Made by a program: the position numbers and the translations under genes
In this document: piece by piece, positions 1 to 64,000 of the stretch
Layout: each line of letters starts with the position of its first letter
Position numbering within the stretch: the stretch's first letter is position 1
Notes under the pieces: model-generated
Told to the model about the DNA's origin: nothing
The model's database searches: none
What the model saw: only the letters and a program-made list of their open reading frames with translations
Origin: Diprion similis
Taxonomy: Eukaryota; Arthropoda; Insecta; Hymenoptera; Diprionidae
DNA: 64,000 nt
NCBI RefSeq assembly: GCF_021155765.1
Contig: NC_060117.1
Span: forward strand, 5,918,001 to 5,982,000
Reading direction: 5' to 3'

Positions 1-312
1 AATAGCGGCAAAGTTTTTCTTGTTAATTTATAGTTTTATTCAGAATATATTTCAATTTCTGGTGAAAATATTCGTTCATCTATCACTTATTACATAAAAT
101 AGCTACTATTAGTAAGTAAGACAATGGTAATAATTGTTGATACTTTAATCACATAATTTGACATATGTATTGCGTTGTTCATGAGAGTAAAAAAAAAAAA
201 ATCGATTTTTCTTATAGTTTTAATAGAAAGTCGATTATTTTTGGCCATTTTTAGGTCGACGAGTGTGAAGACACACACGATAGTCTTTATAGCAATAGAA
301 TAAAAAATGGTG

Positions 313-469
313 GGGCTTTGCGTGGTAGTTTTATGGGACGCGAATGGTCAATTTCCTCTCTCTAGCGACGAAAGTGAAGCAACTGTGAACTGCGCATGCG
401 CGAACCTAACCTCGCAATACTGATATGAAATTGGCGACTTTCGTCCCGCTAAACTACGATGCAAAGCCC
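313..469. repeat. Short MITE-like palindromic element
   Basis: The two ends are imperfect inverted repeats of about 28 bases. The left end reads GGGCTTTGCGTGGTAG and continues to a GGGACG block. The right end, reverse complemented, reads GGGCTTTGCATCGTAG and continues to the same GGGACG. There is no open frame of note inside. It lies about 360 bases upstream of the first integrin start codon, in the likely promoter region. The rest of 1-590 is AT-rich and shows nothing else I can support. Confidence 0.6.
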
Positions 470-829
470 GACTTTTCATGTATGTATATACATACGTGTG
501 ATAAAAAGATATTTGTAAGCTAATGGGGACAGGATTAAACACTTATTAGGAGAACGCTGACTATAAAACTGTTACAGATAGAGGAAAGTTGTGTTCGAGA
601 GTTTTCAAGGTCTCGATGAACTTTGCACAAAAGTTGCAGAGAGAAAATTGCTATATTTGATCTCAAGAAGCATTGCTATCGCAAACCACATCCTCGTGGA
701 AGGATACGTGATACAATGTTCATCACCTCTCAAATATCTCCGAGACGTTGTTAGTGTTTCATCTCCTCTCGATGAGGCGAGTAAAATACTTAGCATCACA
801 TCCGGTGTCCCATTTGTGACTGTGAAAAA

Positions 830-3800
830 ATGCTTTTCTCAGGGCAATGCCCTTTTTCCTCAGCCATTTTAACTCTGGCTATTGCGACGGGAATCGTGGC
901 TTTCAATTTTGATAGCGAAAATTTTATTCTATACGAAGACGTAGTAGAGTCGAACTCGTCTCATCCAAGCTTTTTTGGGTTTTCTTTGGCACTCTGGAGT
1001 TCGGGGACAGAAAACTCGGATAAGTCGTGGATCTTTATTGGAGCGCCGAAAGCCAATTCGCCAAAATACCCGAAAGCAAATGAACCCGGAACGGTCTTCA
1101 AGTGTGAAATTGGCAAAAAATGCACTGAATGGAACTTCGAATACGAAACCTGGAAAAATTATACACCCGGAAACGGTTCTTGGCTGGGTGGTTCAATTGT
1201 CATCGAAAATCGAACAGATGCAAACGTTCTGGTATGTTGATGCGAAGAATTTGCTCAATTTAGTCAGTCCTGAGGGATTATTTGTTATGAATTTTTGTTT
1301 TTTGATACAACGTTATCAGTTTTGCAATTCGGTGTTCGCCACTCAGCGAAATATCTTCCAAATCAATCGGGATCTCTAAAACCTTTGAGATGGTTTAAAA
1401 TCTGGTAAATAATTCTGAATTTTAGTCAATTTTGATGAAAAAAAATCACGCAGTGGTATCCTTAGAATTCCATGAAATCTTTCACACCGTATGAAATTCC
1501 AAGGAACCTTCGAACAATACTTGAAATATTTGAAAATATTACTTCATCGGTTTGAATCCCTAACTTGAAACACCCAGAGAAAATTTTCTGATGAACAATG
1601 AACACGAATGATCCGATGTCGATGGTAAAATTTTTTTCACGCGTCGTGTATTAGAACTCACTGTCCATTTACTTCATTTTTCTAATGCAATACCTACCTC
1701 ACATTTTTGAGACTCAGTCAAGTAACCAAACATGAGCCTCAAAGAATTTAATAAATAATTGTATACCTAATTGATCCATGAAGACCCCATTACATCTGAA
1801 AATAGATTTACAACAATGAGAGACACGCAATTTTTTTGGTCTCCGATATTTATTCACCTTCCAAGGTTAAGATGGTTCTAGACGTATTTAGGCCAATCAA
1901 AAAATTGAGTTTTTATCATCAACGTTCTCAAGTTTTAAGAATTTCGCGCCCAAACAACTGCTACAATAAGCTCGAAAAAATAGAAATAAATCGGTATAAT
2001 TATAAATTTCAAAATCAGTCGACTTTAATCCAGAATCGTGAACGTTTGAAATTGATAAATCTGTATCCACTTGCGAGAAAAATGGTTGCTAGACTGAATA
2101 ATTCGCTTATAACTAAGACTTAGAAAGTATCTTTTTTTTTACTTCATATATTCGAAATAATACGTTATCTAATAAATCCATATATGGATTATAGTCAATT
2201 GCGGTCACCTTTAGGTGATGTAACCAAGCTAAATAAATCCTGCAGCATAGCTCTCTTCCAGACAGTGCAGTTTGTAGATTACAGCATGACTAAATATGCT
2301 TTGCAGATGTTTCCCTTAGATTGAAGAGAAAACGTTATTTAATCTACAACATATTTCGAACCGATAACTAAAAGTACTCTAATTACCTTTCGGAAAATTA
2401 TGAACAAGGTTATAATGATACGTAAACATTTAAAGTAAGTTCTGACCGATAACCATCGAGACAAAGTCTCCGTATAAATGCCGCAGTATGTTGAGTTGCC
2501 TACTGCTTAGGAGGACGAATATCGGTAAAACAGACCTACCGAGTCATTACCATTTTAGTCAAGTCCACTCAGATAATCACTTGAGCGTGACTTCGGAACG
2601 CAATCGTTAAACGTTTCAGCATAAGTTATAAACGACAAAACAACTGTCTGGCCAAATCCACCCACCTTGGCAATAAAGACAGTTTCAACTGACTCGCGAG
2701 GGCTTAAATCACCCTACTTACCGAGTTACTCGGCAGGTCTGTTTTACCGATATTTGTTCCCCTCACTGATAGGCAACCCAACATAGTGTGACATGTTATC
2801 GCGATAAATGGTCATTCAGTAAGTTTCATAAGTTAAACTCATTGTCAAAGCGTAAAGAAACATGTTGATTGTTACGTTTGTTGAAATTTCTAGAGGATTT
2901 AATTGCGCACTTGTAACTCGGTCGTTTAACATTGCAGGTATGTGCACCAAGGTGGCTGGATGGGAACACTGAAGATAAATTTTTCGTGATGAAAGGTATA
3001 TGTTATCAGTGCGCAGCTAAATTGGATAAACCGACTATAAACGAGAGTGTGATGAATCTTGGCACGTCGATATACGTTTCGGAAGGATTCGGATTTTCTG
3101 TTCATTTTTCCGACGATTCGGGGAGAAAAAATTACACCATCGGTAGCCCAGGATTCAATATTGGAAAAGGAAGACTGACAATAATGGATGACCAGTTTCA
3201 CAGACCAACATCCATCGTCAAATTCAAATATCCGTTGGAACAGTATTCATATCTTGGTTCGTAAAGTGATTGAATATGCAGAATTTTACCAACAATCGAA
3301 TGATGAATACGAAATCTAAATGTTGTTCGGACAAGAAAACGAACGTCTGTAATTTACTCATTTTTTCAACACAAGGTGCTCAGACTGGTAGAATACAACT
3401 AGTTTGTTTGTTATTTCAGGTTACGCAGTAACGACGGGTGACTATTTTCAGCAGGGAGTTCGCATTTATGCAACTGGTGCTCCAAGGAGCCAGTATCTTG
3501 ATGGTTCAGTTTTACTGATTGACAGGAGGTTCAGGGATGCTGTCGTTGGAGAACAGGCTGGGGAATATTACGGATACGCTTTGGCGTCCTGTGACGTCAA
3601 CGGGGATGGAAGAGACGAGCTGCTCGTCGGCGCACCACAATGGACCAGAGACGTGGACGAAGGAAGAGTTTACGTTCTTACGGGAAGCCCGGATGTGAGT
3701 CGAATGATGTTTGTGCGGTGCCTGGACTAGACGGAAGTCGATGATAGATGCTGACATTGTCCGATTAAATTTTCGCAGAGAACACTTATGGTTTTGAAGC

Positions 3801-6800
3801 GTTTAGAAGGAAAGACGCCACGCGGAAGATTCGGCTCGACAATCACCTGCCTTGGAGACGTCGACTTCGACGGATACGAAGACGTCGCCATTGGCGCTCC
3901 GTACGCCGGAAATGGGAAGGTTTTCGTATACCGTGGAAGCAGGACAGGACTGTCGAGCGAATATAGTCAAAAAATCTCAGCCCCCGAAAACACCAAAGGA
4001 TTTGGGATTTCGATTTCCGAACCAAGAGATGTCGACCACAACGGATATGCCGACATTGCGGTTGGCGCTTATTTGTCTGGACACGTAGCTTTGATCCGAT
4101 CGAAACGCGTTGTTACTACGAAAGTTACCCTGGCGAGCGACACGAGACAAATAACGCTTCAATCGAATCCCTCCAACTTTACAATAGAAGTTTGTTCCTC
4201 TTACGAGGGAAAATATGTGGAAACAAAACTGAGTGAGTATAAAATGACGTTACTTGGTATTCGTTTGAAAACGTATTCTCAAAGTGCAGCGTACACAGAG
4301 TGAAGTAATATTTCTAACAATGGATCTACCTGATACATGGTTTGTTTGAAAAAGCATTGACTGTTCAGTATCGAAAGATACGGCTTATATACTTTTAATA
4401 GCATTGAGTCGCGACACTTGGCAAAAATTGACATTATTCAACATTTTCTGAAAATCCATCTGTGAGTATCTCTGATCGTGTTTTCGGTAATGTTTATTAA
4501 TTATTCTCCAAAAATTGTTTCTACTTTTCTACCACGTACGGTTTACGGTTTACTCTGTTTGCGCGTTTGATCACATTCAATTCTACTGAAAATTGTCGGT
4601 CGTGGTCTGAGTCGTAGGCGCCGACTTTTATAAGACCCGAGGGTTGTTCTATAGTCGAAAAGACTATTAAGTGGAATCACACCCATCTACTTTTATAGCA
4701 CCGGTTTTTTAAAATTATCTGTTACTTTATACAAACTACGAAAGTCACAAGTATAAAACCATTCGTTAAAAATACTCAATACTTCGAAACATACTAAACA
4801 CAATGTACTTATAGTTCTGAAAATTGCTAAGGGCTGCTCGAGCACCTGGGCAACCCCGGAGTCGTCGCCGGTGATCCGAGTCATCAAAGGCTAATGATTT
4901 GACGAGTTCACTTTATTTTCTATCCGCAGGTGTGCAGACCGAATTGACGGTTGACGAAGTTTATCGAAGAGCAAAAGTTGTGACTGTTACGGAAAATAAA
5001 CCAAGACATATTTTCGTTCATACGCTTCGAAATTCAATACAAAACTGTACAACATTTTTAATCAATGTGGTGAGTACTTTTGATGTCAGGAGTGTAAGCG
5101 TTAAACGTTCACACGTATACATATTAATATAGCAGAGGACAGAAAATACTTTTTAAATCCATTCAAATGACAGTCAAAAATGTTTTCGACTAGGTTGAAA
5201 ATAATGTTAATATATTTGTCATACAATATATAAAAATCGAAATTTGGAGAAAAGTGAAAACATTAATGTAATAAATTTTCAGACGAAGTATGACAATAGT
5301 CATCAGGCCATAAAACTCTCTGTGACCCAGACTTTTAACGAAAATACTAAAAGCGGGATCCTGCGGATTGGAAAGCACGGGATACTTGGCGAAGATCTTT
5401 TCTGTCGCGATTGCGTCGTAACCGATCCCCTTCGCTCGACATTCCGAGCAGACTATGATGTAACATTGGCAGCTAAGTGCGGCCGTGATGGCCATACTTG
5501 CCGATCGAAGTTGGGAATTGGTCTGAAAACCGTTGACCAGTTTGTAATTGGTTCTCCGTCAGCCTTGACGTTGAATGTCGACGTGAACAACATCGGCGAG
5601 CCAGCATATCACGCGAAGGCAATGATCCGGATTCCAATTTCAATAACTGTCGTTGACAGTACCGGATGTACTTATAGAACGGCGACGGATAATTTCACGG
5701 AAATTACGTGTCAAATTGCAAATCCCTTGGGAACCAACGCAATGGTGAGTAACTACGATTAGATTTGTCCACGGAATATGTCTAATGAAATTGGAAGATG
5801 CGTTAAATAACGATGAGGGCTAAATTCTCCCAAATCGGATGATCCAGAAAGTCCATATCATTGGTATCGGAGATTATTTTTACGTGAAAAAAATGTTGCT
5901 GGTAAATCTAGATTGTTAATCGTACAACGCGTGTCCATTGTGACATGATTGACGTGAGTGTCGAATTATTCGCAGGAAACTAGAAGTATATACTTGGATC
6001 TGTCGAGAATTCCACGGGATACGGAAAGTCTTAACTTCACGGCAGAAGCAACAACTGAGAGCGACGATATTTCGGGGGGAGCTAATGCAACTCATTCGAT
6101 CGAGTGTAAAGTAGAAATTGATGTCGGCATTTCGCGGTAAGAACTGATATTGTAAACTATTCCCTGACTGTATATTCGTGTCAAAGAAGTGTCTTTAATT
6201 TTTAATGGTGCAGCTGCCACGGCATTCTCGATTCCTCAATTGTCTGAAATCGTTCGCTTGCAATTTTCGAATTCCAGAGCGTCAAACGAAGTAACATGCT
6301 TTTTATTACTTGCAGAAAAAGTACGATGGACACGATTGGGTTTGCTCGGACAGACCGAGTAAAGAATTTACCAAACAGATCGTTTGAACACACTTATCTG
6401 GTGAGGAACTACGGACGGACAGTAATTACGAAAATCGTACTCGCCGTATCTGTTCCGACGCATTGGATACATGATGACGAGAAAATTGAAGTCGTTAGAA
6501 TCAGCGAAGTACATGGTAAACTGGACAGAAATCAACTGATTTGTGAGAATGCGACAGAAAACGAAGCCACAACACCCGCCTCATCCAGCGTCGACGCAAC
6601 GACGATAACTGAGTGGCTGAATGAAGAATCTCCTTCAACGACCACCAAGTTTTCAGTTATCGAGGGCAAAGTGTTCAGCAGTTACCCCGATAACAGGACG
6701 ATATACGTCAATTCGACGAATCCTTCGTTCAAGTCGACAACAATAAACTGCGAGTTGGCGCCATTCCAAAGCACACAATCGGTAGCCGAAGTTACTTTCT

Positions 6801-7978
6801 CGTTCGAGTTAATGCTTTCCAAGTTTCCGCGTAAGTTTATACGATAATCCTCTATTTTGACTTACCCAAGTTTGTTACATGAATCTTTCTTTTTTTCTGC
6901 AGTATCGTCTTTAGCTATAATATAATCAGACTTCCGTATACATCGGCAAATAGTATTCAATTAACGTATCTTGATCATCAGCATCATTTTCATACGTCGT
7001 GAAAATATTACGAATAATTGTAACGAAACCTGGGTTACTGTGAGATCCAACGGAGCCGATGAAATTGCTCGTCTCGAAGTGTAAACGTGAGAGTTTCGCG
7101 TGATCTCGATATTTTTAAATTTCAGCCGAAGTCATCCAAGCGAAAGACATAATATTCTTCGTAACGAATGGCAGTATCGCGATTTCATCGCCCAACGTCA
7201 TCGATCGTCAAACTACTAACAATGCATCCGACGCAATGATGATTGGAACAGTGTTGACTGGAACCCAAATTGAACATCATGTAGCTCTATGGATCTTAGC
7301 CTTGGCAGTTTTTTTGGCTCTGTTACTTCTGATCTTGATCATATTTGGACTCTTCAAATTCGGCTTCTTCAAGAGAAGCAAGAAGATGGAACTTAAAGCG
7401 CTATTACAGGAACAAACCGATGTAAGTTGCTGTTACGGTAGTTTAAAATCATTCTTGGTTTTCCTGTACAGTACTTTAACCGCTACAATATTTTTTTCCG
7501 AATGCCACGCTGTTGTAGAACCGCCACAATCACATTTCTGTTTTTTCGACGAGTGTACAAAGTGCTGAAAATTAACGCAGCGACAAAAATACCTGTTTTT
7601 TCATCTTCTTTAACCGAAGAACCAGAATTGGGAGACATTCGTCAGTAATATACTCCGTTCTTTGTGAAATCTCTCATATTTGTTCTTATAAGTTATGTGC
7701 CTCCGAATTGACAAGTTCAATTTGTTGTGATTGATTTGAACCAAAAGCAGTAGAAAACAGAAAATAGTGAACAATTTCCACTCAGGAATTCCTTTGTCAG
7801 TTTTCAACCCCGTTGACATAAGAGTTCATTTCTTAGATAATTATAAATTTTGTCTTCAAATTCTGCAACACACATTTTTGGCTGTTTGAAAAACCGAATC
7901 ATTTTCTTTTACTTCCAGAAGTCTACAGAGAGTGCTGGTTCAACGAAAACACACAACACCGTAATGATCCGCCATTGA
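830..7978 (+). CDS. Integrin alpha subunit, alpha-PS type, copy 1 (10 exons)
   Basis: Exons: 830-1231, 2938-3256, 3420-3694, 3779-4232, 4930-5069, 5283-5744, 5976-6136, 6316-6830, 7126-7421, 7919-7978. They total 3084 bases and 1027 aa, with phases agreeing at every junction. The product is a single-pass adhesion receptor subunit that pairs with an integrin beta chain at the cell surface. Visible parts: an N-terminal hydrophobic signal segment; a seven-blade propeller with FG-GAP repeats and three calcium loops (DVNGDGRDE in exon 3, DVDFDGYED and DVDHNGYAD in exon 4); the VCAPRW motif at the exon 1/2 junction; thigh and calf domains with many N-glycosylation sites; a Ser/Thr-rich linker in exon 8; one membrane helix; and the GFFKR motif just inside the membrane. 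There is no inserted I domain. The tail ends KTHNTVMIRH. A poly(A) signal AATAAA lies near 8166. Rapidly evolving insect alpha-PS3/4/5-like members are the best family fit; the exact orthologue is uncertain. Confidence 0.93.
2483..2790. repeat. MITE-like element in intron 1 of integrin copy 1
   Basis: About 70-base terminal inverted repeats bound a 308-base non-coding segment. The left end has GTATGTTGAGTTGCC and later ATATCGGTAAAACAGACCT. The right end carries the complements AGGTCTGTTTTACCGATAT and GGCAACCCAACATA. No counterpart is seen in intron 1 of integrin copy 2, so it was probably inserted after the duplication. Confidence 0.75.
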
Positions 7979-8400
7979 GTGACTGGTACTCGTATTTCGA
8001 GCAAACTATTCTTTATATGATTATCGTCCGTGTATTCACATTGTAATGCATACGATGTAAATTCTGCGTTCACAAAATATTTCACGTATAGAAATTTATA
8101 ATTCAAACGTTTCCCTCAATAGACTTTAGTTTTAGAATTATATAGAAACGAAATCATTCATAAAAAATAAAATTAGCCTTGTTGCCGTGGAACGCACTGC
8201 AAATAATTACCAAAATCCATGTTAACAATTCTAAGAATGCGTCAGCAGATATTGTGACCTCGTCAACGGTATTTTCAACCCACGTTTCCACGAATAGTTC
8301 GATCGAAAACACACGTAAGTATATTATACATCATAAAATCTGCAACACTAATACCGTTAAATTTCGATAATGCAGAACTGTAAGAATTCAAGCAAAATCT
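7979..8400 (+). other. 3' flank of integrin copy 1, shared with copy 2
   Basis: This segment holds the 3' untranslated region and a stretch that resembles 17,800-18,200 downstream of copy 2, for example GTCAACGGT with similar flanks. It therefore marks the downstream limit of the tandem duplication. A short open frame (8179-8370) is not preserved in the second copy and I do not consider it coding. From 8400 to 8660 I see nothing. Confidence 0.5.
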
Positions 8401-8662
8401 GTGAAGAAAACCTGTCTCGACCCTATATACTATATAGTGTAGTTCAGCAAGGGATAAGAGAGTCAGAAATTCGCTAATCCTAGAACTGTGACGTCACCGA
8501 GCGACTGCTGAACGCTCGGTGATTCGCCAACCGCTTCTTATGAAAGCGCCACCACGGAGCGAGCCGCACTTCTCGTCCGACCACCGCCGAATTCAGACTA
8601 CCTAACCTAATTAAGAGACATTAGTGAGATGAGACCCTTGTTGGTTCAATCACTGGTTGAAG

Positions 8663-9482
8663 AGGGTATTCTGGTCTAGAAGCTTAAATTTTAGGCATTT
8701 TTCAAACCAGGATAAAAAACAAAAATGAAAAACATTTTCACTATACATTTTTTTATATAATTTTTATTGATATTTGAAGAATATATAACAAAAAAAAAAA
8801 ATTGAATAACCGTCGAATTACAGGCCGGTGAAGTAGGGGCTACAAAAAAACGGTGCTCTCTGGTTGACATGATTCCAACCCTTGTAGTGATCTAAAACAA
8901 AAAAACAAAAAAATCACAAAATGGCGTCGACATAGAAAAAAACATTTTTTTTCACCTTTCGAATTTTTTCAAAATACATAAAATTAAAATTTTCCAAAAT
9001 CCATAAGGCAGGAGCGATAGAGAGATATATAGAAAAGATTTTCATCAAATACCAAAGGAATCGGTAAGGTAGAACTTGAGATATCATGACAACCACCTCG
9101 AAAAAGTAGTTTTAAGAAAAACGCGTTTGAAGTTTGAGGAACAGTTCCAGTAGAATAACTCAGATAATAATATTTAATACTCACTTTGGATTAATCGGTG
9201 ATCTCAGATCCATACATTGGGCCTTCTTCTTTCTTATAAGCAATGTCTTGCGAAGTTCATTCTGCTAACCGAGCTGTTCTGCCTTCTTTTGAAACAGCAA
9301 AAGCTCGCAGTTCTTCAGAACGATCAATTCTAACTTCGTTACGTCTGTAAATCCGCTGTATCTCCGAAAATAATTCGAATTTTGAAACATCCGTTTAAGG
9401 GAATTTTTTTGAGGGTCTAAACTTTAAAAATATGCAAAAAAAAAACATCCATTTTTTCAAATCTCTAGACCAGAATACCCCC
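8663..9482. repeat. Non-coding element with terminal inverted repeats
   Basis: The left end GGGTATTCTGGTCTAGA is matched at the right end by TCTAGACCAGAATACCC, a near-perfect inverted repeat about 820 bases apart. The inside is AT-rich with A and T runs and no sizeable open frame. This suggests a non-autonomous DNA transposon between the two integrin genes. The transposase family cannot be named from the ends alone. Confidence 0.6.
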
Positions 9483-10817
9483 TGAAGTCAAATCCCTTCT
9501 TTTTCTTGACTGAAACTGCACCCAGTTCGTGCAATTTCTCCAAACAACTTGTTCGTTTATCACACTTGAACGCTCTTTGTGCATACCTTTCTTGAATTAT
9601 TGATACGTTGCATGTCTACTCACCTTTGAAAATACCCAATTTATGCCTAGATTTTTCGACACACTTCTGTAATACAAAAAGTGATTATTACTGTTTTCTA
9701 TTCACACTTGAACGGAAAGATCTGTTTAGCTACCAATAAAGCGGGGAGGAAAAAAACGTTTTACTTCCCTAGGGAGGAAAAACTGTGTGGATAGTTTTTT
9801 CGCACAGTTTTTACACCCTGGAAATCTTTTTCTCACAGTTTTCTTCCCCTGTGACCCACTAGGTATACAGTCACATCTATAGGTAGCAAAAATTTTCTTG
9901 ATTTTCCTTTATTTATTGTAATTGTTTTTCAAATATATCTATCTTTGATTTGATAACAAGTAGTATTAATATTTTCCGGTGTTTTCGCATTGCCGTAATA
10001 ATAAATAACAACAATAACAACAATAATAATAATGTAACTGCAAAAAAAATTTCGAATAGAGGTGCGGAGGAAAAATTGCGCGGAAAGATTGAATTTCACT
10101 TTTAAGAAACTATACATAACGTTTTACAATTAGAAAAATACTGCATAACGAGTACGAGTGTATTACGGTTAATATAGTTTGACCCCATTTCTATCACCTC
10201 GAGAGTAAAAAAAAAATCGTCATCACTTTTCAAAAACCTCGTCTTTCTTACCAGAAGAACATAATATTTCGAAGTTCACCGACAGATAACTCACACAGCA
10301 GAACTTACATCGAAAAAATTTTCAATTAAATCTTTTCATTCGTTATTATTGGAATGTAGAAATCTTCATTGTGATTAATCTTTCAAGGAATAACTCGGTG
10401 TTTCCTTATTCAGTGGAAACACCCTGTATGTGGTTTGGTGTAGATATACTGAAAACATCTGTACCTACCGACAGTGACTGACACGAGACACGACATCTGC
10501 ACACGTGATGATTTAGATGCAAAATATATGCGATTGTTTTATAATCGTTAGCAAAAGAATAAAAAAGAATCAATATATTCTATTAATTTCTGCATTCCCG
10601 GATATGACGTTCACAATTTCTCTGGAAAGTACCATTAAAGACAGTTCGTTCTAAAACATGATCCTTATTCCTGAACCACTATAACCACATATATATTGCG
10701 ATATAAGGAAGTGACTCATTGAGCTTATTATCAACCTCAAGTTAAAATGTCTTCTCGAATGCAGAAGTTTTTCAGTACTTAGCATCACATTCGTTTTTCA
10801 ATCATTGAAAGAGAACG
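9483..10817. other. Intergenic spacer upstream of integrin copy 2
   Basis: AT-rich spacer without a supportable gene. The last 60 bases, including ACTTAGCATCACAT just before the copy 2 start, match the sequence just before the copy 1 start. The duplicated unit therefore includes at least some 5' flank. Confidence 0.5.
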
Positions 10818-13800
10818 ATGTTTTCCTCGAGGCGAAGCCCTTTTTACATTGTCATCGTAATTTTCGCCCTTTCGCAGTCCGCTGCTGCTTTCAGTTTCGA
10901 CACCGGAAATTTAATTCTCTACGAAGACGCGACTGAAGTCCAGAACCCACTTCGATCTAGCTATTTTGGCTATTCTGTGGCACTCTGGAGCCCGCAGAGC
11001 AAACACTTGAATGAATCGTGCATTTTCATTGGAGCACCAAGAGCCAATTCAACGGGATACCCGAACGTTGCAGAACCCGGGACTGTCTTCAAGTGCGAAA
11101 TTGGCAAACGATGTAAGGAATGGATATTCAAACACGGGACGTTTAAACCTGGCAAGGGTACCTGGCTGGGCGGATCATTGATGACAGAAGACCGATCAGA
11201 TGCAAACGTTGTGGTATGTTGATGCGAAATATTTATTATTTATTAATCATAATTATTGTCAATTTAGTGCAGAATTACTGTACAAATGAGTTGTCACGTT
11301 GCGAAATCAGGATGCAAATTTTGCCTAACGATGTAAATTATCACTGTATTTAACTTGAATTTACTACAAAAAATTTATGAGAAATAAACAAAAAGGTGAT
11401 TTTAATTTATTAAATTGTGGAGTTAATTTATTCTATTTGTAAATTCAATACACAGTGAAAGTATGAAAGATGAAAAGAAAACTTCCAATAAAAATTCATG
11501 GAATCTTTGAGATGTTAAGAAAATTTTACACAAAATCTTACACTGATATCCTTAAAATCCAATGAAATTATTACGGTTACATTGAATGGCTTCGATTTCC
11601 GTGAATAAACCTCTCAAGTCACATGAAATTCGAGGAAATCTTTGCATCGCACTTGAAATCCTTGAAAATTGGACAAAATATTTTTGAATCCTGAAACCTC
11701 TAATACCCAGAACAAACGGTCAATTTTCAGCCCGAAATATTAAAAATTCTGCGTGTCACGATTTTTTTAGTAGAATAATTAAGTATACAATTCGCTTCCA
11801 TGATTTAATAACAAAATGGCTGAAGGACCAATTTTTTCAGCTAAGATAGTAATAATCCACTTTTTATATTCCATCATACAACTCACAGTTCCTCCGTACA
11901 GTAAGACTGTTTTGTCAAAGTTGCGGTTACAACTGCAGGATATGCGGTGATGCTTTCCAGCACCGATAATATATATATATATATATATATATATGGAGAA
12001 GGAAAAACCCCATCAAGCAATGAATTATTACTGCGTCAAAAAGAAGGAAAATATTTCATTACTTATTGTCAGCCATAGATTAAACAAACTAAGCTCAACT
12101 GTTCACAGCTTATTAGAATACATATTGCAATCGCATATTCGTGACTTGACTGTTTAATATTGCAGGTATGTGGACCAAGGTGGCTGGATGAAATCAATGC
12201 TATTAACCAAGCAGTCTTCAAAATGAAAGGCATTTGTTACGAGCGTGCAGCCAAAGAAAACAGTTTTACTCAGCATCAGCACATACTGGCTGCCAACGAG
12301 AGCCGCACCTACTATGACGAATTCGGGGTTTCTATTCACATTCCCGATCAAACTGAGAGAAAAGTTGTGATCGGTAGTCCAGGATGGAAATGGGGAATGG
12401 GAATACTGACAGAGATTCTACACGAGAATGGCAAAATTCGAATTATGTACCCCATGGAATTGGATATGCAGGGGTATTCTGCATATGCCGGTTCGTGTAA
12501 AACAATTGCCGGATACAGAATAGTCTAGAATCTGATTATACAGGTTATAGTCTGGTCAATTTAGACCAAAAAACAAGAGCAAGGTTACATAAATTCCCAA
12601 CAAGCTGAAAGTTGGTAAAAAAAAAAATGAGTTTTTCGCGATTTTCAGCAAAACTGTAAGTTTTATCATAAAATTACCTCAGACAAAAATTGTAGATCAT
12701 AAAATTATCTATAAAATATATATTAATAGTTTTTTTCCTAAGAGCCAACGTTTTCGAGATATAACGATTCAAAAATTTGTAAAAGATGTTGATGAGCAGC
12801 AACTGAGGTTGGAGGAAGACAAGCTAATTGAACTCATGCATATTATGACGATTACAACTTTTACAGCTTTTTGAATCGTTATATCTCGAAAACGGTGGCT
12901 CTTAGGCATAAAAGTACTAATATATATTTTAAAGATAATTTTATGATCTACAATTTTTGTCTGGAGTAATTTTATGATAAAACTTACCGTTTTGCTGAAA
13001 ATCGCGAAAAAATCATTTTTTTTTTACCTTTGACCATGAATAAAATTTTTTTCAAATACGGGAATAATGGGAAACTTTCGAATTTTATTTATAATTATGT
13101 TTTAAACAATTATACCAACTTTCAGCTCGTTGGGAATATATGTAACCTTGGATGTCTAAATTGACCGGACTTATTCGTTCAGTAGATATGCATCGTTACA
13201 AAATAACAATCCCATTTCAAATTGCAGGATACGCGGTAACATCGGGTTTCTATTTTAACCGCGGTAAACGCATTTTTCTAACTGGTGCACCAAGGAATGC
13301 AGAACTTCGTGGCTCAGTTTTATCATACAAATCAAGTCACATTACTTCAATCGGCTCGGGAGAGCAGGCTGGGGAATATTATGGATACGCTTTGGCGTCC
13401 TGCGACGTCAACGGGGACAAAACGGACGAGCTAATCGTCGGCGCACCTCAATGGACCAGACACGAAGGAATAGACGAAGGAAGAGTTTACGTTCTTAAGG
13501 GAAGCCTGGATGTGAGTCGAATGATGTTAGTGCGGTGCCTTGACTAGGCGGAAGCCGATGATAGATGCTGACAATGTCTGATTGAATTTTCGCAGAGAAC
13601 ATTTGAGGTTTTAAAACGTCTCGAAGGAAAGACGCCACTCGGAAGATTCGGCTCGACGATCACCTGCCTTGGAGACGTCGACTTCGACGGATACGAAGAC
13701 GTCGCCATTGGCGCTCCGTACGCCGGAAATGGAAAGGTTTTCATATACCGTGGAAGCAGGACAGGACTGTTGAGCGAATATAGTCAAAAAATCTCAGCCC

Positions 13801-16800
13801 CCGAAAACACGAGAGGATTTGGGTTTTCGATTTCCGAACCAAGAGATGTCGACCACAACGGATATGCCGATATTGCGGTTGGCGCTTATTTGTCAGGACA
13901 CGTAGCTTTGATCCGATCGAAACGCGTTGTTACTACGAAAGTTACCCTGACGAGCGACACGCGACAAATAACGCTGCAATCGAATCGCCCCAACTTTACA
14001 ATAAGAGTGTGTTCCTCTTACGTGGGAAAATATGTGGAAAAAGAACTGAGTGAGTATAAAATGAAGCTGCTTGGTATTCGTTTGAAAACGTATTCTCAAA
14101 GTGCAGCGTGCACAGAGTGAAGTAATATTTCTAACAATGGATCTACCTGATACATGGTTTGTTTGAAAAGCATTGACTGTTCAGTATCGAAAGATACGGC
14201 TTATATACTTTTAATAGCATTGAGTCGCGACACTTGGCAAAAATTGACATTATTCAACATTTTCTGAAAATCCATTTGTAAGTATTTCTGATCGTGTTTT
14301 CGGTAATGTTTATTCATTATTGTCCAAAAATTGTTTCTACTTTTCTACCACGTACGGTTTGCCGTGTACTCTGTTTGCGACTCTGATAACATTCAATTCA
14401 ACTGAAAATTATCGGTCGTTGTCTGAGTCGTAGGCGCTGACTTTTATAAAACCCGAGGGTTGTTCTATAGTTGAAAAGACTATGGAATGGGATCACCCAT
14501 CTACTTTTATAGCACCGGTTTTTTTAAATTATTTGTTACTGTATACAAACTACGAAAGTAACAAGTACAAAACCATTCGTTAAAAATACTCAATACTTCG
14601 AAACATACTAAACACAATGTACTTATAGTTCTGAAAATTGCTAAGGGCTGCTCGAGCGCCTGGGCAACCCCGGAGTCGTCGGCGGTGATCCGAGTCATCA
14701 AAGGCCAATAATTTTAAGAGTTTACTTTATTTTTTATCCGCAGGTGTGCAGAACGAATTGGCGGTAGACGAAGTTTATCGAAGAGCAGAAGTTGTGATTG
14801 GTACGGAAAATAAACCAAGACATATTTTCGTTCATACGCTGCGAAATTCAATACAAAACTGTACGGAATTTGTAATCAATGTGGTGAGTACTTTCGATGT
14901 CACGAATAATAAGCATAAAACGTTTGATCATATATTAATATAACAGGAGAAGGAAAATATTTTCTAATCCCATTCAAATGGCAGTCAAAAATATTTTTGA
15001 CTAGGTTGAAAATAGTGTTAATATATTTGTCATACAATATACAAAAATCGAAATTTGGAGAAAGGAGAAAACATTAATGTAATAAATTTTCAGACGAAGA
15101 ATGACAATAGTCATCAGGCCATAAAACTCTCTGTGACCCAGACTTTTAACGAAAATACTAAAAGCGGGATCCTGCGGATTGGAAAGCACGGGATACTTGG
15201 CGAAGATCTTTTCTGTCGCGATTGCGTCGTAACCGATCCCCTTCGCTCGACATTCCGAGCAGACTATGATGTAACATTGGCAGCTAAGTGCGGCCGTGAT
15301 GGCCATACTTGCCGATCAAAGTTGGGAATTGGTCTGAAAACCGTTGACCAGTTTGTAATTGGTTCTCCGTCAGCCTTGACGTTGAATGTCGACGTGAACA
15401 ACACCGGCGAGCCAGCATATCACGCGAAGGCAATGATCCGGATTCCAATTTCAATAACTGTCGTTGACAGTACCGGATGTACTTATAGAACGGCGACGGA
15501 TAATTTCACGGAAATTACGTGTCAAATTGCAAATCCCTTGGGAACCAACGCAATGGTGAGTAACTACGATTAGATTTGTCCACGGAATATGTCTAATGAA
15601 ATTGGAAGATGCATTAAATCATAATGTCAGCTAAATTCTCCCAAATCGAATGATTTAGAAAGTCCATATCATTCGTATCGGAGATTATTTTTACGTGAAA
15701 AAAATGTTGCTGGTGAATCTAGATTGTTAATCGTACAACGCGTGTCCATTGTGACATGATTGACGTGAGTGTCGAATTATTCGCAGGAAACTAGAAGTAT
15801 ATACTTGGATCTGTCGAGAATTCCACGGGATACGAAAAGTCTTAACTTCACGGCAGAAGCAACAACTGAGAGCGACGATATTTCGGGGAGAGCTAATGCA
15901 ACTCATTCGATCGAGTGTAAAGTAGAAATTGATGTCGGCATTTCGCGGTAAGAACTGATATTGTAAACTATTCCCTGACTGTATATTCGTGTCAAAGAAG
16001 TGTCTTCAATTTTTAATGGTGCAGCTGCCACGGCATTCTCGATTCCTCAATTGTCTGAAATCGTTCGCTTGCAATTTTCGAATTCCAGAGCGTCAAACGA
16101 AGTAACATGCTTTTTATTACTTGCAGAAAAAGTACAATGGACACGATCGGATTTGCTCGGACAGACCTGGTAGAAAATTTACCGAATAAATCGTTTGAAC
16201 ACACTTATCTGGTGAGGAACTACGGACGGACAGTAATTACGAAAATCGTACTCGCCGTATCTGTTCCGACGCATTGGATACATGATGACGAGAAAATTGA
16301 AGTCGTTAGAATCAGCGAAGTACATGGTAAACTGGACAGAAATCAACTGATTTGTGAGAATGCGACAGAAAACGAAGCCACAACACCCGCCTCATCCAGC
16401 GTCGACGCAACGACGATAACTGAGTGGCTGAATGAAGAATCTCCTTCAACGACCACCAAGTTTTCAGTTATCGAGGGCAAAGTGTTCAGCAGTTACCCCG
16501 ATAACAGGACGATATACGTCAATTCGACGAATCCTTCGTTCAAGTCGACAACAATAAACTGCGAGTTGGCGCCATTCCAAAGCACACAATCGGTAGCCGA
16601 AGTTACTTTCTCGTTCGAGTTAATGCTTTCCAAGTTTCCGCGTAAGTTTATACGATAATCCTCTATTTTGACTTACCCAAGTTTGTTACATGAATCTTTC
16701 TTTTTTTCTGCAGTATCGTCTTTAGCTATAATATAATCAGACTTCCGTATACATCGGCAAATAGTATTCAATTAACGTATCTTGATCATCAGCATCATTT

Positions 16801-17791
16801 TCATACGTCGTGAAAATATTACGAATAATTGTAACGAAAGCCGGGTTACTGTGAGATCCAACGGAGCCGATGAAATCGCTCGTCTCGAAGTGTAAACGTG
16901 AGAGTTTCGCGTGATCTCGATATTTTTAAATTTCAGCCGAAGTCATCCAAGCGAAAGACATAATATTCTTCGTAACGAATGGCAGTATCGCGATTTCATC
17001 GCCCAACGTCATCGATCGTCAAACTACTAACAATGCATCCGACGCAATGATGATTGGAACAGTGTTGACTGGAACCCAAATTGAACATCATGTAGCTCTA
17101 TGGATCTTAGCCTTGGCAGTTTTTTTGGCTCTGTTACTTCTGATCTTGATCATATTTGGACTCTTCAAATTCGGCTTCTTCAAGAGAAGCAAGAAGATGG
17201 AACTCAAAGCGCTATTACAGGAACAAACCGATGTAAGTTGCTGTTACGGTAGTTTAAAATCATTCTTGGTTTTCCTGTACAGTACTTTAACCGCTACAAT
17301 ATTTTTTTCCGAATGCCACGCCGTTGTAGAACCGCCACAATCACATTTCTGTTTTTTCGACGAGTGTACAAAGTGCTGAAAATCAACGCAGCGACAAAAA
17401 TACCTGTTTTCTCATCTTCTTTAACTGAAGAACCAGAATTGGGAGACATTCGTCAGTAATTTACTCCGTTCTTCGTGAAATCTCTTATCTTTGGTCGCAT
17501 AAGTTATGTACCTTTAAATTGACAAGTTCAATTTGTTGTGATTGATTTGAACCAAATTCAATGGAAAACAGAGAATAGTGAACAATTTCTACTCAGAAAT
17601 TCCTCGTTCAGTTTCCAACCCCGTTGACATAAGAGTTCATATCTCACGTCATTATACATTCTGTCTGAACTTGTACAAATCAGGTTTTTGGCTGTCCGAA
17701 CAACCGAATTGTTTTCTTCTGATTCCAGGAATCTACTGGAACTTCAGGTCCAGCCAATAATGCAATGGGACAATCGCCCGCCACTCAGTAA
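10818..17791 (+). CDS. Integrin alpha subunit, alpha-PS type, copy 2 (10 exons)
   Basis: Exons: 10818-11213, 12166-12490, 13228-13511, 13596-14049, 14744-14883, 15094-15555, 15787-15947, 16127-16641, 16937-17232, 17729-17791. They total 3096 bases and 1031 aa, all phases agreeing. The architecture equals copy 1: signal segment, FG-GAP propeller (DVNGDKTDE, DVDFDGYED and DVDHNGYAD loops), thigh, calf domains, one membrane helix and GFFKR. In exon 3 the loop reads DVNGDKTDE where copy 1 has DVNGDGRDE, so the usual Gly is lost. Exons 1-3 differ strongly from copy 1, exon 4 moderately. Exons 6-9 and their introns are almost identical to copy 1. The cytoplasmic end encoded by exon 10 (finishing MGQSPATQ) differs completely. 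Intron 2 carries a 0.6-kb foldback insertion. Both copies look functional. Confidence 0.93.
11968..11994. repeat. (TA)n microsatellite
   Basis: A run of about 13 TA dinucleotides in intron 1 of integrin copy 2. Similar shorter TA runs occur near 32,570 and 61,760. Confidence 0.9.
12551..13170. repeat. Foldback element in intron 2 of integrin copy 2
   Basis: The segment is a long imperfect palindrome. The left arm starts GTCTGGTCAATTTAGAC, then AAGGTTACAT and CAAGCTGAAAGTTGGTA. The right arm holds TACCAACTTTCAGCTCG, ATGTAACCTTGG and TCTAAATTGACCGGAC. Inner parts also pair (CGAGATATAACGATTCAAAA with TTTTGAATCGTTATATCTCG style matches). The arms are about 240-300 bases. The equivalent intron of copy 1 is only 163 bases long and lacks it, so it is an insertion after the duplication. 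Confidence 0.85.
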
Positions 17792-19122
17792 CAGGTACGT
17801 ACTAGTTCGTAAATTCCATTGTTTATTGGATTTTCGTACATGTATACAATGTAATGTACTACATGATGCAAACCATGCGTTTATAAAATATTTTACATAT
17901 CGAAATTTGTAAGGCAAACGTTTCGCTTAATAGACTAGTATTAGAATTATACAAAAATTAAATAATTTGTACAAAATAACGAGAGCTTTGTTGTCGGGGG
18001 AGGTGCTGCAAGTAATCAACAAAAATATTATCAAAAGTTATTTAATCATAAATCCATGTAAATAATTCCGAGGATACCTCATCAGATCTTGTAAACTCGT
18101 CAACGGTTTTTTCATTCTCCGTTTATACGAATACTTTGATTGAAAATCACTTATACATTATGTATATATCATAAAGTCTGTAACATTGGTACCAGTAAAT
18201 TGCGAAAATGCAGAATTAAAGTAATTTGGAACTCATTTTATGAAAAAAACAAAGAAACAACCTGTCAAACCGATTAAAATTCATTTTAAACATCATATAT
18301 CTATAAAATTTTTAATTTTCTCTCCTGTAAAAGGTCGGGGGACCCGCCCTGCCTGTTTCAACGAGCATGTAACGGCTATAATATTAAGTTTATTACATGC
18401 ATATAATTTGTGCTATTATATTCGTAGACAGTTAATAATTTTATAGAATTTATGTACCTAATCCAAGCAGAGATTCTACTCGTTACAGAGAATTACATCA
18501 TACTATAAATTTTTCAAGGCCTTGTTTACACTCCAAACATCTCATTCTTATCCGCACTTGCTTGATCTTTCAGGTATAGTGAAAAGTGTTCCATACGGAT
18601 GATAATTTACCCTCAACCTCAGATATTCTTTGTGTGTATGCTTGCGCATTGAAAAACTAACTCATATAAGTAGAAATGTTGCTCCGTAGGAATAACTTCC
18701 ACATGGATCTCTCTAAAATATACTAGAACTAGATTCCACAGAAATTTCAATGTATTTTAATAAATTACCTTCTAATTTTCTCAAGGTAAACGTCGTCGAA
18801 ATATATCTTATTATTATTTAAATCATATTATATTATCAACAGACAATTATTGCATAATATTCTGAGTCACGCTCTTATCCTGAAATTTTAGTTTCGGTAT
18901 TATACTACTTTTGACGAAATTCTGTACGCTGAGAACTCACTGTATGCATGTAACATTATTCACTCCTAAGCGTAAACGCATCCCGCTAGGTTTGTTCATT
19001 TCTATCAGTCAGGAGTATCAAGGTTTCAATTAACTAGCAACATAATATCAGTATCTTATTGTATAAGAAATGGAAATACAGCCATGCGGACACTTTTCAT
19101 TGTACCATCAAGAATGTACTTA
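17792..19122. other. Spacer between integrin copy 2 and the galectin gene
   Basis: The first 400 bases are a decayed counterpart of the 3' flank of integrin copy 1. The rest is AT-rich spacer between two genes that converge tail to tail. I see no supported gene in it. Confidence 0.5.
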
Positions 19123-22100
19123 TTAGTCTTCGTCGTCGCCAAGACCAAGTCCACGAGAAATTTCTGCAGCCGTAAGCTTGGTGCCTCCGCCAGACGAAGG
19201 CGGATCTGCTTGACCTGAGGCGGGTCGAGTGCTGTGAGAATCATTTTGCATTCCATAGTTGACTGGGCCCTGTGAGTGGTTGTTATATCCTTGAGGTTTC
19301 TGCAAGTATATCAATGCCAATTTTAGGCTCAAGATACTTATGTTATTTCCATGCTAACAGCGTCAGGATCTCTTCAAGCAGGCGTAATTCATGAAGCCAC
19401 TCGAAGTTATTTTCTGTCTCTCATTAAAAAGTTTGCTTTGGAAGATTTCCTGTTTATTCAACCCTTTTAAACATCTTATTAGAGTTAATGCAATATACTT
19501 AAATCTAGTAAATTCTAAATATTATTGCGATAAGTAAGTTTTTTTGATTGTGATTATGCATACAGATTTTTACTGTATCGAACTATGAAATACAATATCT
19601 CATGCGAATCATGTTATACGTTCTTAGAAACATTAGTAAAACCACTGCAATGAAAGTGAGATATTGTTACAAATTTACCTCGCAATAGTTACATAATCAT
19701 TCATACAAAAAGTAAAACTTTTATACTTTTGACTGTTCTTTTAGAAGCTACTTACTAAAATTGACAATCTTGATTCGTTGCCATTGTGCAGTGTGACAAT
19801 ATAAACACAATTCTTTAAACCTATAATGCAAAGTAAATAAATTTCATAGTCACATAAATTTAAAGGGAAGTTTATCTGGGATAAAATTATCCGGACAACG
19901 TACAACATACTGCAGTCATTATACAATAGACGTATCGCATAAATTATTTAGTTTAAGTTTTAGTTTCTCGTTTCTTTTTTACTTACGTCCTTGCCATGCT
20001 TGCTTAGCCCATCTAGAGCAGAACTGAAGAGCGATGATCCAATGGCGGAACCGATTCCTGATAAAAGATTGGAACCATCAGAACCTTGATTCGAAGGGTA
20101 TCCACCCGATGGCTGATAATTGTATCCTCCGGAGGGCTGGTATCCAGGCTGATAACCTGGCTGGTAACTCGGTTGCTGATTTCCTCCTCCTCCTCCTCCG
20201 CCTCCAAGAACGCCGCCCAGAATCGAGCTCAAGGCTCCACCGAACGCGTCGCCTCCTCCGGATTGCTGTGGCGCATACGATGGCTGGTGCCCACCACCGC
20301 TGCCACCTCCACTGCCTGGATTTTTAATGTGAAATTACAGAGTCGTTTGAGAAAAGTAATGTATGAGAACCCTGGTGAAAAAACTTTCACAAGTTTCTTT
20401 AAAATATGCCACATTTTCGGAGTTCCGAAAAAAAATCTGTATTATTTTTTAGATATAATTCTGCATGGTAATTAAAAGATAACTATAAAATTTCTGTGCA
20501 TTACAACTGGTTTTTCGGAAAAACTGAGAAACTGTGAGAAAAAAACATTCTGCGAGTAGAGTTGCAGGAATTTATAAAAGTTTTTAAATACCATTCTTGC
20601 CACGGAATTGCGATACATTAAATTCTATCATCAGTTTCGTGAAGAATGAGATACAAGTCTACATTTTGTATGAAAGGATGATTCATACAACTCGCTCGCA
20701 CGGATTTGCTAGTAAAAATTATATATTCGTACCAAGTGCTCCTAAGATAGATCCCAGTACGCCACCGCCACCGCTATTGGAATCATGAGGAGGATAGCCG
20801 CTTTGGGGATAAGATCTATTGTCACCTTGTAAAGCACCAGAAGCCAGCGTGCTTGCCAGAGCGGTGCCAATGGAAGCCATATCAAAACCGCCAAAACCTC
20901 CTTCTGATTGCGTCTTGGAACCATCTGATTTCTCATGTTCTTGCTCTTGTTCCTTTTTTTTCTGAATCAATTTCATGCAATATTATTTAACGATACACAT
21001 GTTTTGCAAAAATGAATCTATACAGTTCAAGTGTATTCACCCCCCTTTCCAGATTCAAACTCACATTCATGGCATGCATAACTGCCGCAACACCACCAGC
21101 TGCAGCAAGTCCTCCAAGGGCAAGACCCACTTTGTCCAAACATCCTCCGAATGCTTCTTCTTCTTCAGGCTTTTCATAGCCCGGCTGATAGCCGTAAGCT
21201 CTCGGTGGATTGTATCCGCCGGATCCACCATAGGCATCCGGATGTGACCCATAATTACCGGGAGGCTGGTAACCGCCGCCCTGAGGTCCCACAGGATCCT
21301 GATTTTTCAAGGTTGGATACAAGCCTCCTGGACCTAAGAGTAAATTGTTTCTTAGAATAAAAACACTTGCAATATTGATGCCTTTTGATAGATCACATCC
21401 TTAAGAAAAATACATACCTGGTGGTCCAAAATCAGCTGCGGGAACGTCTGGCACGATTGGTGCCCTTGGTGCCTGTGGGGCGGCAGGAGTGCCGCTTTCG
21501 TATTTGATGGAATTGACTTCGACATCACCGTCGATGACCAAATGAGTTACTTTTTCATAGGGTAAACGATGGGCAAACTCTGTGAAGTGCCTGCCGTTGA
21601 TAGCGATCTTGTAACAAGGCTGCTCGCACAAAATAATTATCTCAAATTCTTGACCCGGTACCAGCCAAAGGGGTCCTTCGTTTTCTTCATTTCCCCAGCT
21701 CATCGACTCTATATGATTTCTGGTGACAAAACCTTCTGGGAATCGAGGCGATACATGAATGGCTATATCATCTCGGGGGTTTATATTCGGTCCTAGCTGG
21801 TAATTTATTGCAAAACGAACTGCTTGCGGCGGTATTTTTCCCTGGACTTTGACCATTTTGCCAGGAAATAGTCCACCCTCTACATCGCCAACGTAGGGAA
21901 TATCCTACAAAAGTATGAAGTTTTTTACTTCATTGTAAGATCATAAAGTGTTTATAGAGTGGTTTTAACTGATCGAAAACACTGTGCGATTTTTGTGTGT
22001 ATCTGACACAGTATATAGATAGACGGTTTTCTGATCTGGACGAATTCAAGGTGTTTCCTTAATTAAGGTCTGTGTTTCATTTTATTTTTAACATCAGGCA

Positions 22101-23582
22101 TTTCCAGCTGTCTATGAGTCAGCCAAGAATATAGTAAAAATACATTGGATTTTCATCACGAAAGATATAATCGCTTAGAACAAATATTACAAAAATGCTA
22201 TAATTTATCACTTTGTCATTCGAACTTTCTAGATAGAGGAGAGTAAAAAACTTTTGCTCGTAAATTATAGTATAATTGTGATATCTCATTTGTTTTAAAT
22301 CATTTAACATGTTTGTTTCACAAATGTAAATTTATTTATTTTTTCTTATACTTTCATGAAAACAATACTACTGATAACAAATACGTTTTACAAGTGTGTT
22401 GACATTACGCATATCAATCTCATTTTTGTAAGAAACAAATTTTTAGTATACCGCGATTGCACCATATCTAAAGACTCCAAATATTTCGATAATTTTGCAA
22501 ATAAGCAAATCGTTAAAAACAAAGCCTGAAAATTATCAATATGACGTGTGTTTTTTCATCAAAGACATTGAAATTTTTATTGTACTTTGCTAAAGATAAA
22601 TAATGTTCACATACTAAAAATGGATAGTAACAAAAAGTCACAACTCATATGTAAAATATTTATTTATAAATGTTTACACCTATTAGAAATTCATCTATAA
22701 TCAACGATAAATCATGTATGATATAAAATTTCAGAAATATGGGGTATCTAATCTAAACAGTGAATACATATATTTCGTAAATAGTTCACAAATCGTGATA
22801 CTAGTTACGTAAACGCGTTTAGCCATTGAATTGCTCAAGGTCGAGCATACGAGAGATGTCCGAGCATTTCCATGGACAAGAATGGCTGTGTAAAGTTGTA
22901 CGTTCAATTATGATCGATAAAAATTTTTGAGGTAGCTTCAAAGGCCTTCAGAGCACTCTGGGCGCAAATTTCAACCAATCATAACGGTTGTAGGACACCA
23001 ATTACGAGGCCTGGGCCTAATAATCGTTCGCTGATCAGCTCGAAAATTATAGTCGAACCTTTTGAGTAGACGCATTATTGTATCGATTTATCGTTTGATG
23101 CTCGCTTGTTTTTTTTCCGCGCAAACTACGCTTCCTTGATTCATTCGAAAAATAGTTGTTTTCAAGGTTCTCTGCATTTCTTTGTGATGTATAGAAAATA
23201 CGTTCGAGTTTGTATTCTGGTTTCATCGTTATTACTTTTTAAGAGCATCGATAATATTCCGCGTAAACAAGGTACGTTTGGAATTGGGATGTGACCCAAT
23301 TACATTCAAAACTACTTCGGTTTTAAGATAGAAATATTCGATGAATTTCGTGTCGACTTTCCGTAATGCAGTAATAGTATCGATTTATCAAATACAACGA
23401 TACGTAATCATATTTTTAGAAATGAGCCAATACCATCTAGAGTATGAATCCGACTTATATTCTAAAACTTTTTGCGCATGCTGTGGCATAATGCAGCAGT
23501 TCAAAGGGAGTGATTTGTAACTGTTTATCGTCTACATACTATGTTATATACTCACAGGGTTTAAAACTGGAGACGAGGCCAT
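19123..23582 (-). CDS. Galectin-domain protein with Gly/Pro/Tyr/Gln-rich tail
   Basis: Exons on the minus strand: 23582-23556 (MASSPVLNP), 21904-21418, 21333-21065, 20961-20733, 20315-19987, 19299-19123. They total 1518 bases and 505 aa, phases consistent. Residues about 10-150 form one galectin carbohydrate-recognition domain. It keeps key positions (HVSPR for the usual H-x-N-P-R, TRN, and WGNEEN for W-G-x-E-x-R), but the final Arg contact looks lost, so sugar specificity may be altered. The rest is low complexity: PSYQPGYQPGYQP-like repeats, poly-Gly runs, two related hydrophobic blocks (GVLGSILGALG, SSILGGVLGG), a Lys/Glu/Gln stretch and a Gly/Ala block. The acidic C-terminus is GLGDDED. 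There is no signal peptide, so it is probably cytosolic or secreted by a non-classical route, as is usual for galectins. The short first exon, 1.6 kb upstream, is the least certain part. Confidence 0.85.
21905..23555 (-). other. Long first intron of the galectin gene
   Basis: A 1.65-kb AT-rich interval with no open frame or repeat I can support. A GTGAG donor follows the proposed first coding exon on the minus strand and a TAG acceptor precedes exon 2. Confidence 0.55.
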
Positions 23583-23884
23583 GTTAATATCGGACAATGA
23601 ACACCGCTTGGATTGAACACAAACTTTTTTCTTCCGTACGGATATGAAGACCTGGAACTTATAGCTCCGAGGAATTTCTACTTCAGTATTCCTCAGAGGC
23701 GCTCCGCACTTCTATTTACAGTGGTGACGTACACTCTATAATGACAGCTTGCTGACTGTTGTATATATTTACAGCGTCGACGCGTAGAAGTTAAAGGCTG
23801 GTCCACGATGAACAGCGAGACATGATAGAATCTCAAACCACCGTGCGTCCTCTGAAAGTGACTCATAAACGCGCCCGGAATTAA

Positions 23885-24398
23885 GAGGGGGGGTAAGGGT
23901 CTTAGCGTAAAAAAAACAAACTTTTTTTGTGAATTTTTTTGGAAAGTATGGATTGAGAAAATTTATTGAAACCTTTTGTACATTATTAAGCATACTTTTA
24001 ACAATATTCTGTAATTTTTTCATGCAGAAATATTGCAAAACAAGCCGGTGACAGAGCTTGCCCCAGAACGTCTTAGAAAAAAAACCATTTGCGGTGTTCA
24101 CTATATCTCGGTCGGAAATTATCTGAATTCAAAAACCATTAAAATTTAGTCAAAGTATTATCAAATCCTCCCCACAACGTTCTACGATTATTTTATTTTT
24201 CATTTAAAAATTTTTGGTGGCCATTTAAAGTGTAAACTGCTATTTTCCACGAAAAATTCCGCCATTTTGTGGGTGGGAAACCCCCTTAATGTTCAAAAAA
24301 AAATTTCAACTAAACGTTAGGGGGAGGTATTTTATATATAGAAAATGTGTACCAAGTTTGAAATAAATCGGTCAAGTAGTTTGTAAATGGCAGCGTTG
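23885..24398. repeat. Partial copy of a G-rich-ended dispersed repeat (inverted relative to 29.34-29.86 kb)
   Basis: This stretch is the reverse complement of about 29,340-29,862, with scattered mismatches. It starts at a run of G followed by TAAGGGTCTTAGCGTAA and includes AACAAGCCGGTGACAGAGCT, GCCATTTTGTGGGTGGG and GTCAAGTAGTTTGTAAATGGC. The second arm of the full foldback element is missing here. It lies between the divergent galectin and nitrobindin genes. Confidence 0.85.
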
Positions 24399-25164
24399 AC
24401 TGAATCGAATCTCACTCGTCTATGCTATAAGGGTAGTACTAGATAAAAACGGTGGCGTTGGTTCTCACACTATTTCGTTCGCCAATAGCATTGCAGCATA
24501 ACTGTAGCAATTCAAATTCTGTCGATAGTCATTTCGAACGGTCGCACGAGATAACCTCGCATCATATTTATGTCTGGTAATACCTACTCGCTACTGCTCT
24601 CATTTCCTAAATTTTATATCTACGTAGAGTTAAATCAATTATTAAACAAATTCGTTTCGTAATAAGATTCGACGGAATATTCTGGTACGTATATACAGCG
24701 ATCCTCTGTAAAACATTTGAAGTTCACTAACATTCGAATTTCGGTGTATAACTTCGATTGTTTATTAATTTTAGAGGGAGAGTATTTTCAATTTTTGTTA
24801 GAAACCAAATCGAACATGTTATCTCTGAAATGAATTACACGTTTTTATATTTGTCGATGTAAATAGTATCGAAAATTTCCAAAAGTTCCACCTTTGTACG
24901 TATTTTTTATATCTTAGAAACTTTTCGGACTATATCGTTATTGTCATTTTATATTCAAGGTCCGAATTGATTGAACCTGTATTGTTTTTTGTGATAAAGT
25001 TTACATTTTAAGTCTAGATCCAGACAATTATTTTCTAGGATAGTGCACGGGGATATTTATTGGCTAGCTATATAGAATCGAATTCTATTTGTGCATTCTA
25101 AGTCTATACAAGTATTAAATCCATCGGCACATGTAATATAGCTGAAATAGATTGCAATCAACCG

Positions 25165-25893
25165 ATGCACGCAGCTTTGAAACCCCTAGCTTGGCTGGAG
25201 GGAACATGGAAAGCAGAGAATACAGGAGAAGGCAAATTTCCAACGATTAAGCCGTTTAACTTTTGCGAGGAAATTAATTTCTCCTCGATTGGTCAACCGA
25301 TGTTGAACTATGTGGGTCAGAGCTGGCATTCGGAAAAGAAAAAGCCAATGCACAGAGAAGTTGGTTTTTTGAAAATAATTCCTGGTTCAAATAAAGTTTC
25401 TCTTATTCTGGCACATAACTTCGGCTTGACCACAATCGAGGAAGGCAACGTCAACGATTTTGAAATAATATTAAAAAGTACAAACGTTTCAAGAATGTCT
25501 GAGGGGTGCAAAGAACCTGCGGTTCTTAAGGTAATTCTAATCAATTCCCAAATCACCTTGAAGTAAAATCACCCAATTGAGATGACAAGAAATTCAACTT
25601 TTGGGAAAATGGATTAGCGGTTTAGAATACGCAATATTAGTTGAATGGAATAATATTCTGTAGAGCGTTATCGTTTATAGCCAAATTCCGTCACAGTTAA
25701 TCATGGTTACAGAAAAATTTACGATGCTTCTAAAATTTTCCATGCATTAGATAATTTTTACTTATGGTTATAGACTGAACGAGAATTTCGACTGGTTGGA
25801 TCTCTGCTAGAGCAGACTATTCGTATGGCTACTACAAATGTAGGCGAGACGTCGGAGCATATTCGCACCGTTTACCAGAAGATTGAAAAGTAA
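25165..25893 (+). CDS. Nitrobindin-like heme-binding beta-barrel protein (THAP4 C-terminal domain family)
   Basis: Exons 25165-25530 and 25774-25893 give 486 bases and 161 aa, the usual length of a stand-alone nitrobindin. The family folds as a 10-stranded barrel that binds ferric heme and is known for peroxynitrite isomerisation. Visible landmarks are LAWLEGTWKAE near the start, YPT/FPT-IKPF, GQPMLNY, KPMHREVGFLKI, and the C-terminal LLEQTIRMATTN followed by SEHIRTVYQKIEK. The His in SEHIRTVY sits where the proximal heme ligand is expected. There is no THAP zinc finger. The start is the first Met in frame. Divergent from the galectin gene, 1.6 kb away. An extra upstream exon cannot be excluded. 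Confidence 0.88.
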
Positions 25894-26704
25894 CTTTTGC
25901 TTTGAGACTGAAACAAAGGTAACGGCATAACACACTAAATCTTGTTTTATAATGAAGCTTATGTCGATACGTTTTCTTAGCATTTAGGTACAGTTGCATT
26001 AAGATCATATTTTGATTCAGCGAATATTTATTTATCATGTAGCGATGGAAGTGTAAAAAGTTTACTGTTATCATCTTGAATACCTGATACTTGTGTCAGC
26101 ATGAAATCTGACAAATTTGTAATCTGCTGTGCAGAAATTTAATTATCTTATATTCCTCAATGTAATGTAATTAGAAAATAGTCACTTGCAGTGTAGCAAG
26201 AAATGTATTAAAAGAATTCGGGAATATTATCTAAAGCTACTTCTGCTTATAGTTGATTACTACCGTTTGAATAACTACATTTTCCTTTTGCATGAAACTC
26301 GTGTTTCAACTCTGCAGACAGTTTTGAAACGAGTAAAGAATTTTGCATTCTGTTGTTGAAAATCCAGTGTCATCTCATGACACTGAAATTAGATAACAAA
26401 CTCCTTGCCTTTAATGTATTCATGCGTTACACGTGTTGTTGCGATGAAGAATAACCTTGACTTAATTTCCTTAGGCTGTTAAAAGAGGTAATCTATATCA
26501 CCTGCTTTCCTCTACTTGATGGATCGCTTAATACTGGCGTAAGATTTATGAAGAATAATACTGATTTGATAATTACGTATATTATCGAACTTGTATAAAA
26601 TCAGGATTGTAAGTTAACAGGAACAGTTTCACTATGAATTCATCAAAAAAGATTGCTCCATTTAGTCTCTTTTTATTTTGGCCAGTTGGTATTAGATACT
26701 GAAA
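25894..26704. other. Spacer between nitrobindin and UGT gene 1 (convergent)
   Basis: AT-rich, with no gene seen. On the minus strand an AATAAA-type signal lies about 30 bases beyond the UGT 1 stop codon (TTTATT on the plus strand near 26,673). Confidence 0.5.
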
Positions 26705-28794
26705 CTAGTCATTCTTTTTTGAGATCTTTTTGGGAGTAGATTTTCTACATAACAATCCGAATGTCTTGTGTATTAAAAATAACGTCAAGATCAGTAATAA
26801 CAAGATTGCACATCCTACATCCAGTAAAAAATACTGAATGAAATTTTGCTCAGTTACAGTTGCTTTGAGAAGCTTTGCGCCTCCGTTTTTGAGAACGTAT
26901 TCTACCCAATGTACAGCTGCATCCAATGGATGATTCATTTCACCCTTCCAGTAGGCAGATACCTGAAAATGAGAAAAGACAGTTTTTGAAATTGGTTAAA
27001 GGAAATGCATGGCCAAGCCTCGAATAGTTACGTGTTGCACATTAACCACCTTTTTCACATTATCTCGGTATTTTGGATTTGTTGCAACATTTATCACAGC
27101 GTTATAGACTTGGTCTTCTGTCATAGTTAGAAAATCCACAAACTCTGCGTATCCTTTCGACTCTGCAATCTTGATGTTACGCTTTTGATCTCCGAACAGT
27201 GGTATACCAACAATGGGTACTTCATGGTAAACCGTTTCCATTAAACTCGATATCCCGCCGTGCGTAACGAAGACTTTGAGATTGGGGTGTGCTAATAAGG
27301 CATGCCAATTTTCCATTAATAAGTGTTCACACTCAATCCTTGGTCATTCACGTCGTCAGTACACTTAACATATTGTTACTTACAGAGTATGTCATTCTGC
27401 GGAAGCCATTTTCCTATCCGAACATTTTTTGGCTTGTTCTCCATGGTGTCATTTTCCCATTTCCACAAAACGTTGTAAGGAAGTCTTTTGAAAGCTCCCT
27501 TTAGTACCTTTATCGTGTTGGCTGGCATAAGTATGCTTTGCATTGCCGAGCCCAAGCTAAACAGAATCACGCCGTTTTCCGAGGAGTCTATGTATTGTCG
27601 CAAGTCCTGCAAATAATGTTGAATCAAAAATGTTTCATCAACGCTTGTTTCAGTTTCCCGATAAGACTAGCTATCTTAAATAACCTACAGAAGGTAACGG
27701 TTTCGATGACTTCAAGTGCATTCCGGCGACGTTTTTCATATTTTCCATGTATGGCCGTGGGGTAGAAAATATGTGGTGAGAATTCAATAGAATGAAATCC
27801 GCTTGGCTCTCAATTTCTTCTAATGACGGAATCTCCTTCTCGGAGTCTGATAAATATTTATTCGCAAGTGCCTGTTGTTGGGGCATGTAGTAATATTTTC
27901 TGGTAATGTCAAAATATAAATTCGCGACGGTGTTGAGAAGTCTTTCGTAAAACGTCATTCTGTCTCCAAGTCTGAAATGTAGGGAAAAATAATAAGTCCA
28001 TATGCTTGATTAAGGTTTCATACTATTTACCGTCACCTTGTTGAACCTGATGTATGACTTTTCATCTCTGAACAACTGGCTAATAAGTAATCAATTGGAT
28101 GCCACTCTTTTATCTCAATTTACATTTCACCGTCGAACGTACATCACCAATGTGAAAAGAACTTACGGTAAAAATTCACTTGGCACGTAGCTGTATGGTG
28201 CTGAATTTCCAAAGATTCCATTGATTGTAGCCGTAGGTCCAAATGCGCTGATTAAAACCAAGGGACATTTAAATTTATGAACATAGGCGAGAAAGGCCTC
28301 GTTGAAGAATTGCTCCAAAATGATAATATCGAACTTTTCTTCAGACTTTATCAGAGCTTGAGCTTCAGTAGTATTCAAAGCCATTTCCGTCGTCATGGTT
28401 CCCATGTGATAAAGGAAAATATGTGCCAAGAAGATGTTCATATTTATATAAGTCGAGATATCTTCATGATCTTTAAAAAAGAATAGAGAATTATATATTT
28501 TCACTAATCCTACATGTTTCACGCTTTTACTCTTTACTTTTCAGTGAAAACCATTTTCTACTAACTGGATAAGGGAATGGAATCGTATGTGATCTCTTTG
28601 TAGTTCGACGCGTTGAAGCCGGTGTTAAACGGCACAAACACTGTAACGTCGTGTCCTTTTTTCGCAAGGGCATGCATCAGGGGTGAAGTTACCGAGAGAT
28701 GAGATCTTCCAGGGATAGGAAAAAGTCCCAAAATACGGGCACCTTCTCCCCGCCAGGCAAGGCAGAGAAGGAAGCATGTCGCGATAAGATTCAT
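26705..28794 (-). CDS. UDP-glycosyltransferase, gene 1 of the cluster
   Basis: Exons on minus: 28794-28566, 28470-28167, 27971-27689, 27606-27384, 27291-27050, 26962-26705. They total 1539 bases and 512 aa, phases consistent. The enzyme transfers a sugar from a UDP-sugar to small lipophilic substrates in the ER lumen, typical of insect detoxification and pigment or hormone handling. Visible: a signal peptide (MNLIATCFLLCLAW), then ARILGLFPIPGRSHLSV with the conserved SH; the donor-binding signature FVTHGGISSLMETVYHEVP through GDQKRN; WKWEN and IGKWLPQNDIL; a C-terminal membrane helix; and a KKND ending that fits the KKxx ER-retrieval signal. The start was chosen at MNL because a 3' splice site (TTTCAG) lies directly before it, implying a non-coding exon upstream. 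Confidence 0.93.
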
Positions 28795-28809
28795 CTGAAA
28801 ACCACACAT

Positions 28810-29085
28810 TATGTCGTTTCTTAGATCGGCTAGGATGATGTCAAGTTTCGATACTGGATTGACGGGCGTCTGGGTGGTGGAAAAAATTCTGCTGACTCAA
28901 GAAGCTCAATTCAAGGTTTAGACGTCTGAAAAAGTGACTTGAAGTTTGAGAATTCATTTCTCTGTTAGGAGGGGGGGTCAGGGTTTACACTTTCGAAAAA
29001 TCTATTTTTTTTTTTTGTCTCATCTTATTGTTAAACATTTCAAGAATATATTCTCAAAATTTTAAGTCTATCTGAGCAAAACTCT
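28810..29085. other. 5' flank of UGT gene 1
   Basis: Likely promoter or untranslated region of UGT 1, running into G-rich repeat sequence (GAGGGGGGGTCAGGGTTT near 28,970). No specific site can be named. Confidence 0.4.
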
Positions 29086-29087
29086 TG

Positions 29088-29862
29088 AGGGGGGGGTAAG
29101 GGTTTCAGCGTAAGAAAAAAACACTTTTTTTTGTGAATTTTTATTGAAAGTATGGATTGAGCAAATTTATTGAAACCTTTCGTACATTATTAAGCATACT
29201 TTTAACACAATTCTGTCATTTTTTCATGCAGAAATATTGCAAAACAAGCCGGTGACAGAGCTTTTTTTCTTCACTTTTTTAGCTCAATAAACTTTAAACG
29301 CGTTTTTCTCAAAACTGGTTTTTCAAAGTCCGTGTTCACTGCCATTTACAAACTACTTGACCGATTCATTCCAAACTTGGTACACATTTTCTACATATAA
29401 AATACCTCCCCCCAACGTTTAGTTAAAATTTTTTTTAACATTAAGGGGGTTTCCCACCCACAAAATGGCGGAATTTTTCGTGGAAAATAACAGTTTACAC
29501 TTTAGATGGCCACCAAAAATTTTTAAATGACAAAAAAAATAATCGTAGAACGTTGGGGGGAGGATTTGATAATACTTTGACTAAATTTTAATGGTTTTCG
29601 ATTTCAGATCATTTCCGACCGAGATATAGTGAACACCGCAAATAGTTTTTTTTCTCAGACGTTCTGGGGCAAGCTCTGTCACCGGCTTGTTTTGCAATAT
29701 TTCTGCATGAAAAAATGACAGAATATTGTTAAAAGTATGCTTAATAATGTACAAAAGGTTTCAATGAATTTTCTCAGTCCATAGTTTCAAAAAAAATTCA
29801 CAAAAAAAGTGTTTTTTTTTTTACGCTGAAACCCTTACCCCCCCCCCCCCCCCCCCCCTTAA
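29088..29862. repeat. Foldback element, full copy, G-run and C-run ends
   Basis: The left arm 29,088-29,270 (run of G, then TAAGGGTTTCAGCGTAA, ending ACAAGCCGGTGACAGAGCT) pairs with the right arm 29,672-29,862 (AGCTCTGTCACCGGCTTGT to TTACGCTGAAACCCTTA and a run of C). About 400 bases lie between them. The outer end includes a C21 run at 29,838-29,858. No coding potential was found. A partial copy lies at 23,885-24,398 in reverse orientation. Confidence 0.85.
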
Positions 29863-32425
29863 TCGATTCTAGTAAAATCTCGATCAACACCAGTTTGATT
29901 AAAACAAACCTCAAGAGATAAGAATTTAATAATTGATTGTCAAGATTCAAATTCCTGAAATTCGCCTCTCTCTTCAAACGTCAGCACAAATTGATTTGTT
30001 CAGTTCATTTTAAGTTATGAAAAAAAAAGAAAAAAAATCAAAAGACATCGAAAATCTCAATGTACCTTACATTATAAATTCAAATCACCTCCCAGCACCA
30101 GTTAATATTATCCAAAAATTTTTGTATTTATCGGGGAATTTTTTTTCTCTAATATGAACATATTTTTCTGGTGCAATCGAAAAGATTCTAAAACTACCAA
30201 AATAACGAACACCTCAGTGTGTATCTCATTTTTATCTACTTGGTCAGTACTATGAAAAAATCTTGATGCCCCCCCCCCCCCCCCCCCCCCCCCCACCTAT
30301 TTTCACAAAGCTTTCGTCTATTTCCCCAAAAATTACCTGCCTGAAGCGTATTAATATTCACACTTGCAATGATTTTCAACAATAATCTGATTGCACTGTT
30401 TAATTCTTGGTCTGAAAACTTGACTTTCTGTATAATACACTCATCACTTGAACCAATCTCAGCTAACTAAACCGTATATAAACTGTTATCCGTACAAACA
30501 AATTATCTCTTCAAAATCGTTTCCCAAGATAATGATTATAGTTGTTCAATAATAATAATCTTAATCTCTACGATGATTGCGCACCTTTTTAGTACACCGT
30601 GACTTGATAGCTTAGAATTCTTTGCTGCTGTGTCATGTATATGTGCTGACGATGCTTCCATCATTACATATCTTTATTCTAAGACGTAGGAAAGCCATGA
30701 ATATCGAGGAGCTGATCAGTTGAGGAATAATTGTTTATTTCATCCGAAATCAGACAGGGAATTGCTAAAAGACGCTTAGAAATCGCTCGAATCGTATGCT
30801 TACTGATTTTCTTATGATTTCTCAAAATGTATGTGAAATCTTGGGGAATTACCTAAAAAATCACGTGATTTCGGAAATCACTGGGAATCACTCATCCACT
30901 TTACAAGCAAGCATTTGTATGCATTTATCCAAAGTCTATGTGTATAGATTAGGGTGATTTTTTTTCGACTATTTTTGTTTCTGTCTCCACCTAAAATTTT
31001 TTTGAATATTTTGAAAATAATTCACCGAAAGTTATAGCGCTAAATATTAATATTAAATACACTTTTCCCGGGTGTGAAAATATTTTTCATAGAAAATACA
31101 CGTAAGGTGAAATTTTTTTTAATTTAAATGTTTTTTTTTTTTTTATCGAATCAAACGGTAGATTCGAAATTAGTAGAAATCACACGAAATCGCAGGTAAT
31201 CCCATTGATTCGGAAATCACGGAAATCGCTGTCGAAATCACAAATTTGACTTTTCGAAATGTTTTAGTTACCAGTAATTTTGTTTTAGAAATATTTCTTC
31301 TGCAAAGGAATCGGGATGATTCGTTACTACCGCAGAGTGTCTTATGTCAAAAACCGCGTGAGGAATGATTAACGTCTTGATTTCGTACATACGAATACTC
31401 GGGTAACGCATTTTGACCGGCTATTTAGTTTTTTCAAGTCTCGTATGAAATTTTTTTAGTTTTTCACATCTCAGGAACCCGCCTCGAATTTTAGATGAAT
31501 TAAAAAATTGGTTCTGGTTGTTTAAGAATTTTTGAAAAGGTCAAGAATATTTTTTTCCTCAAGTTTGGGAAATGCTTTCCACACATAAAGAAAATAACGT
31601 TCTAAAAATTTGAACTGAAAATATGAATTTTTAAATGTCTGAATGTATATAGTATTTCAAGAGATTCGAAAATTCTTGAGTGATCCTTAAAAATTCATAT
31701 TTTGAGCGAAAATTTGTAGAATATCATTATTGCATCTGTGGAAACAATTTTTGCTATGAAAAACAAATTGAAAATGGAAAAAAAATTTTGTTTTGTCCAT
31801 TTTCAAACTTTTCAAAATTCTTTACCAACCCCGAAAATTTTTTTCCAATTAACATAAAATTTGGGGAAAGCTCCTGAAATGTAACAAACTCGCAAATTTT
31901 GATAAACACATCTGTTGTTAAAGTGCGCATGAGTTATTGTGGCAACTTGACTTTGTACACTGCGTGATTTTCAACAGATTTTCAATGCAGAAAACCAAAA
32001 ACCGCAGAAATATTCCCAGTAAAAAATTTAACGGCCACTTACCGCAAGCTTCAATCTTATCTATAAGATTAAAATTATAGTTTAGCGTTGAGCAACTGAC
32101 CGTTTCGACATAAGCACAAGTCTAACTTTGTGTCGTGCAGGTTATTACGCAGAGAATAAGTTAACCGCTTCTACGTCCTTGCCGAGAACAAACCTTTCGA
32201 CCAATTATCGCTGAAGAGTGCCAAATGTGACGTCAGTCTCGCACTTAACCACATTCGGTTTATATACTCACAATCAAATAATATACCAGAGTGAAGACCG
32301 AGGTGAAGACTTTTTCTTCGACCGCTTTTTCATGTTCTCTCACATAATTTAAGGGGGAGGGGGGCAGGGGTCGGGGTCCATCGACTAAAGTAGCTACCAG
32401 AACTACGGATCGTAGATTGTTGTCA

Positions 32426-32481
<56 letters not shown>

Positions 32482-32815
32482 GCTGTTTTGTGTTTCAAAA
32501 AACAAAATCACGGCAAGAAAAAAAATTATTTGACCCTGGTCGATTTTGTATACACGACCCCGAAACAAAATATATATATATATATATATATCGAAAATCT
32601 GAAACGATCGATTGTTTGGAACGATAAATAGAGTCTGTACAACAAATTTCATTTTGAAAAAATCCAAAGTTTCGATTTTGAAAGATTTTTCAATGCCGCT
32701 ATTTTTTTATTTTTTTTTTTATTTTGTCAAGTATAGTCAATTTTGTGTAAGAAAAAAGGTCCTGTACTGTTTATAGCTATCATGGATAGTTTAGGGTTTA
32801 GGTACACTTACAAGA

Positions 32816-32861
<46 letters not shown>

Positions 32862-33034
32862 GCTCTCTTTTGAGACCTTTTTTGAAGATAGTTTTCATTA
32901 TCGATTGATCAATATTTGTCAGTTCAAAAGATACACATTTCAAGAAGTTAGTCACTTTTAAATGTAAAAAAAAGTGATAAATAACCGAGTTAAAGTGAAT
33001 CTTTTAGAGGCCCAAAAAAAAAAAATAGCTATTT
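29863..33034. other. AT-rich intergenic region with homopolymer runs
   Basis: About 3.2 kb with no supportable gene. It contains C26 (30,269-30,294), T50 (32,429-32,478), a TA run (near 32,570-32,592) and A44 (32,817-32,860). Around 30,830-31,260 many copies of a GAAATCAC-like word appear, without clear periodicity. The translated poly-Lys open frames here are artefacts of the T and A runs. Confidence 0.6.
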
Positions 33035-33160
33035 ATGTGGCATGCCCGTAAACCGCCTGTTTTTTTGGCAAGGATAAAGATTTCAGGACGAGATGAAGGC
33101 GAGCCGGAAGCGAGTACTGAAATTATCCGAGCCAAAAAACGGTATACGGGCATGCCACAT
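33035..33160. repeat. Palindromic element with ATGTGGCATGCCCGTA ends
   Basis: ATGTGGCATGCCCGTAAACCG at the left is matched by CGGTATACGGGCATGCCACAT at the right. Further inside, TTTTTTGGC and GATAAAGATTTCAG pair with GCCAAAAAA and CTGAAATTATC. It is non-coding and directly abuts a second, unrelated palindrome. Confidence 0.75.
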
Positions 33161-33166
33161 ACAATA

Positions 33167-33397
33167 TTTTTTACGCTATGGGCATTGAAAAGTAAAACGA
33201 AGAGTGAGGTTATGTCGCGATCTGTTCGACGAAGCTACTTTATTCGGCAGTTTGGGATGCGCACTTCGAACTGCGCATCAAAACTGCGGAATAAAGACTT
33301 TATTCCGCAACTTTGTTCGCTGCCGTATAAAGCGTCACTTTACGGAACGAAAACTGCCACAAAAAGTGGACTTTTCAATGCCCATGCCGTAAAAAAA
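33167..33397. repeat. Nested palindromic element next to the previous one
   Basis: The ends TTTTTTACGCTATGGGCATT and AATGCCCATGCCGTAAAAAA are inverted repeats. The core holds a second hairpin: CTTTATTCGGCAGTTTGGGA with TGCGCA against TGCGCATCAAAACTGCGGAA with TAAAG. It looks like a MITE with strong secondary structure. Nothing is seen from 33,400 to 34,347 beyond AT-rich spacer. Confidence 0.7.
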
Positions 33398-34347
33398 GTT
33401 ATTTTGCGATTTATTGAACCGTTGTTTTTTTTATAAATCTTTGAAGTCGATTGCAAATGCCAATTATTAACCATCTAAAAAAATTCTCAAAAATCCAGCG
33501 GATGACACAAAACACCCGCCGTTAAGGAAAACGTAGAAATTTTTTTTATTTTTAAACACTGATTTATTTTATTGCCTGTTTACATTTCATGATAGAAAAA
33601 ATAAATCACATATGTACGTAAAAGTTGTAGTAACATTGTACAGTAATAATTGAATTATATGATTTCATGCAACTTCTGATACTCTTATATTATAAACACA
33701 AATTGATAGTACAAATACATTTATACTTATTACTACGGAAGTTGTACACATATTATCGCGAGGATACGTGAAATATCAATTATTTACCGATTGAAACGTC
33801 TCATTTACCGTGAGAGCAGCGTGAATCAAGCCCATTTATCATTTGACTTCGTTGAAAGAAGCAGTCAACAGAGAATACAAGGAACCGTAAGCCTTGGGCT
33901 TAGTGTCATTTAGTTTCTTAAATCTTCTGTTTTAGTGACTGATTATTTTATACTCGCGGTTAGAAAACAGGTTCTGACATCACGAATATTTTTATCGATA
34001 GTTCCGTAGGAATCTTAACTATGTCAATAAAGTCACGGACGTATAATAAGGAAACTCCTTTCATGGAACACATTGAAAATTATTTATGCCTTAGGCCATA
34101 ATTGTAAAATCATTAACGTTATTTCCCAAATAGTTGATAAATCACGTGACACACCTTGTAACAAAGATTTCTGGCTTCATCGTGATATAATATTACGTTC
34201 TAATTTGTATGGAATCGAGATTGATTCTCAACACCTAATTCTGGTGATGAATATGTTGTTGGAACAGATTGACGATGTGTTGAAGAAATAGATAGTAGTG
34301 CACTGCATTTCGTCTTGCTTTCATTTTTTACAACTCAGATTCTACAA

Positions 34348-36110
34348 CTATTCAGTCTTCTTTAAGTTCATTTTGGGACTTGATTTTTCGGATAATAATC
34401 CGAAAGACTTGCGTATTAAAAATAACGTCAAGGTCAGTAATAGCAAGATTGTAAATCCTATATCCAGTAAAAAATACTGAATGAAATTTTGCTCGATTAC
34501 AGCTGCTTTGAGAAATTTTGAACCTCCGTTTTTGAGAACGTATTCTACCCAATGTACAGCTACATCCAATGGATGATTCATTTCACCCTTCCAGTAGGCC
34601 GATACCTGAAAATGAGAAAAGACAGTTTTTGAAATTGGTTAGAGGAAATGCATAGCCAAGCCTCGAATAGTTACGTGTTGCACATTAACCACCTTTTTCA
34701 CATTATCTCGGTATTTTGGATTTGTTGCAACATTTATTACAACGTTGTAGACTTGTTCTTCTGTCATAGTTAGAAAATCCATGAACTCGGCGTATCCTTT
34801 CAACTCTGCAATCTTGATGTTACGCTTTTGATTTCCGTATATTGGTATACCAACAATGGATACTTCATGGTAAACCGTTTCCATTAAACTCGATATCCCG
34901 CCGTGCGTAACGAAGACTTTGAGATAGGGGTGCGCTAATAAGGCATGCCAATTTTCCATTAATAAGTGTTCACACTCAATCCTTGGTCATTCACGTCGTC
35001 AGTACACTCAACATACTGTCGCCCTACAGAGTATGTCATTCTGCGGAAGCCATTTTCCTATCCGAACATTTTTGGCTTGTCCTCCATGGTGTCATTTTCC
35101 CATTTCCACAAAACGTCGTAAAGAAGTCTTCTGAAGGCTCCCTTTAGTACTTTCATCGTGTCATCTGGCATCAGTATGCCTTGCATTGCCGAACCCAAGT
35201 TAAACAGAATCACACCGTTTTTCGAGGAGTCCATGTATTGTTGCAAGTCCTGCGAATAAAAAATCAGAAAAATGTTCTACAGCTAGAAGAACAACGTATC
35301 AAAAAATGGATCGAAGCAGGGACGGTGAGCAATGGATGGCTTGATGATTGATGGATCGGCGATTAACATAAGTTTGAGTGAGAAGGCTTTCGTCATTATA
35401 AATTTCTTTTAGTATTCTGTAAAAAAGTATCTCAAATCACATACCAAAGGCAGCGGCTTGGATGGCTTCAGATGCATCCCGCCGACAAGTTTCATGTTTG
35501 GCATATAGGATTGTGGGGCAGAGAATGCATGGTGGTTGTTCAAGAGAATGAAATCCGCTTGGTTCTCGATGTCTTCCAAAGACGGAATCTCTTTGTCGAA
35601 ATCTGATAAATATTTGTTCGCGAGTGCCTGCTGTTTGGGCATGTAGTAATATTTTCGAGCAATGCCGAAACACATGTTCACGATGGTGTTTTCAAATCGT
35701 TCAAAAAACGTCATCTTGTCTCCAAGCCTGTAGTGCGTGTGAAAAAGTGAGAAATCTGAACGCCTGATTATAGTTACTCACTGATGTGTTACGTATGAAG
35801 AAAACTTGCGGTAAAAATTCGTTTGGCACGTAGCTATATGGTGCTGAATTTCCAAAGATTCCATTGATTGTATTCGAAGTTCCAAACGTGCTAATTAAGA
35901 CAACCGGACATTTGAATTTATAGACATAGGCGAAAAAGGCTTCGTTGAAGAATTGTTCCATCACGATAACATCGAACTTTTCTTCCGACTTTATCAGAGC
36001 TTGAGCTCCAGTAGTATTCAATGCCATTTTCATCGTCGAGGTTCCCATGTGATAAAGTACAGTCTGAGCCCTGCAAGGCCGAGAATGAACCATGTCGTGA
36101 TCAGATGCAT
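34348..36110 (-). pseudogene. UDP-glycosyltransferase pseudogene, gene 2 of the cluster
   Basis: Recognisable exons on minus: signal-peptide remnant about 36110-36066 fused to part of exon 2 (to 35810), then 35727-35445, 35249-35028, 34934-34693, 34605-34348. It is closest to UGT gene 1, including the membrane helix and KKTE ending. Lesions: (a) the rest of exon 1, intron 1 and the start of exon 2 are missing, and the joined pieces are in different frames; (b) exon 4 has 5 A instead of the 6 in gene 1 around the NKPKN codons (near 35,070), so the frame closes after KPKMFG; (c) the exon 2 donor is GCAAGT where gene 1 has GTAAGT. Lesion (a) alone removes the N-terminal substrate-binding half. 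The last two exons are still open. Confidence 0.88.
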
Positions 36111-36123
36111 CTGAAAACCACAT

Positions 36124-36990
36124 AGAACGTTATTCTGAGGTCTGTTGGGACGCTTTCAAGTGTTGATACTCGTGAAATCCGGTAGCAGAAGTAAACAACA
36201 GTGGAAGCAGACCAAAACCATCCAGAATGACTTTGTTTAATACTGTTGTCTGTCCTGTATCTAGTAAACATACTCTACCTGTTTTTATGCCTCCTATAGA
36301 TGACGGTTCGTTCCAAATGTCAAATGTCTTTCCAGCAAGTTTGTGTAGACTACCGATCGAATCTTAATTTCACACACTGTCAAGTGGTTCAACTGACTTT
36401 ATCGACTAGAGCATCAAGGAGAACTGAGTTATAGAAATGGTGAAGTGTTTGCATTCTTTCAAAGTCGTCTTTCGAAATGTGCTGTTTCATCGAACTACTT
36501 TACGAGGCTCATTTACAGGAAAACATATTTTAAAACGATTAGATCAACCCTACGTCATATTATGTCTTCTACGCGATGTGTAACGTCAGTGTGGTAATCA
36601 AAACTCATCGGATGCATCCATGTACATCGGACTATCTTGATTAACAGAAGGGCCGGTTACTACGCAGGTCCCAATTGAACGGGCCCTGCGTGAGGACAAT
36701 GTCTTCGCAAATAGAGGAATGTTCTATGAATACATCTAACAAGCATAATAATTAAACATGGTATGACAGACATAATCAATTTCAACGAATGGAATCCGTT
36801 GTACATGAGACTTAAATTTACTGAAATCATGAGCTTTTTGCTGATAAAATGAAACACAAAGAACAATATGTTCCATTAGTTCCTGGGTTCAATTAATATC
36901 GCATCATTCATGTAGTAAAATATAATTTATTTTTGTATTATCTACGAGTATTAAAGTATCTAATGTCTCATTAAATCGAAGTTACAGACG
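36124..36990. other. Spacer between the UGT pseudogene and the UGT 3 minisatellite
   Basis: AT-rich, with no gene or clear repeat. Sequence just upstream of the pseudogene start may be a relic of its promoter. Confidence 0.45.
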
Positions 36991-37004
36991 AAAGTTTGCT
37001 GTAC

Positions 37005-37635
37005 AGTTACGTGGTTTTGAAAGTTGCGCAACTTTCCTAGAACTAGTCGGTCTTTTCGAACTCATTTTGAGACTAGTTCATCGTTTTTGCACTTTGATCG
37101 ATACGATTTGGTTCTTTTAGAGCTTTTGTCGGCACTAGTTTGGTCTTTTTTGACCTTTCGTTAGTACTATGTGGTTTTATTTCAGCTTTTATTGGTACAA
37201 GTTGGTTATTTACAACTTGTATTGGTACTAGTTCGTCTTGTTTAATCTTTCATTGATACTAGCTGGTCTTTTTTGAGCTTTTCTCGGTACTAGTTTGGTC
37301 TTTTTTGATCTTACGTTGGTACTAGGTGGTTTTATTTCAGCTTTTATTAGTACAAGTTGGTTATTTACAACTTTTATTGGTACTAGTTCGTCTTGTTTAA
37401 TCTTTCATTGATACTAGCTGGTCTTTTTTGAACTTTTCTCGATACTATTTTGTTTTTATTTGACCTTACGTTGGTACTAGTTGGTTTTATTTCAGCTTTT
37501 ATTGGTACAAGTTGGTTATTTACAACTTGTATTGGTATCAGTTAGTCTTGTTTAGCTTTTCTTGGTACTAGTTGGTCTTCTTTTGAGCTCTCCTAGTTAC
37601 AATTTGGTCTTTGTTAGAGCTTTTCTTGGGACTAG
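37005..37635. repeat. Minisatellite, 31-bp monomer in 155-bp higher-order units, entering the UGT 3 coding end
   Basis: The monomer is about 31 bases, of the type GGTCTTTTTTGAGCTTTT followed by CTTGGTACTAGTT. Monomer variants recur in the same order every 155 bases (5 x 31). For example, the block beginning GGTTTTATTTCAGC lies at about 37,171, 37,326 and 37,481. The array continues through the stop codon of UGT gene 3 (37,568-37,570), and the last two monomers are the codons of its C-terminal tail. Nearly every monomer carries ACTAG, which on the minus strand supplies a TAG stop. Confidence 0.88.
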
Positions 37636-38127
37636 ATCGTCTGCATACAAGCAATCTACATGCTGCGCGAATTAAAATGAAGCCCAGTATCAGCGATATC
37701 ATTATCGTAAAAACCACGTCTAGCAGAAGGTACTGAACAAATGTTTGCTCAGCTGCAACTGACTTCAGATGCTTCGCGCCGCCATGTCTAATGACATATT
37801 CCACCCAATGAACAGCCTCATCTAGAGGGTTGTTCATTTCATCCTTCCAGTAGGCGGATACCTGAAAACGAAGGTAGATTTTTTAGTTACTCGGGCAAAG
37901 AAACTATTTGTGAAATTAACCAAATATAGGGGAAAAAAATGTTTGCTTTTTTCTTGAATCAAAGAAATGTTATTTGATCTTCAAAAAATTACCAGAACAG
38001 CAGTTGTTTAGCTTATCAAGTGTAGTAACAACAGTTATTTGATTCGAGAAAACATTTTCCTCGCCGTATTTGGTAATTTCAACATCAAAATTTTTATCTA
38101 CAGTTTTGTCTCATGATTTTCTATTAT

Positions 38128-38164
<37 letters not shown>

Positions 38165-41100
38165 CAATAATCTTTCAATTTTGTCCAAAACAAAAAGATT
38201 TTATTTGATTATGAACTTATCAGATACGTTTGTAAGCGAAAAAATTTGTCTCGTTTTCATTGAAAATTTATTTCAATCCAATAATTTTCTCATTCCAAAA
38301 ATTTTTTTTTTCTCACTTCATAGGCTTGCATTTAAATACTTAGATCTTTTTTCTTCTGCACGCCGATTAATTTTCATACCTTCTTCACGCTTTCCCGATA
38401 CTTAGGATCCCTCGCCACCTTCATAATCTTTTCGTAAATTTCGTCTTCCGTCATTTCCATCAAGTCCATCATTTCGGCAAATCCCTTTTCCCTAGCGCAC
38501 ATCAAGTTTCGATTTTGATCCCCAAGGATCGGTATACCGACAATCGGTACTGCGTGATAAACGGTTTCCATCATACTCGATATGCCGCCGTGAGTCACGA
38601 AAAGTTTCAAATTGGGATGCGCTGAAAACGGTTACAAGATTTTCCTCCTATAGTTAATCAGTCCATTTGTAAAGAATTCTCAACAAACCACCCGGCGAAA
38701 AAAATTCTAACCAACCACAATATTTCTATATATTGAGAATGAAAAAATAAATTTTCGAAAATTTTCAACGAAATAAAAACTGATATGGTTCACAAACGCA
38801 TGAAAAAAATGATCAAAGTAATTTTTTATAACTTAGTATATCATTCTGCGGTAGCCATTTTCCTATGCGGACGTTGCTCGGTTTGTCATTCATTGTATCG
38901 TTCTCCCATTTCCAAAGAACGTCGTAAGGCAGACGTTGAAAAGCTCGCTTGAGTGCTCGCAGAGGATTTTCTGGTATATGCACGCTCTTCATTGCTGATC
39001 CAAGACTGAAGAGAATCACGCCGTTATTCGAGGAGTCAAAGTATCGTTGCAAGTCCTGTGAAAGATGTTTAGACGAGGTAAAAAAAAATCGTTTGAAACA
39101 CCGAGTAAAATATATATAGTTGTTGTTACTATGCATAAAGTTTGAACTACTTTCATTTTTTACCACAAAATTTAGTTTAGGCAACTAAAAAATATCATAC
39201 AAACAAGTTTTCTAATAACGATGGAATTGGAAATGGAATTTCATTTTCTTACTTCTTGTAGTAACAGAGAAACTGTGTTGAGGACTTACCGCAGGCAGCG
39301 GTTTAGCCGGTTTTAGATGCATTCCGGCGACGTTTTTCATGTTCGGCATGTAAGCTCGTGGCGTGGAAAATGCGTGGTGTGAATTTATCAGGATGAAATC
39401 CGCGCTCCTCTCGATCTCCTCTAAGGGTGGAACTTTCTCACCGGGACCCGACAAGTATTTTTCTACCAGTGCCTGTTGTCGCGGGATGTAGAAAAATTTA
39501 CGGATAAGCTCGCCGTAAATATACACTAGAGTGTTCTGAAGCCTTTGCGCGAAAGTCATTCTATCAGAAAGCCTGGAAGTTGAATGTAAGAAAAATATAA
39601 AATTACAAAACTGATCGCTTGTTAGGTATAAAAGCATGCCGAGAATAATTCCATTTTTTACAGTTACTTGAAAATTCTGGTAAAATCGTCACAATATCAA
39701 TTTAGACCTTTTCTCTTATGGTCACAAAACTCATTTTTATTTTTTACTCAAAACTATATTTTTCGGTTATGGTAATGAAAAATAAAAAATAAAAAATAAA
39801 ATAGTTTTGAAATCGATTTATTGGTGGCCACAACTGGAAAGTTCTCTGAGGGTGTAGGAACTTAAAATTTTCGAAGTCTGAAAAAGTCGGATTTGGAAAA
39901 GATTTTGGAAAAGTTGAAAAATGCATTACTCACGTTAGGAATTCGCTGGGTATGTAACTCCACGGTGACGGATTACCGAATATCGAATTTATCGTCCTGG
40001 TTGTTCCAAATGTACTTATCAGAACGACAGGACATTTGAATTTGTGAACGTAGGCGAACAAAGCCTCGTTCACAAAGTGCTCCATGACTATGACATCGAA
40101 TTTTTCATCTGATTCCCACAGTGCCTTTGCTTCGGGAGTATTCAAAATCGCTTCCGTTGTCGAAACTCCCATGAAAAAGAACCCGAATGGCTTCAGCAGG
40201 ACGTTTACCCTCGCGAAGTCCAGGACGTTCATCTGATCTTTTATTAATTTTATTAATACAAAACTATTCTTCATATTTTTCGAATACCCATCTTATAAAT
40301 AAATATGCAATATATTCAAACTTTCGTATTACTTTGAACTAAACTTACATAATTTTCAAAACATTTATCAACATTTTTTAGAGCACGTGTTTAATTATCT
40401 ATTACTGACCCTGCATTAGTTGAATTATTTTTACCGACGGAATTAGATGAATTACACTCTTTGATTGTTGAATTTACTTCAGATACGATTTTTTACCAAA
40501 GTTTTCTCCCATTGCGACTAAAATATTATACCGTAAGATTCTGTATACACGGAACAGTCCATGCGCCTGACGCACAGAGAAAGGCAACCGAAATTACTAT
40601 CGGTCATATTTAGGTTGAGCACCGCATTCCGTTAAGACCGTGGCCGTGAACGTGGACTTGGAATTCGACAAATAATAATTGACGATTGGAATGCAGTGCT
40701 CAACCTGAATATGACTGGTAGTAATTCTGGTTGCCTTTCTCAGTGCGTCAGGCGTACAGACTGTTCTGCATATCGGACTAGGCGTGCCAAGTAGCCACTT
40801 CGGCGCCTGCAGATGGGCCAACAGGTGATACATACTGTAACTCCGGTTTCCTATCTGCAGGCGTTTAGGTGGCTTGTTTTCACGTTTAGGCCTACAGAAA
40901 TTCTGTCTGTGTGTATAAACCGAGTAAACCTATTATTTACTTATCACCAAATCTTGAATAAGTAATTATTTGTTTAGAGAACATTTAATAATCAACATTC
41001 AACGAGACATTTAATGTAATTAACTAATTACAGGAACGTTTTCATGCGTAATCGACCTGCAAGTGTACCGTTTAAAATTGTAAAAAAAATAAATAAAAAT

Positions 41101-41355
41101 GTTAATTAAAGCATCAGACTCACTGGTCATCAGAACGGCGTTCCATGAGATCTCTCTGTAATTCGACGCGTTGAAGCCGGTGTTAAACGGCACAAACATC
41201 GTAACATCGTGGCCTTCTTTAGCCAGGGCATGCATAACAGGCGAAGTTACGGTGAGATGGGATTTTATCGCGACAGGAAAAAGTCCCAGAATACGAGCAC
41301 CGAATACTTCTTGCCCTGCAAGTGAGAGGAACACGCATGTTGCCAGCAGGTGCAT
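37568..41355 (-). CDS. UDP-glycosyltransferase, gene 3 of the cluster
   Basis: Exons on minus: 41355-41124, 40237-39934, 39572-39290, 39055-38833, 38621-38380, 37861-37568. They total 1578 bases and 525 aa, with phases identical to gene 1. It has a signal peptide (MHLLATCVFLSLAG), ARILGLFPVAIKSHLTV, the UGT signature FVTHGGISSMMETVYHAVP through GDQNRN, a membrane helix and a KKTN ending (KKxx ER retrieval). The cytosolic tail is about 12 residues longer than in genes 1 and 2, and its codons lie in minisatellite monomers. A splice acceptor (TTTCAG) directly precedes the start codon, suggesting an upstream non-coding exon. Intron 1 (40,238-41,123) holds a palindromic element. It differs more from genes 1 and 2 than they do from each other. 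Confidence 0.93.
38129..38161. repeat. Poly(A) run in a UGT 3 intron
   Basis: An A33 homopolymer in the last intron of UGT gene 3. Length is likely to be unreliable in the assembly. Confidence 0.9.
40552..40766. repeat. Palindromic MITE-like element in intron 1 of UGT 3
   Basis: Two arms of about 79 bases in inverted orientation surround a 57-base loop. The left arm holds GCGCCTGACGCAC, AGAAAGGCAACC and TAGGTTGAGCACCGCATTCC. The right arm holds the complements GGAATGCAGTGCTCAACCT, GGTTGCCTTTCT and GTGCGTCAGGCG. A second, shorter inverted pair follows at 40,802-40,866 (CGCCTGCAGATGGG against CCTATCTGCAGGCG). Confidence 0.8.
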
Positions 41356-44300
41356 CTGAAAGTTTATACAATATCGTTATTTCGGAAAAGAAGTCGAGAA
41401 GTTATCATTATTTCGGTTTTAACACATTTAGCGAACAGGCAGTGGACTTAAACAGTGATAATATTAAAGAATAGAGAGGTTAGGACGTTGAATTTCAAAA
41501 CACAGTACAGCATTGAAAACGAAATAAGATTCAACCGATCAAAATTGGTAAAACGATACGGTTTCTTAATTTTATAAATAATTTCATAATTAATAATTTG
41601 GTAATTGCGCTTTCGTATTTAAAGTTTGCAATTTTCTTTCAGATCGAGGAAATTACACCGTTTTTTAAATTATTATAATTAAATCTTTTGAACAAACAAC
41701 ACATTATCACAACACGTGATAAATTATCCCGCAAGAAATACTCAGTATTTAGTATCAACGAATTCGATGATCGAATTTTTCTGACCACAGGGTATAAGGT
41801 CATGTAAACAAGAATATTTTCTTCAAAATGTCGACTAAAGAGACGAAGAAGGTCTGAAGAAGAAATCAAGAAGTGAATTTATACCGAAAAATTCTTGTAC
41901 ATGGCGACAGTTTTGTCTTTATTTATCTAGATTGGCATCTATTTTCTATTTGGATTGCCGATCAGTTTGGTGCACAGTTTTTCCGATTATCGAATTACGC
42001 AAAATTCACATCCACACTTCATACTCATCAAACTAACGCGTAGAGTGATAGAATTGTAACCTTTGAGCCGATTCCTCGTCAGGGATTCACTGCTCACTAA
42101 CCAGAGCTCTACGTATCACTGAGACTCGAGTCGAATAATTTTTTACCGGCTATCGTATACCTACTTAAAACTTCTCCAATCATGCTTCGAGTTTCGAGTT
42201 GGAATCGTGTACCGTTTACGATAATAACGATGATCGAGATAAACGGTTATACGTAACAGTTGACAAAGATTTTTTTTAAATCCATTCACAAAAAATTAAG
42301 TTAACACGTTTAGCATGTTTTAGTATTTATTTATTCCTATTTCTAAGTCATTTCCGCAGTTGAAGGCTGTTGAACCCAAATAATATTTTGCATGAATTAT
42401 ATTGATATTAATTACATGCAAATGTCGTCGCTGAATATTGTGTGAGAATTAAAAGTACTCAATTATAGAACGAAATACTATTCGGTCAAAATAGTAACAA
42501 CGCGATTGTAATTTCTTAATATTTACTTGATAATTAAACTGCCAAACTTGAAACTTGCGATTATTCGTTTACATTTTTGAACAACTGCATGCAAATCGTT
42601 TGTACATAGTGATCCAAAATATATAGTTATCATATTCTTTCCTTTTCTAAAGAACGAAATTATATTATCCGGAAATTTTCGTTATTAGATTACTGATTCC
42701 GCAGAAAAACGACTTTTATAAAATTTTATAAATAGTAAAATCTAATCATATTAGCTAATTTTTTTGCAAATAATGGCACGTATTACATTCTATTTTCTCT
42801 TATATATTCCAATTCGTGCCTGGTACCATGGCTTCATTGATCCAACATAAATCGATCGAAATATTACGATGAAAAACAATCCGAAAATTCATGTTAATTT
42901 TCTACTGAACTCAGAACCGTACTTTTTCGGCTGTTTTTTAAAATGAAAATATAGACTGTACAGCCAACAGAGATATAAATTTCTCTCTGTTATTCTCATA
43001 TTCGTCGATTTACATTTTTCTAAGAATTATTCTTATTTTTTTTTGTTTTGAATTTTTATAAAAAAACTATGATACGCATTACTTGAAACGTTGTCTCTAC
43101 GCTTCTCAGATAGGCAATCGCGATATCTAATTACGATGATCGCCGGTGCCAAGTACGATGCGTATAACGTAATTTGTTTTCCATGCCTCTCAGGATTCAT
43201 TGAATTACATAACACGTAACAACAATTGGAAACCTGTTTTCATGAAAATTTAATCATACCTATTTTTGCTAGAGATTAAATAAACTAGAAATTATCCAAC
43301 TACTGTATATCCTTGTCGAAGATAATAAATTTCAAATTCTCACTCATCTTTATCAGTCAAAGTCTAATCAATATAAGCTTATCTTCCACGATGGCAGATG
43401 TTACTATAAAGTTATAAACTTTTCATTTCAGAATGAATGAAGAGTAGACAACTTGGAAAACATACCAAGGAGCTCTTTTTAAAACTTATTTACTATCGTT
43501 GAATTTTTATGAAGAGTTTTTACAGGGAATATAGATTTTTAGAAACTTTGAACACATTATACTGTCCTAATATCGAAGATTCAACTTGAAAAGAAGTTGT
43601 ACATAAGATTATTATATAATTTTTATCTGAGAAAAATTGAACCTGCGGTTGAAATGAAAAACAATATTTTATGCTTTACTGCTTTGTAAAAAATTTTTGT
43701 CTACCGATTTAATTGGCATAGAATAAAACTTGATGTTAAAAATGTTGGCTCACGATCTTTTGAAATATAAAATTCAAAACAGCGGTAACAATACGAGAAA
43801 AAAATAAACTAATTAAACCGAAATAAAAGCCTGAACTTAATTAATTCCTGTTGCATCTATGTTTAAGAGATTGGTTAGCTAAAAATCCATATTATTTAAT
43901 TTTTTTATTGTCACATAGTCGTACATAGAGTATTTATCAAATGATTAAATTAAATTTACAACATTGTCAAGAGGATAAAAAAATAAATAAAAAAAAAACG
44001 TGTCCAAATCTAGGATTTGTAGAAAAAAAAATCTGTAGAATAAAATCTAACCATGATAGAATGAAAAGGAATAAATTTACCAAATTTTTGCCAATTTTAA
44101 AGTGATTTGAAACAAAGCGTCGATATATCTAAAATTTTGTTTATATGATACGAATATTTTATACATTTTTACTTTTGAACAAATCTTCGTAATTCGCGGT
44201 TACAATAATTTGATAAACAAATCAATGCACGACTGTCTCTCCAGTTAAATAAATAAAAAGTATCGGTATTTGGGCTGCAACCAACCTCATAAATCTCCTG

Positions 44301-44669
44301 TCATTATTTTTAGATGCAGTTTTTCAGCATAGACAAAGCAAACATTTACCTACAAATGCCGGTGCAGATGTAGGTACCTGCAGAGCTTTTGCGCACCTGG
44401 CGCACCTGCGATAGAATCGAGGTTTTCCTGCCACCCCTGGAGGGTGCAATGAAGGCTGCTGTTCGCAGCACGCGACAGTTGTTTTAGGAAGTTTCATCGC
44501 AGAACGTCAGACCTCAAGTTGGGTCATACTGAAAATAGTCGTTAATAAAACAGCGTCGCGTCTGTTTTCCCGGATTGAGAAAAAGGCAAATGCAATCTAT
44601 GCCTCATTCGCCATTGAGTCACCTGCCTTCGAAAGTTAATTAATGCTTAATTAACTCGAGGCTGAAATT
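41356..44669. other. Intergenic region upstream of UGT 3 and of the 1194-aa gene
   Basis: A 3.3-kb AT-rich interval between two divergent genes. The last 350 bases before 44,670 are less AT-rich (GCGCACCTGGCGCACCTGCG near 44,390) and are a candidate promoter for the gene that follows. No coding region or repeat family can be supported in the remainder. Confidence 0.5.
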
Positions 44670-47600
44670 ATGACGCCGTTTTACGACTCTCAGGATTTCT
44701 ACAAGAAGATGATCGAGCTGCAGGAAAGGCTGCGGAAAAGGTGCGTCTAAATTCGGTGTTCATCTGTTTATTTTTTTTTATTTAATTTTTTCTTCCCTTT
44801 TTTTTTCTATTTTCACAACTGTACTCAGAGATAATAAATATCGATATTTTTTTTCATCGTTATTCATACAGCGAAGAGGAGAAAATGAAGCTGGAGGAAA
44901 GATTCAATTTACTCTCACAGGATTCTCGTAATAGGTGAGTTTCAATAATAATCATATTCATGAATATAATGATTAAAGAAAAGAAATAATTTTTTATTTA
45001 ATACCTTTTATACATTTTTGATGAAGAAATATTTCATCATCGCAAACAGTGGTTCAGTTTTTAATTAAGCACGTACTAAGTGAATTCGTATAATAGCAAA
45101 TACTTCAATTATGTACTGGACGAAGCGATGAAAATTTCTTTGTTGAGATTCGTTCAGACTTAATTATCATAATAGCATCACACGAGATATGTATTTAGTT
45201 TTTTCTGCTGGATTCCCACGATGAAAGGTTTTTTATTGTTCGTCTAATGACGTCTCGTCCTTGAACCGATCCTGTTAATAAATGTACGGAACGATCAAAG
45301 CCTCTGCTCAGATTCAGTTTATCCCTCTAATATCGATCAGGTGGCCACCAGGTTTGGGGAATGTATACAATCGATATTCTAAACATAACTCTGGTGACAC
45401 GCGTTCAGGAATAGACGAAAGATATGAAGCAACTGTTAAGCGATGCAACTGCAGGACATTGCTAGTAATATAATAGGAATGCTGTATTTCATAAAGCTCC
45501 GAGAATTTGGCCGTTTGGAGAATTTTGTGCAATTTGTATATCAAGGACCTTTACATACTGTACAATAAATGGGAACTTGGCAGCAATAATTATCTGCATT
45601 TTTGGTTCGTGAGAAATTATCTGCAATGTTTCATAGGTTTCTTAAACCTTTGAAGTTCCAAGCCATCCTTCGACTTGAAAGAATCGTTAGAGAATTTTTT
45701 TTTACAACAGTACAGTTTCTTGAAAGTATTTTTCTGGTCCAAAATACGTAAAATTGGTGATCAATTTTTGATATTCCAGACGAGAAGCCTGTATCAACAA
45801 TCTTAGAATGAGATACATCGAGTTTCTCGAAGAACAGCGTCTTCGGGACGAAAGAAATCACGAAATTCTAGGAGCGCTAGACAAAATTGACGGTAGTCTA
45901 GCACGCATGACCGCCAGGACCGATCGTTTGGGAATTTTACGGGTAAGTTGAAGCCTGAAAATTACTGCCTAATCGCGTAACAAAGCAAACCACTCTAGAC
46001 TGCTCTAGACCCTGTAGACGAGCGCATTAGATTATTTCGAAATCTCAAAGCGAACGAAAACCTTTTCGCCGGCATTATGTTTAGATGTTACCATCAGTCG
46101 ATAACCCTTTCAGTTTAATTTGTCGATAAAGTTGTCAGTTTTGTTCAACTGTTTTCATCCGATTATTGTCTTACCGGCAGACAATTGCAGTGCAATTCGA
46201 CTGTCGTTTGTTATGTACCTGTAAAATGGCAACTCATTCATTCCGAGTTCATGTCCTTTCCAGAAACAGTATGAAGCCTATTTGCTACGTCTGTATGCGA
46301 ATCGAAGTGCAGGTGGAACTGGCGACAGCGGCGTCGGCAGCCACAACGAAGAGAAACCATCGAAAACCGGTGTGAAACAGACAAAAAAAAACCCATGTCC
46401 ACCGCAAAACGCTACATACAACCCTCCAACTTTCATTCCGCAGACAAATTATCCTCAGAGTTATCTCGGCTCTTCGAACACGTCGCAGTTCAACGTCCCG
46501 AAGTACACAGGGGGTCAAGAAATTCATCCAGAAGTTGAGGTTTTCCAAAAAAGTGGTCAAGGCGATGGTCTTAAGGTTGCGCAATCCGGCTACACACCGC
46601 AGCTCTTCTGCGGTACTAAAAATTTGAATTTGCAAAACATTCCCACAGCCCAAACGCAGTTAGTAAAACAGTCTCCTGACCCTCAATTCCCAAGACCGAA
46701 TCACCAGTTTGCATCTTCGACGAGATTCCACGACGTTTCCAATCCGTATCTAGAGGAGAATCCACGCTCACCTTATCTGGTCGATCAGGTTGATCCATCG
46801 ATGGTTGGCCGGAGGTCTGGCAGAACGAATGCGAGGATGGTACCGGAATTTTCGATCGACTTAACAGAAGATAATTTTGGGCCTTACAGACACAGCACGC
46901 CGCTTCCTGGTTACTTGGACTACTCGACTCGGTACTCGAGAAACCCTTCAGGACATGAAGCAATGAACCTTGGTCTCAGGCCCGCATTCAACAGAGCCGA
47001 TTTGGAGAACGTTGTTCATAAGAACGAGCAGATCTTACCCAGGGATTACCTTCACAATCCAGAGACCGTTAAGCCTTCTTTGTATACCTCGAAGTTGTCT
47101 TCGGGGAAACGAGGAACGGTGGATCACAACCCGAACGGAGAAACGCGAGAGGATGATCTTGATCAGTACATAAACAGAATTCGGAGTCTCCATCGGGAGA
47201 ATAATGAAAGTTTGGAAGCGCTTGACATTGAACAAAACACTAGTGGAGATCTACTCAATGTTAGTCTGTCGGAAGATGGACCGTTGGAACCCTTAGTGCT
47301 TCACTCGGACGATAAAATCAAACTGAAAAAGATTGATGTACCAGCACTTGCGGATAATTTTGCGACGGTAATTACAGCGGACTTCTCAAACGATCGCGAT
47401 ATTTCTAATTCCAAGTTGCAGGAAATGATGAACAACAAGAATTTTGTCGTAAAGCCAAAGCTTGTCGAATCAAACGTCGTTAGTCATGCGGCATTGGAGT
47501 CTGATGTGACACTTGACGATTTATCAATTTCTGCGACAAGAGATGACATACTTTCGAAAACAGCTTCTCTCGACGTAAGCCATATCCAAGATATGTCTGC

Positions 47601-49551
47601 AATGGCCAGTGATAAATTTAGACCGAAGGTTGCGCCACCGATCACAGATTTAACAGCTACGGATTTAAATATCGAAGAAGTTGCGACAATGTCTAAAAAT
47701 AGCCCTGCTGATCTAAATGTACTTTTGCCAAATAAACTTGGCGAAATTCAGATGTCAAACTCCGCCCGAGAGGAATATTTAAATACGTTGGAAAAGAGCC
47801 GCAATTTTGACGAAAAATCTGCCGCGGAGAAACCAACGCTCGACAACGTCCCGACGAGAGCTGACGATTTTCCACACGAGGAGACTGAAGTACACGAGGA
47901 CATCGAAGGAGACAAAGTGACCCTGATCGAACCGGAACAACTTAACGAACAAGTAATCGACGTCGTCAAGGAATTGCGGCCACCTAGTTTGCAGCACTAC
48001 GAGAAAAACATTGTCGAAGTTCACGTTGATGATGAAGATAAGAAAGATAATAATGCGCCAAAAATAGTGCCTGACAATGATTCCAGAAACCAAATCACTG
48101 TGTTAGACGTACCCGAGCACGATGAAAAGCAATTTGAAGTGAGTCAAGACGCGTCGTATCAGGATGACGCACTGGAGAGACAATTCGTGCAAAATCCAGG
48201 TCAGGAATATTCTAATTACGACCACCACGCAATCCAAAACCTTCCCCAAGACGTCCATGAAAGTCTTGACACCGGTCAAAGGGTTGAGCAGAATCCTCAA
48301 CAGTCATACGATCCTGTTACGAACGAGCAGCTAGATTACGACGAGAAACCAAGAGACGATGAATCTGCTCAGGTGGAGCAGTCTTACGGTCCTGAACCTA
48401 ATCAGCTGTACGATTCCAACCAAGTCTATAACACTGATCAACAATACCATCCGGATCCAACGCAACAGTACGCACAAGAATCAAATCCACAGTATGCTTA
48501 TGATTCTGACAAACATTTCGAAGATGATCAATATGGACAGTATCCAACTGAGCCCAACCAACAATACGTGGCTAATTCTAATGAACCGTATACAGTTGGT
48601 TCAAATCAGCAGTACGAAGCTGATCCTAATGCGGAGTATATAGCTAGTTCGAACGAACAGTATAGACATGATTCTAACGAACAGCACATGGCTGATTCTG
48701 ATGAACAGTACGTAGTTGATCCCAACGAGCGCTACACAACTGATCCGAACGAACAGCCTTTAGCTGATCCAAGTGAACAGTATTCGGGTAACTTGGATGA
48801 AAATTATGCTACTGATCCAAACGCACAGTACGGTTACTATGACGATAAATCGTACCAGAATGACCAGAACACAGCGTACGATAATGCTGGAAATGAACAG
48901 TACGATTACGGGGATAATCAAGGCTACGAACACGATCCAAATCAGCAGTATGAACAAGACCCAAGTCAGCAGTATGTACAAGATCCAAATCAGCAGTATG
49001 AACAGGATCCAAATCAGCAGTATGAACAAAATCCAAGTCAGCAGTATGAGCAAGATCCAAATCAGTATGAACAAGACCCAAATCAGCAGTATGAACAAGA
49101 CCCAAGTCAGCAGTATGTACAAGATCCAAATCAGCAGTATGAACAGGATCCAAATCAGCAGTATGAGCACGAATCTTACGCGCAGGATACTGACCAAGAA
49201 TACAAAGAGGAAGGATATGGAGAAAATCAGGGCTATGATCCAACCGGCTATGAAGAGTCAGAACAACATGGCAATCCGGAGGTTGGTGGTGATCCGCAAG
49301 AAATTTATCAGGATCGTAACGTAAATTTGGAATCGTCCGAACAGAATTGTCCCGCTGTCGATACCGATAAAAGCAACAGGACAACAAGTCACGAGATAGC
49401 AGAGTTCGATGAAACCAGGGTAAAAGATCATTCTGTAGAAGAGAAAAAGAAAGATAAGGACGTGATTAGGGCTCTATTAGAATCGGACACCGAGAGTACC
49501 ATTGAAAGAAATCCTTCGAACAACACGGAAAGTGATTTCGACTTTAACTAA
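44670..49551 (+). CDS. Acidic 1194-aa protein of unknown function with coiled-coil N-terminus and QYEQDPN repeats
   Basis: Exons 44670-44740, 44872-44934, 45780-45942, 46264-49551 give 3585 bases and 1194 aa, phases consistent. The first three exons plus the start of exon 4 encode a charged helical segment (MTPFYDSQDFYKKMIELQER, then ERFNLLSQDSRNR, FLEEQRLRDERNHE, LGALDKIDGSLARM, ending KQYEAYLLRLYANR). It reads like a conserved coiled coil. The remaining roughly 1090 aa are predicted disordered, rich in Asp, Glu, Asn, Gln and Tyr. From about residue 870 degenerate repeats (x-S-N-E-Q-Y-x-x-D) appear. They become near-perfect 8-residue QQYEQDPN or QQYVQDPS units near residues 990-1060. There are no membrane segments and no catalytic motif. 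The poly(A) signal AATAAA lies at about 49,682. I do not recognise the family; a cytoskeletal or scaffold role would be a guess. Confidence 0.85.
48930..49170 (+). repeat. In-frame 24-bp coding repeat array
   Basis: About ten tandem 24-base units encode QQYEQDPN-type octapeptides within the 1194-aa gene. One unit is 21 bases and drops a Gln codon, keeping the frame. A 141-base block (47 codons) is duplicated: the copies start at about 48,951 and 49,092. Older, degenerate units extend upstream to about 48,380. Confidence 0.9.
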
Positions 49552-50491
49552 TGTCTAATAATTGTTCCGTTCAGATTCCCTTTATTCCAAGTATCTATAA
49601 TTATTTGTTCATCATACCGTTACACAGTGAAAAAGAGTATTTATTGTATATATATTTATGTATGGAGATATGATATTTATCAATAAATGTTACAGCCAGT
49701 CTCAAAAGAGGCTGTCAACCACAGTTGGAATTCAACCAAATCATTTTCACTCATATTACGGGAGTTTGATGCCCGATTGTTCGGAGGTTCAAAAAATTTC
49801 TCCAACAACAATGATTGGCAAATGGTTTCGACCCCACATCTGGCTATGCAATGGTTAATTATTTCCGCCTGGAGCGATAGTAAAACATTGGAGAGTCTGC
49901 GGCGCTGGTTATGATACGTTCAAACCTCGGAAGCTAGTTTATAATAATAAACAAATATAAGGCGTCTGTTTTTATTTCCAGCAAAAGCGCCGACCGCCGC
50001 AGCTGGTTTCTGGTTCTTATGGATTTTCAGTGGGCCAATCGTGGCGGCGGTTGGACGATACGCGAGGCGAGTTTGCGCCAATCAAACGTTCCGTTTCCGC
50101 GTTTCGCATTACCATCAACCCGAGCCGTCTCGCACCGGCGGTATTCCGACGTTCCTGGCTTCAGTGTACATTGTATACTCTCCGAATGGGCACCGACTAT
50201 CCGATAACCGTTCAACTGCAACGAGGCCTTGCATCAAATACGCACCTGCACCAGTGTGTGACCTTCGCGACGACGCCGATTCGACGTTGTGACGCATTTA
50301 TCTGACTACCAGTGTTTCTACCTATTCGCAAAGCGTCGCGTGCAGTAAAATAATTAACACGGTCACTGACAAAAGAAGAGAAAAATTCAAAAGTTAGTAA
50401 AAAGGCGGAAACGTCGGGAGTGCGGCTGACATTTGTGGCTCCTTCCTCTGCTTTTCTCACACCGTCGCATTTCACGCTATAACCATTGTAA

Positions 50492-50522
<31 letters not shown>

Positions 50523-51795
50523 ATTTAGTCTTCGTAAACACAAACGTGGGGAGATTAACGAATTGTTATTGGACACTTTATCAGCCACCGTAGCGACGCA
50601 CTGAGTACGTCAGCGTTGTAACGTGTTTGTGTTATGTTGCACGCGTACGAGTGTTTCCGTTCTGCTGGTATAGTCATTGGGAAAAGACATTTCCGCGTGG
50701 CAAGAATTTTCCGAGAAAACACTTGGCCTATATTTATAATCAGAATACGGTTACACCTTGCGTCGTGTATGAAGGCTGATCGTTATTACGTCAAGCAGGA
50801 ATTTAACGATGTTAATTTTTTCTGTTTTCATTGTGACGTTCGAATCTTCATCACAATCTAGTTAAACCCTAACTGCAAATTTTGGTAGAATACTTTATCA
50901 GCTATTTTGTAATGCTTTTTTTTAACCTGCGTGGTTGTCAGATTCTGGAGCATTTATAGATTTATTTCATCGAACTTATTTCGTCGGGGTTCGTACCTTC
51001 GATTATCGATTTTTATTTCATTCAGTCAATTATTACCAACCATTTTAGAATTGTCCATCAGGTCGATAAGCGGATAACGCGAATAATTGATATATAGCAC
51101 AAGTACTGCTTATAGATACCTGATGATTTGACATTTCTTTAAAAATTGAATAACTCTAAACTGAATCAATCCATTCTATGCCGGACCTAGAACAAAAATT
51201 AGCAATCTTTCACAAGAAAATTTTACAGAATAACGCCAATAAGGCGATGTTTAATCTTTCTACAGAACTCGATGTTTTTTCCCTAACAAGTATTGTCGAA
51301 AATGTCAATAACTTCAGAAAGGTTTTGAATTGAAAGTTTACCGCTAACTAAAAACAACGAACACATTTTACATCAACTTGTTCACATAACTGAAAAACGT
51401 CAAATTTCACTTTAAAAATTGTCGTAAATGTCGAATCGATTAGTAAGCTCGTAAAATATTTCAAATTACGATGTATCATAACGAATAATTTACTGCACGG
51501 TAAACAGTTATGGATGCAAAACGGATTTTCTCCGATAACTTGTCACCGCAAAAGTCATCAGTGACATCGTGGTTACAGCTCATGCTTTTTTTTTTCACGG
51601 AAGAATATTACAATTCGTCAAGAAACTATTATAATAGCCTGCGTGAAAAGCGCTGTTAGACCAAATACGCATATTTTTCGCTCACGTGATCATGTTGCCT
51701 TCGTTCAATGTTTAGGCGCGATATTTGATTTTCTGCAGAGAAAACGGCGCCACGATTTCAAGTAGATATAAGGCTTGATTGAACAATTTACAGCC
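49552..51795. promoter_or_regulatory. Spacer with a GC/CpG-rich block, candidate AMP deaminase promoter
   Basis: After the 3' end of the upstream gene, 49,990-50,310 is clearly richer in G+C and CpG than its surroundings (GCCGACCGCCGCAGC, GGCGGCGGTTGGACG, two GCCAAT boxes near 50,034 and 50,078). A (CT)n microsatellite follows at 50,492-50,519. This could be a promoter or untranslated first exon for the transcript starting with exon A at 51,796. Its overlapping open frames show no family resemblance. From 50,520 to 51,795 I see only AT-rich sequence. Confidence 0.35.
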
Positions 51796-51931
51796 ATGGA
51801 AACTTCGGTTTCTACAAACGGTATCAACGAGCCAAATGGAACTGCGCATCTCTGCTTTGAACTTGACGGCGAGGGAGACGCTGACAGCTCAACGACACCA
51901 GGACACAACGCTGATCTTCATTGCGATGATC
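51796..51931 (+). CDS. AMPD: AMP deaminase, alternative first exon A
   Basis: An ATG in good context (CAGCCATGG) opens 45 codons plus one base, followed by a GTGAGT donor. The encoded start, METSVSTNGINEP to NADLHCDD, is acidic and not conserved in families I know. The exon ends in phase 1, which fits the common exon at 61,802 (joined codon C+GC). The evidence for use is phase, donor quality and position only. Confidence 0.5.
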
Positions 51932-54808
51932 GTGAGTATTGCCTTGATTACTCTACACCATAACCTCGATTGAAGAGTAAAAAATTGAATTTTTTTTATC
52001 GCTATTTGTTCTCAAAGTCACTCAGAGGTGGCAGTACAGAATCTACATTATCATTATTGAGAAAAATTTCATTTGTTATATAGTCATCAAGAAATCTAGT
52101 AGAAAATTTCATACGAGTTTTACTTTGATCATAATTTTTTATATGTAGTGTACTTTTGCCTTGACTGGCAGAGGTAAATTATTATTCAATCTTTATGAAA
52201 CTGTATATACAAATGTTTTTGGAGGCGCTGAATTTGAATTTGATATTAGAATCCCAACATTCAAAATGGTAGATTCAATATGGCGGACAAAAAGTTTAAA
52301 TTTGATCGGATTCGGTCAAAAAACTCTACCCAGGAGCGTTCAAGACTCGCTGATTACGAGTCTGAAATCAAATTTTGAAAATTCAAGATAGTGGATCTAA
52401 TGTAAGGAGCAAGAAGTTCAAATCTGATCGAATCCAGTTGAAACAGTTTTCGTCCACCACATTGGATCCACCATCTTGAATTTTTCAAATCTGATTATCG
52501 TAACAGTTACAAGAAAATATAATACGAATAACAATAACTAAAGAGAATAAAAATTTATAGTAGATTTTCTGGTCACAGTAATGAAAAAAATTTTCATTTC
52601 TTACCCAGAATTATATTTTTCTATTCTAGTAAATAATGAATACGGTTGTAAGTACTGCGTAGCAATAACAATTGGAAATTCACAACGCAGTGATAAAAAC
52701 TATCGATGAATAAATTTTTCCTTCGATTATAACGGGTCTTGAGACTCTGAATTTCCGCATTATATTAATAACACTGTAAACGTCGCTTCTGGTATCTCGG
52801 GTGAGGATACAAATTGGCCTCACGGATCGCGTGTCTCTGCAATGTCATGCTGCAGGTGCCGAACAAACTTTTCCATTCCAATCGCCCCAAAAGGGTCGTG
52901 AATAAACAACGCCGAGCTGATCCAGCTGTTTCTTATTCGTGTTGGGATTGGCGCGATGTCGCATGTTTCGGTGCGAAATTACTTTGCAAATTTATAATCA
53001 TGCTCGTTCATTGGACTCCCGTATTCGACGTCAGGTTTAACTATTTCCACAAAAATAGTTTCGCCATTTTTCTTTCACAGCATTTTTAATGAGGTTAGAA
53101 AAATAGTCGGTTTTCAAAGAATAAAATGCAAACACAGTTCTAAGCTCATTGTCAATTTATCAACGTCTTACATATCGAGGAATTATTGGACTCTATTTTG
53201 CCACACAGAACCAGCGATGTGTAACTATATGTAAGCATAAGTGTGACGCCGTTCAGGGTTTACATTTATCAGTTAAATGATATCAAGCTTGTGTAAAATA
53301 TTAGAAAAACCACAAATCGGAGTGACAAGGCTTCCGAACGTAAAAATTTCGAAAATCGAAAACAAAGAATGATCAAAGTGCCGAAGTTTCAACAAGCCAG
53401 AAATTCACAGAGTTGAAAATCCTCGATCATTCGAAATTTTGATGCTTCCGATTTTGAATTTTCTCATTTCCGGAACTTTGCTGTTTCGTCAAAGTTTGAT
53501 TTCCTTACTTCAAGTTTCGCGGCCAAAGAATTCAGAATTTGGCACTCTCGGAACTTTTCAAATTTGGAACGTCAACACCGCCCAATTAAAACGGTAAACA
53601 AAAGTACTCGGCAGTGTGATTCCGATTCATGAAAGCATCTCCGTGCAGGCAATTCAAATATATATACGTAGAATAAGCAAAGGCGAAGCCAAGAGTGCTC
53701 AAAGTGTTTGGTGTGCACCGATTTAAACAGGCGTCAAAGTGTGTTGGCCAGTTCGTTCACTGATTGGTTACGCGAATAGAAACACAAGAAAAGACAAGCA
53801 TCTCTCACTCAGTTTAGCCGCCTGCCAGCCACGAATAGGACACTGTCTGTTTTTCGACAATATTCCGTTCTACTATTACGCAGCATATCACGTTGCTTGA
53901 TCGATTTCTAATGCGGTTTAAATCCCCACGATTCGTGATCGCCTGATAAGCTTTTCGTCTTGTTTCAAATCTTCCTCCTCCGCAGTCAGTGCATCGTCTG
54001 TAATTTGAAGTGAACAAGTTTTCTGGGCTATTTTCCTAAAAGTGCCATTTTTAACCCTAAATACGTCCCCCTCGTTATACGCAAAATCCTGTTTTCCCAA
54101 ATAACGATCACGTGTAAGTAAGCCCAAAACACATTCAGTTTATATTCAATTGCAATTTATTACCGATGTTCAAGACTTCAAGCCAGAAATAAAGTCTCGA
54201 AATTTCTTTTCAATTATCGTCCTTATTCCTCTACGTAGATATGCTATACCTATAACATCCGGATCGTTTTGCCAATTATTAATTACGAAATACCATCTAC
54301 TTGTTACTTTTCAAGTTAATGGTGTATACATACAGTATCAGAGTGTCGACACAAGATACATATTTTGAATTTCGAGAGTTTGTGTTTACCAAGAAAAAAA
54401 AGTTTATATAGAATTAGATACACTAGCTGTTTTTGCGCGCAGAATATAATTTTGCAATAGATTTGTTCGTCATCATTGTAGACGTGCAACGGTTCGTTGA
54501 GCACGCTTTTTCAGCTCTGTTTTATTATTGTTGTCGCATTCTCGGCCAAATTTTCGCGCAGCCCAGTTATTGTCAGACTTTTCTTCGGCCTGGACGAACG
54601 TATTGTAGGTGGTTAAAATAATTTTTGTGAACAAGTGAATAAGACAGAGAATCAAGTGTATCCACTTTGAACATTGTATAATTGAATTTATACACTATAA
54701 ATAGTAAATTTTTCAAGAGAACGGTGTTTGCATTAAAAATTAAAGAACTAACAATAAAAAATCATTGAACCGAAAAGTTAGGAACAATTAACTCCTAAAT
54801 TAGGCCAC
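51932..54808 (+). other. Intronic sequence with repeat remnants
   Basis: AT-rich. It holds a degraded repeat at 52,259-52,485 described separately. The open frames at 52,161-52,391 and 52,814-53,089 have no recognisable product. Nothing else is supported. Confidence 0.45.
52259..52485. repeat. Degraded palindromic or direct repeat cluster
   Basis: Three related pieces. ATTCAAAATGGTAGATTCAA at 52,259 and ATTCAAGATAGTGGATCTAA at about 52,381 are direct copies, each followed by a similar GATCGxATxC stretch. TTGGATCCACCATCTTGAAT at about 52,460 is the inverted form. This is consistent with an old MITE that has duplicated or folded on itself. Confidence 0.6.
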
Positions 54809-54899
54809 ATGTCGAGCAGAGGAGTCGTCTCAGAGGACAGCGAGGCGTTTCGCTTGGGCCATGGGGTCCATAAGAACTTCTTCATCGACGTGGACGAAG
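54809..54899 (+). CDS. AMPD: AMP deaminase, alternative first exon B
   Basis: An ATG opens 30 codons plus one base (MSSRGVVSEDSEAF to NFFIDVDE), then the donor GTATTG. The exon ends in phase 1 and fits the common exon at 61,802. Its coding bias (no rare runs, acidic with hydrophobic end) is more protein-like than the surroundings. Confidence 0.55.
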
Positions 54900-56157
54900 G
54901 TATTGCGCTTTCTGATTAGCAATATATCTCTGAGTAATTAGTTTGTGGAACGTTTTTTTCTGAATGTTGGTCTCGTAAAAAGAGAGAAAACCCTTCATAA
55001 ATCTTCGGCAATTTTATTGGCGCTAGTTATAGTGAACACGATTAAAATGACATCCATATTATGCGGTAGCAATGAATCTGAACAACTTGAATAACACAAG
55101 CTAAAATGTCTGAATAATTTCAGAAAAGCTTTTGTGGTTAGAACGTTCGAAATGACTGAACTTCGGTATTTTTTATTCGATTACCAAGTTTATGGACTTG
55201 ATTTTTGTTCATCATAAAGATCCTCAGAGATCGTATGAAATAATTTTACAAATGATCATTCTAGATTTGGAATAGATTTTTGTAAGTAGATTTCTTGAAT
55301 ATCTTTTAAATAATTTGAGGGAATCTGGTCAGAGAGTAAAATAAGTCTGTAAACTTTAGAATCGGATGAAAAAACGAAATTTCAATCATTATGAACGTTC
55401 CATCTACAAAGCTCTTTCTCAAATTGTTCATATCTTATCTTCTGCTATTCAAATTTGTTCACATTTATTTCTAATACATAGTACGAATGTCGTTACAACG
55501 TACCTCGTATGCAATCACGCAATGAGTTTGTTCTTCTTTTCGATTAAACACCTTTTGTAACACAAGTATAAGGTAACTGAACCTCCGTTAAGACACTGTC
55601 AGACTAACGTCGATCCTTCTCCGGTCTGTTCTCGTCGTAGTGCTTAACCAACACTTAATGAAAGTGACATTGGTACTCGTTTATGGTTACGAGTCTCGAT
55701 AATGGCGATAAACGATTGCGTAACTTGACTCGTTGAAGGTATCATAGTCGAGAGACGAAACGTGCCTGACTCTTAGTTTCAATGCATCCTGCGCTTCGCC
55801 AGTATACCTTACTCGAATTACGTATACTGTTACAACTACTTTGCAGCTGCGAACAATCTACCGTTGTTATGCATGACATGCGAGGACAGTCTTGATACCT
55901 TATCGTGATTGGCTTAGGCCTGTAATACTAGGTACAATAGAAACGGCACACAGCACAGACCTCACAATCAGACTTTGCCGGGCTGTTCGCTGAGCAACTT
56001 GGTGACAAAACGGGTCGAAATTGGTCTTCTCGATTGGCTTAAAGTAAATCGACATCTATAATCCAAAATCAGTGCACTGCATTCGAAGATTGAGTAAATC
56101 TGGGATCGGAGGATCCTAAAGTGTGATTTTGATTAGTTCTTTAGTGCAAGAAGAGAA
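54900..56157 (+). other. Intronic sequence between first exons B and C
   Basis: AT-rich in its first half and closer to average in 55,560-56,150. I see no repeat or gene in it. The second half may carry a promoter for exon C, but no specific element can be named. Confidence 0.4.
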
Positions 56158-56212
56158 ATGAATCTAAACAGAACTACCAAGTCGATGTCTCATCACAGGA
56201 AAAGGGGCAAAG
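56158..56212 (+). CDS. AMPD: AMP deaminase, alternative first exon C (short, basic)
   Basis: An ATG opens 18 codons plus one base (MNLNRTTKSMSHHRKRGK), then the donor GTAAAG. The exon ends in phase 1 and fits the common exon. The strongly basic sequence contrasts with the acidic exons A and B. It is short, so the chance of a false call is higher. Confidence 0.4.
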
Positions 56213-57330
56213 GTAAAGCGGTAGATTTCTATTGGTCTCAGTTATGAAGAATGATCAGAAACGATTCTTGTACAAGTTCAAGTGATTATGATAAAAGTTT
56301 TGAAATCTCATTGGAACCTAGAAAAAAATGTGAAAATTATTTTTTCTGATCGTTTTCTATACTAAAGATTTACCAATTTTTTAATATTTTGGAATCTTAG
56401 TGATAATTTTTGGACATTTTAAAAGTTCATATCGACGAATGGAAAATTGGTTTTTGTAATACCGAGAAAATTACAAATTAGCAACTCGTTAGTCCAAGTC
56501 TTATGAAACAGTCATACAAAGCCAGAAATTGGTATTAGTTAAAAGTAGTTTAATGTCACGTGACTGTACCGCACTAAATTTTCGTTAAAATTATCAATAT
56601 AGCTTGCAACAATTATTAAAAATTTCGGTCAAATAACAGTTGGACTTGGAATGGTTAGAAAACGGCGAAAATGTGCAAAAGCTCGCGAGTCTTTTCGAAA
56701 TAACATTTTCGCTTTGTTCGAAAATCTAAAGTTGCTTTTTAAAATCTGTTTTGACCATGTGCCAAAGTTGGTATTGCGAACTGCAGGGAAGAACAGATTG
56801 GAGAGTAATAGCCTGAACACGTTGGCATAGAACCAGCTTTCAGATCGTCACCGCGAAACGTGCCAAATAAGTTCGTTTTCAAGCGATCGATAACTTTGCA
56901 GGAATTTTGGGTATACACAGGGTGTTCCGTTCGAAATTGAGGCACTGTAACCAGGTGAAAACTTCAAAGAAGGTTGTTTTCAGATGTAGCGTCGCTTCGA
57001 TATCTCAACGGCGTCCATTTTTTTTTTTTTTTTTTTTTTCACTGCCATTTACATAAAAATCGATTTTCATTTTATACAGTGACAATCAAACACGCGCTTT
57101 TAGTGTAACTAGATACGAATGGCTATCACTGGCATTTGACTATTCTCTTATCTAGCCGACTTAAAGCAAGCAATAAAAGCGCACGTTGAGACCCAAATTA
57201 CTCACTGACATTACCCAAAAAAGTTACTCGGTGAATTATCTTTATTTTTGTTGATCAATTTGTCGTTATTTGTATTGGAGTATCATTCTTTACTTCGATT
57301 GGAATTAATTATCACAAGTCTGATGCCTGG
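56213..57330 (+). other. Intronic sequence with a T run
   Basis: AT-rich intron with a T21-type run near 57,019-57,039. No gene or clear repeat otherwise. Confidence 0.45.
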
Positions 57331-57650
57331 TGTGAGTATACATGGTGTGCCTGAACTCCTACAACACACCGCTTTCTTCGAGGTCAAAGCCTTTGAGTGA
57401 GATGTGTACCAACTGTCTAAAGAAATCCCTAATTGCTAGGGAATTATTTTTCTGGCGTACGCTACCCTGCTTGGTAATATCATCATGCATAGTTCTGGTG
57501 TGAGTTATTTATAGTCCCGCTCATTTTTCCCCGCGCAGATTCAACGTCACAACAATTAATCACCACCGATCTAGGGTATTTTGGTGCCGTTGGTACACAT
57601 CTTACTTAAGTCCAGTCCAGCTGCACTCCTAGACACACCATGTATATGAC
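57331..57650. repeat. MITE copy 1, TIR GAGTATACATGGTGTG
   Basis: The ends are GAGTATACATGGTGTGCCTG and, inverted, CACACCATGTATA. The body of about 290 bases contains AGATGTGTACCAAC, TACCCTGCTTGG, ATTAATCACCACCGATCTAG and GGACTTAAG-like words. All of these recur in reverse order and orientation at 63,238-63,565. No coding capacity. Confidence 0.88.
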
Positions 57651-58580
57651 ATCACGGTCTGATCATCACCTGAGAGTCGTAAAGTAAAATCAAAGTCAGT
57701 GAACCGAACATTTCACAAAACCCAGTTTTCTTTTTTCGAAACACCAGATTAGCCATTATACACAGGAATTTCGAGGTTTTGTATTGTTGACGGCTTAGTC
57801 TGGAATTGGAGCGTCATGACATTCACATGATGAATGTGCGATAGTGCCAAGCCTATTCCTATATTAATCATCCGTAGAGTATCGTAATGACTGATGTGAT
57901 GTTAACTGATTTACAGTCTCGACGTACATACCAGACTGTTTATAAATATTTTAGGTTAATCAACTGCTATCAGCGCTCCAACGACTCATAAAAGCGCCGC
58001 AAGAGGTCGGCAACTCTTTTTCCTTTTTTTCATTGAATTTTAGTTTTTCGAAAGGTTTCAACGATCTGTCGTAATGAAAAATTCAACATATCGTACAACT
58101 TTTGAAATACGAAAGTAATTTCACATCCGTGTAATTTCGTACCTCAAATAAATTATTCTGTCATCTTCGTTTACGATTTCGCGGATTTACTCTAATTTCA
58201 TTTCAATCGAAAACTGTTATGTTGGAAACAGTTTAAAATTATAAATAAAGACTATAACTGTTCGGGTCACCAAGGTTTGTTCGGAACGTGGTCGATGAAT
58301 GTTGCACCGCTTTGTTCAGCCAACCATCAATCTCGACCCGATCTTTCAACGCGTCTTATTTTTTTACTCCCAGCCTTGGCGAAGGTTCGAGTGCGTTGCT
58401 CCATTTACTAAAAAAATATTTGGATGCTTTCCAACAGGCTGACAACGGAGGGAGAGACTAAAATCAACCGCGAACACGTGTACACCATGGGTCAAGTTTC
58501 CTCGATCATCCGTTTGCTTTCCTTTCACATCAATTTTTTTTACGCACGTCATCTCATCGTTTCAGTCTAATTTACCAAAT

Positions 58581-58995
58581 ATCAACGCACTGAAAAGATC
58601 TTGCAAGCTGTAGTACTTTGATTTTGTGACGTCAAGTCAACATGGATTCAAATTTTTAATACGAAACCACTTTTATAATTAAATACCACCCGGTTATCGT
58701 ATTATTTTATTATTATTTTTTGGAGCCAGATGGTGTTTTCTGAATTTTCGATACACAGTCTGTAGAAACATGGCGTCGAATCGGTGAATCAGCTGATCAT
58801 TTTCGGCGAATTCAACGAATATCGTGACACTGAAAAAATCGTGCAAGCTGTTGTACTTTAATTTTGTGACATCGAGTCAACGTGGATTAAAATTTTTCAC
58901 ATCAAACCACTTTTATAATTAAATACGAGCCGATCGTCGTTTTTTTTTCCCGATAGAGTCTTCTAAATTTCTTTCTCTTGTAATTCTTTTTCTTG
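58581..58995. repeat. Tandem duplication, period 240 bases
   Basis: The block from CACTGAAAAGATCTTGCAAG to ACCACTTTTATAATTAAATA recurs 240 bases downstream with about 80-85 percent identity. It starts at about 58,588 and again at about 58,828. Both are intronic and have no open frame. This could be an old local duplication or two units of a dispersed satellite. Confidence 0.75.
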
Positions 58996-61319
58996 CCACC
59001 AGGTGGCGTTTTGTTTCACGGTTTCGTGTTCGTTTGTTTTCGCATATCACGGTCTCGATTCCCGCTGAACAAAGTCACAGTACTGAGATTTCCAGCCCAG
59101 CAGTAAGATCGGATCTTGGTTTTACGTACATCATCGGCACTCGCTTAGCTTCTGACGAACCCCACTCTATCCTTCTTGTGCACGCGGTTGATTCATGCTT
59201 GTGTGCTATAAGTTTAACGCACGCACGCGACATTTACACAAGGAAACACACTCTGGGAAGCCACGTGATCGTCAGTTGCAGCTGCCGCCACTTACTTTCG
59301 ACAGTCTTTCGATCTCTCTCGCGGTGACTGTACCTCAGTCGTCAATTTGCCTATAGATCTCTGTATTACACCGTCCCGAGATGGTCGTATGTTAGTGCTT
59401 TGTGTGCCCGTCTCTTTGGCTACCTGTCAGTTGTCACGTTTCACAACTATTTACTCTCGGCCACTGCAGTTTCATAGACAATAAAATCAACCAGACGGAA
59501 CTGTACAAAAAAGTTTCAGTCTGTTTTATAGAGTTTCATTTCGTCAAGGTGGGATTAGTGCAAGATTCGACAAGGTTCATTCACCTACCAATTACAACCG
59601 TATTTCATTCATACGTTTCTTCGTGAATACAGGTCTAATTGGGAATCAGAATCTAATTCTTGGCCATTTATTGCTTTGTAATAGATTGCGAACAGATTTA
59701 GATTTTTAATTTTTATTATTGTTAGTTAGCTAGTTGATCAACGTGTGAAACTATAGATCATATTCAAAAACTAGCTTAACTCGCTGATATTATAGCCACG
59801 TTTTTAGACTTTGAACGGTTCTGTTAATCACTTGATATACGTATGTAAGTAGAAATCGAACGTCAATCAGGTTTTATAATTATCTTATACGTTTATCTTC
59901 TTGGCAACGAGTTATTGATTACTGACCATCGATCGTCAATACGAGATATGACGATTCTTGAATTTTTATAATAAACCTATTTTTAGACGCATCGACGCAT
60001 ACAGCTTTGGATGATTACAGCCATAATTCTTATTTGTTGATTCGTGTATCATAAAACGATAAAGACAGTGTAACAAATTTTATTCCAAAATTAATTCTGC
60101 AAGATCTTGCGATTATTATTTTACAATCATCGTTAGCTGTAAATAAACTCTCTATGCTTTTCAGTCAAGTTTCGAATCAGAATCTTGCGCACATTCACAA
60201 ATTTTATGTAATTTTAAAAATTTGTCCAATTTGAATTTAGATAGTCTGATTCGCGTTGTTGATGATCAAATTTTTACCGCTGCAACAATTATTCAACATA
60301 TAATCAAGAAATTTTGGTATTCAAAATTTAGTAAAACGTTTTAATCTATATTGTACATTTCCACTGGTCGGGAAGAAGTGCCAACTTCACATACATATTT
60401 ATCAACATGTTCTGGGTCATCGACCATTCGTCGATCCTTCGCAGTATATATACAATTATCATTAATTCTTGTCTTTCTTATACCGCCTCGGAATTCGCAG
60501 TTGAAAATAACTAATTTTAAATATGCCAACGTTTTTTTTTTAGAACTTTCAAAATCTCGTTCAAGTTCTCAAAAAAAAAATTAAAAAATCTCTCGACCTA
60601 GAAAAATTACTAAGCAAATAAAGATCTGAAATATCGAGCTAGATTTTAAACTATAACTATATATAATTTAATAAAAAATCAACCGTTTATTTAATTCACT
60701 GACTGTCTCATTAATCGAAGAATCGATTAGAAAATTAAATTATTCGCGTTCAAACGACTTTCTGCAGACTCTATTAACAACCCGACTGCCAGAGAGGGAA
60801 ATTACTTTCGATATTGATCGGCGAGCACTGCTGAAGCGTAATTATCGGTTCATCGACGCCACTTGCAATCAAATATTAGACGACCATTCAGTTTTTATTG
60901 AAGCAATCGATTTACGCGAAATGAGGAAAATTTCAGAGCGCAAATTCGTCGAAAATAAACCTGAGAGCCGGACATTCTTGGTTTTTTGTTATTACTTTTT
61001 TTCAATTTTATCTCGAACATATCCAGCAGCATTTTTTTTTTTAGCTTATAGATCATTCACACAAGATCAATGGTCAATGATTATAATTCTTGATATTCGA
61101 TGATATTTCCACCGATTTAGAATCTAGACATTCTACGTCGATTCGCAACAAACAGATCCGTTCTTTCTCCCTGATTTTCGATCTTGTTTCCATCCAAAAA
61201 CACGATTAATCGAATCATCGAGAGCAAAGAGCATTTTGACTGATTTTAAAACATTCGTAGTGAACAGTGTGGCAAAGACTGCGGAGCGAGCTTAAACCCA
61301 TCGATATATCGTTTTAAAA

Positions 61320-61413
61320 ATGGTGCTTGGAAAGGAAATAAACTTACTCGGTAACATTGGACATTCGACGGTTACCGAGTGGCTTGAAAAGACTGGACAG
61401 GCTGACCGAGATG
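61320..61413 (+). CDS. AMPD: AMP deaminase, alternative first exon D (proximal)
   Basis: An ATG opens 31 codons plus one base (MVLGKEINLLGNIG to EKTGQADRD), then the donor GTAACT. The exon ends in phase 1 and lies 388 bases before the common exon, making it the most proximal of the four candidates. The sequence before it is AT-rich with no TATA element I can single out. Confidence 0.55.
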
Positions 61414-61801
61414 GTAACTCACACATTTTTCATTACACAATGTTGCACAATAATTTTCAGCCGTTAGGAATGGTGCAGTAATGTACCTGAACTTATTTAT
61501 TCCCAGCTTATCGTAATGGAATGAATTGTTGTATAACTGCAGGGGGGGAGTCAAAAACTTTGAAAGTGGAAAATTCAAACATGCGAAAATAAGATAACGA
61601 AAGATAAATTGTTTGAAATCGTTCGAAATTTGAAATTTCGATGTATCAGCCATTCGAGATACTGACTCTTCCAAGTTTTGGAAAATTTTTACAGTCAAGA
61701 AATAACGGATGATTTTTCATTCCGAGGTTATTTTGGAAATATTCATTTCAATTTACTTGATATATATATATATATGTATATTTTTTCGTTATTTCTTTCA
61801 G

Positions 61802-61985
61802 GCAGCGAGAGTCCCGTATTCGGTTTGGAAGGTGGTGCGACAGGGGTTGGCGCGGCTGGAGGAAACTCTCTGAGAATAACGTCCCACGAGCTTCCCAACG
61901 AGATTTCAGCCCCGTATGAAGTGCCCCAATTCCCCATTGAGCAGATCGAGAAAAAGCTTCTCATCCAGCGACAGCTGACAGTAAA
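61802..61985 (+). CDS. AMPD: AMP deaminase, common N-terminal exon
   Basis: This exon is bounded by TTTCTTTCAG and AA|GTGAGT, enters in phase 1 and leaves in phase 2 (61 aa). It encodes SESPVFGLEGG, a Gly-rich linker, then ELPNEISAPYEVPQFPIEQI and EKKLLIQRQLTVK. The APYE-x-P-x-x-x-PIEQ-[IL]-E pattern is the conserved element in the N-terminal regulatory part of animal AMP deaminases (AMPD2 type). The enzyme converts AMP to IMP and ammonia in the cytosol, in the purine nucleotide cycle. The catalytic TIM-barrel exons are not in the window, so they must lie beyond 64,000. Confidence 0.78.
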
Positions 61986-63030
61986 GTGAGTAATATTTGA
62001 CTGATCGAAAAAAAAATCGACAATATCGTCAAGAAAAAATCAAAACAAAATTCAAATTGTGGTCAACACGTTCGTTTTAGGCCCCAATTTAAATTTTCTT
62101 TCGTTTTTGTCTTGACTGTTTGCTGCTGTCTTTGCGGTGTTTCATCGTAATTGAAATAGGTTCACGTATATTTTTTTTTTTTTTTATAATTCGAGATTGT
62201 GTGGTTCAATTACGGAACTTGAAATTCTTTTTCTATTTATTTCTTAGGTCTCAATTTTATTGTTTTTTATTTTTTTCTTAACAATAAATACGCATTTTAT
62301 TTCTAAGGAGCCCCCCCCCCCCGCAGTAGGGCCGAATCGTCATAATAATGAGTTATTTAATTATTGACCATTGATACTGAAAAAAAATGGATACATATTT
62401 GGAATACGGTTGAGAAAGTCCTTTGAATTTGAAAAAAAAAAACAAAAAAAAAAAACGTTCGAAGCAGCCTTTGTTTTAGCTGCGCACATGTCGAACGACT
62501 GAAAGTAAGTAAGTAATGAATATCTCTTGGCAGAGTGCAGAGTGACCTATATAAAGACGCCTTAGAGTCTCTCTTTTTATACTTTGCGACCTTTTTTTCA
62601 AGCATTCATACACACGTTATTTAAAGCCTATGATGAGCAGCACAGCCGTGTTTACAAATTCATGGAAAGTTTAATATTGAGTGACGCATCGCGTTTCTTA
62701 AACGCTCCTTTCTCAAGGCTTATGAAAGCCTCTCGGTACCTTTCTTGTGAGAATGTGAAAAATTCAACACGGCTGAGTGTCGAGACTCACTGTCGATAAT
62801 CTTTCGAATAAAGAACTGCTAATTTTTTCCTGTGATGTGAGGCTAATGTTATTCCGAAGCTTCGTAAAGCCGATGCTTTTCAAGTGCGAATCAGCTCTTC
62901 CACATTGTTTTCTTCTTTTTTTTTTTTTTTATTAGCGTCATTAGTCATTCTTATCGCATTCTTTTCTGCGGAATAACTAACGTGCCAAGTCCATTATGTG
63001 TTCGAGAACATCACTGGACTGGAATTAGTA
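61986..63030 (+). other. Intronic sequence downstream of the AMP deaminase common exon
   Basis: AT-rich with a C run near 62,310-62,321 and T runs. No further AMP deaminase exon could be recognised here. Confidence 0.5.
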
Positions 63031-63162
63031 GCTTAAGGTTATGTAGTCACGATGCACCGTCGAAATTTGAACCCTTTTCGTTCCTTTGTTTATTTAATAT
63101 AGGAAGAAAAAGGGTGAGTTTGCTCCGTCGGTAAAGGTAGGAGCCACTACATGACCTTAAGC
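63031..63162. repeat. 132-base MITE-like element
   Basis: The ends GCTTAAGGTTATGTAGT and ACTACATGACCTTAAGC are near-perfect inverted repeats. The interior is non-coding and includes TTTGAACCC and a GAAAAAGGGTGAG stretch. It sits just before MITE copy 2. Confidence 0.75.
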
Positions 63163-63237
63163 GTCATCGGTTTTATTCGATCGGAAAGTTACATCACATG
63201 TGCTTTGCTGTTGTATCTCACTTCATCGTCAGTGGTT

Positions 63238-63565
63238 TGAGTATACATGGTGTGCCTTTAGGAGTGCAGCTTCTTTCTCGCGCTGGACTGGACTTAAGTA
63301 AGATGTGTACCAACGTCGCCAAAATACCCTAGATCGGTGGTGATTAATTGTTGTGACGTTGAATCTGCGTGGGGAAAAAATAGGCGGGACTTTAAATAAC
63401 TCAAATCATGACTATGCACGATGGGATTACCAAGCAGGGTAGCGTTCGTTAGAAGAATAATTCCCTAACAATATAGGGATTTGTTTAGACAGTTGGTACA
63501 CATCTCAGTTAAAGACTTTGACCTCGAAGAAATAATTCTAGGCACACGATGTATACTCACACCAC
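63238..63565. repeat. MITE copy 2, inverted relative to copy 1
   Basis: The sequence is the reverse complement of 57,331-57,650 with scattered mismatches and small indels. It has the same outer ends (GAGTATACATGGTGTGCCT and, inverted, GGCACACGATGTATACTC). No coding capacity. The remainder to 64,000 is AT-rich and shows nothing I can support. Confidence 0.88.
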
Positions 63566-64000
63566 GATGATTATCGGGAAAAAATCTCGTTGTGCGGAAT
63601 TAGGGTCATTTACATCTACTGCGTAATTTTTAGGTTATAGTCTGGAATTTTCTACGTCTTATTATACATTGAAATTTCACGATTATGTTTACTGGCTGTT
63701 GACTATTGATGAAAATTGAATCATCGCAATGATGTGTAAACAAATATGGGTGTAATGCATGTATGCCTCTATGTTTGTACACGCAAAGATAAGCAATGTT
63801 TGGCAAACTTGTTTATCTGGTAATTCTACTTGGCACCAGTTAACAAACAAATTGTCGCCACGGTTGCTGTATCATCTGCAGCTCTGCGCTCAAATATTCA
63901 TTATCTACATTCAAACAAGTCGTTCCCTTCATTTATTGTCAGATGTCTAAATTACACGTCATGTACTAGTGCATTCTGAACTTTCAATTAGATTCCCTAG

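What the first reader, a model, noticed from the sequence alone, without database searches (positions are those of the whole stretch)
5240..17380. Mosaic gene conversion between tandem integrin alpha genes
Exons 6-9 and their introns (about 5.24-7.57 kb versus 15.05-17.38 kb) are nearly identical, even in intron sequence. Exons 1-3 and intron 1 are highly diverged, and exon 4 is intermediate. Within the identical tract an island at about 6,325-6,385 (versus 16,136-16,196) has roughly ten differences in 60 bases and changes RVKNLPNR to LVENLPNK, while the remaining 440 bases of exon 8 encode identical protein. This on-off pattern is expected from repeated conversion tracts, not from one recent duplication. 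The effect is that the ligand-binding propeller diversifies while stalk and membrane parts stay homogenised.
Basis: partly seen in the sequence, partly recalled or inferred. Interest (0 to 1): 0.72.

Follow-up and report, generated by a model that had tools for sequence, protein, structure and literature searches.

The report
Patchy gene conversion between integrin twins
Two neighbouring insect integrin genes appear to have repeatedly copied sequence into each other in their downstream two-thirds while their upstream, ligand-facing part stayed different, a known kind of evolution (as in the immune receptors TLR1 and TLR6) seen here in a cell-adhesion receptor and again in a second integrin pair of the same genome.

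Summary
Two tandem integrin alpha genes (A 1008 aa, B 1011 aa over nine resolved exons; last tail exon unresolved) are a mosaic: NG86 dS is 0.82 in exons 1-3a, 0.12 from mid exon 3 to exon 5, and 0.028 in exons 6-9 (0.006 without the exon-8 island). Introns step too: 44-50% mismatch (1-2), 8.3 and 5.6% (3-4), 0.6-1.0% (7-8). A third, older tandem gene C is the control: A-C identity is 37% in exons 1-3 and 34% in the leg, A-B 53% and 97%. The tract has two edges inside longer homology and two islands of denser difference, one of them, in intron 6, unreported. Repeated, patchy gene conversion fits better than one duplication, one crossover or protein constraint. A second, unlinked integrin pair shows the same left-right mosaic, but so does a UGT pair in this window, so integrin-specific selection is not shown; dN/dS in the diverged part is 0.52. 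Blades 5-7 of the propeller lie in the converted part (blade numbers recalled). No related species could be compared. Closest precedents: TLR1/TLR6 and protocadherins. New member of a known kind.

The parts
830..1231 (+). gene A exon 1 (signal peptide by eye, first propeller blades); diverged part
   Evidence: open frame and splice sites; dS 0.77
2938..3256 (+). gene A exon 2 (equivalent of the ligand pocket by recalled alpha-V residues); most diverged
   Evidence: dS 1.02, dN 0.59, 39% amino-acid identity with B
3420..3694 (+). gene A exon 3 (blades 4 and 5, numbers recalled); contains the step at about 3548
3779..4232 (+). gene A exon 4 (blades 6-7, start of thigh); intermediate level
   Evidence: dS 0.107
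4930..5069 (+). gene A exon 5; intermediate level
   Evidence: dS 0.10
5283..5744 (+). gene A exon 6 (integrin Ig-like domain 2 by Pfam)
   Evidence: dS 0.009
5976..6136 (+). gene A exon 7
6316..6830 (+). gene A exon 8 (aligned to the leg of alpha-4; start of calf-2 as recalled)
   Evidence: no Pfam match of its frame
7126..7421 (+). gene A exon 9 (transmembrane helix and GFFKR)
   Evidence: amino acids identical in B
10818..11213 (+). gene B exon 1
12166..12490 (+). gene B exon 2
13228..13511 (+). gene B exon 3
13596..14049 (+). gene B exon 4
14744..14883 (+). gene B exon 5
15094..15555 (+). gene B exon 6
15787..15947 (+). gene B exon 7
16127..16641 (+). gene B exon 8
16937..17232 (+). gene B exon 9
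3548..5255 (.). older conversion level in A (partner about 13.36-15.07 kb): 7.5% mismatch; silent sites of exons and introns 3-4 6.9%
5256..7674 (.). youngest conversion level in A (partner about 15.07-17.49 kb): 1.6% mismatch with islands; silent sites 0.7% with both islands set aside
5802..5863 (.). island of denser difference in intron 6 (partner 15613-15674), 11 of 62
6325..6378 (.). island of denser difference in exon 8 (partner 16136-16189), 10 of 54
7675..8300 (.). 3' flank, 24% mismatch: homology goes on beyond the tract's right edge

Best explanation
A and B are old tandem duplicates. Since the duplication they have exchanged sequence non-reciprocally (interlocus gene conversion) at least twice: an older exchange or set of exchanges reaching left to mid exon 3, and a younger one covering intron 5 to about the last exon. 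Within the youngest tract conversion was patchy and left two short islands that still carry older differences. Exons 1-2 and half of exon 3, with introns 1-2, were not converted recently, so blades 1-4 of the ligand-binding head evolved separately. Shown: the steps, their presence in introns, edges on both sides, the islands, the control with gene C. Inferred: the recombination mechanism (conversion, not crossover), the number of events, that the islands are leftovers, and that the two heads bind different ligands. Why the 5' part escapes is open: selection against converting the head, or a passive barrier once introns 1-2 and exons 1-3a had become too different to pair (the fourth rival below, which shares this mechanism and competes only on the cause).
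For: dS by part: 0.82 (exons 1-3a), 0.124 (3570-5069), 0.028 (5283-7421), 0.0064 without the exon-8 island. Silent sites, synonymous plus introns: 65.5 of 949 (3570-5069, introns 3-4) against 7 of 958 (5283-7421, introns 6-8, both islands set aside); Fisher P 7e-14 on rounded counts; exons 1-3a 93.7 of 188 synonymous. With the islands left in, the youngest level is 25 of about 1035 by adding one search's counts. Introns 1, 2: 44%, 50% mismatch; 3, 4: 8.3%, 5.6%; 7, 8: 0.6%, 1.0%. Homology continues beyond the right edge at 24% mismatch to about 8300. Control: gene C (from C13:5906163, upstream of the window) against A: exons 1-3 119/318, exon 4 78/151, leg 173/512; A against B: 171/323, 137/151, 508/522. 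Searches of the genome, which score only the best candidates, listed A and B alone for the tract and for each island region. Replicate: integrin pair D1/D2 on C10: 28.8% mismatch up to L022:3645, then 1.2% to 5018, 10.3% to 6862, 22.8% to 8293.
Against: No orthologous locus of a related species was available, so paralog-closer-than-ortholog, the classic test, was not done. Direction of transfer is not known. GC3 gives little: 0.44/0.47 in exons 1-3 of A/B against 0.48 in exons 6-9, and gene C, with no such tract, rises from 0.41 to 0.50. The islands were picked after looking; the exon-8 island has 15 synonymous sites, and strict segmentation of the whole gene does not split the islands off.
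Confidence: 0.88

Rival explanations
1. Unequal crossing-over or a recent partial duplication replaced the 3' part of one gene in one step.
For: Tandem, same orientation, exon 6 to exon 6 about 9.8 kb apart; crossing-over in such arrays is established knowledge.
Against: The tract ends on both sides inside longer alignable homology (7.5% on the left, 24% on the right), there are several levels, and two islands of denser difference lie inside the youngest tract. A single crossover would be expected to carry the downstream flank along.
Confidence: 0.06
2. Assembly or polishing artefact: reads of one copy were laid on both.
For: No reads were available; polishing can homogenise near-identical copies.
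Against: Both copies lie inside a 16.0 Mb contig of a 60-contig, 269 Mb assembly; 4 of the 8 contig ends looked at are telomere repeat; the intermediate level and the islands are kept, and an unlinked pair shows the same kind of pattern.
Confidence: 0.04
3. Strong purifying selection on leg and tail alone.
For: Leg amino acids are 97% identical between A and B.
Against: Introns 7-8 and synonymous sites outside the island are about as identical as the protein, and between A and the older paralog C the leg is only 34% identical.
Confidence: 0.01
4. The same conversion, but the 5' part escapes only because it is too diverged (and has introns of different size, with a hairpin-like element in intron 2 of B) to pair; no selection for different heads.
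For: dN/dS 0.52 over exons 1-3a; a neighbouring UGT pair shows stepwise dS too, 0.35, 1.16, 0.11 in the three exon pieces tested; an imperfect 0.4 kb palindrome at 12618-13025 and size differences in introns 1-2.
Against: Two unlinked integrin pairs leave the same side unconverted (exons 1-2) and convert the same side; only two pairs, so weak.
Confidence: 0.5
5. The islands were not left over but came in from another locus or from multi-base mutation.
For: They are short and dense, and were defined after looking.
Against: The genome searches, one variant of each island, listed A and B only; in 86 kb of C13 no 12- to 14-base match for three of the four island variants and one 14-base match, at 26330, for the fourth; the exon-8 island is mostly synonymous (7 of 10), as old constrained divergence would be.
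Confidence: 0.12

Closest known systems
TLR1/TLR6 of mammals (PMC2077338; abstract and passages seen)
   Same: Tandem receptor paralogs; conversion keeps a membrane-side region alike (there LRR 16-19, C-terminal cap, transmembrane and most of TIR) while other domains differ.
   Different: There nine mammalian species show independent conversion with near-identical edges; here one genome and two pairs. Different protein family; here introns show the tracts as well.
Clustered protocadherins of fugu (PMC1852091; passages seen)
   Same: Regional conversion homogenises the 3' part of adhesion genes (EC4-EC6 of some genes), while EC1-EC3 stay diverse.
   Different: Large cluster of many genes; the GC3 rise used there as evidence is not informative here.
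Drosophila alphaPS3/alphaPS4/alphaPS5 integrins (review PMC9218073; passages seen)
   Same: Insect integrin alpha genes lying close together (the review puts the alphaPS4 start 259 bp after the alphaPS3 polyadenylation site).
   Different: No conversion is mentioned in the passages seen; orthology of A, B or C to these was not tested.

Membership tests
Integrin alpha subunit | FG-GAP repeats of the beta-propeller | tested here: met
   PF01839 above cut-off in the frames of A exons 3 and 4; two matches each in A, B and C in the genome search
Integrin alpha subunit | similarity to solved alpha chains over propeller, thigh and calf | tested here: met
   phmmer of A to integrin alpha-4, residues 13-804, E 1e-52; B not searched. 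Pfam alone finds nothing in the exon-8 frames and only a sub-cut-off SIT match in the exon-9 frame
Integrin alpha subunit | transmembrane helix with GFFKR (motif recalled) | tested here: met
   KFGFFKR in A and B, KLGFFKR in C
Interlocus gene conversion between paralogs | non-uniform silent divergence with sharp steps | tested here: met
Interlocus gene conversion between paralogs | tract edges on both sides inside longer homology | tested here: met
Interlocus gene conversion between paralogs | paralogs closer than orthologs in the tract across species | not testable with these tools
   the window's genome 'has no relatives here'
Interlocus gene conversion between paralogs | GC-biased rise of GC3 in the tract | tested here: inconclusive
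   small rise, also in gene C
Conversion with selected diversification of the ligand part (TLR1/TLR6 type) | positive or diversifying selection in the unconverted part | tested here: inconclusive
   pairwise dN/dS 0.52; a few 30-codon windows near 1, in the intermediate part as well as in exons 1-3

The most novel reading that the evidence does not exclude
In this insect lineage conversion repeatedly refreshes a shared integrin alpha leg under private heads, with the edge held near the start of propeller blade 4 or 5 by selection in at least two independent tandem pairs: a modular way to make new adhesion or immune specificities on one common signalling leg.
Probability: 0.22. Interest if true: 0.6.

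Novelty: new member of a known kind. Interest (0 to 1): 0.38.

Why it matters
It is a clean, layered example of conversion decoupling the two halves of a receptor, with introns, an older third paralog and a second unlinked pair as built-in controls. It warns that trees made from whole integrin alpha genes of such insects could mislead (the leg dates the last conversion, the head the duplication), and it gives a testable prediction on where conversion edges fall in other insect integrin clusters.

Tried and rejected
Constraint alone (fails on introns and on the A-C control). A third genomic donor for the tract or islands (none listed). Local template for the islands (one 14-base match only). 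GC3 as a conversion sign (not informative). Extra 5' exon copies between the genes: tblastn at E 0.01 gave none outside the exons of A, B and C in 86 kb of C13; on C10 there are 5'-like fragments between D1 and D2, not pursued. The last coding exon could not be settled: in the frame ending EEPELGDIRQ at 7648 the 3 differences from 7573 on are all synonymous (read by hand), but one further up, at 7511, changes an amino acid in that frame, and its phase does not fit the donor after 7421; the dS figures leave this exon out. Structure prediction and fold search were not used. One search stopped on a script error and was rerun, corrected. Paper searches for conversion in integrin genes, listings only: 15 of 73 listed; 2 of 2; 13 of 13; 12 of 102; 0; 0; 12 of 142; no listed title reports it; the library holds open-licence papers only. 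Searches looked for the protocadherin and TLR precedents.

Full report
What is there. The window is G000:C13:5918001-5982000 of an unnamed 269 Mb genome in 60 contigs. Four of eight contig ends looked at are TTAGG telomere repeat (L032, L035, L036, L037); that this is the usual insect telomere, and that such ends point to a long-read assembly, is recalled. Two integrin alpha genes lie head to tail. Gene A has nine resolved exons, 830 to 7421, and gene B nine, 10818 to 17232, with GT/AG sites at each resolved intron and one open frame each, 1008 and 1011 residues. Pfam finds FG-GAP repeats and an integrin Ig-like domain in frames of A, and nothing in the exon-8 frames; phmmer matches A to integrin alpha-4 over residues 13-804. 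Both have the GFFKR motif after the transmembrane helix. The last coding exon is unresolved.

The mosaic. NG86 dS/dN by exon: 1 0.77/0.31; 2 1.02/0.59; 3 0.42/0.26; 4 0.11/0.05; 5 0.10/0.08; 6 0.009/0.006; 7 0/0.016; 8 0.062/0.008 (0.72/0.06 in its first 22 codons, the island); 9 0.016/0. Introns: 1 44% and 2 50% mismatch (many gaps, so rough); 3 8.3%; 4 5.6%; 5 13% (18% in 5070-5204, 3.9% in 5205-5282); 6 5.2% (11 of its 12 differences in 5802-5863); 7 0.6%; 8 1.0%. Segmentation of 830-8300 gives 28.8% to 1272, 44.9% to 3547, 7.5% to 5255, 1.6% to 7674, 23.7% to 8300. In silent sites the two converted levels are 65.5/949 and 7/958, the second with both islands set aside (with them about 25/1035 by adding one search's counts), and exons 1-3a have 93.7/188. 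So at least two exchanges of different age are needed, perhaps three, since the 3' flank (7649-8300, distance 0.28) is also less diverged than the 5' part, or more constrained.

Is it more than chance. In 5283-7572 there are 33 mismatches in 2290 bases; the densest 62 bases hold 11, reached in 0 of 20000 shuffles; the longest identical run is 650 bases, P 0.0002 in 5000 shuffles. Segments within 5205-7572: 3, against 1 in 100 of 100 shuffles. On the whole gene the same strict rule does not split off the islands.

Control with gene C. Upstream of the window lies a third tandem gene, C, from C13:5906163. Amino-acid identity of A with C: exons 1-3 119/318 (37%), exon 4 78/151 (52%), leg exons 5-9 173/512 (34%). 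A with B: 171/323 (53%), 137/151 (91%), 508/522 (97%). Left alone, the leg diverges at least as much as the head; between A and B it is nearly frozen. That excludes constraint alone. The first codons of C's exon 8, before EETLYPYT, were dropped from this count because its acceptor was unclear.

Islands. The exon-8 island is 10 differences in 54 bases (6325-6378), the intron-6 island 11 in 62 (5802-5863). They look like stretches that the last conversion skipped. Genome searches with the intron-6 region of A and the exon-8 region of B listed only A and B. The dS of the coding island, 0.72 on 15 sites, is near the 0.82 of exons 1-3a, but the island was picked after looking.

A second pair. The FG-GAP search of the genome gave 12 matches, a lower bound by the tool's own words: two each in A, B and C on C13, one each in two genes on C10, two on C7 and two on C3. 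The C10 pair D1/D2 (L022, L023) is mosaic in the same direction: 28.8% mismatch before L022:3646, which lies 12 bases before the start of the GYSV exon (equivalent of exon 3), then 1.2% to 5018, 10.3% to 6862, 22.8% to 8293. In A/B the youngest part is the 3' end; in D1/D2 it is just after the edge. In both, exons 1-2 escaped. Full gene models of D1 and D2 were not made.

A counter-example to an integrin-only story. The UGT pair at 26.7-28.9 and 34.3-36.2 kb has dS 0.35, 1.16 and 0.11 in the three exon pieces tested (the remaining exons were not tested). Patchy conversion thus seems to affect other tandem genes here.

Function. By the alignments to alpha-V and alpha-4 the step in A/B falls at GEQAGEYYGYA, aligned to GEQMAAYFGFS of alpha-V, the start of blade 5 (blade numbers and the alpha-V pocket residues Asp150, Tyr178, Asp218 are recalled). 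Diverged: blades 1-4, with exon 2, which holds the pocket equivalent, lowest at 39% identity. Converted: blades 5-7, thigh, calf, transmembrane. A shared leg under private heads is thus what the sequence would encode. That the heads have different ligands is inference; pairwise dN/dS is 0.52, with a few 30-codon windows near 1, some of them in the intermediate part, so diversifying selection is not shown.

Compared with what is known. TLR1/TLR6 is the same kind of case: the abstract and passages of PMC2077338 state that independent conversions in nine mammals keep LRR 16-19, cap, transmembrane and most of TIR alike while other domains diversify. Fugu protocadherins likewise (PMC1852091, passages). 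I saw no listed title on conversion between integrin alpha genes (listings only, some of them partial, open-licence library). Hence: new member of a known kind, a good instance, modest surprise.

Noticed in passing
L022:1583-8300 and L023 (C10:17911583 to about 17928700): Second, unlinked tandem integrin alpha pair with a sharp 28.8% to 1.2% step just before the exon-3 equivalent, and 5'-like fragments lying between the two genes.
   Followed up: partly
26700-28900 and 34300-36200: UGT gene pair on the minus strand with stepwise dS (0.35, 1.16, 0.11 in three exon pieces), apparently a conversion mosaic too.
   Followed up: partly
12618-13025: About 0.4 kb imperfect palindrome (83.7% identical to its own reverse complement) in intron 2 of gene B, perhaps a hairpin transposable element.
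   Followed up: no
7422-7648: Last coding exon of A and B unresolved: in the frame ending EEPELGDIRQ the 3 differences from 7573 on are synonymous and divergence rises right after its stop, but its phase does not match the donor after 7421 and 7511 is a replacement in that frame.
   Followed up: partly
46225-49551: 1108-codon open frame, rich in Gln, Asp, Pro and Tyr, with near-identical repeats at 48925-49172.
   Followed up: no
21401-21904: Minus-strand frame with a galectin domain (PF00337); Gly/Tyr/Pro-rich minus-strand frames at 19960-21400 may belong to the same gene (by eye).
   Followed up: no
2938-3256: Exon 2 of A is less like C (19/99) than exon 2 of B is (32/105), Fisher P 0.08: perhaps faster change in A.
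   Followed up: no
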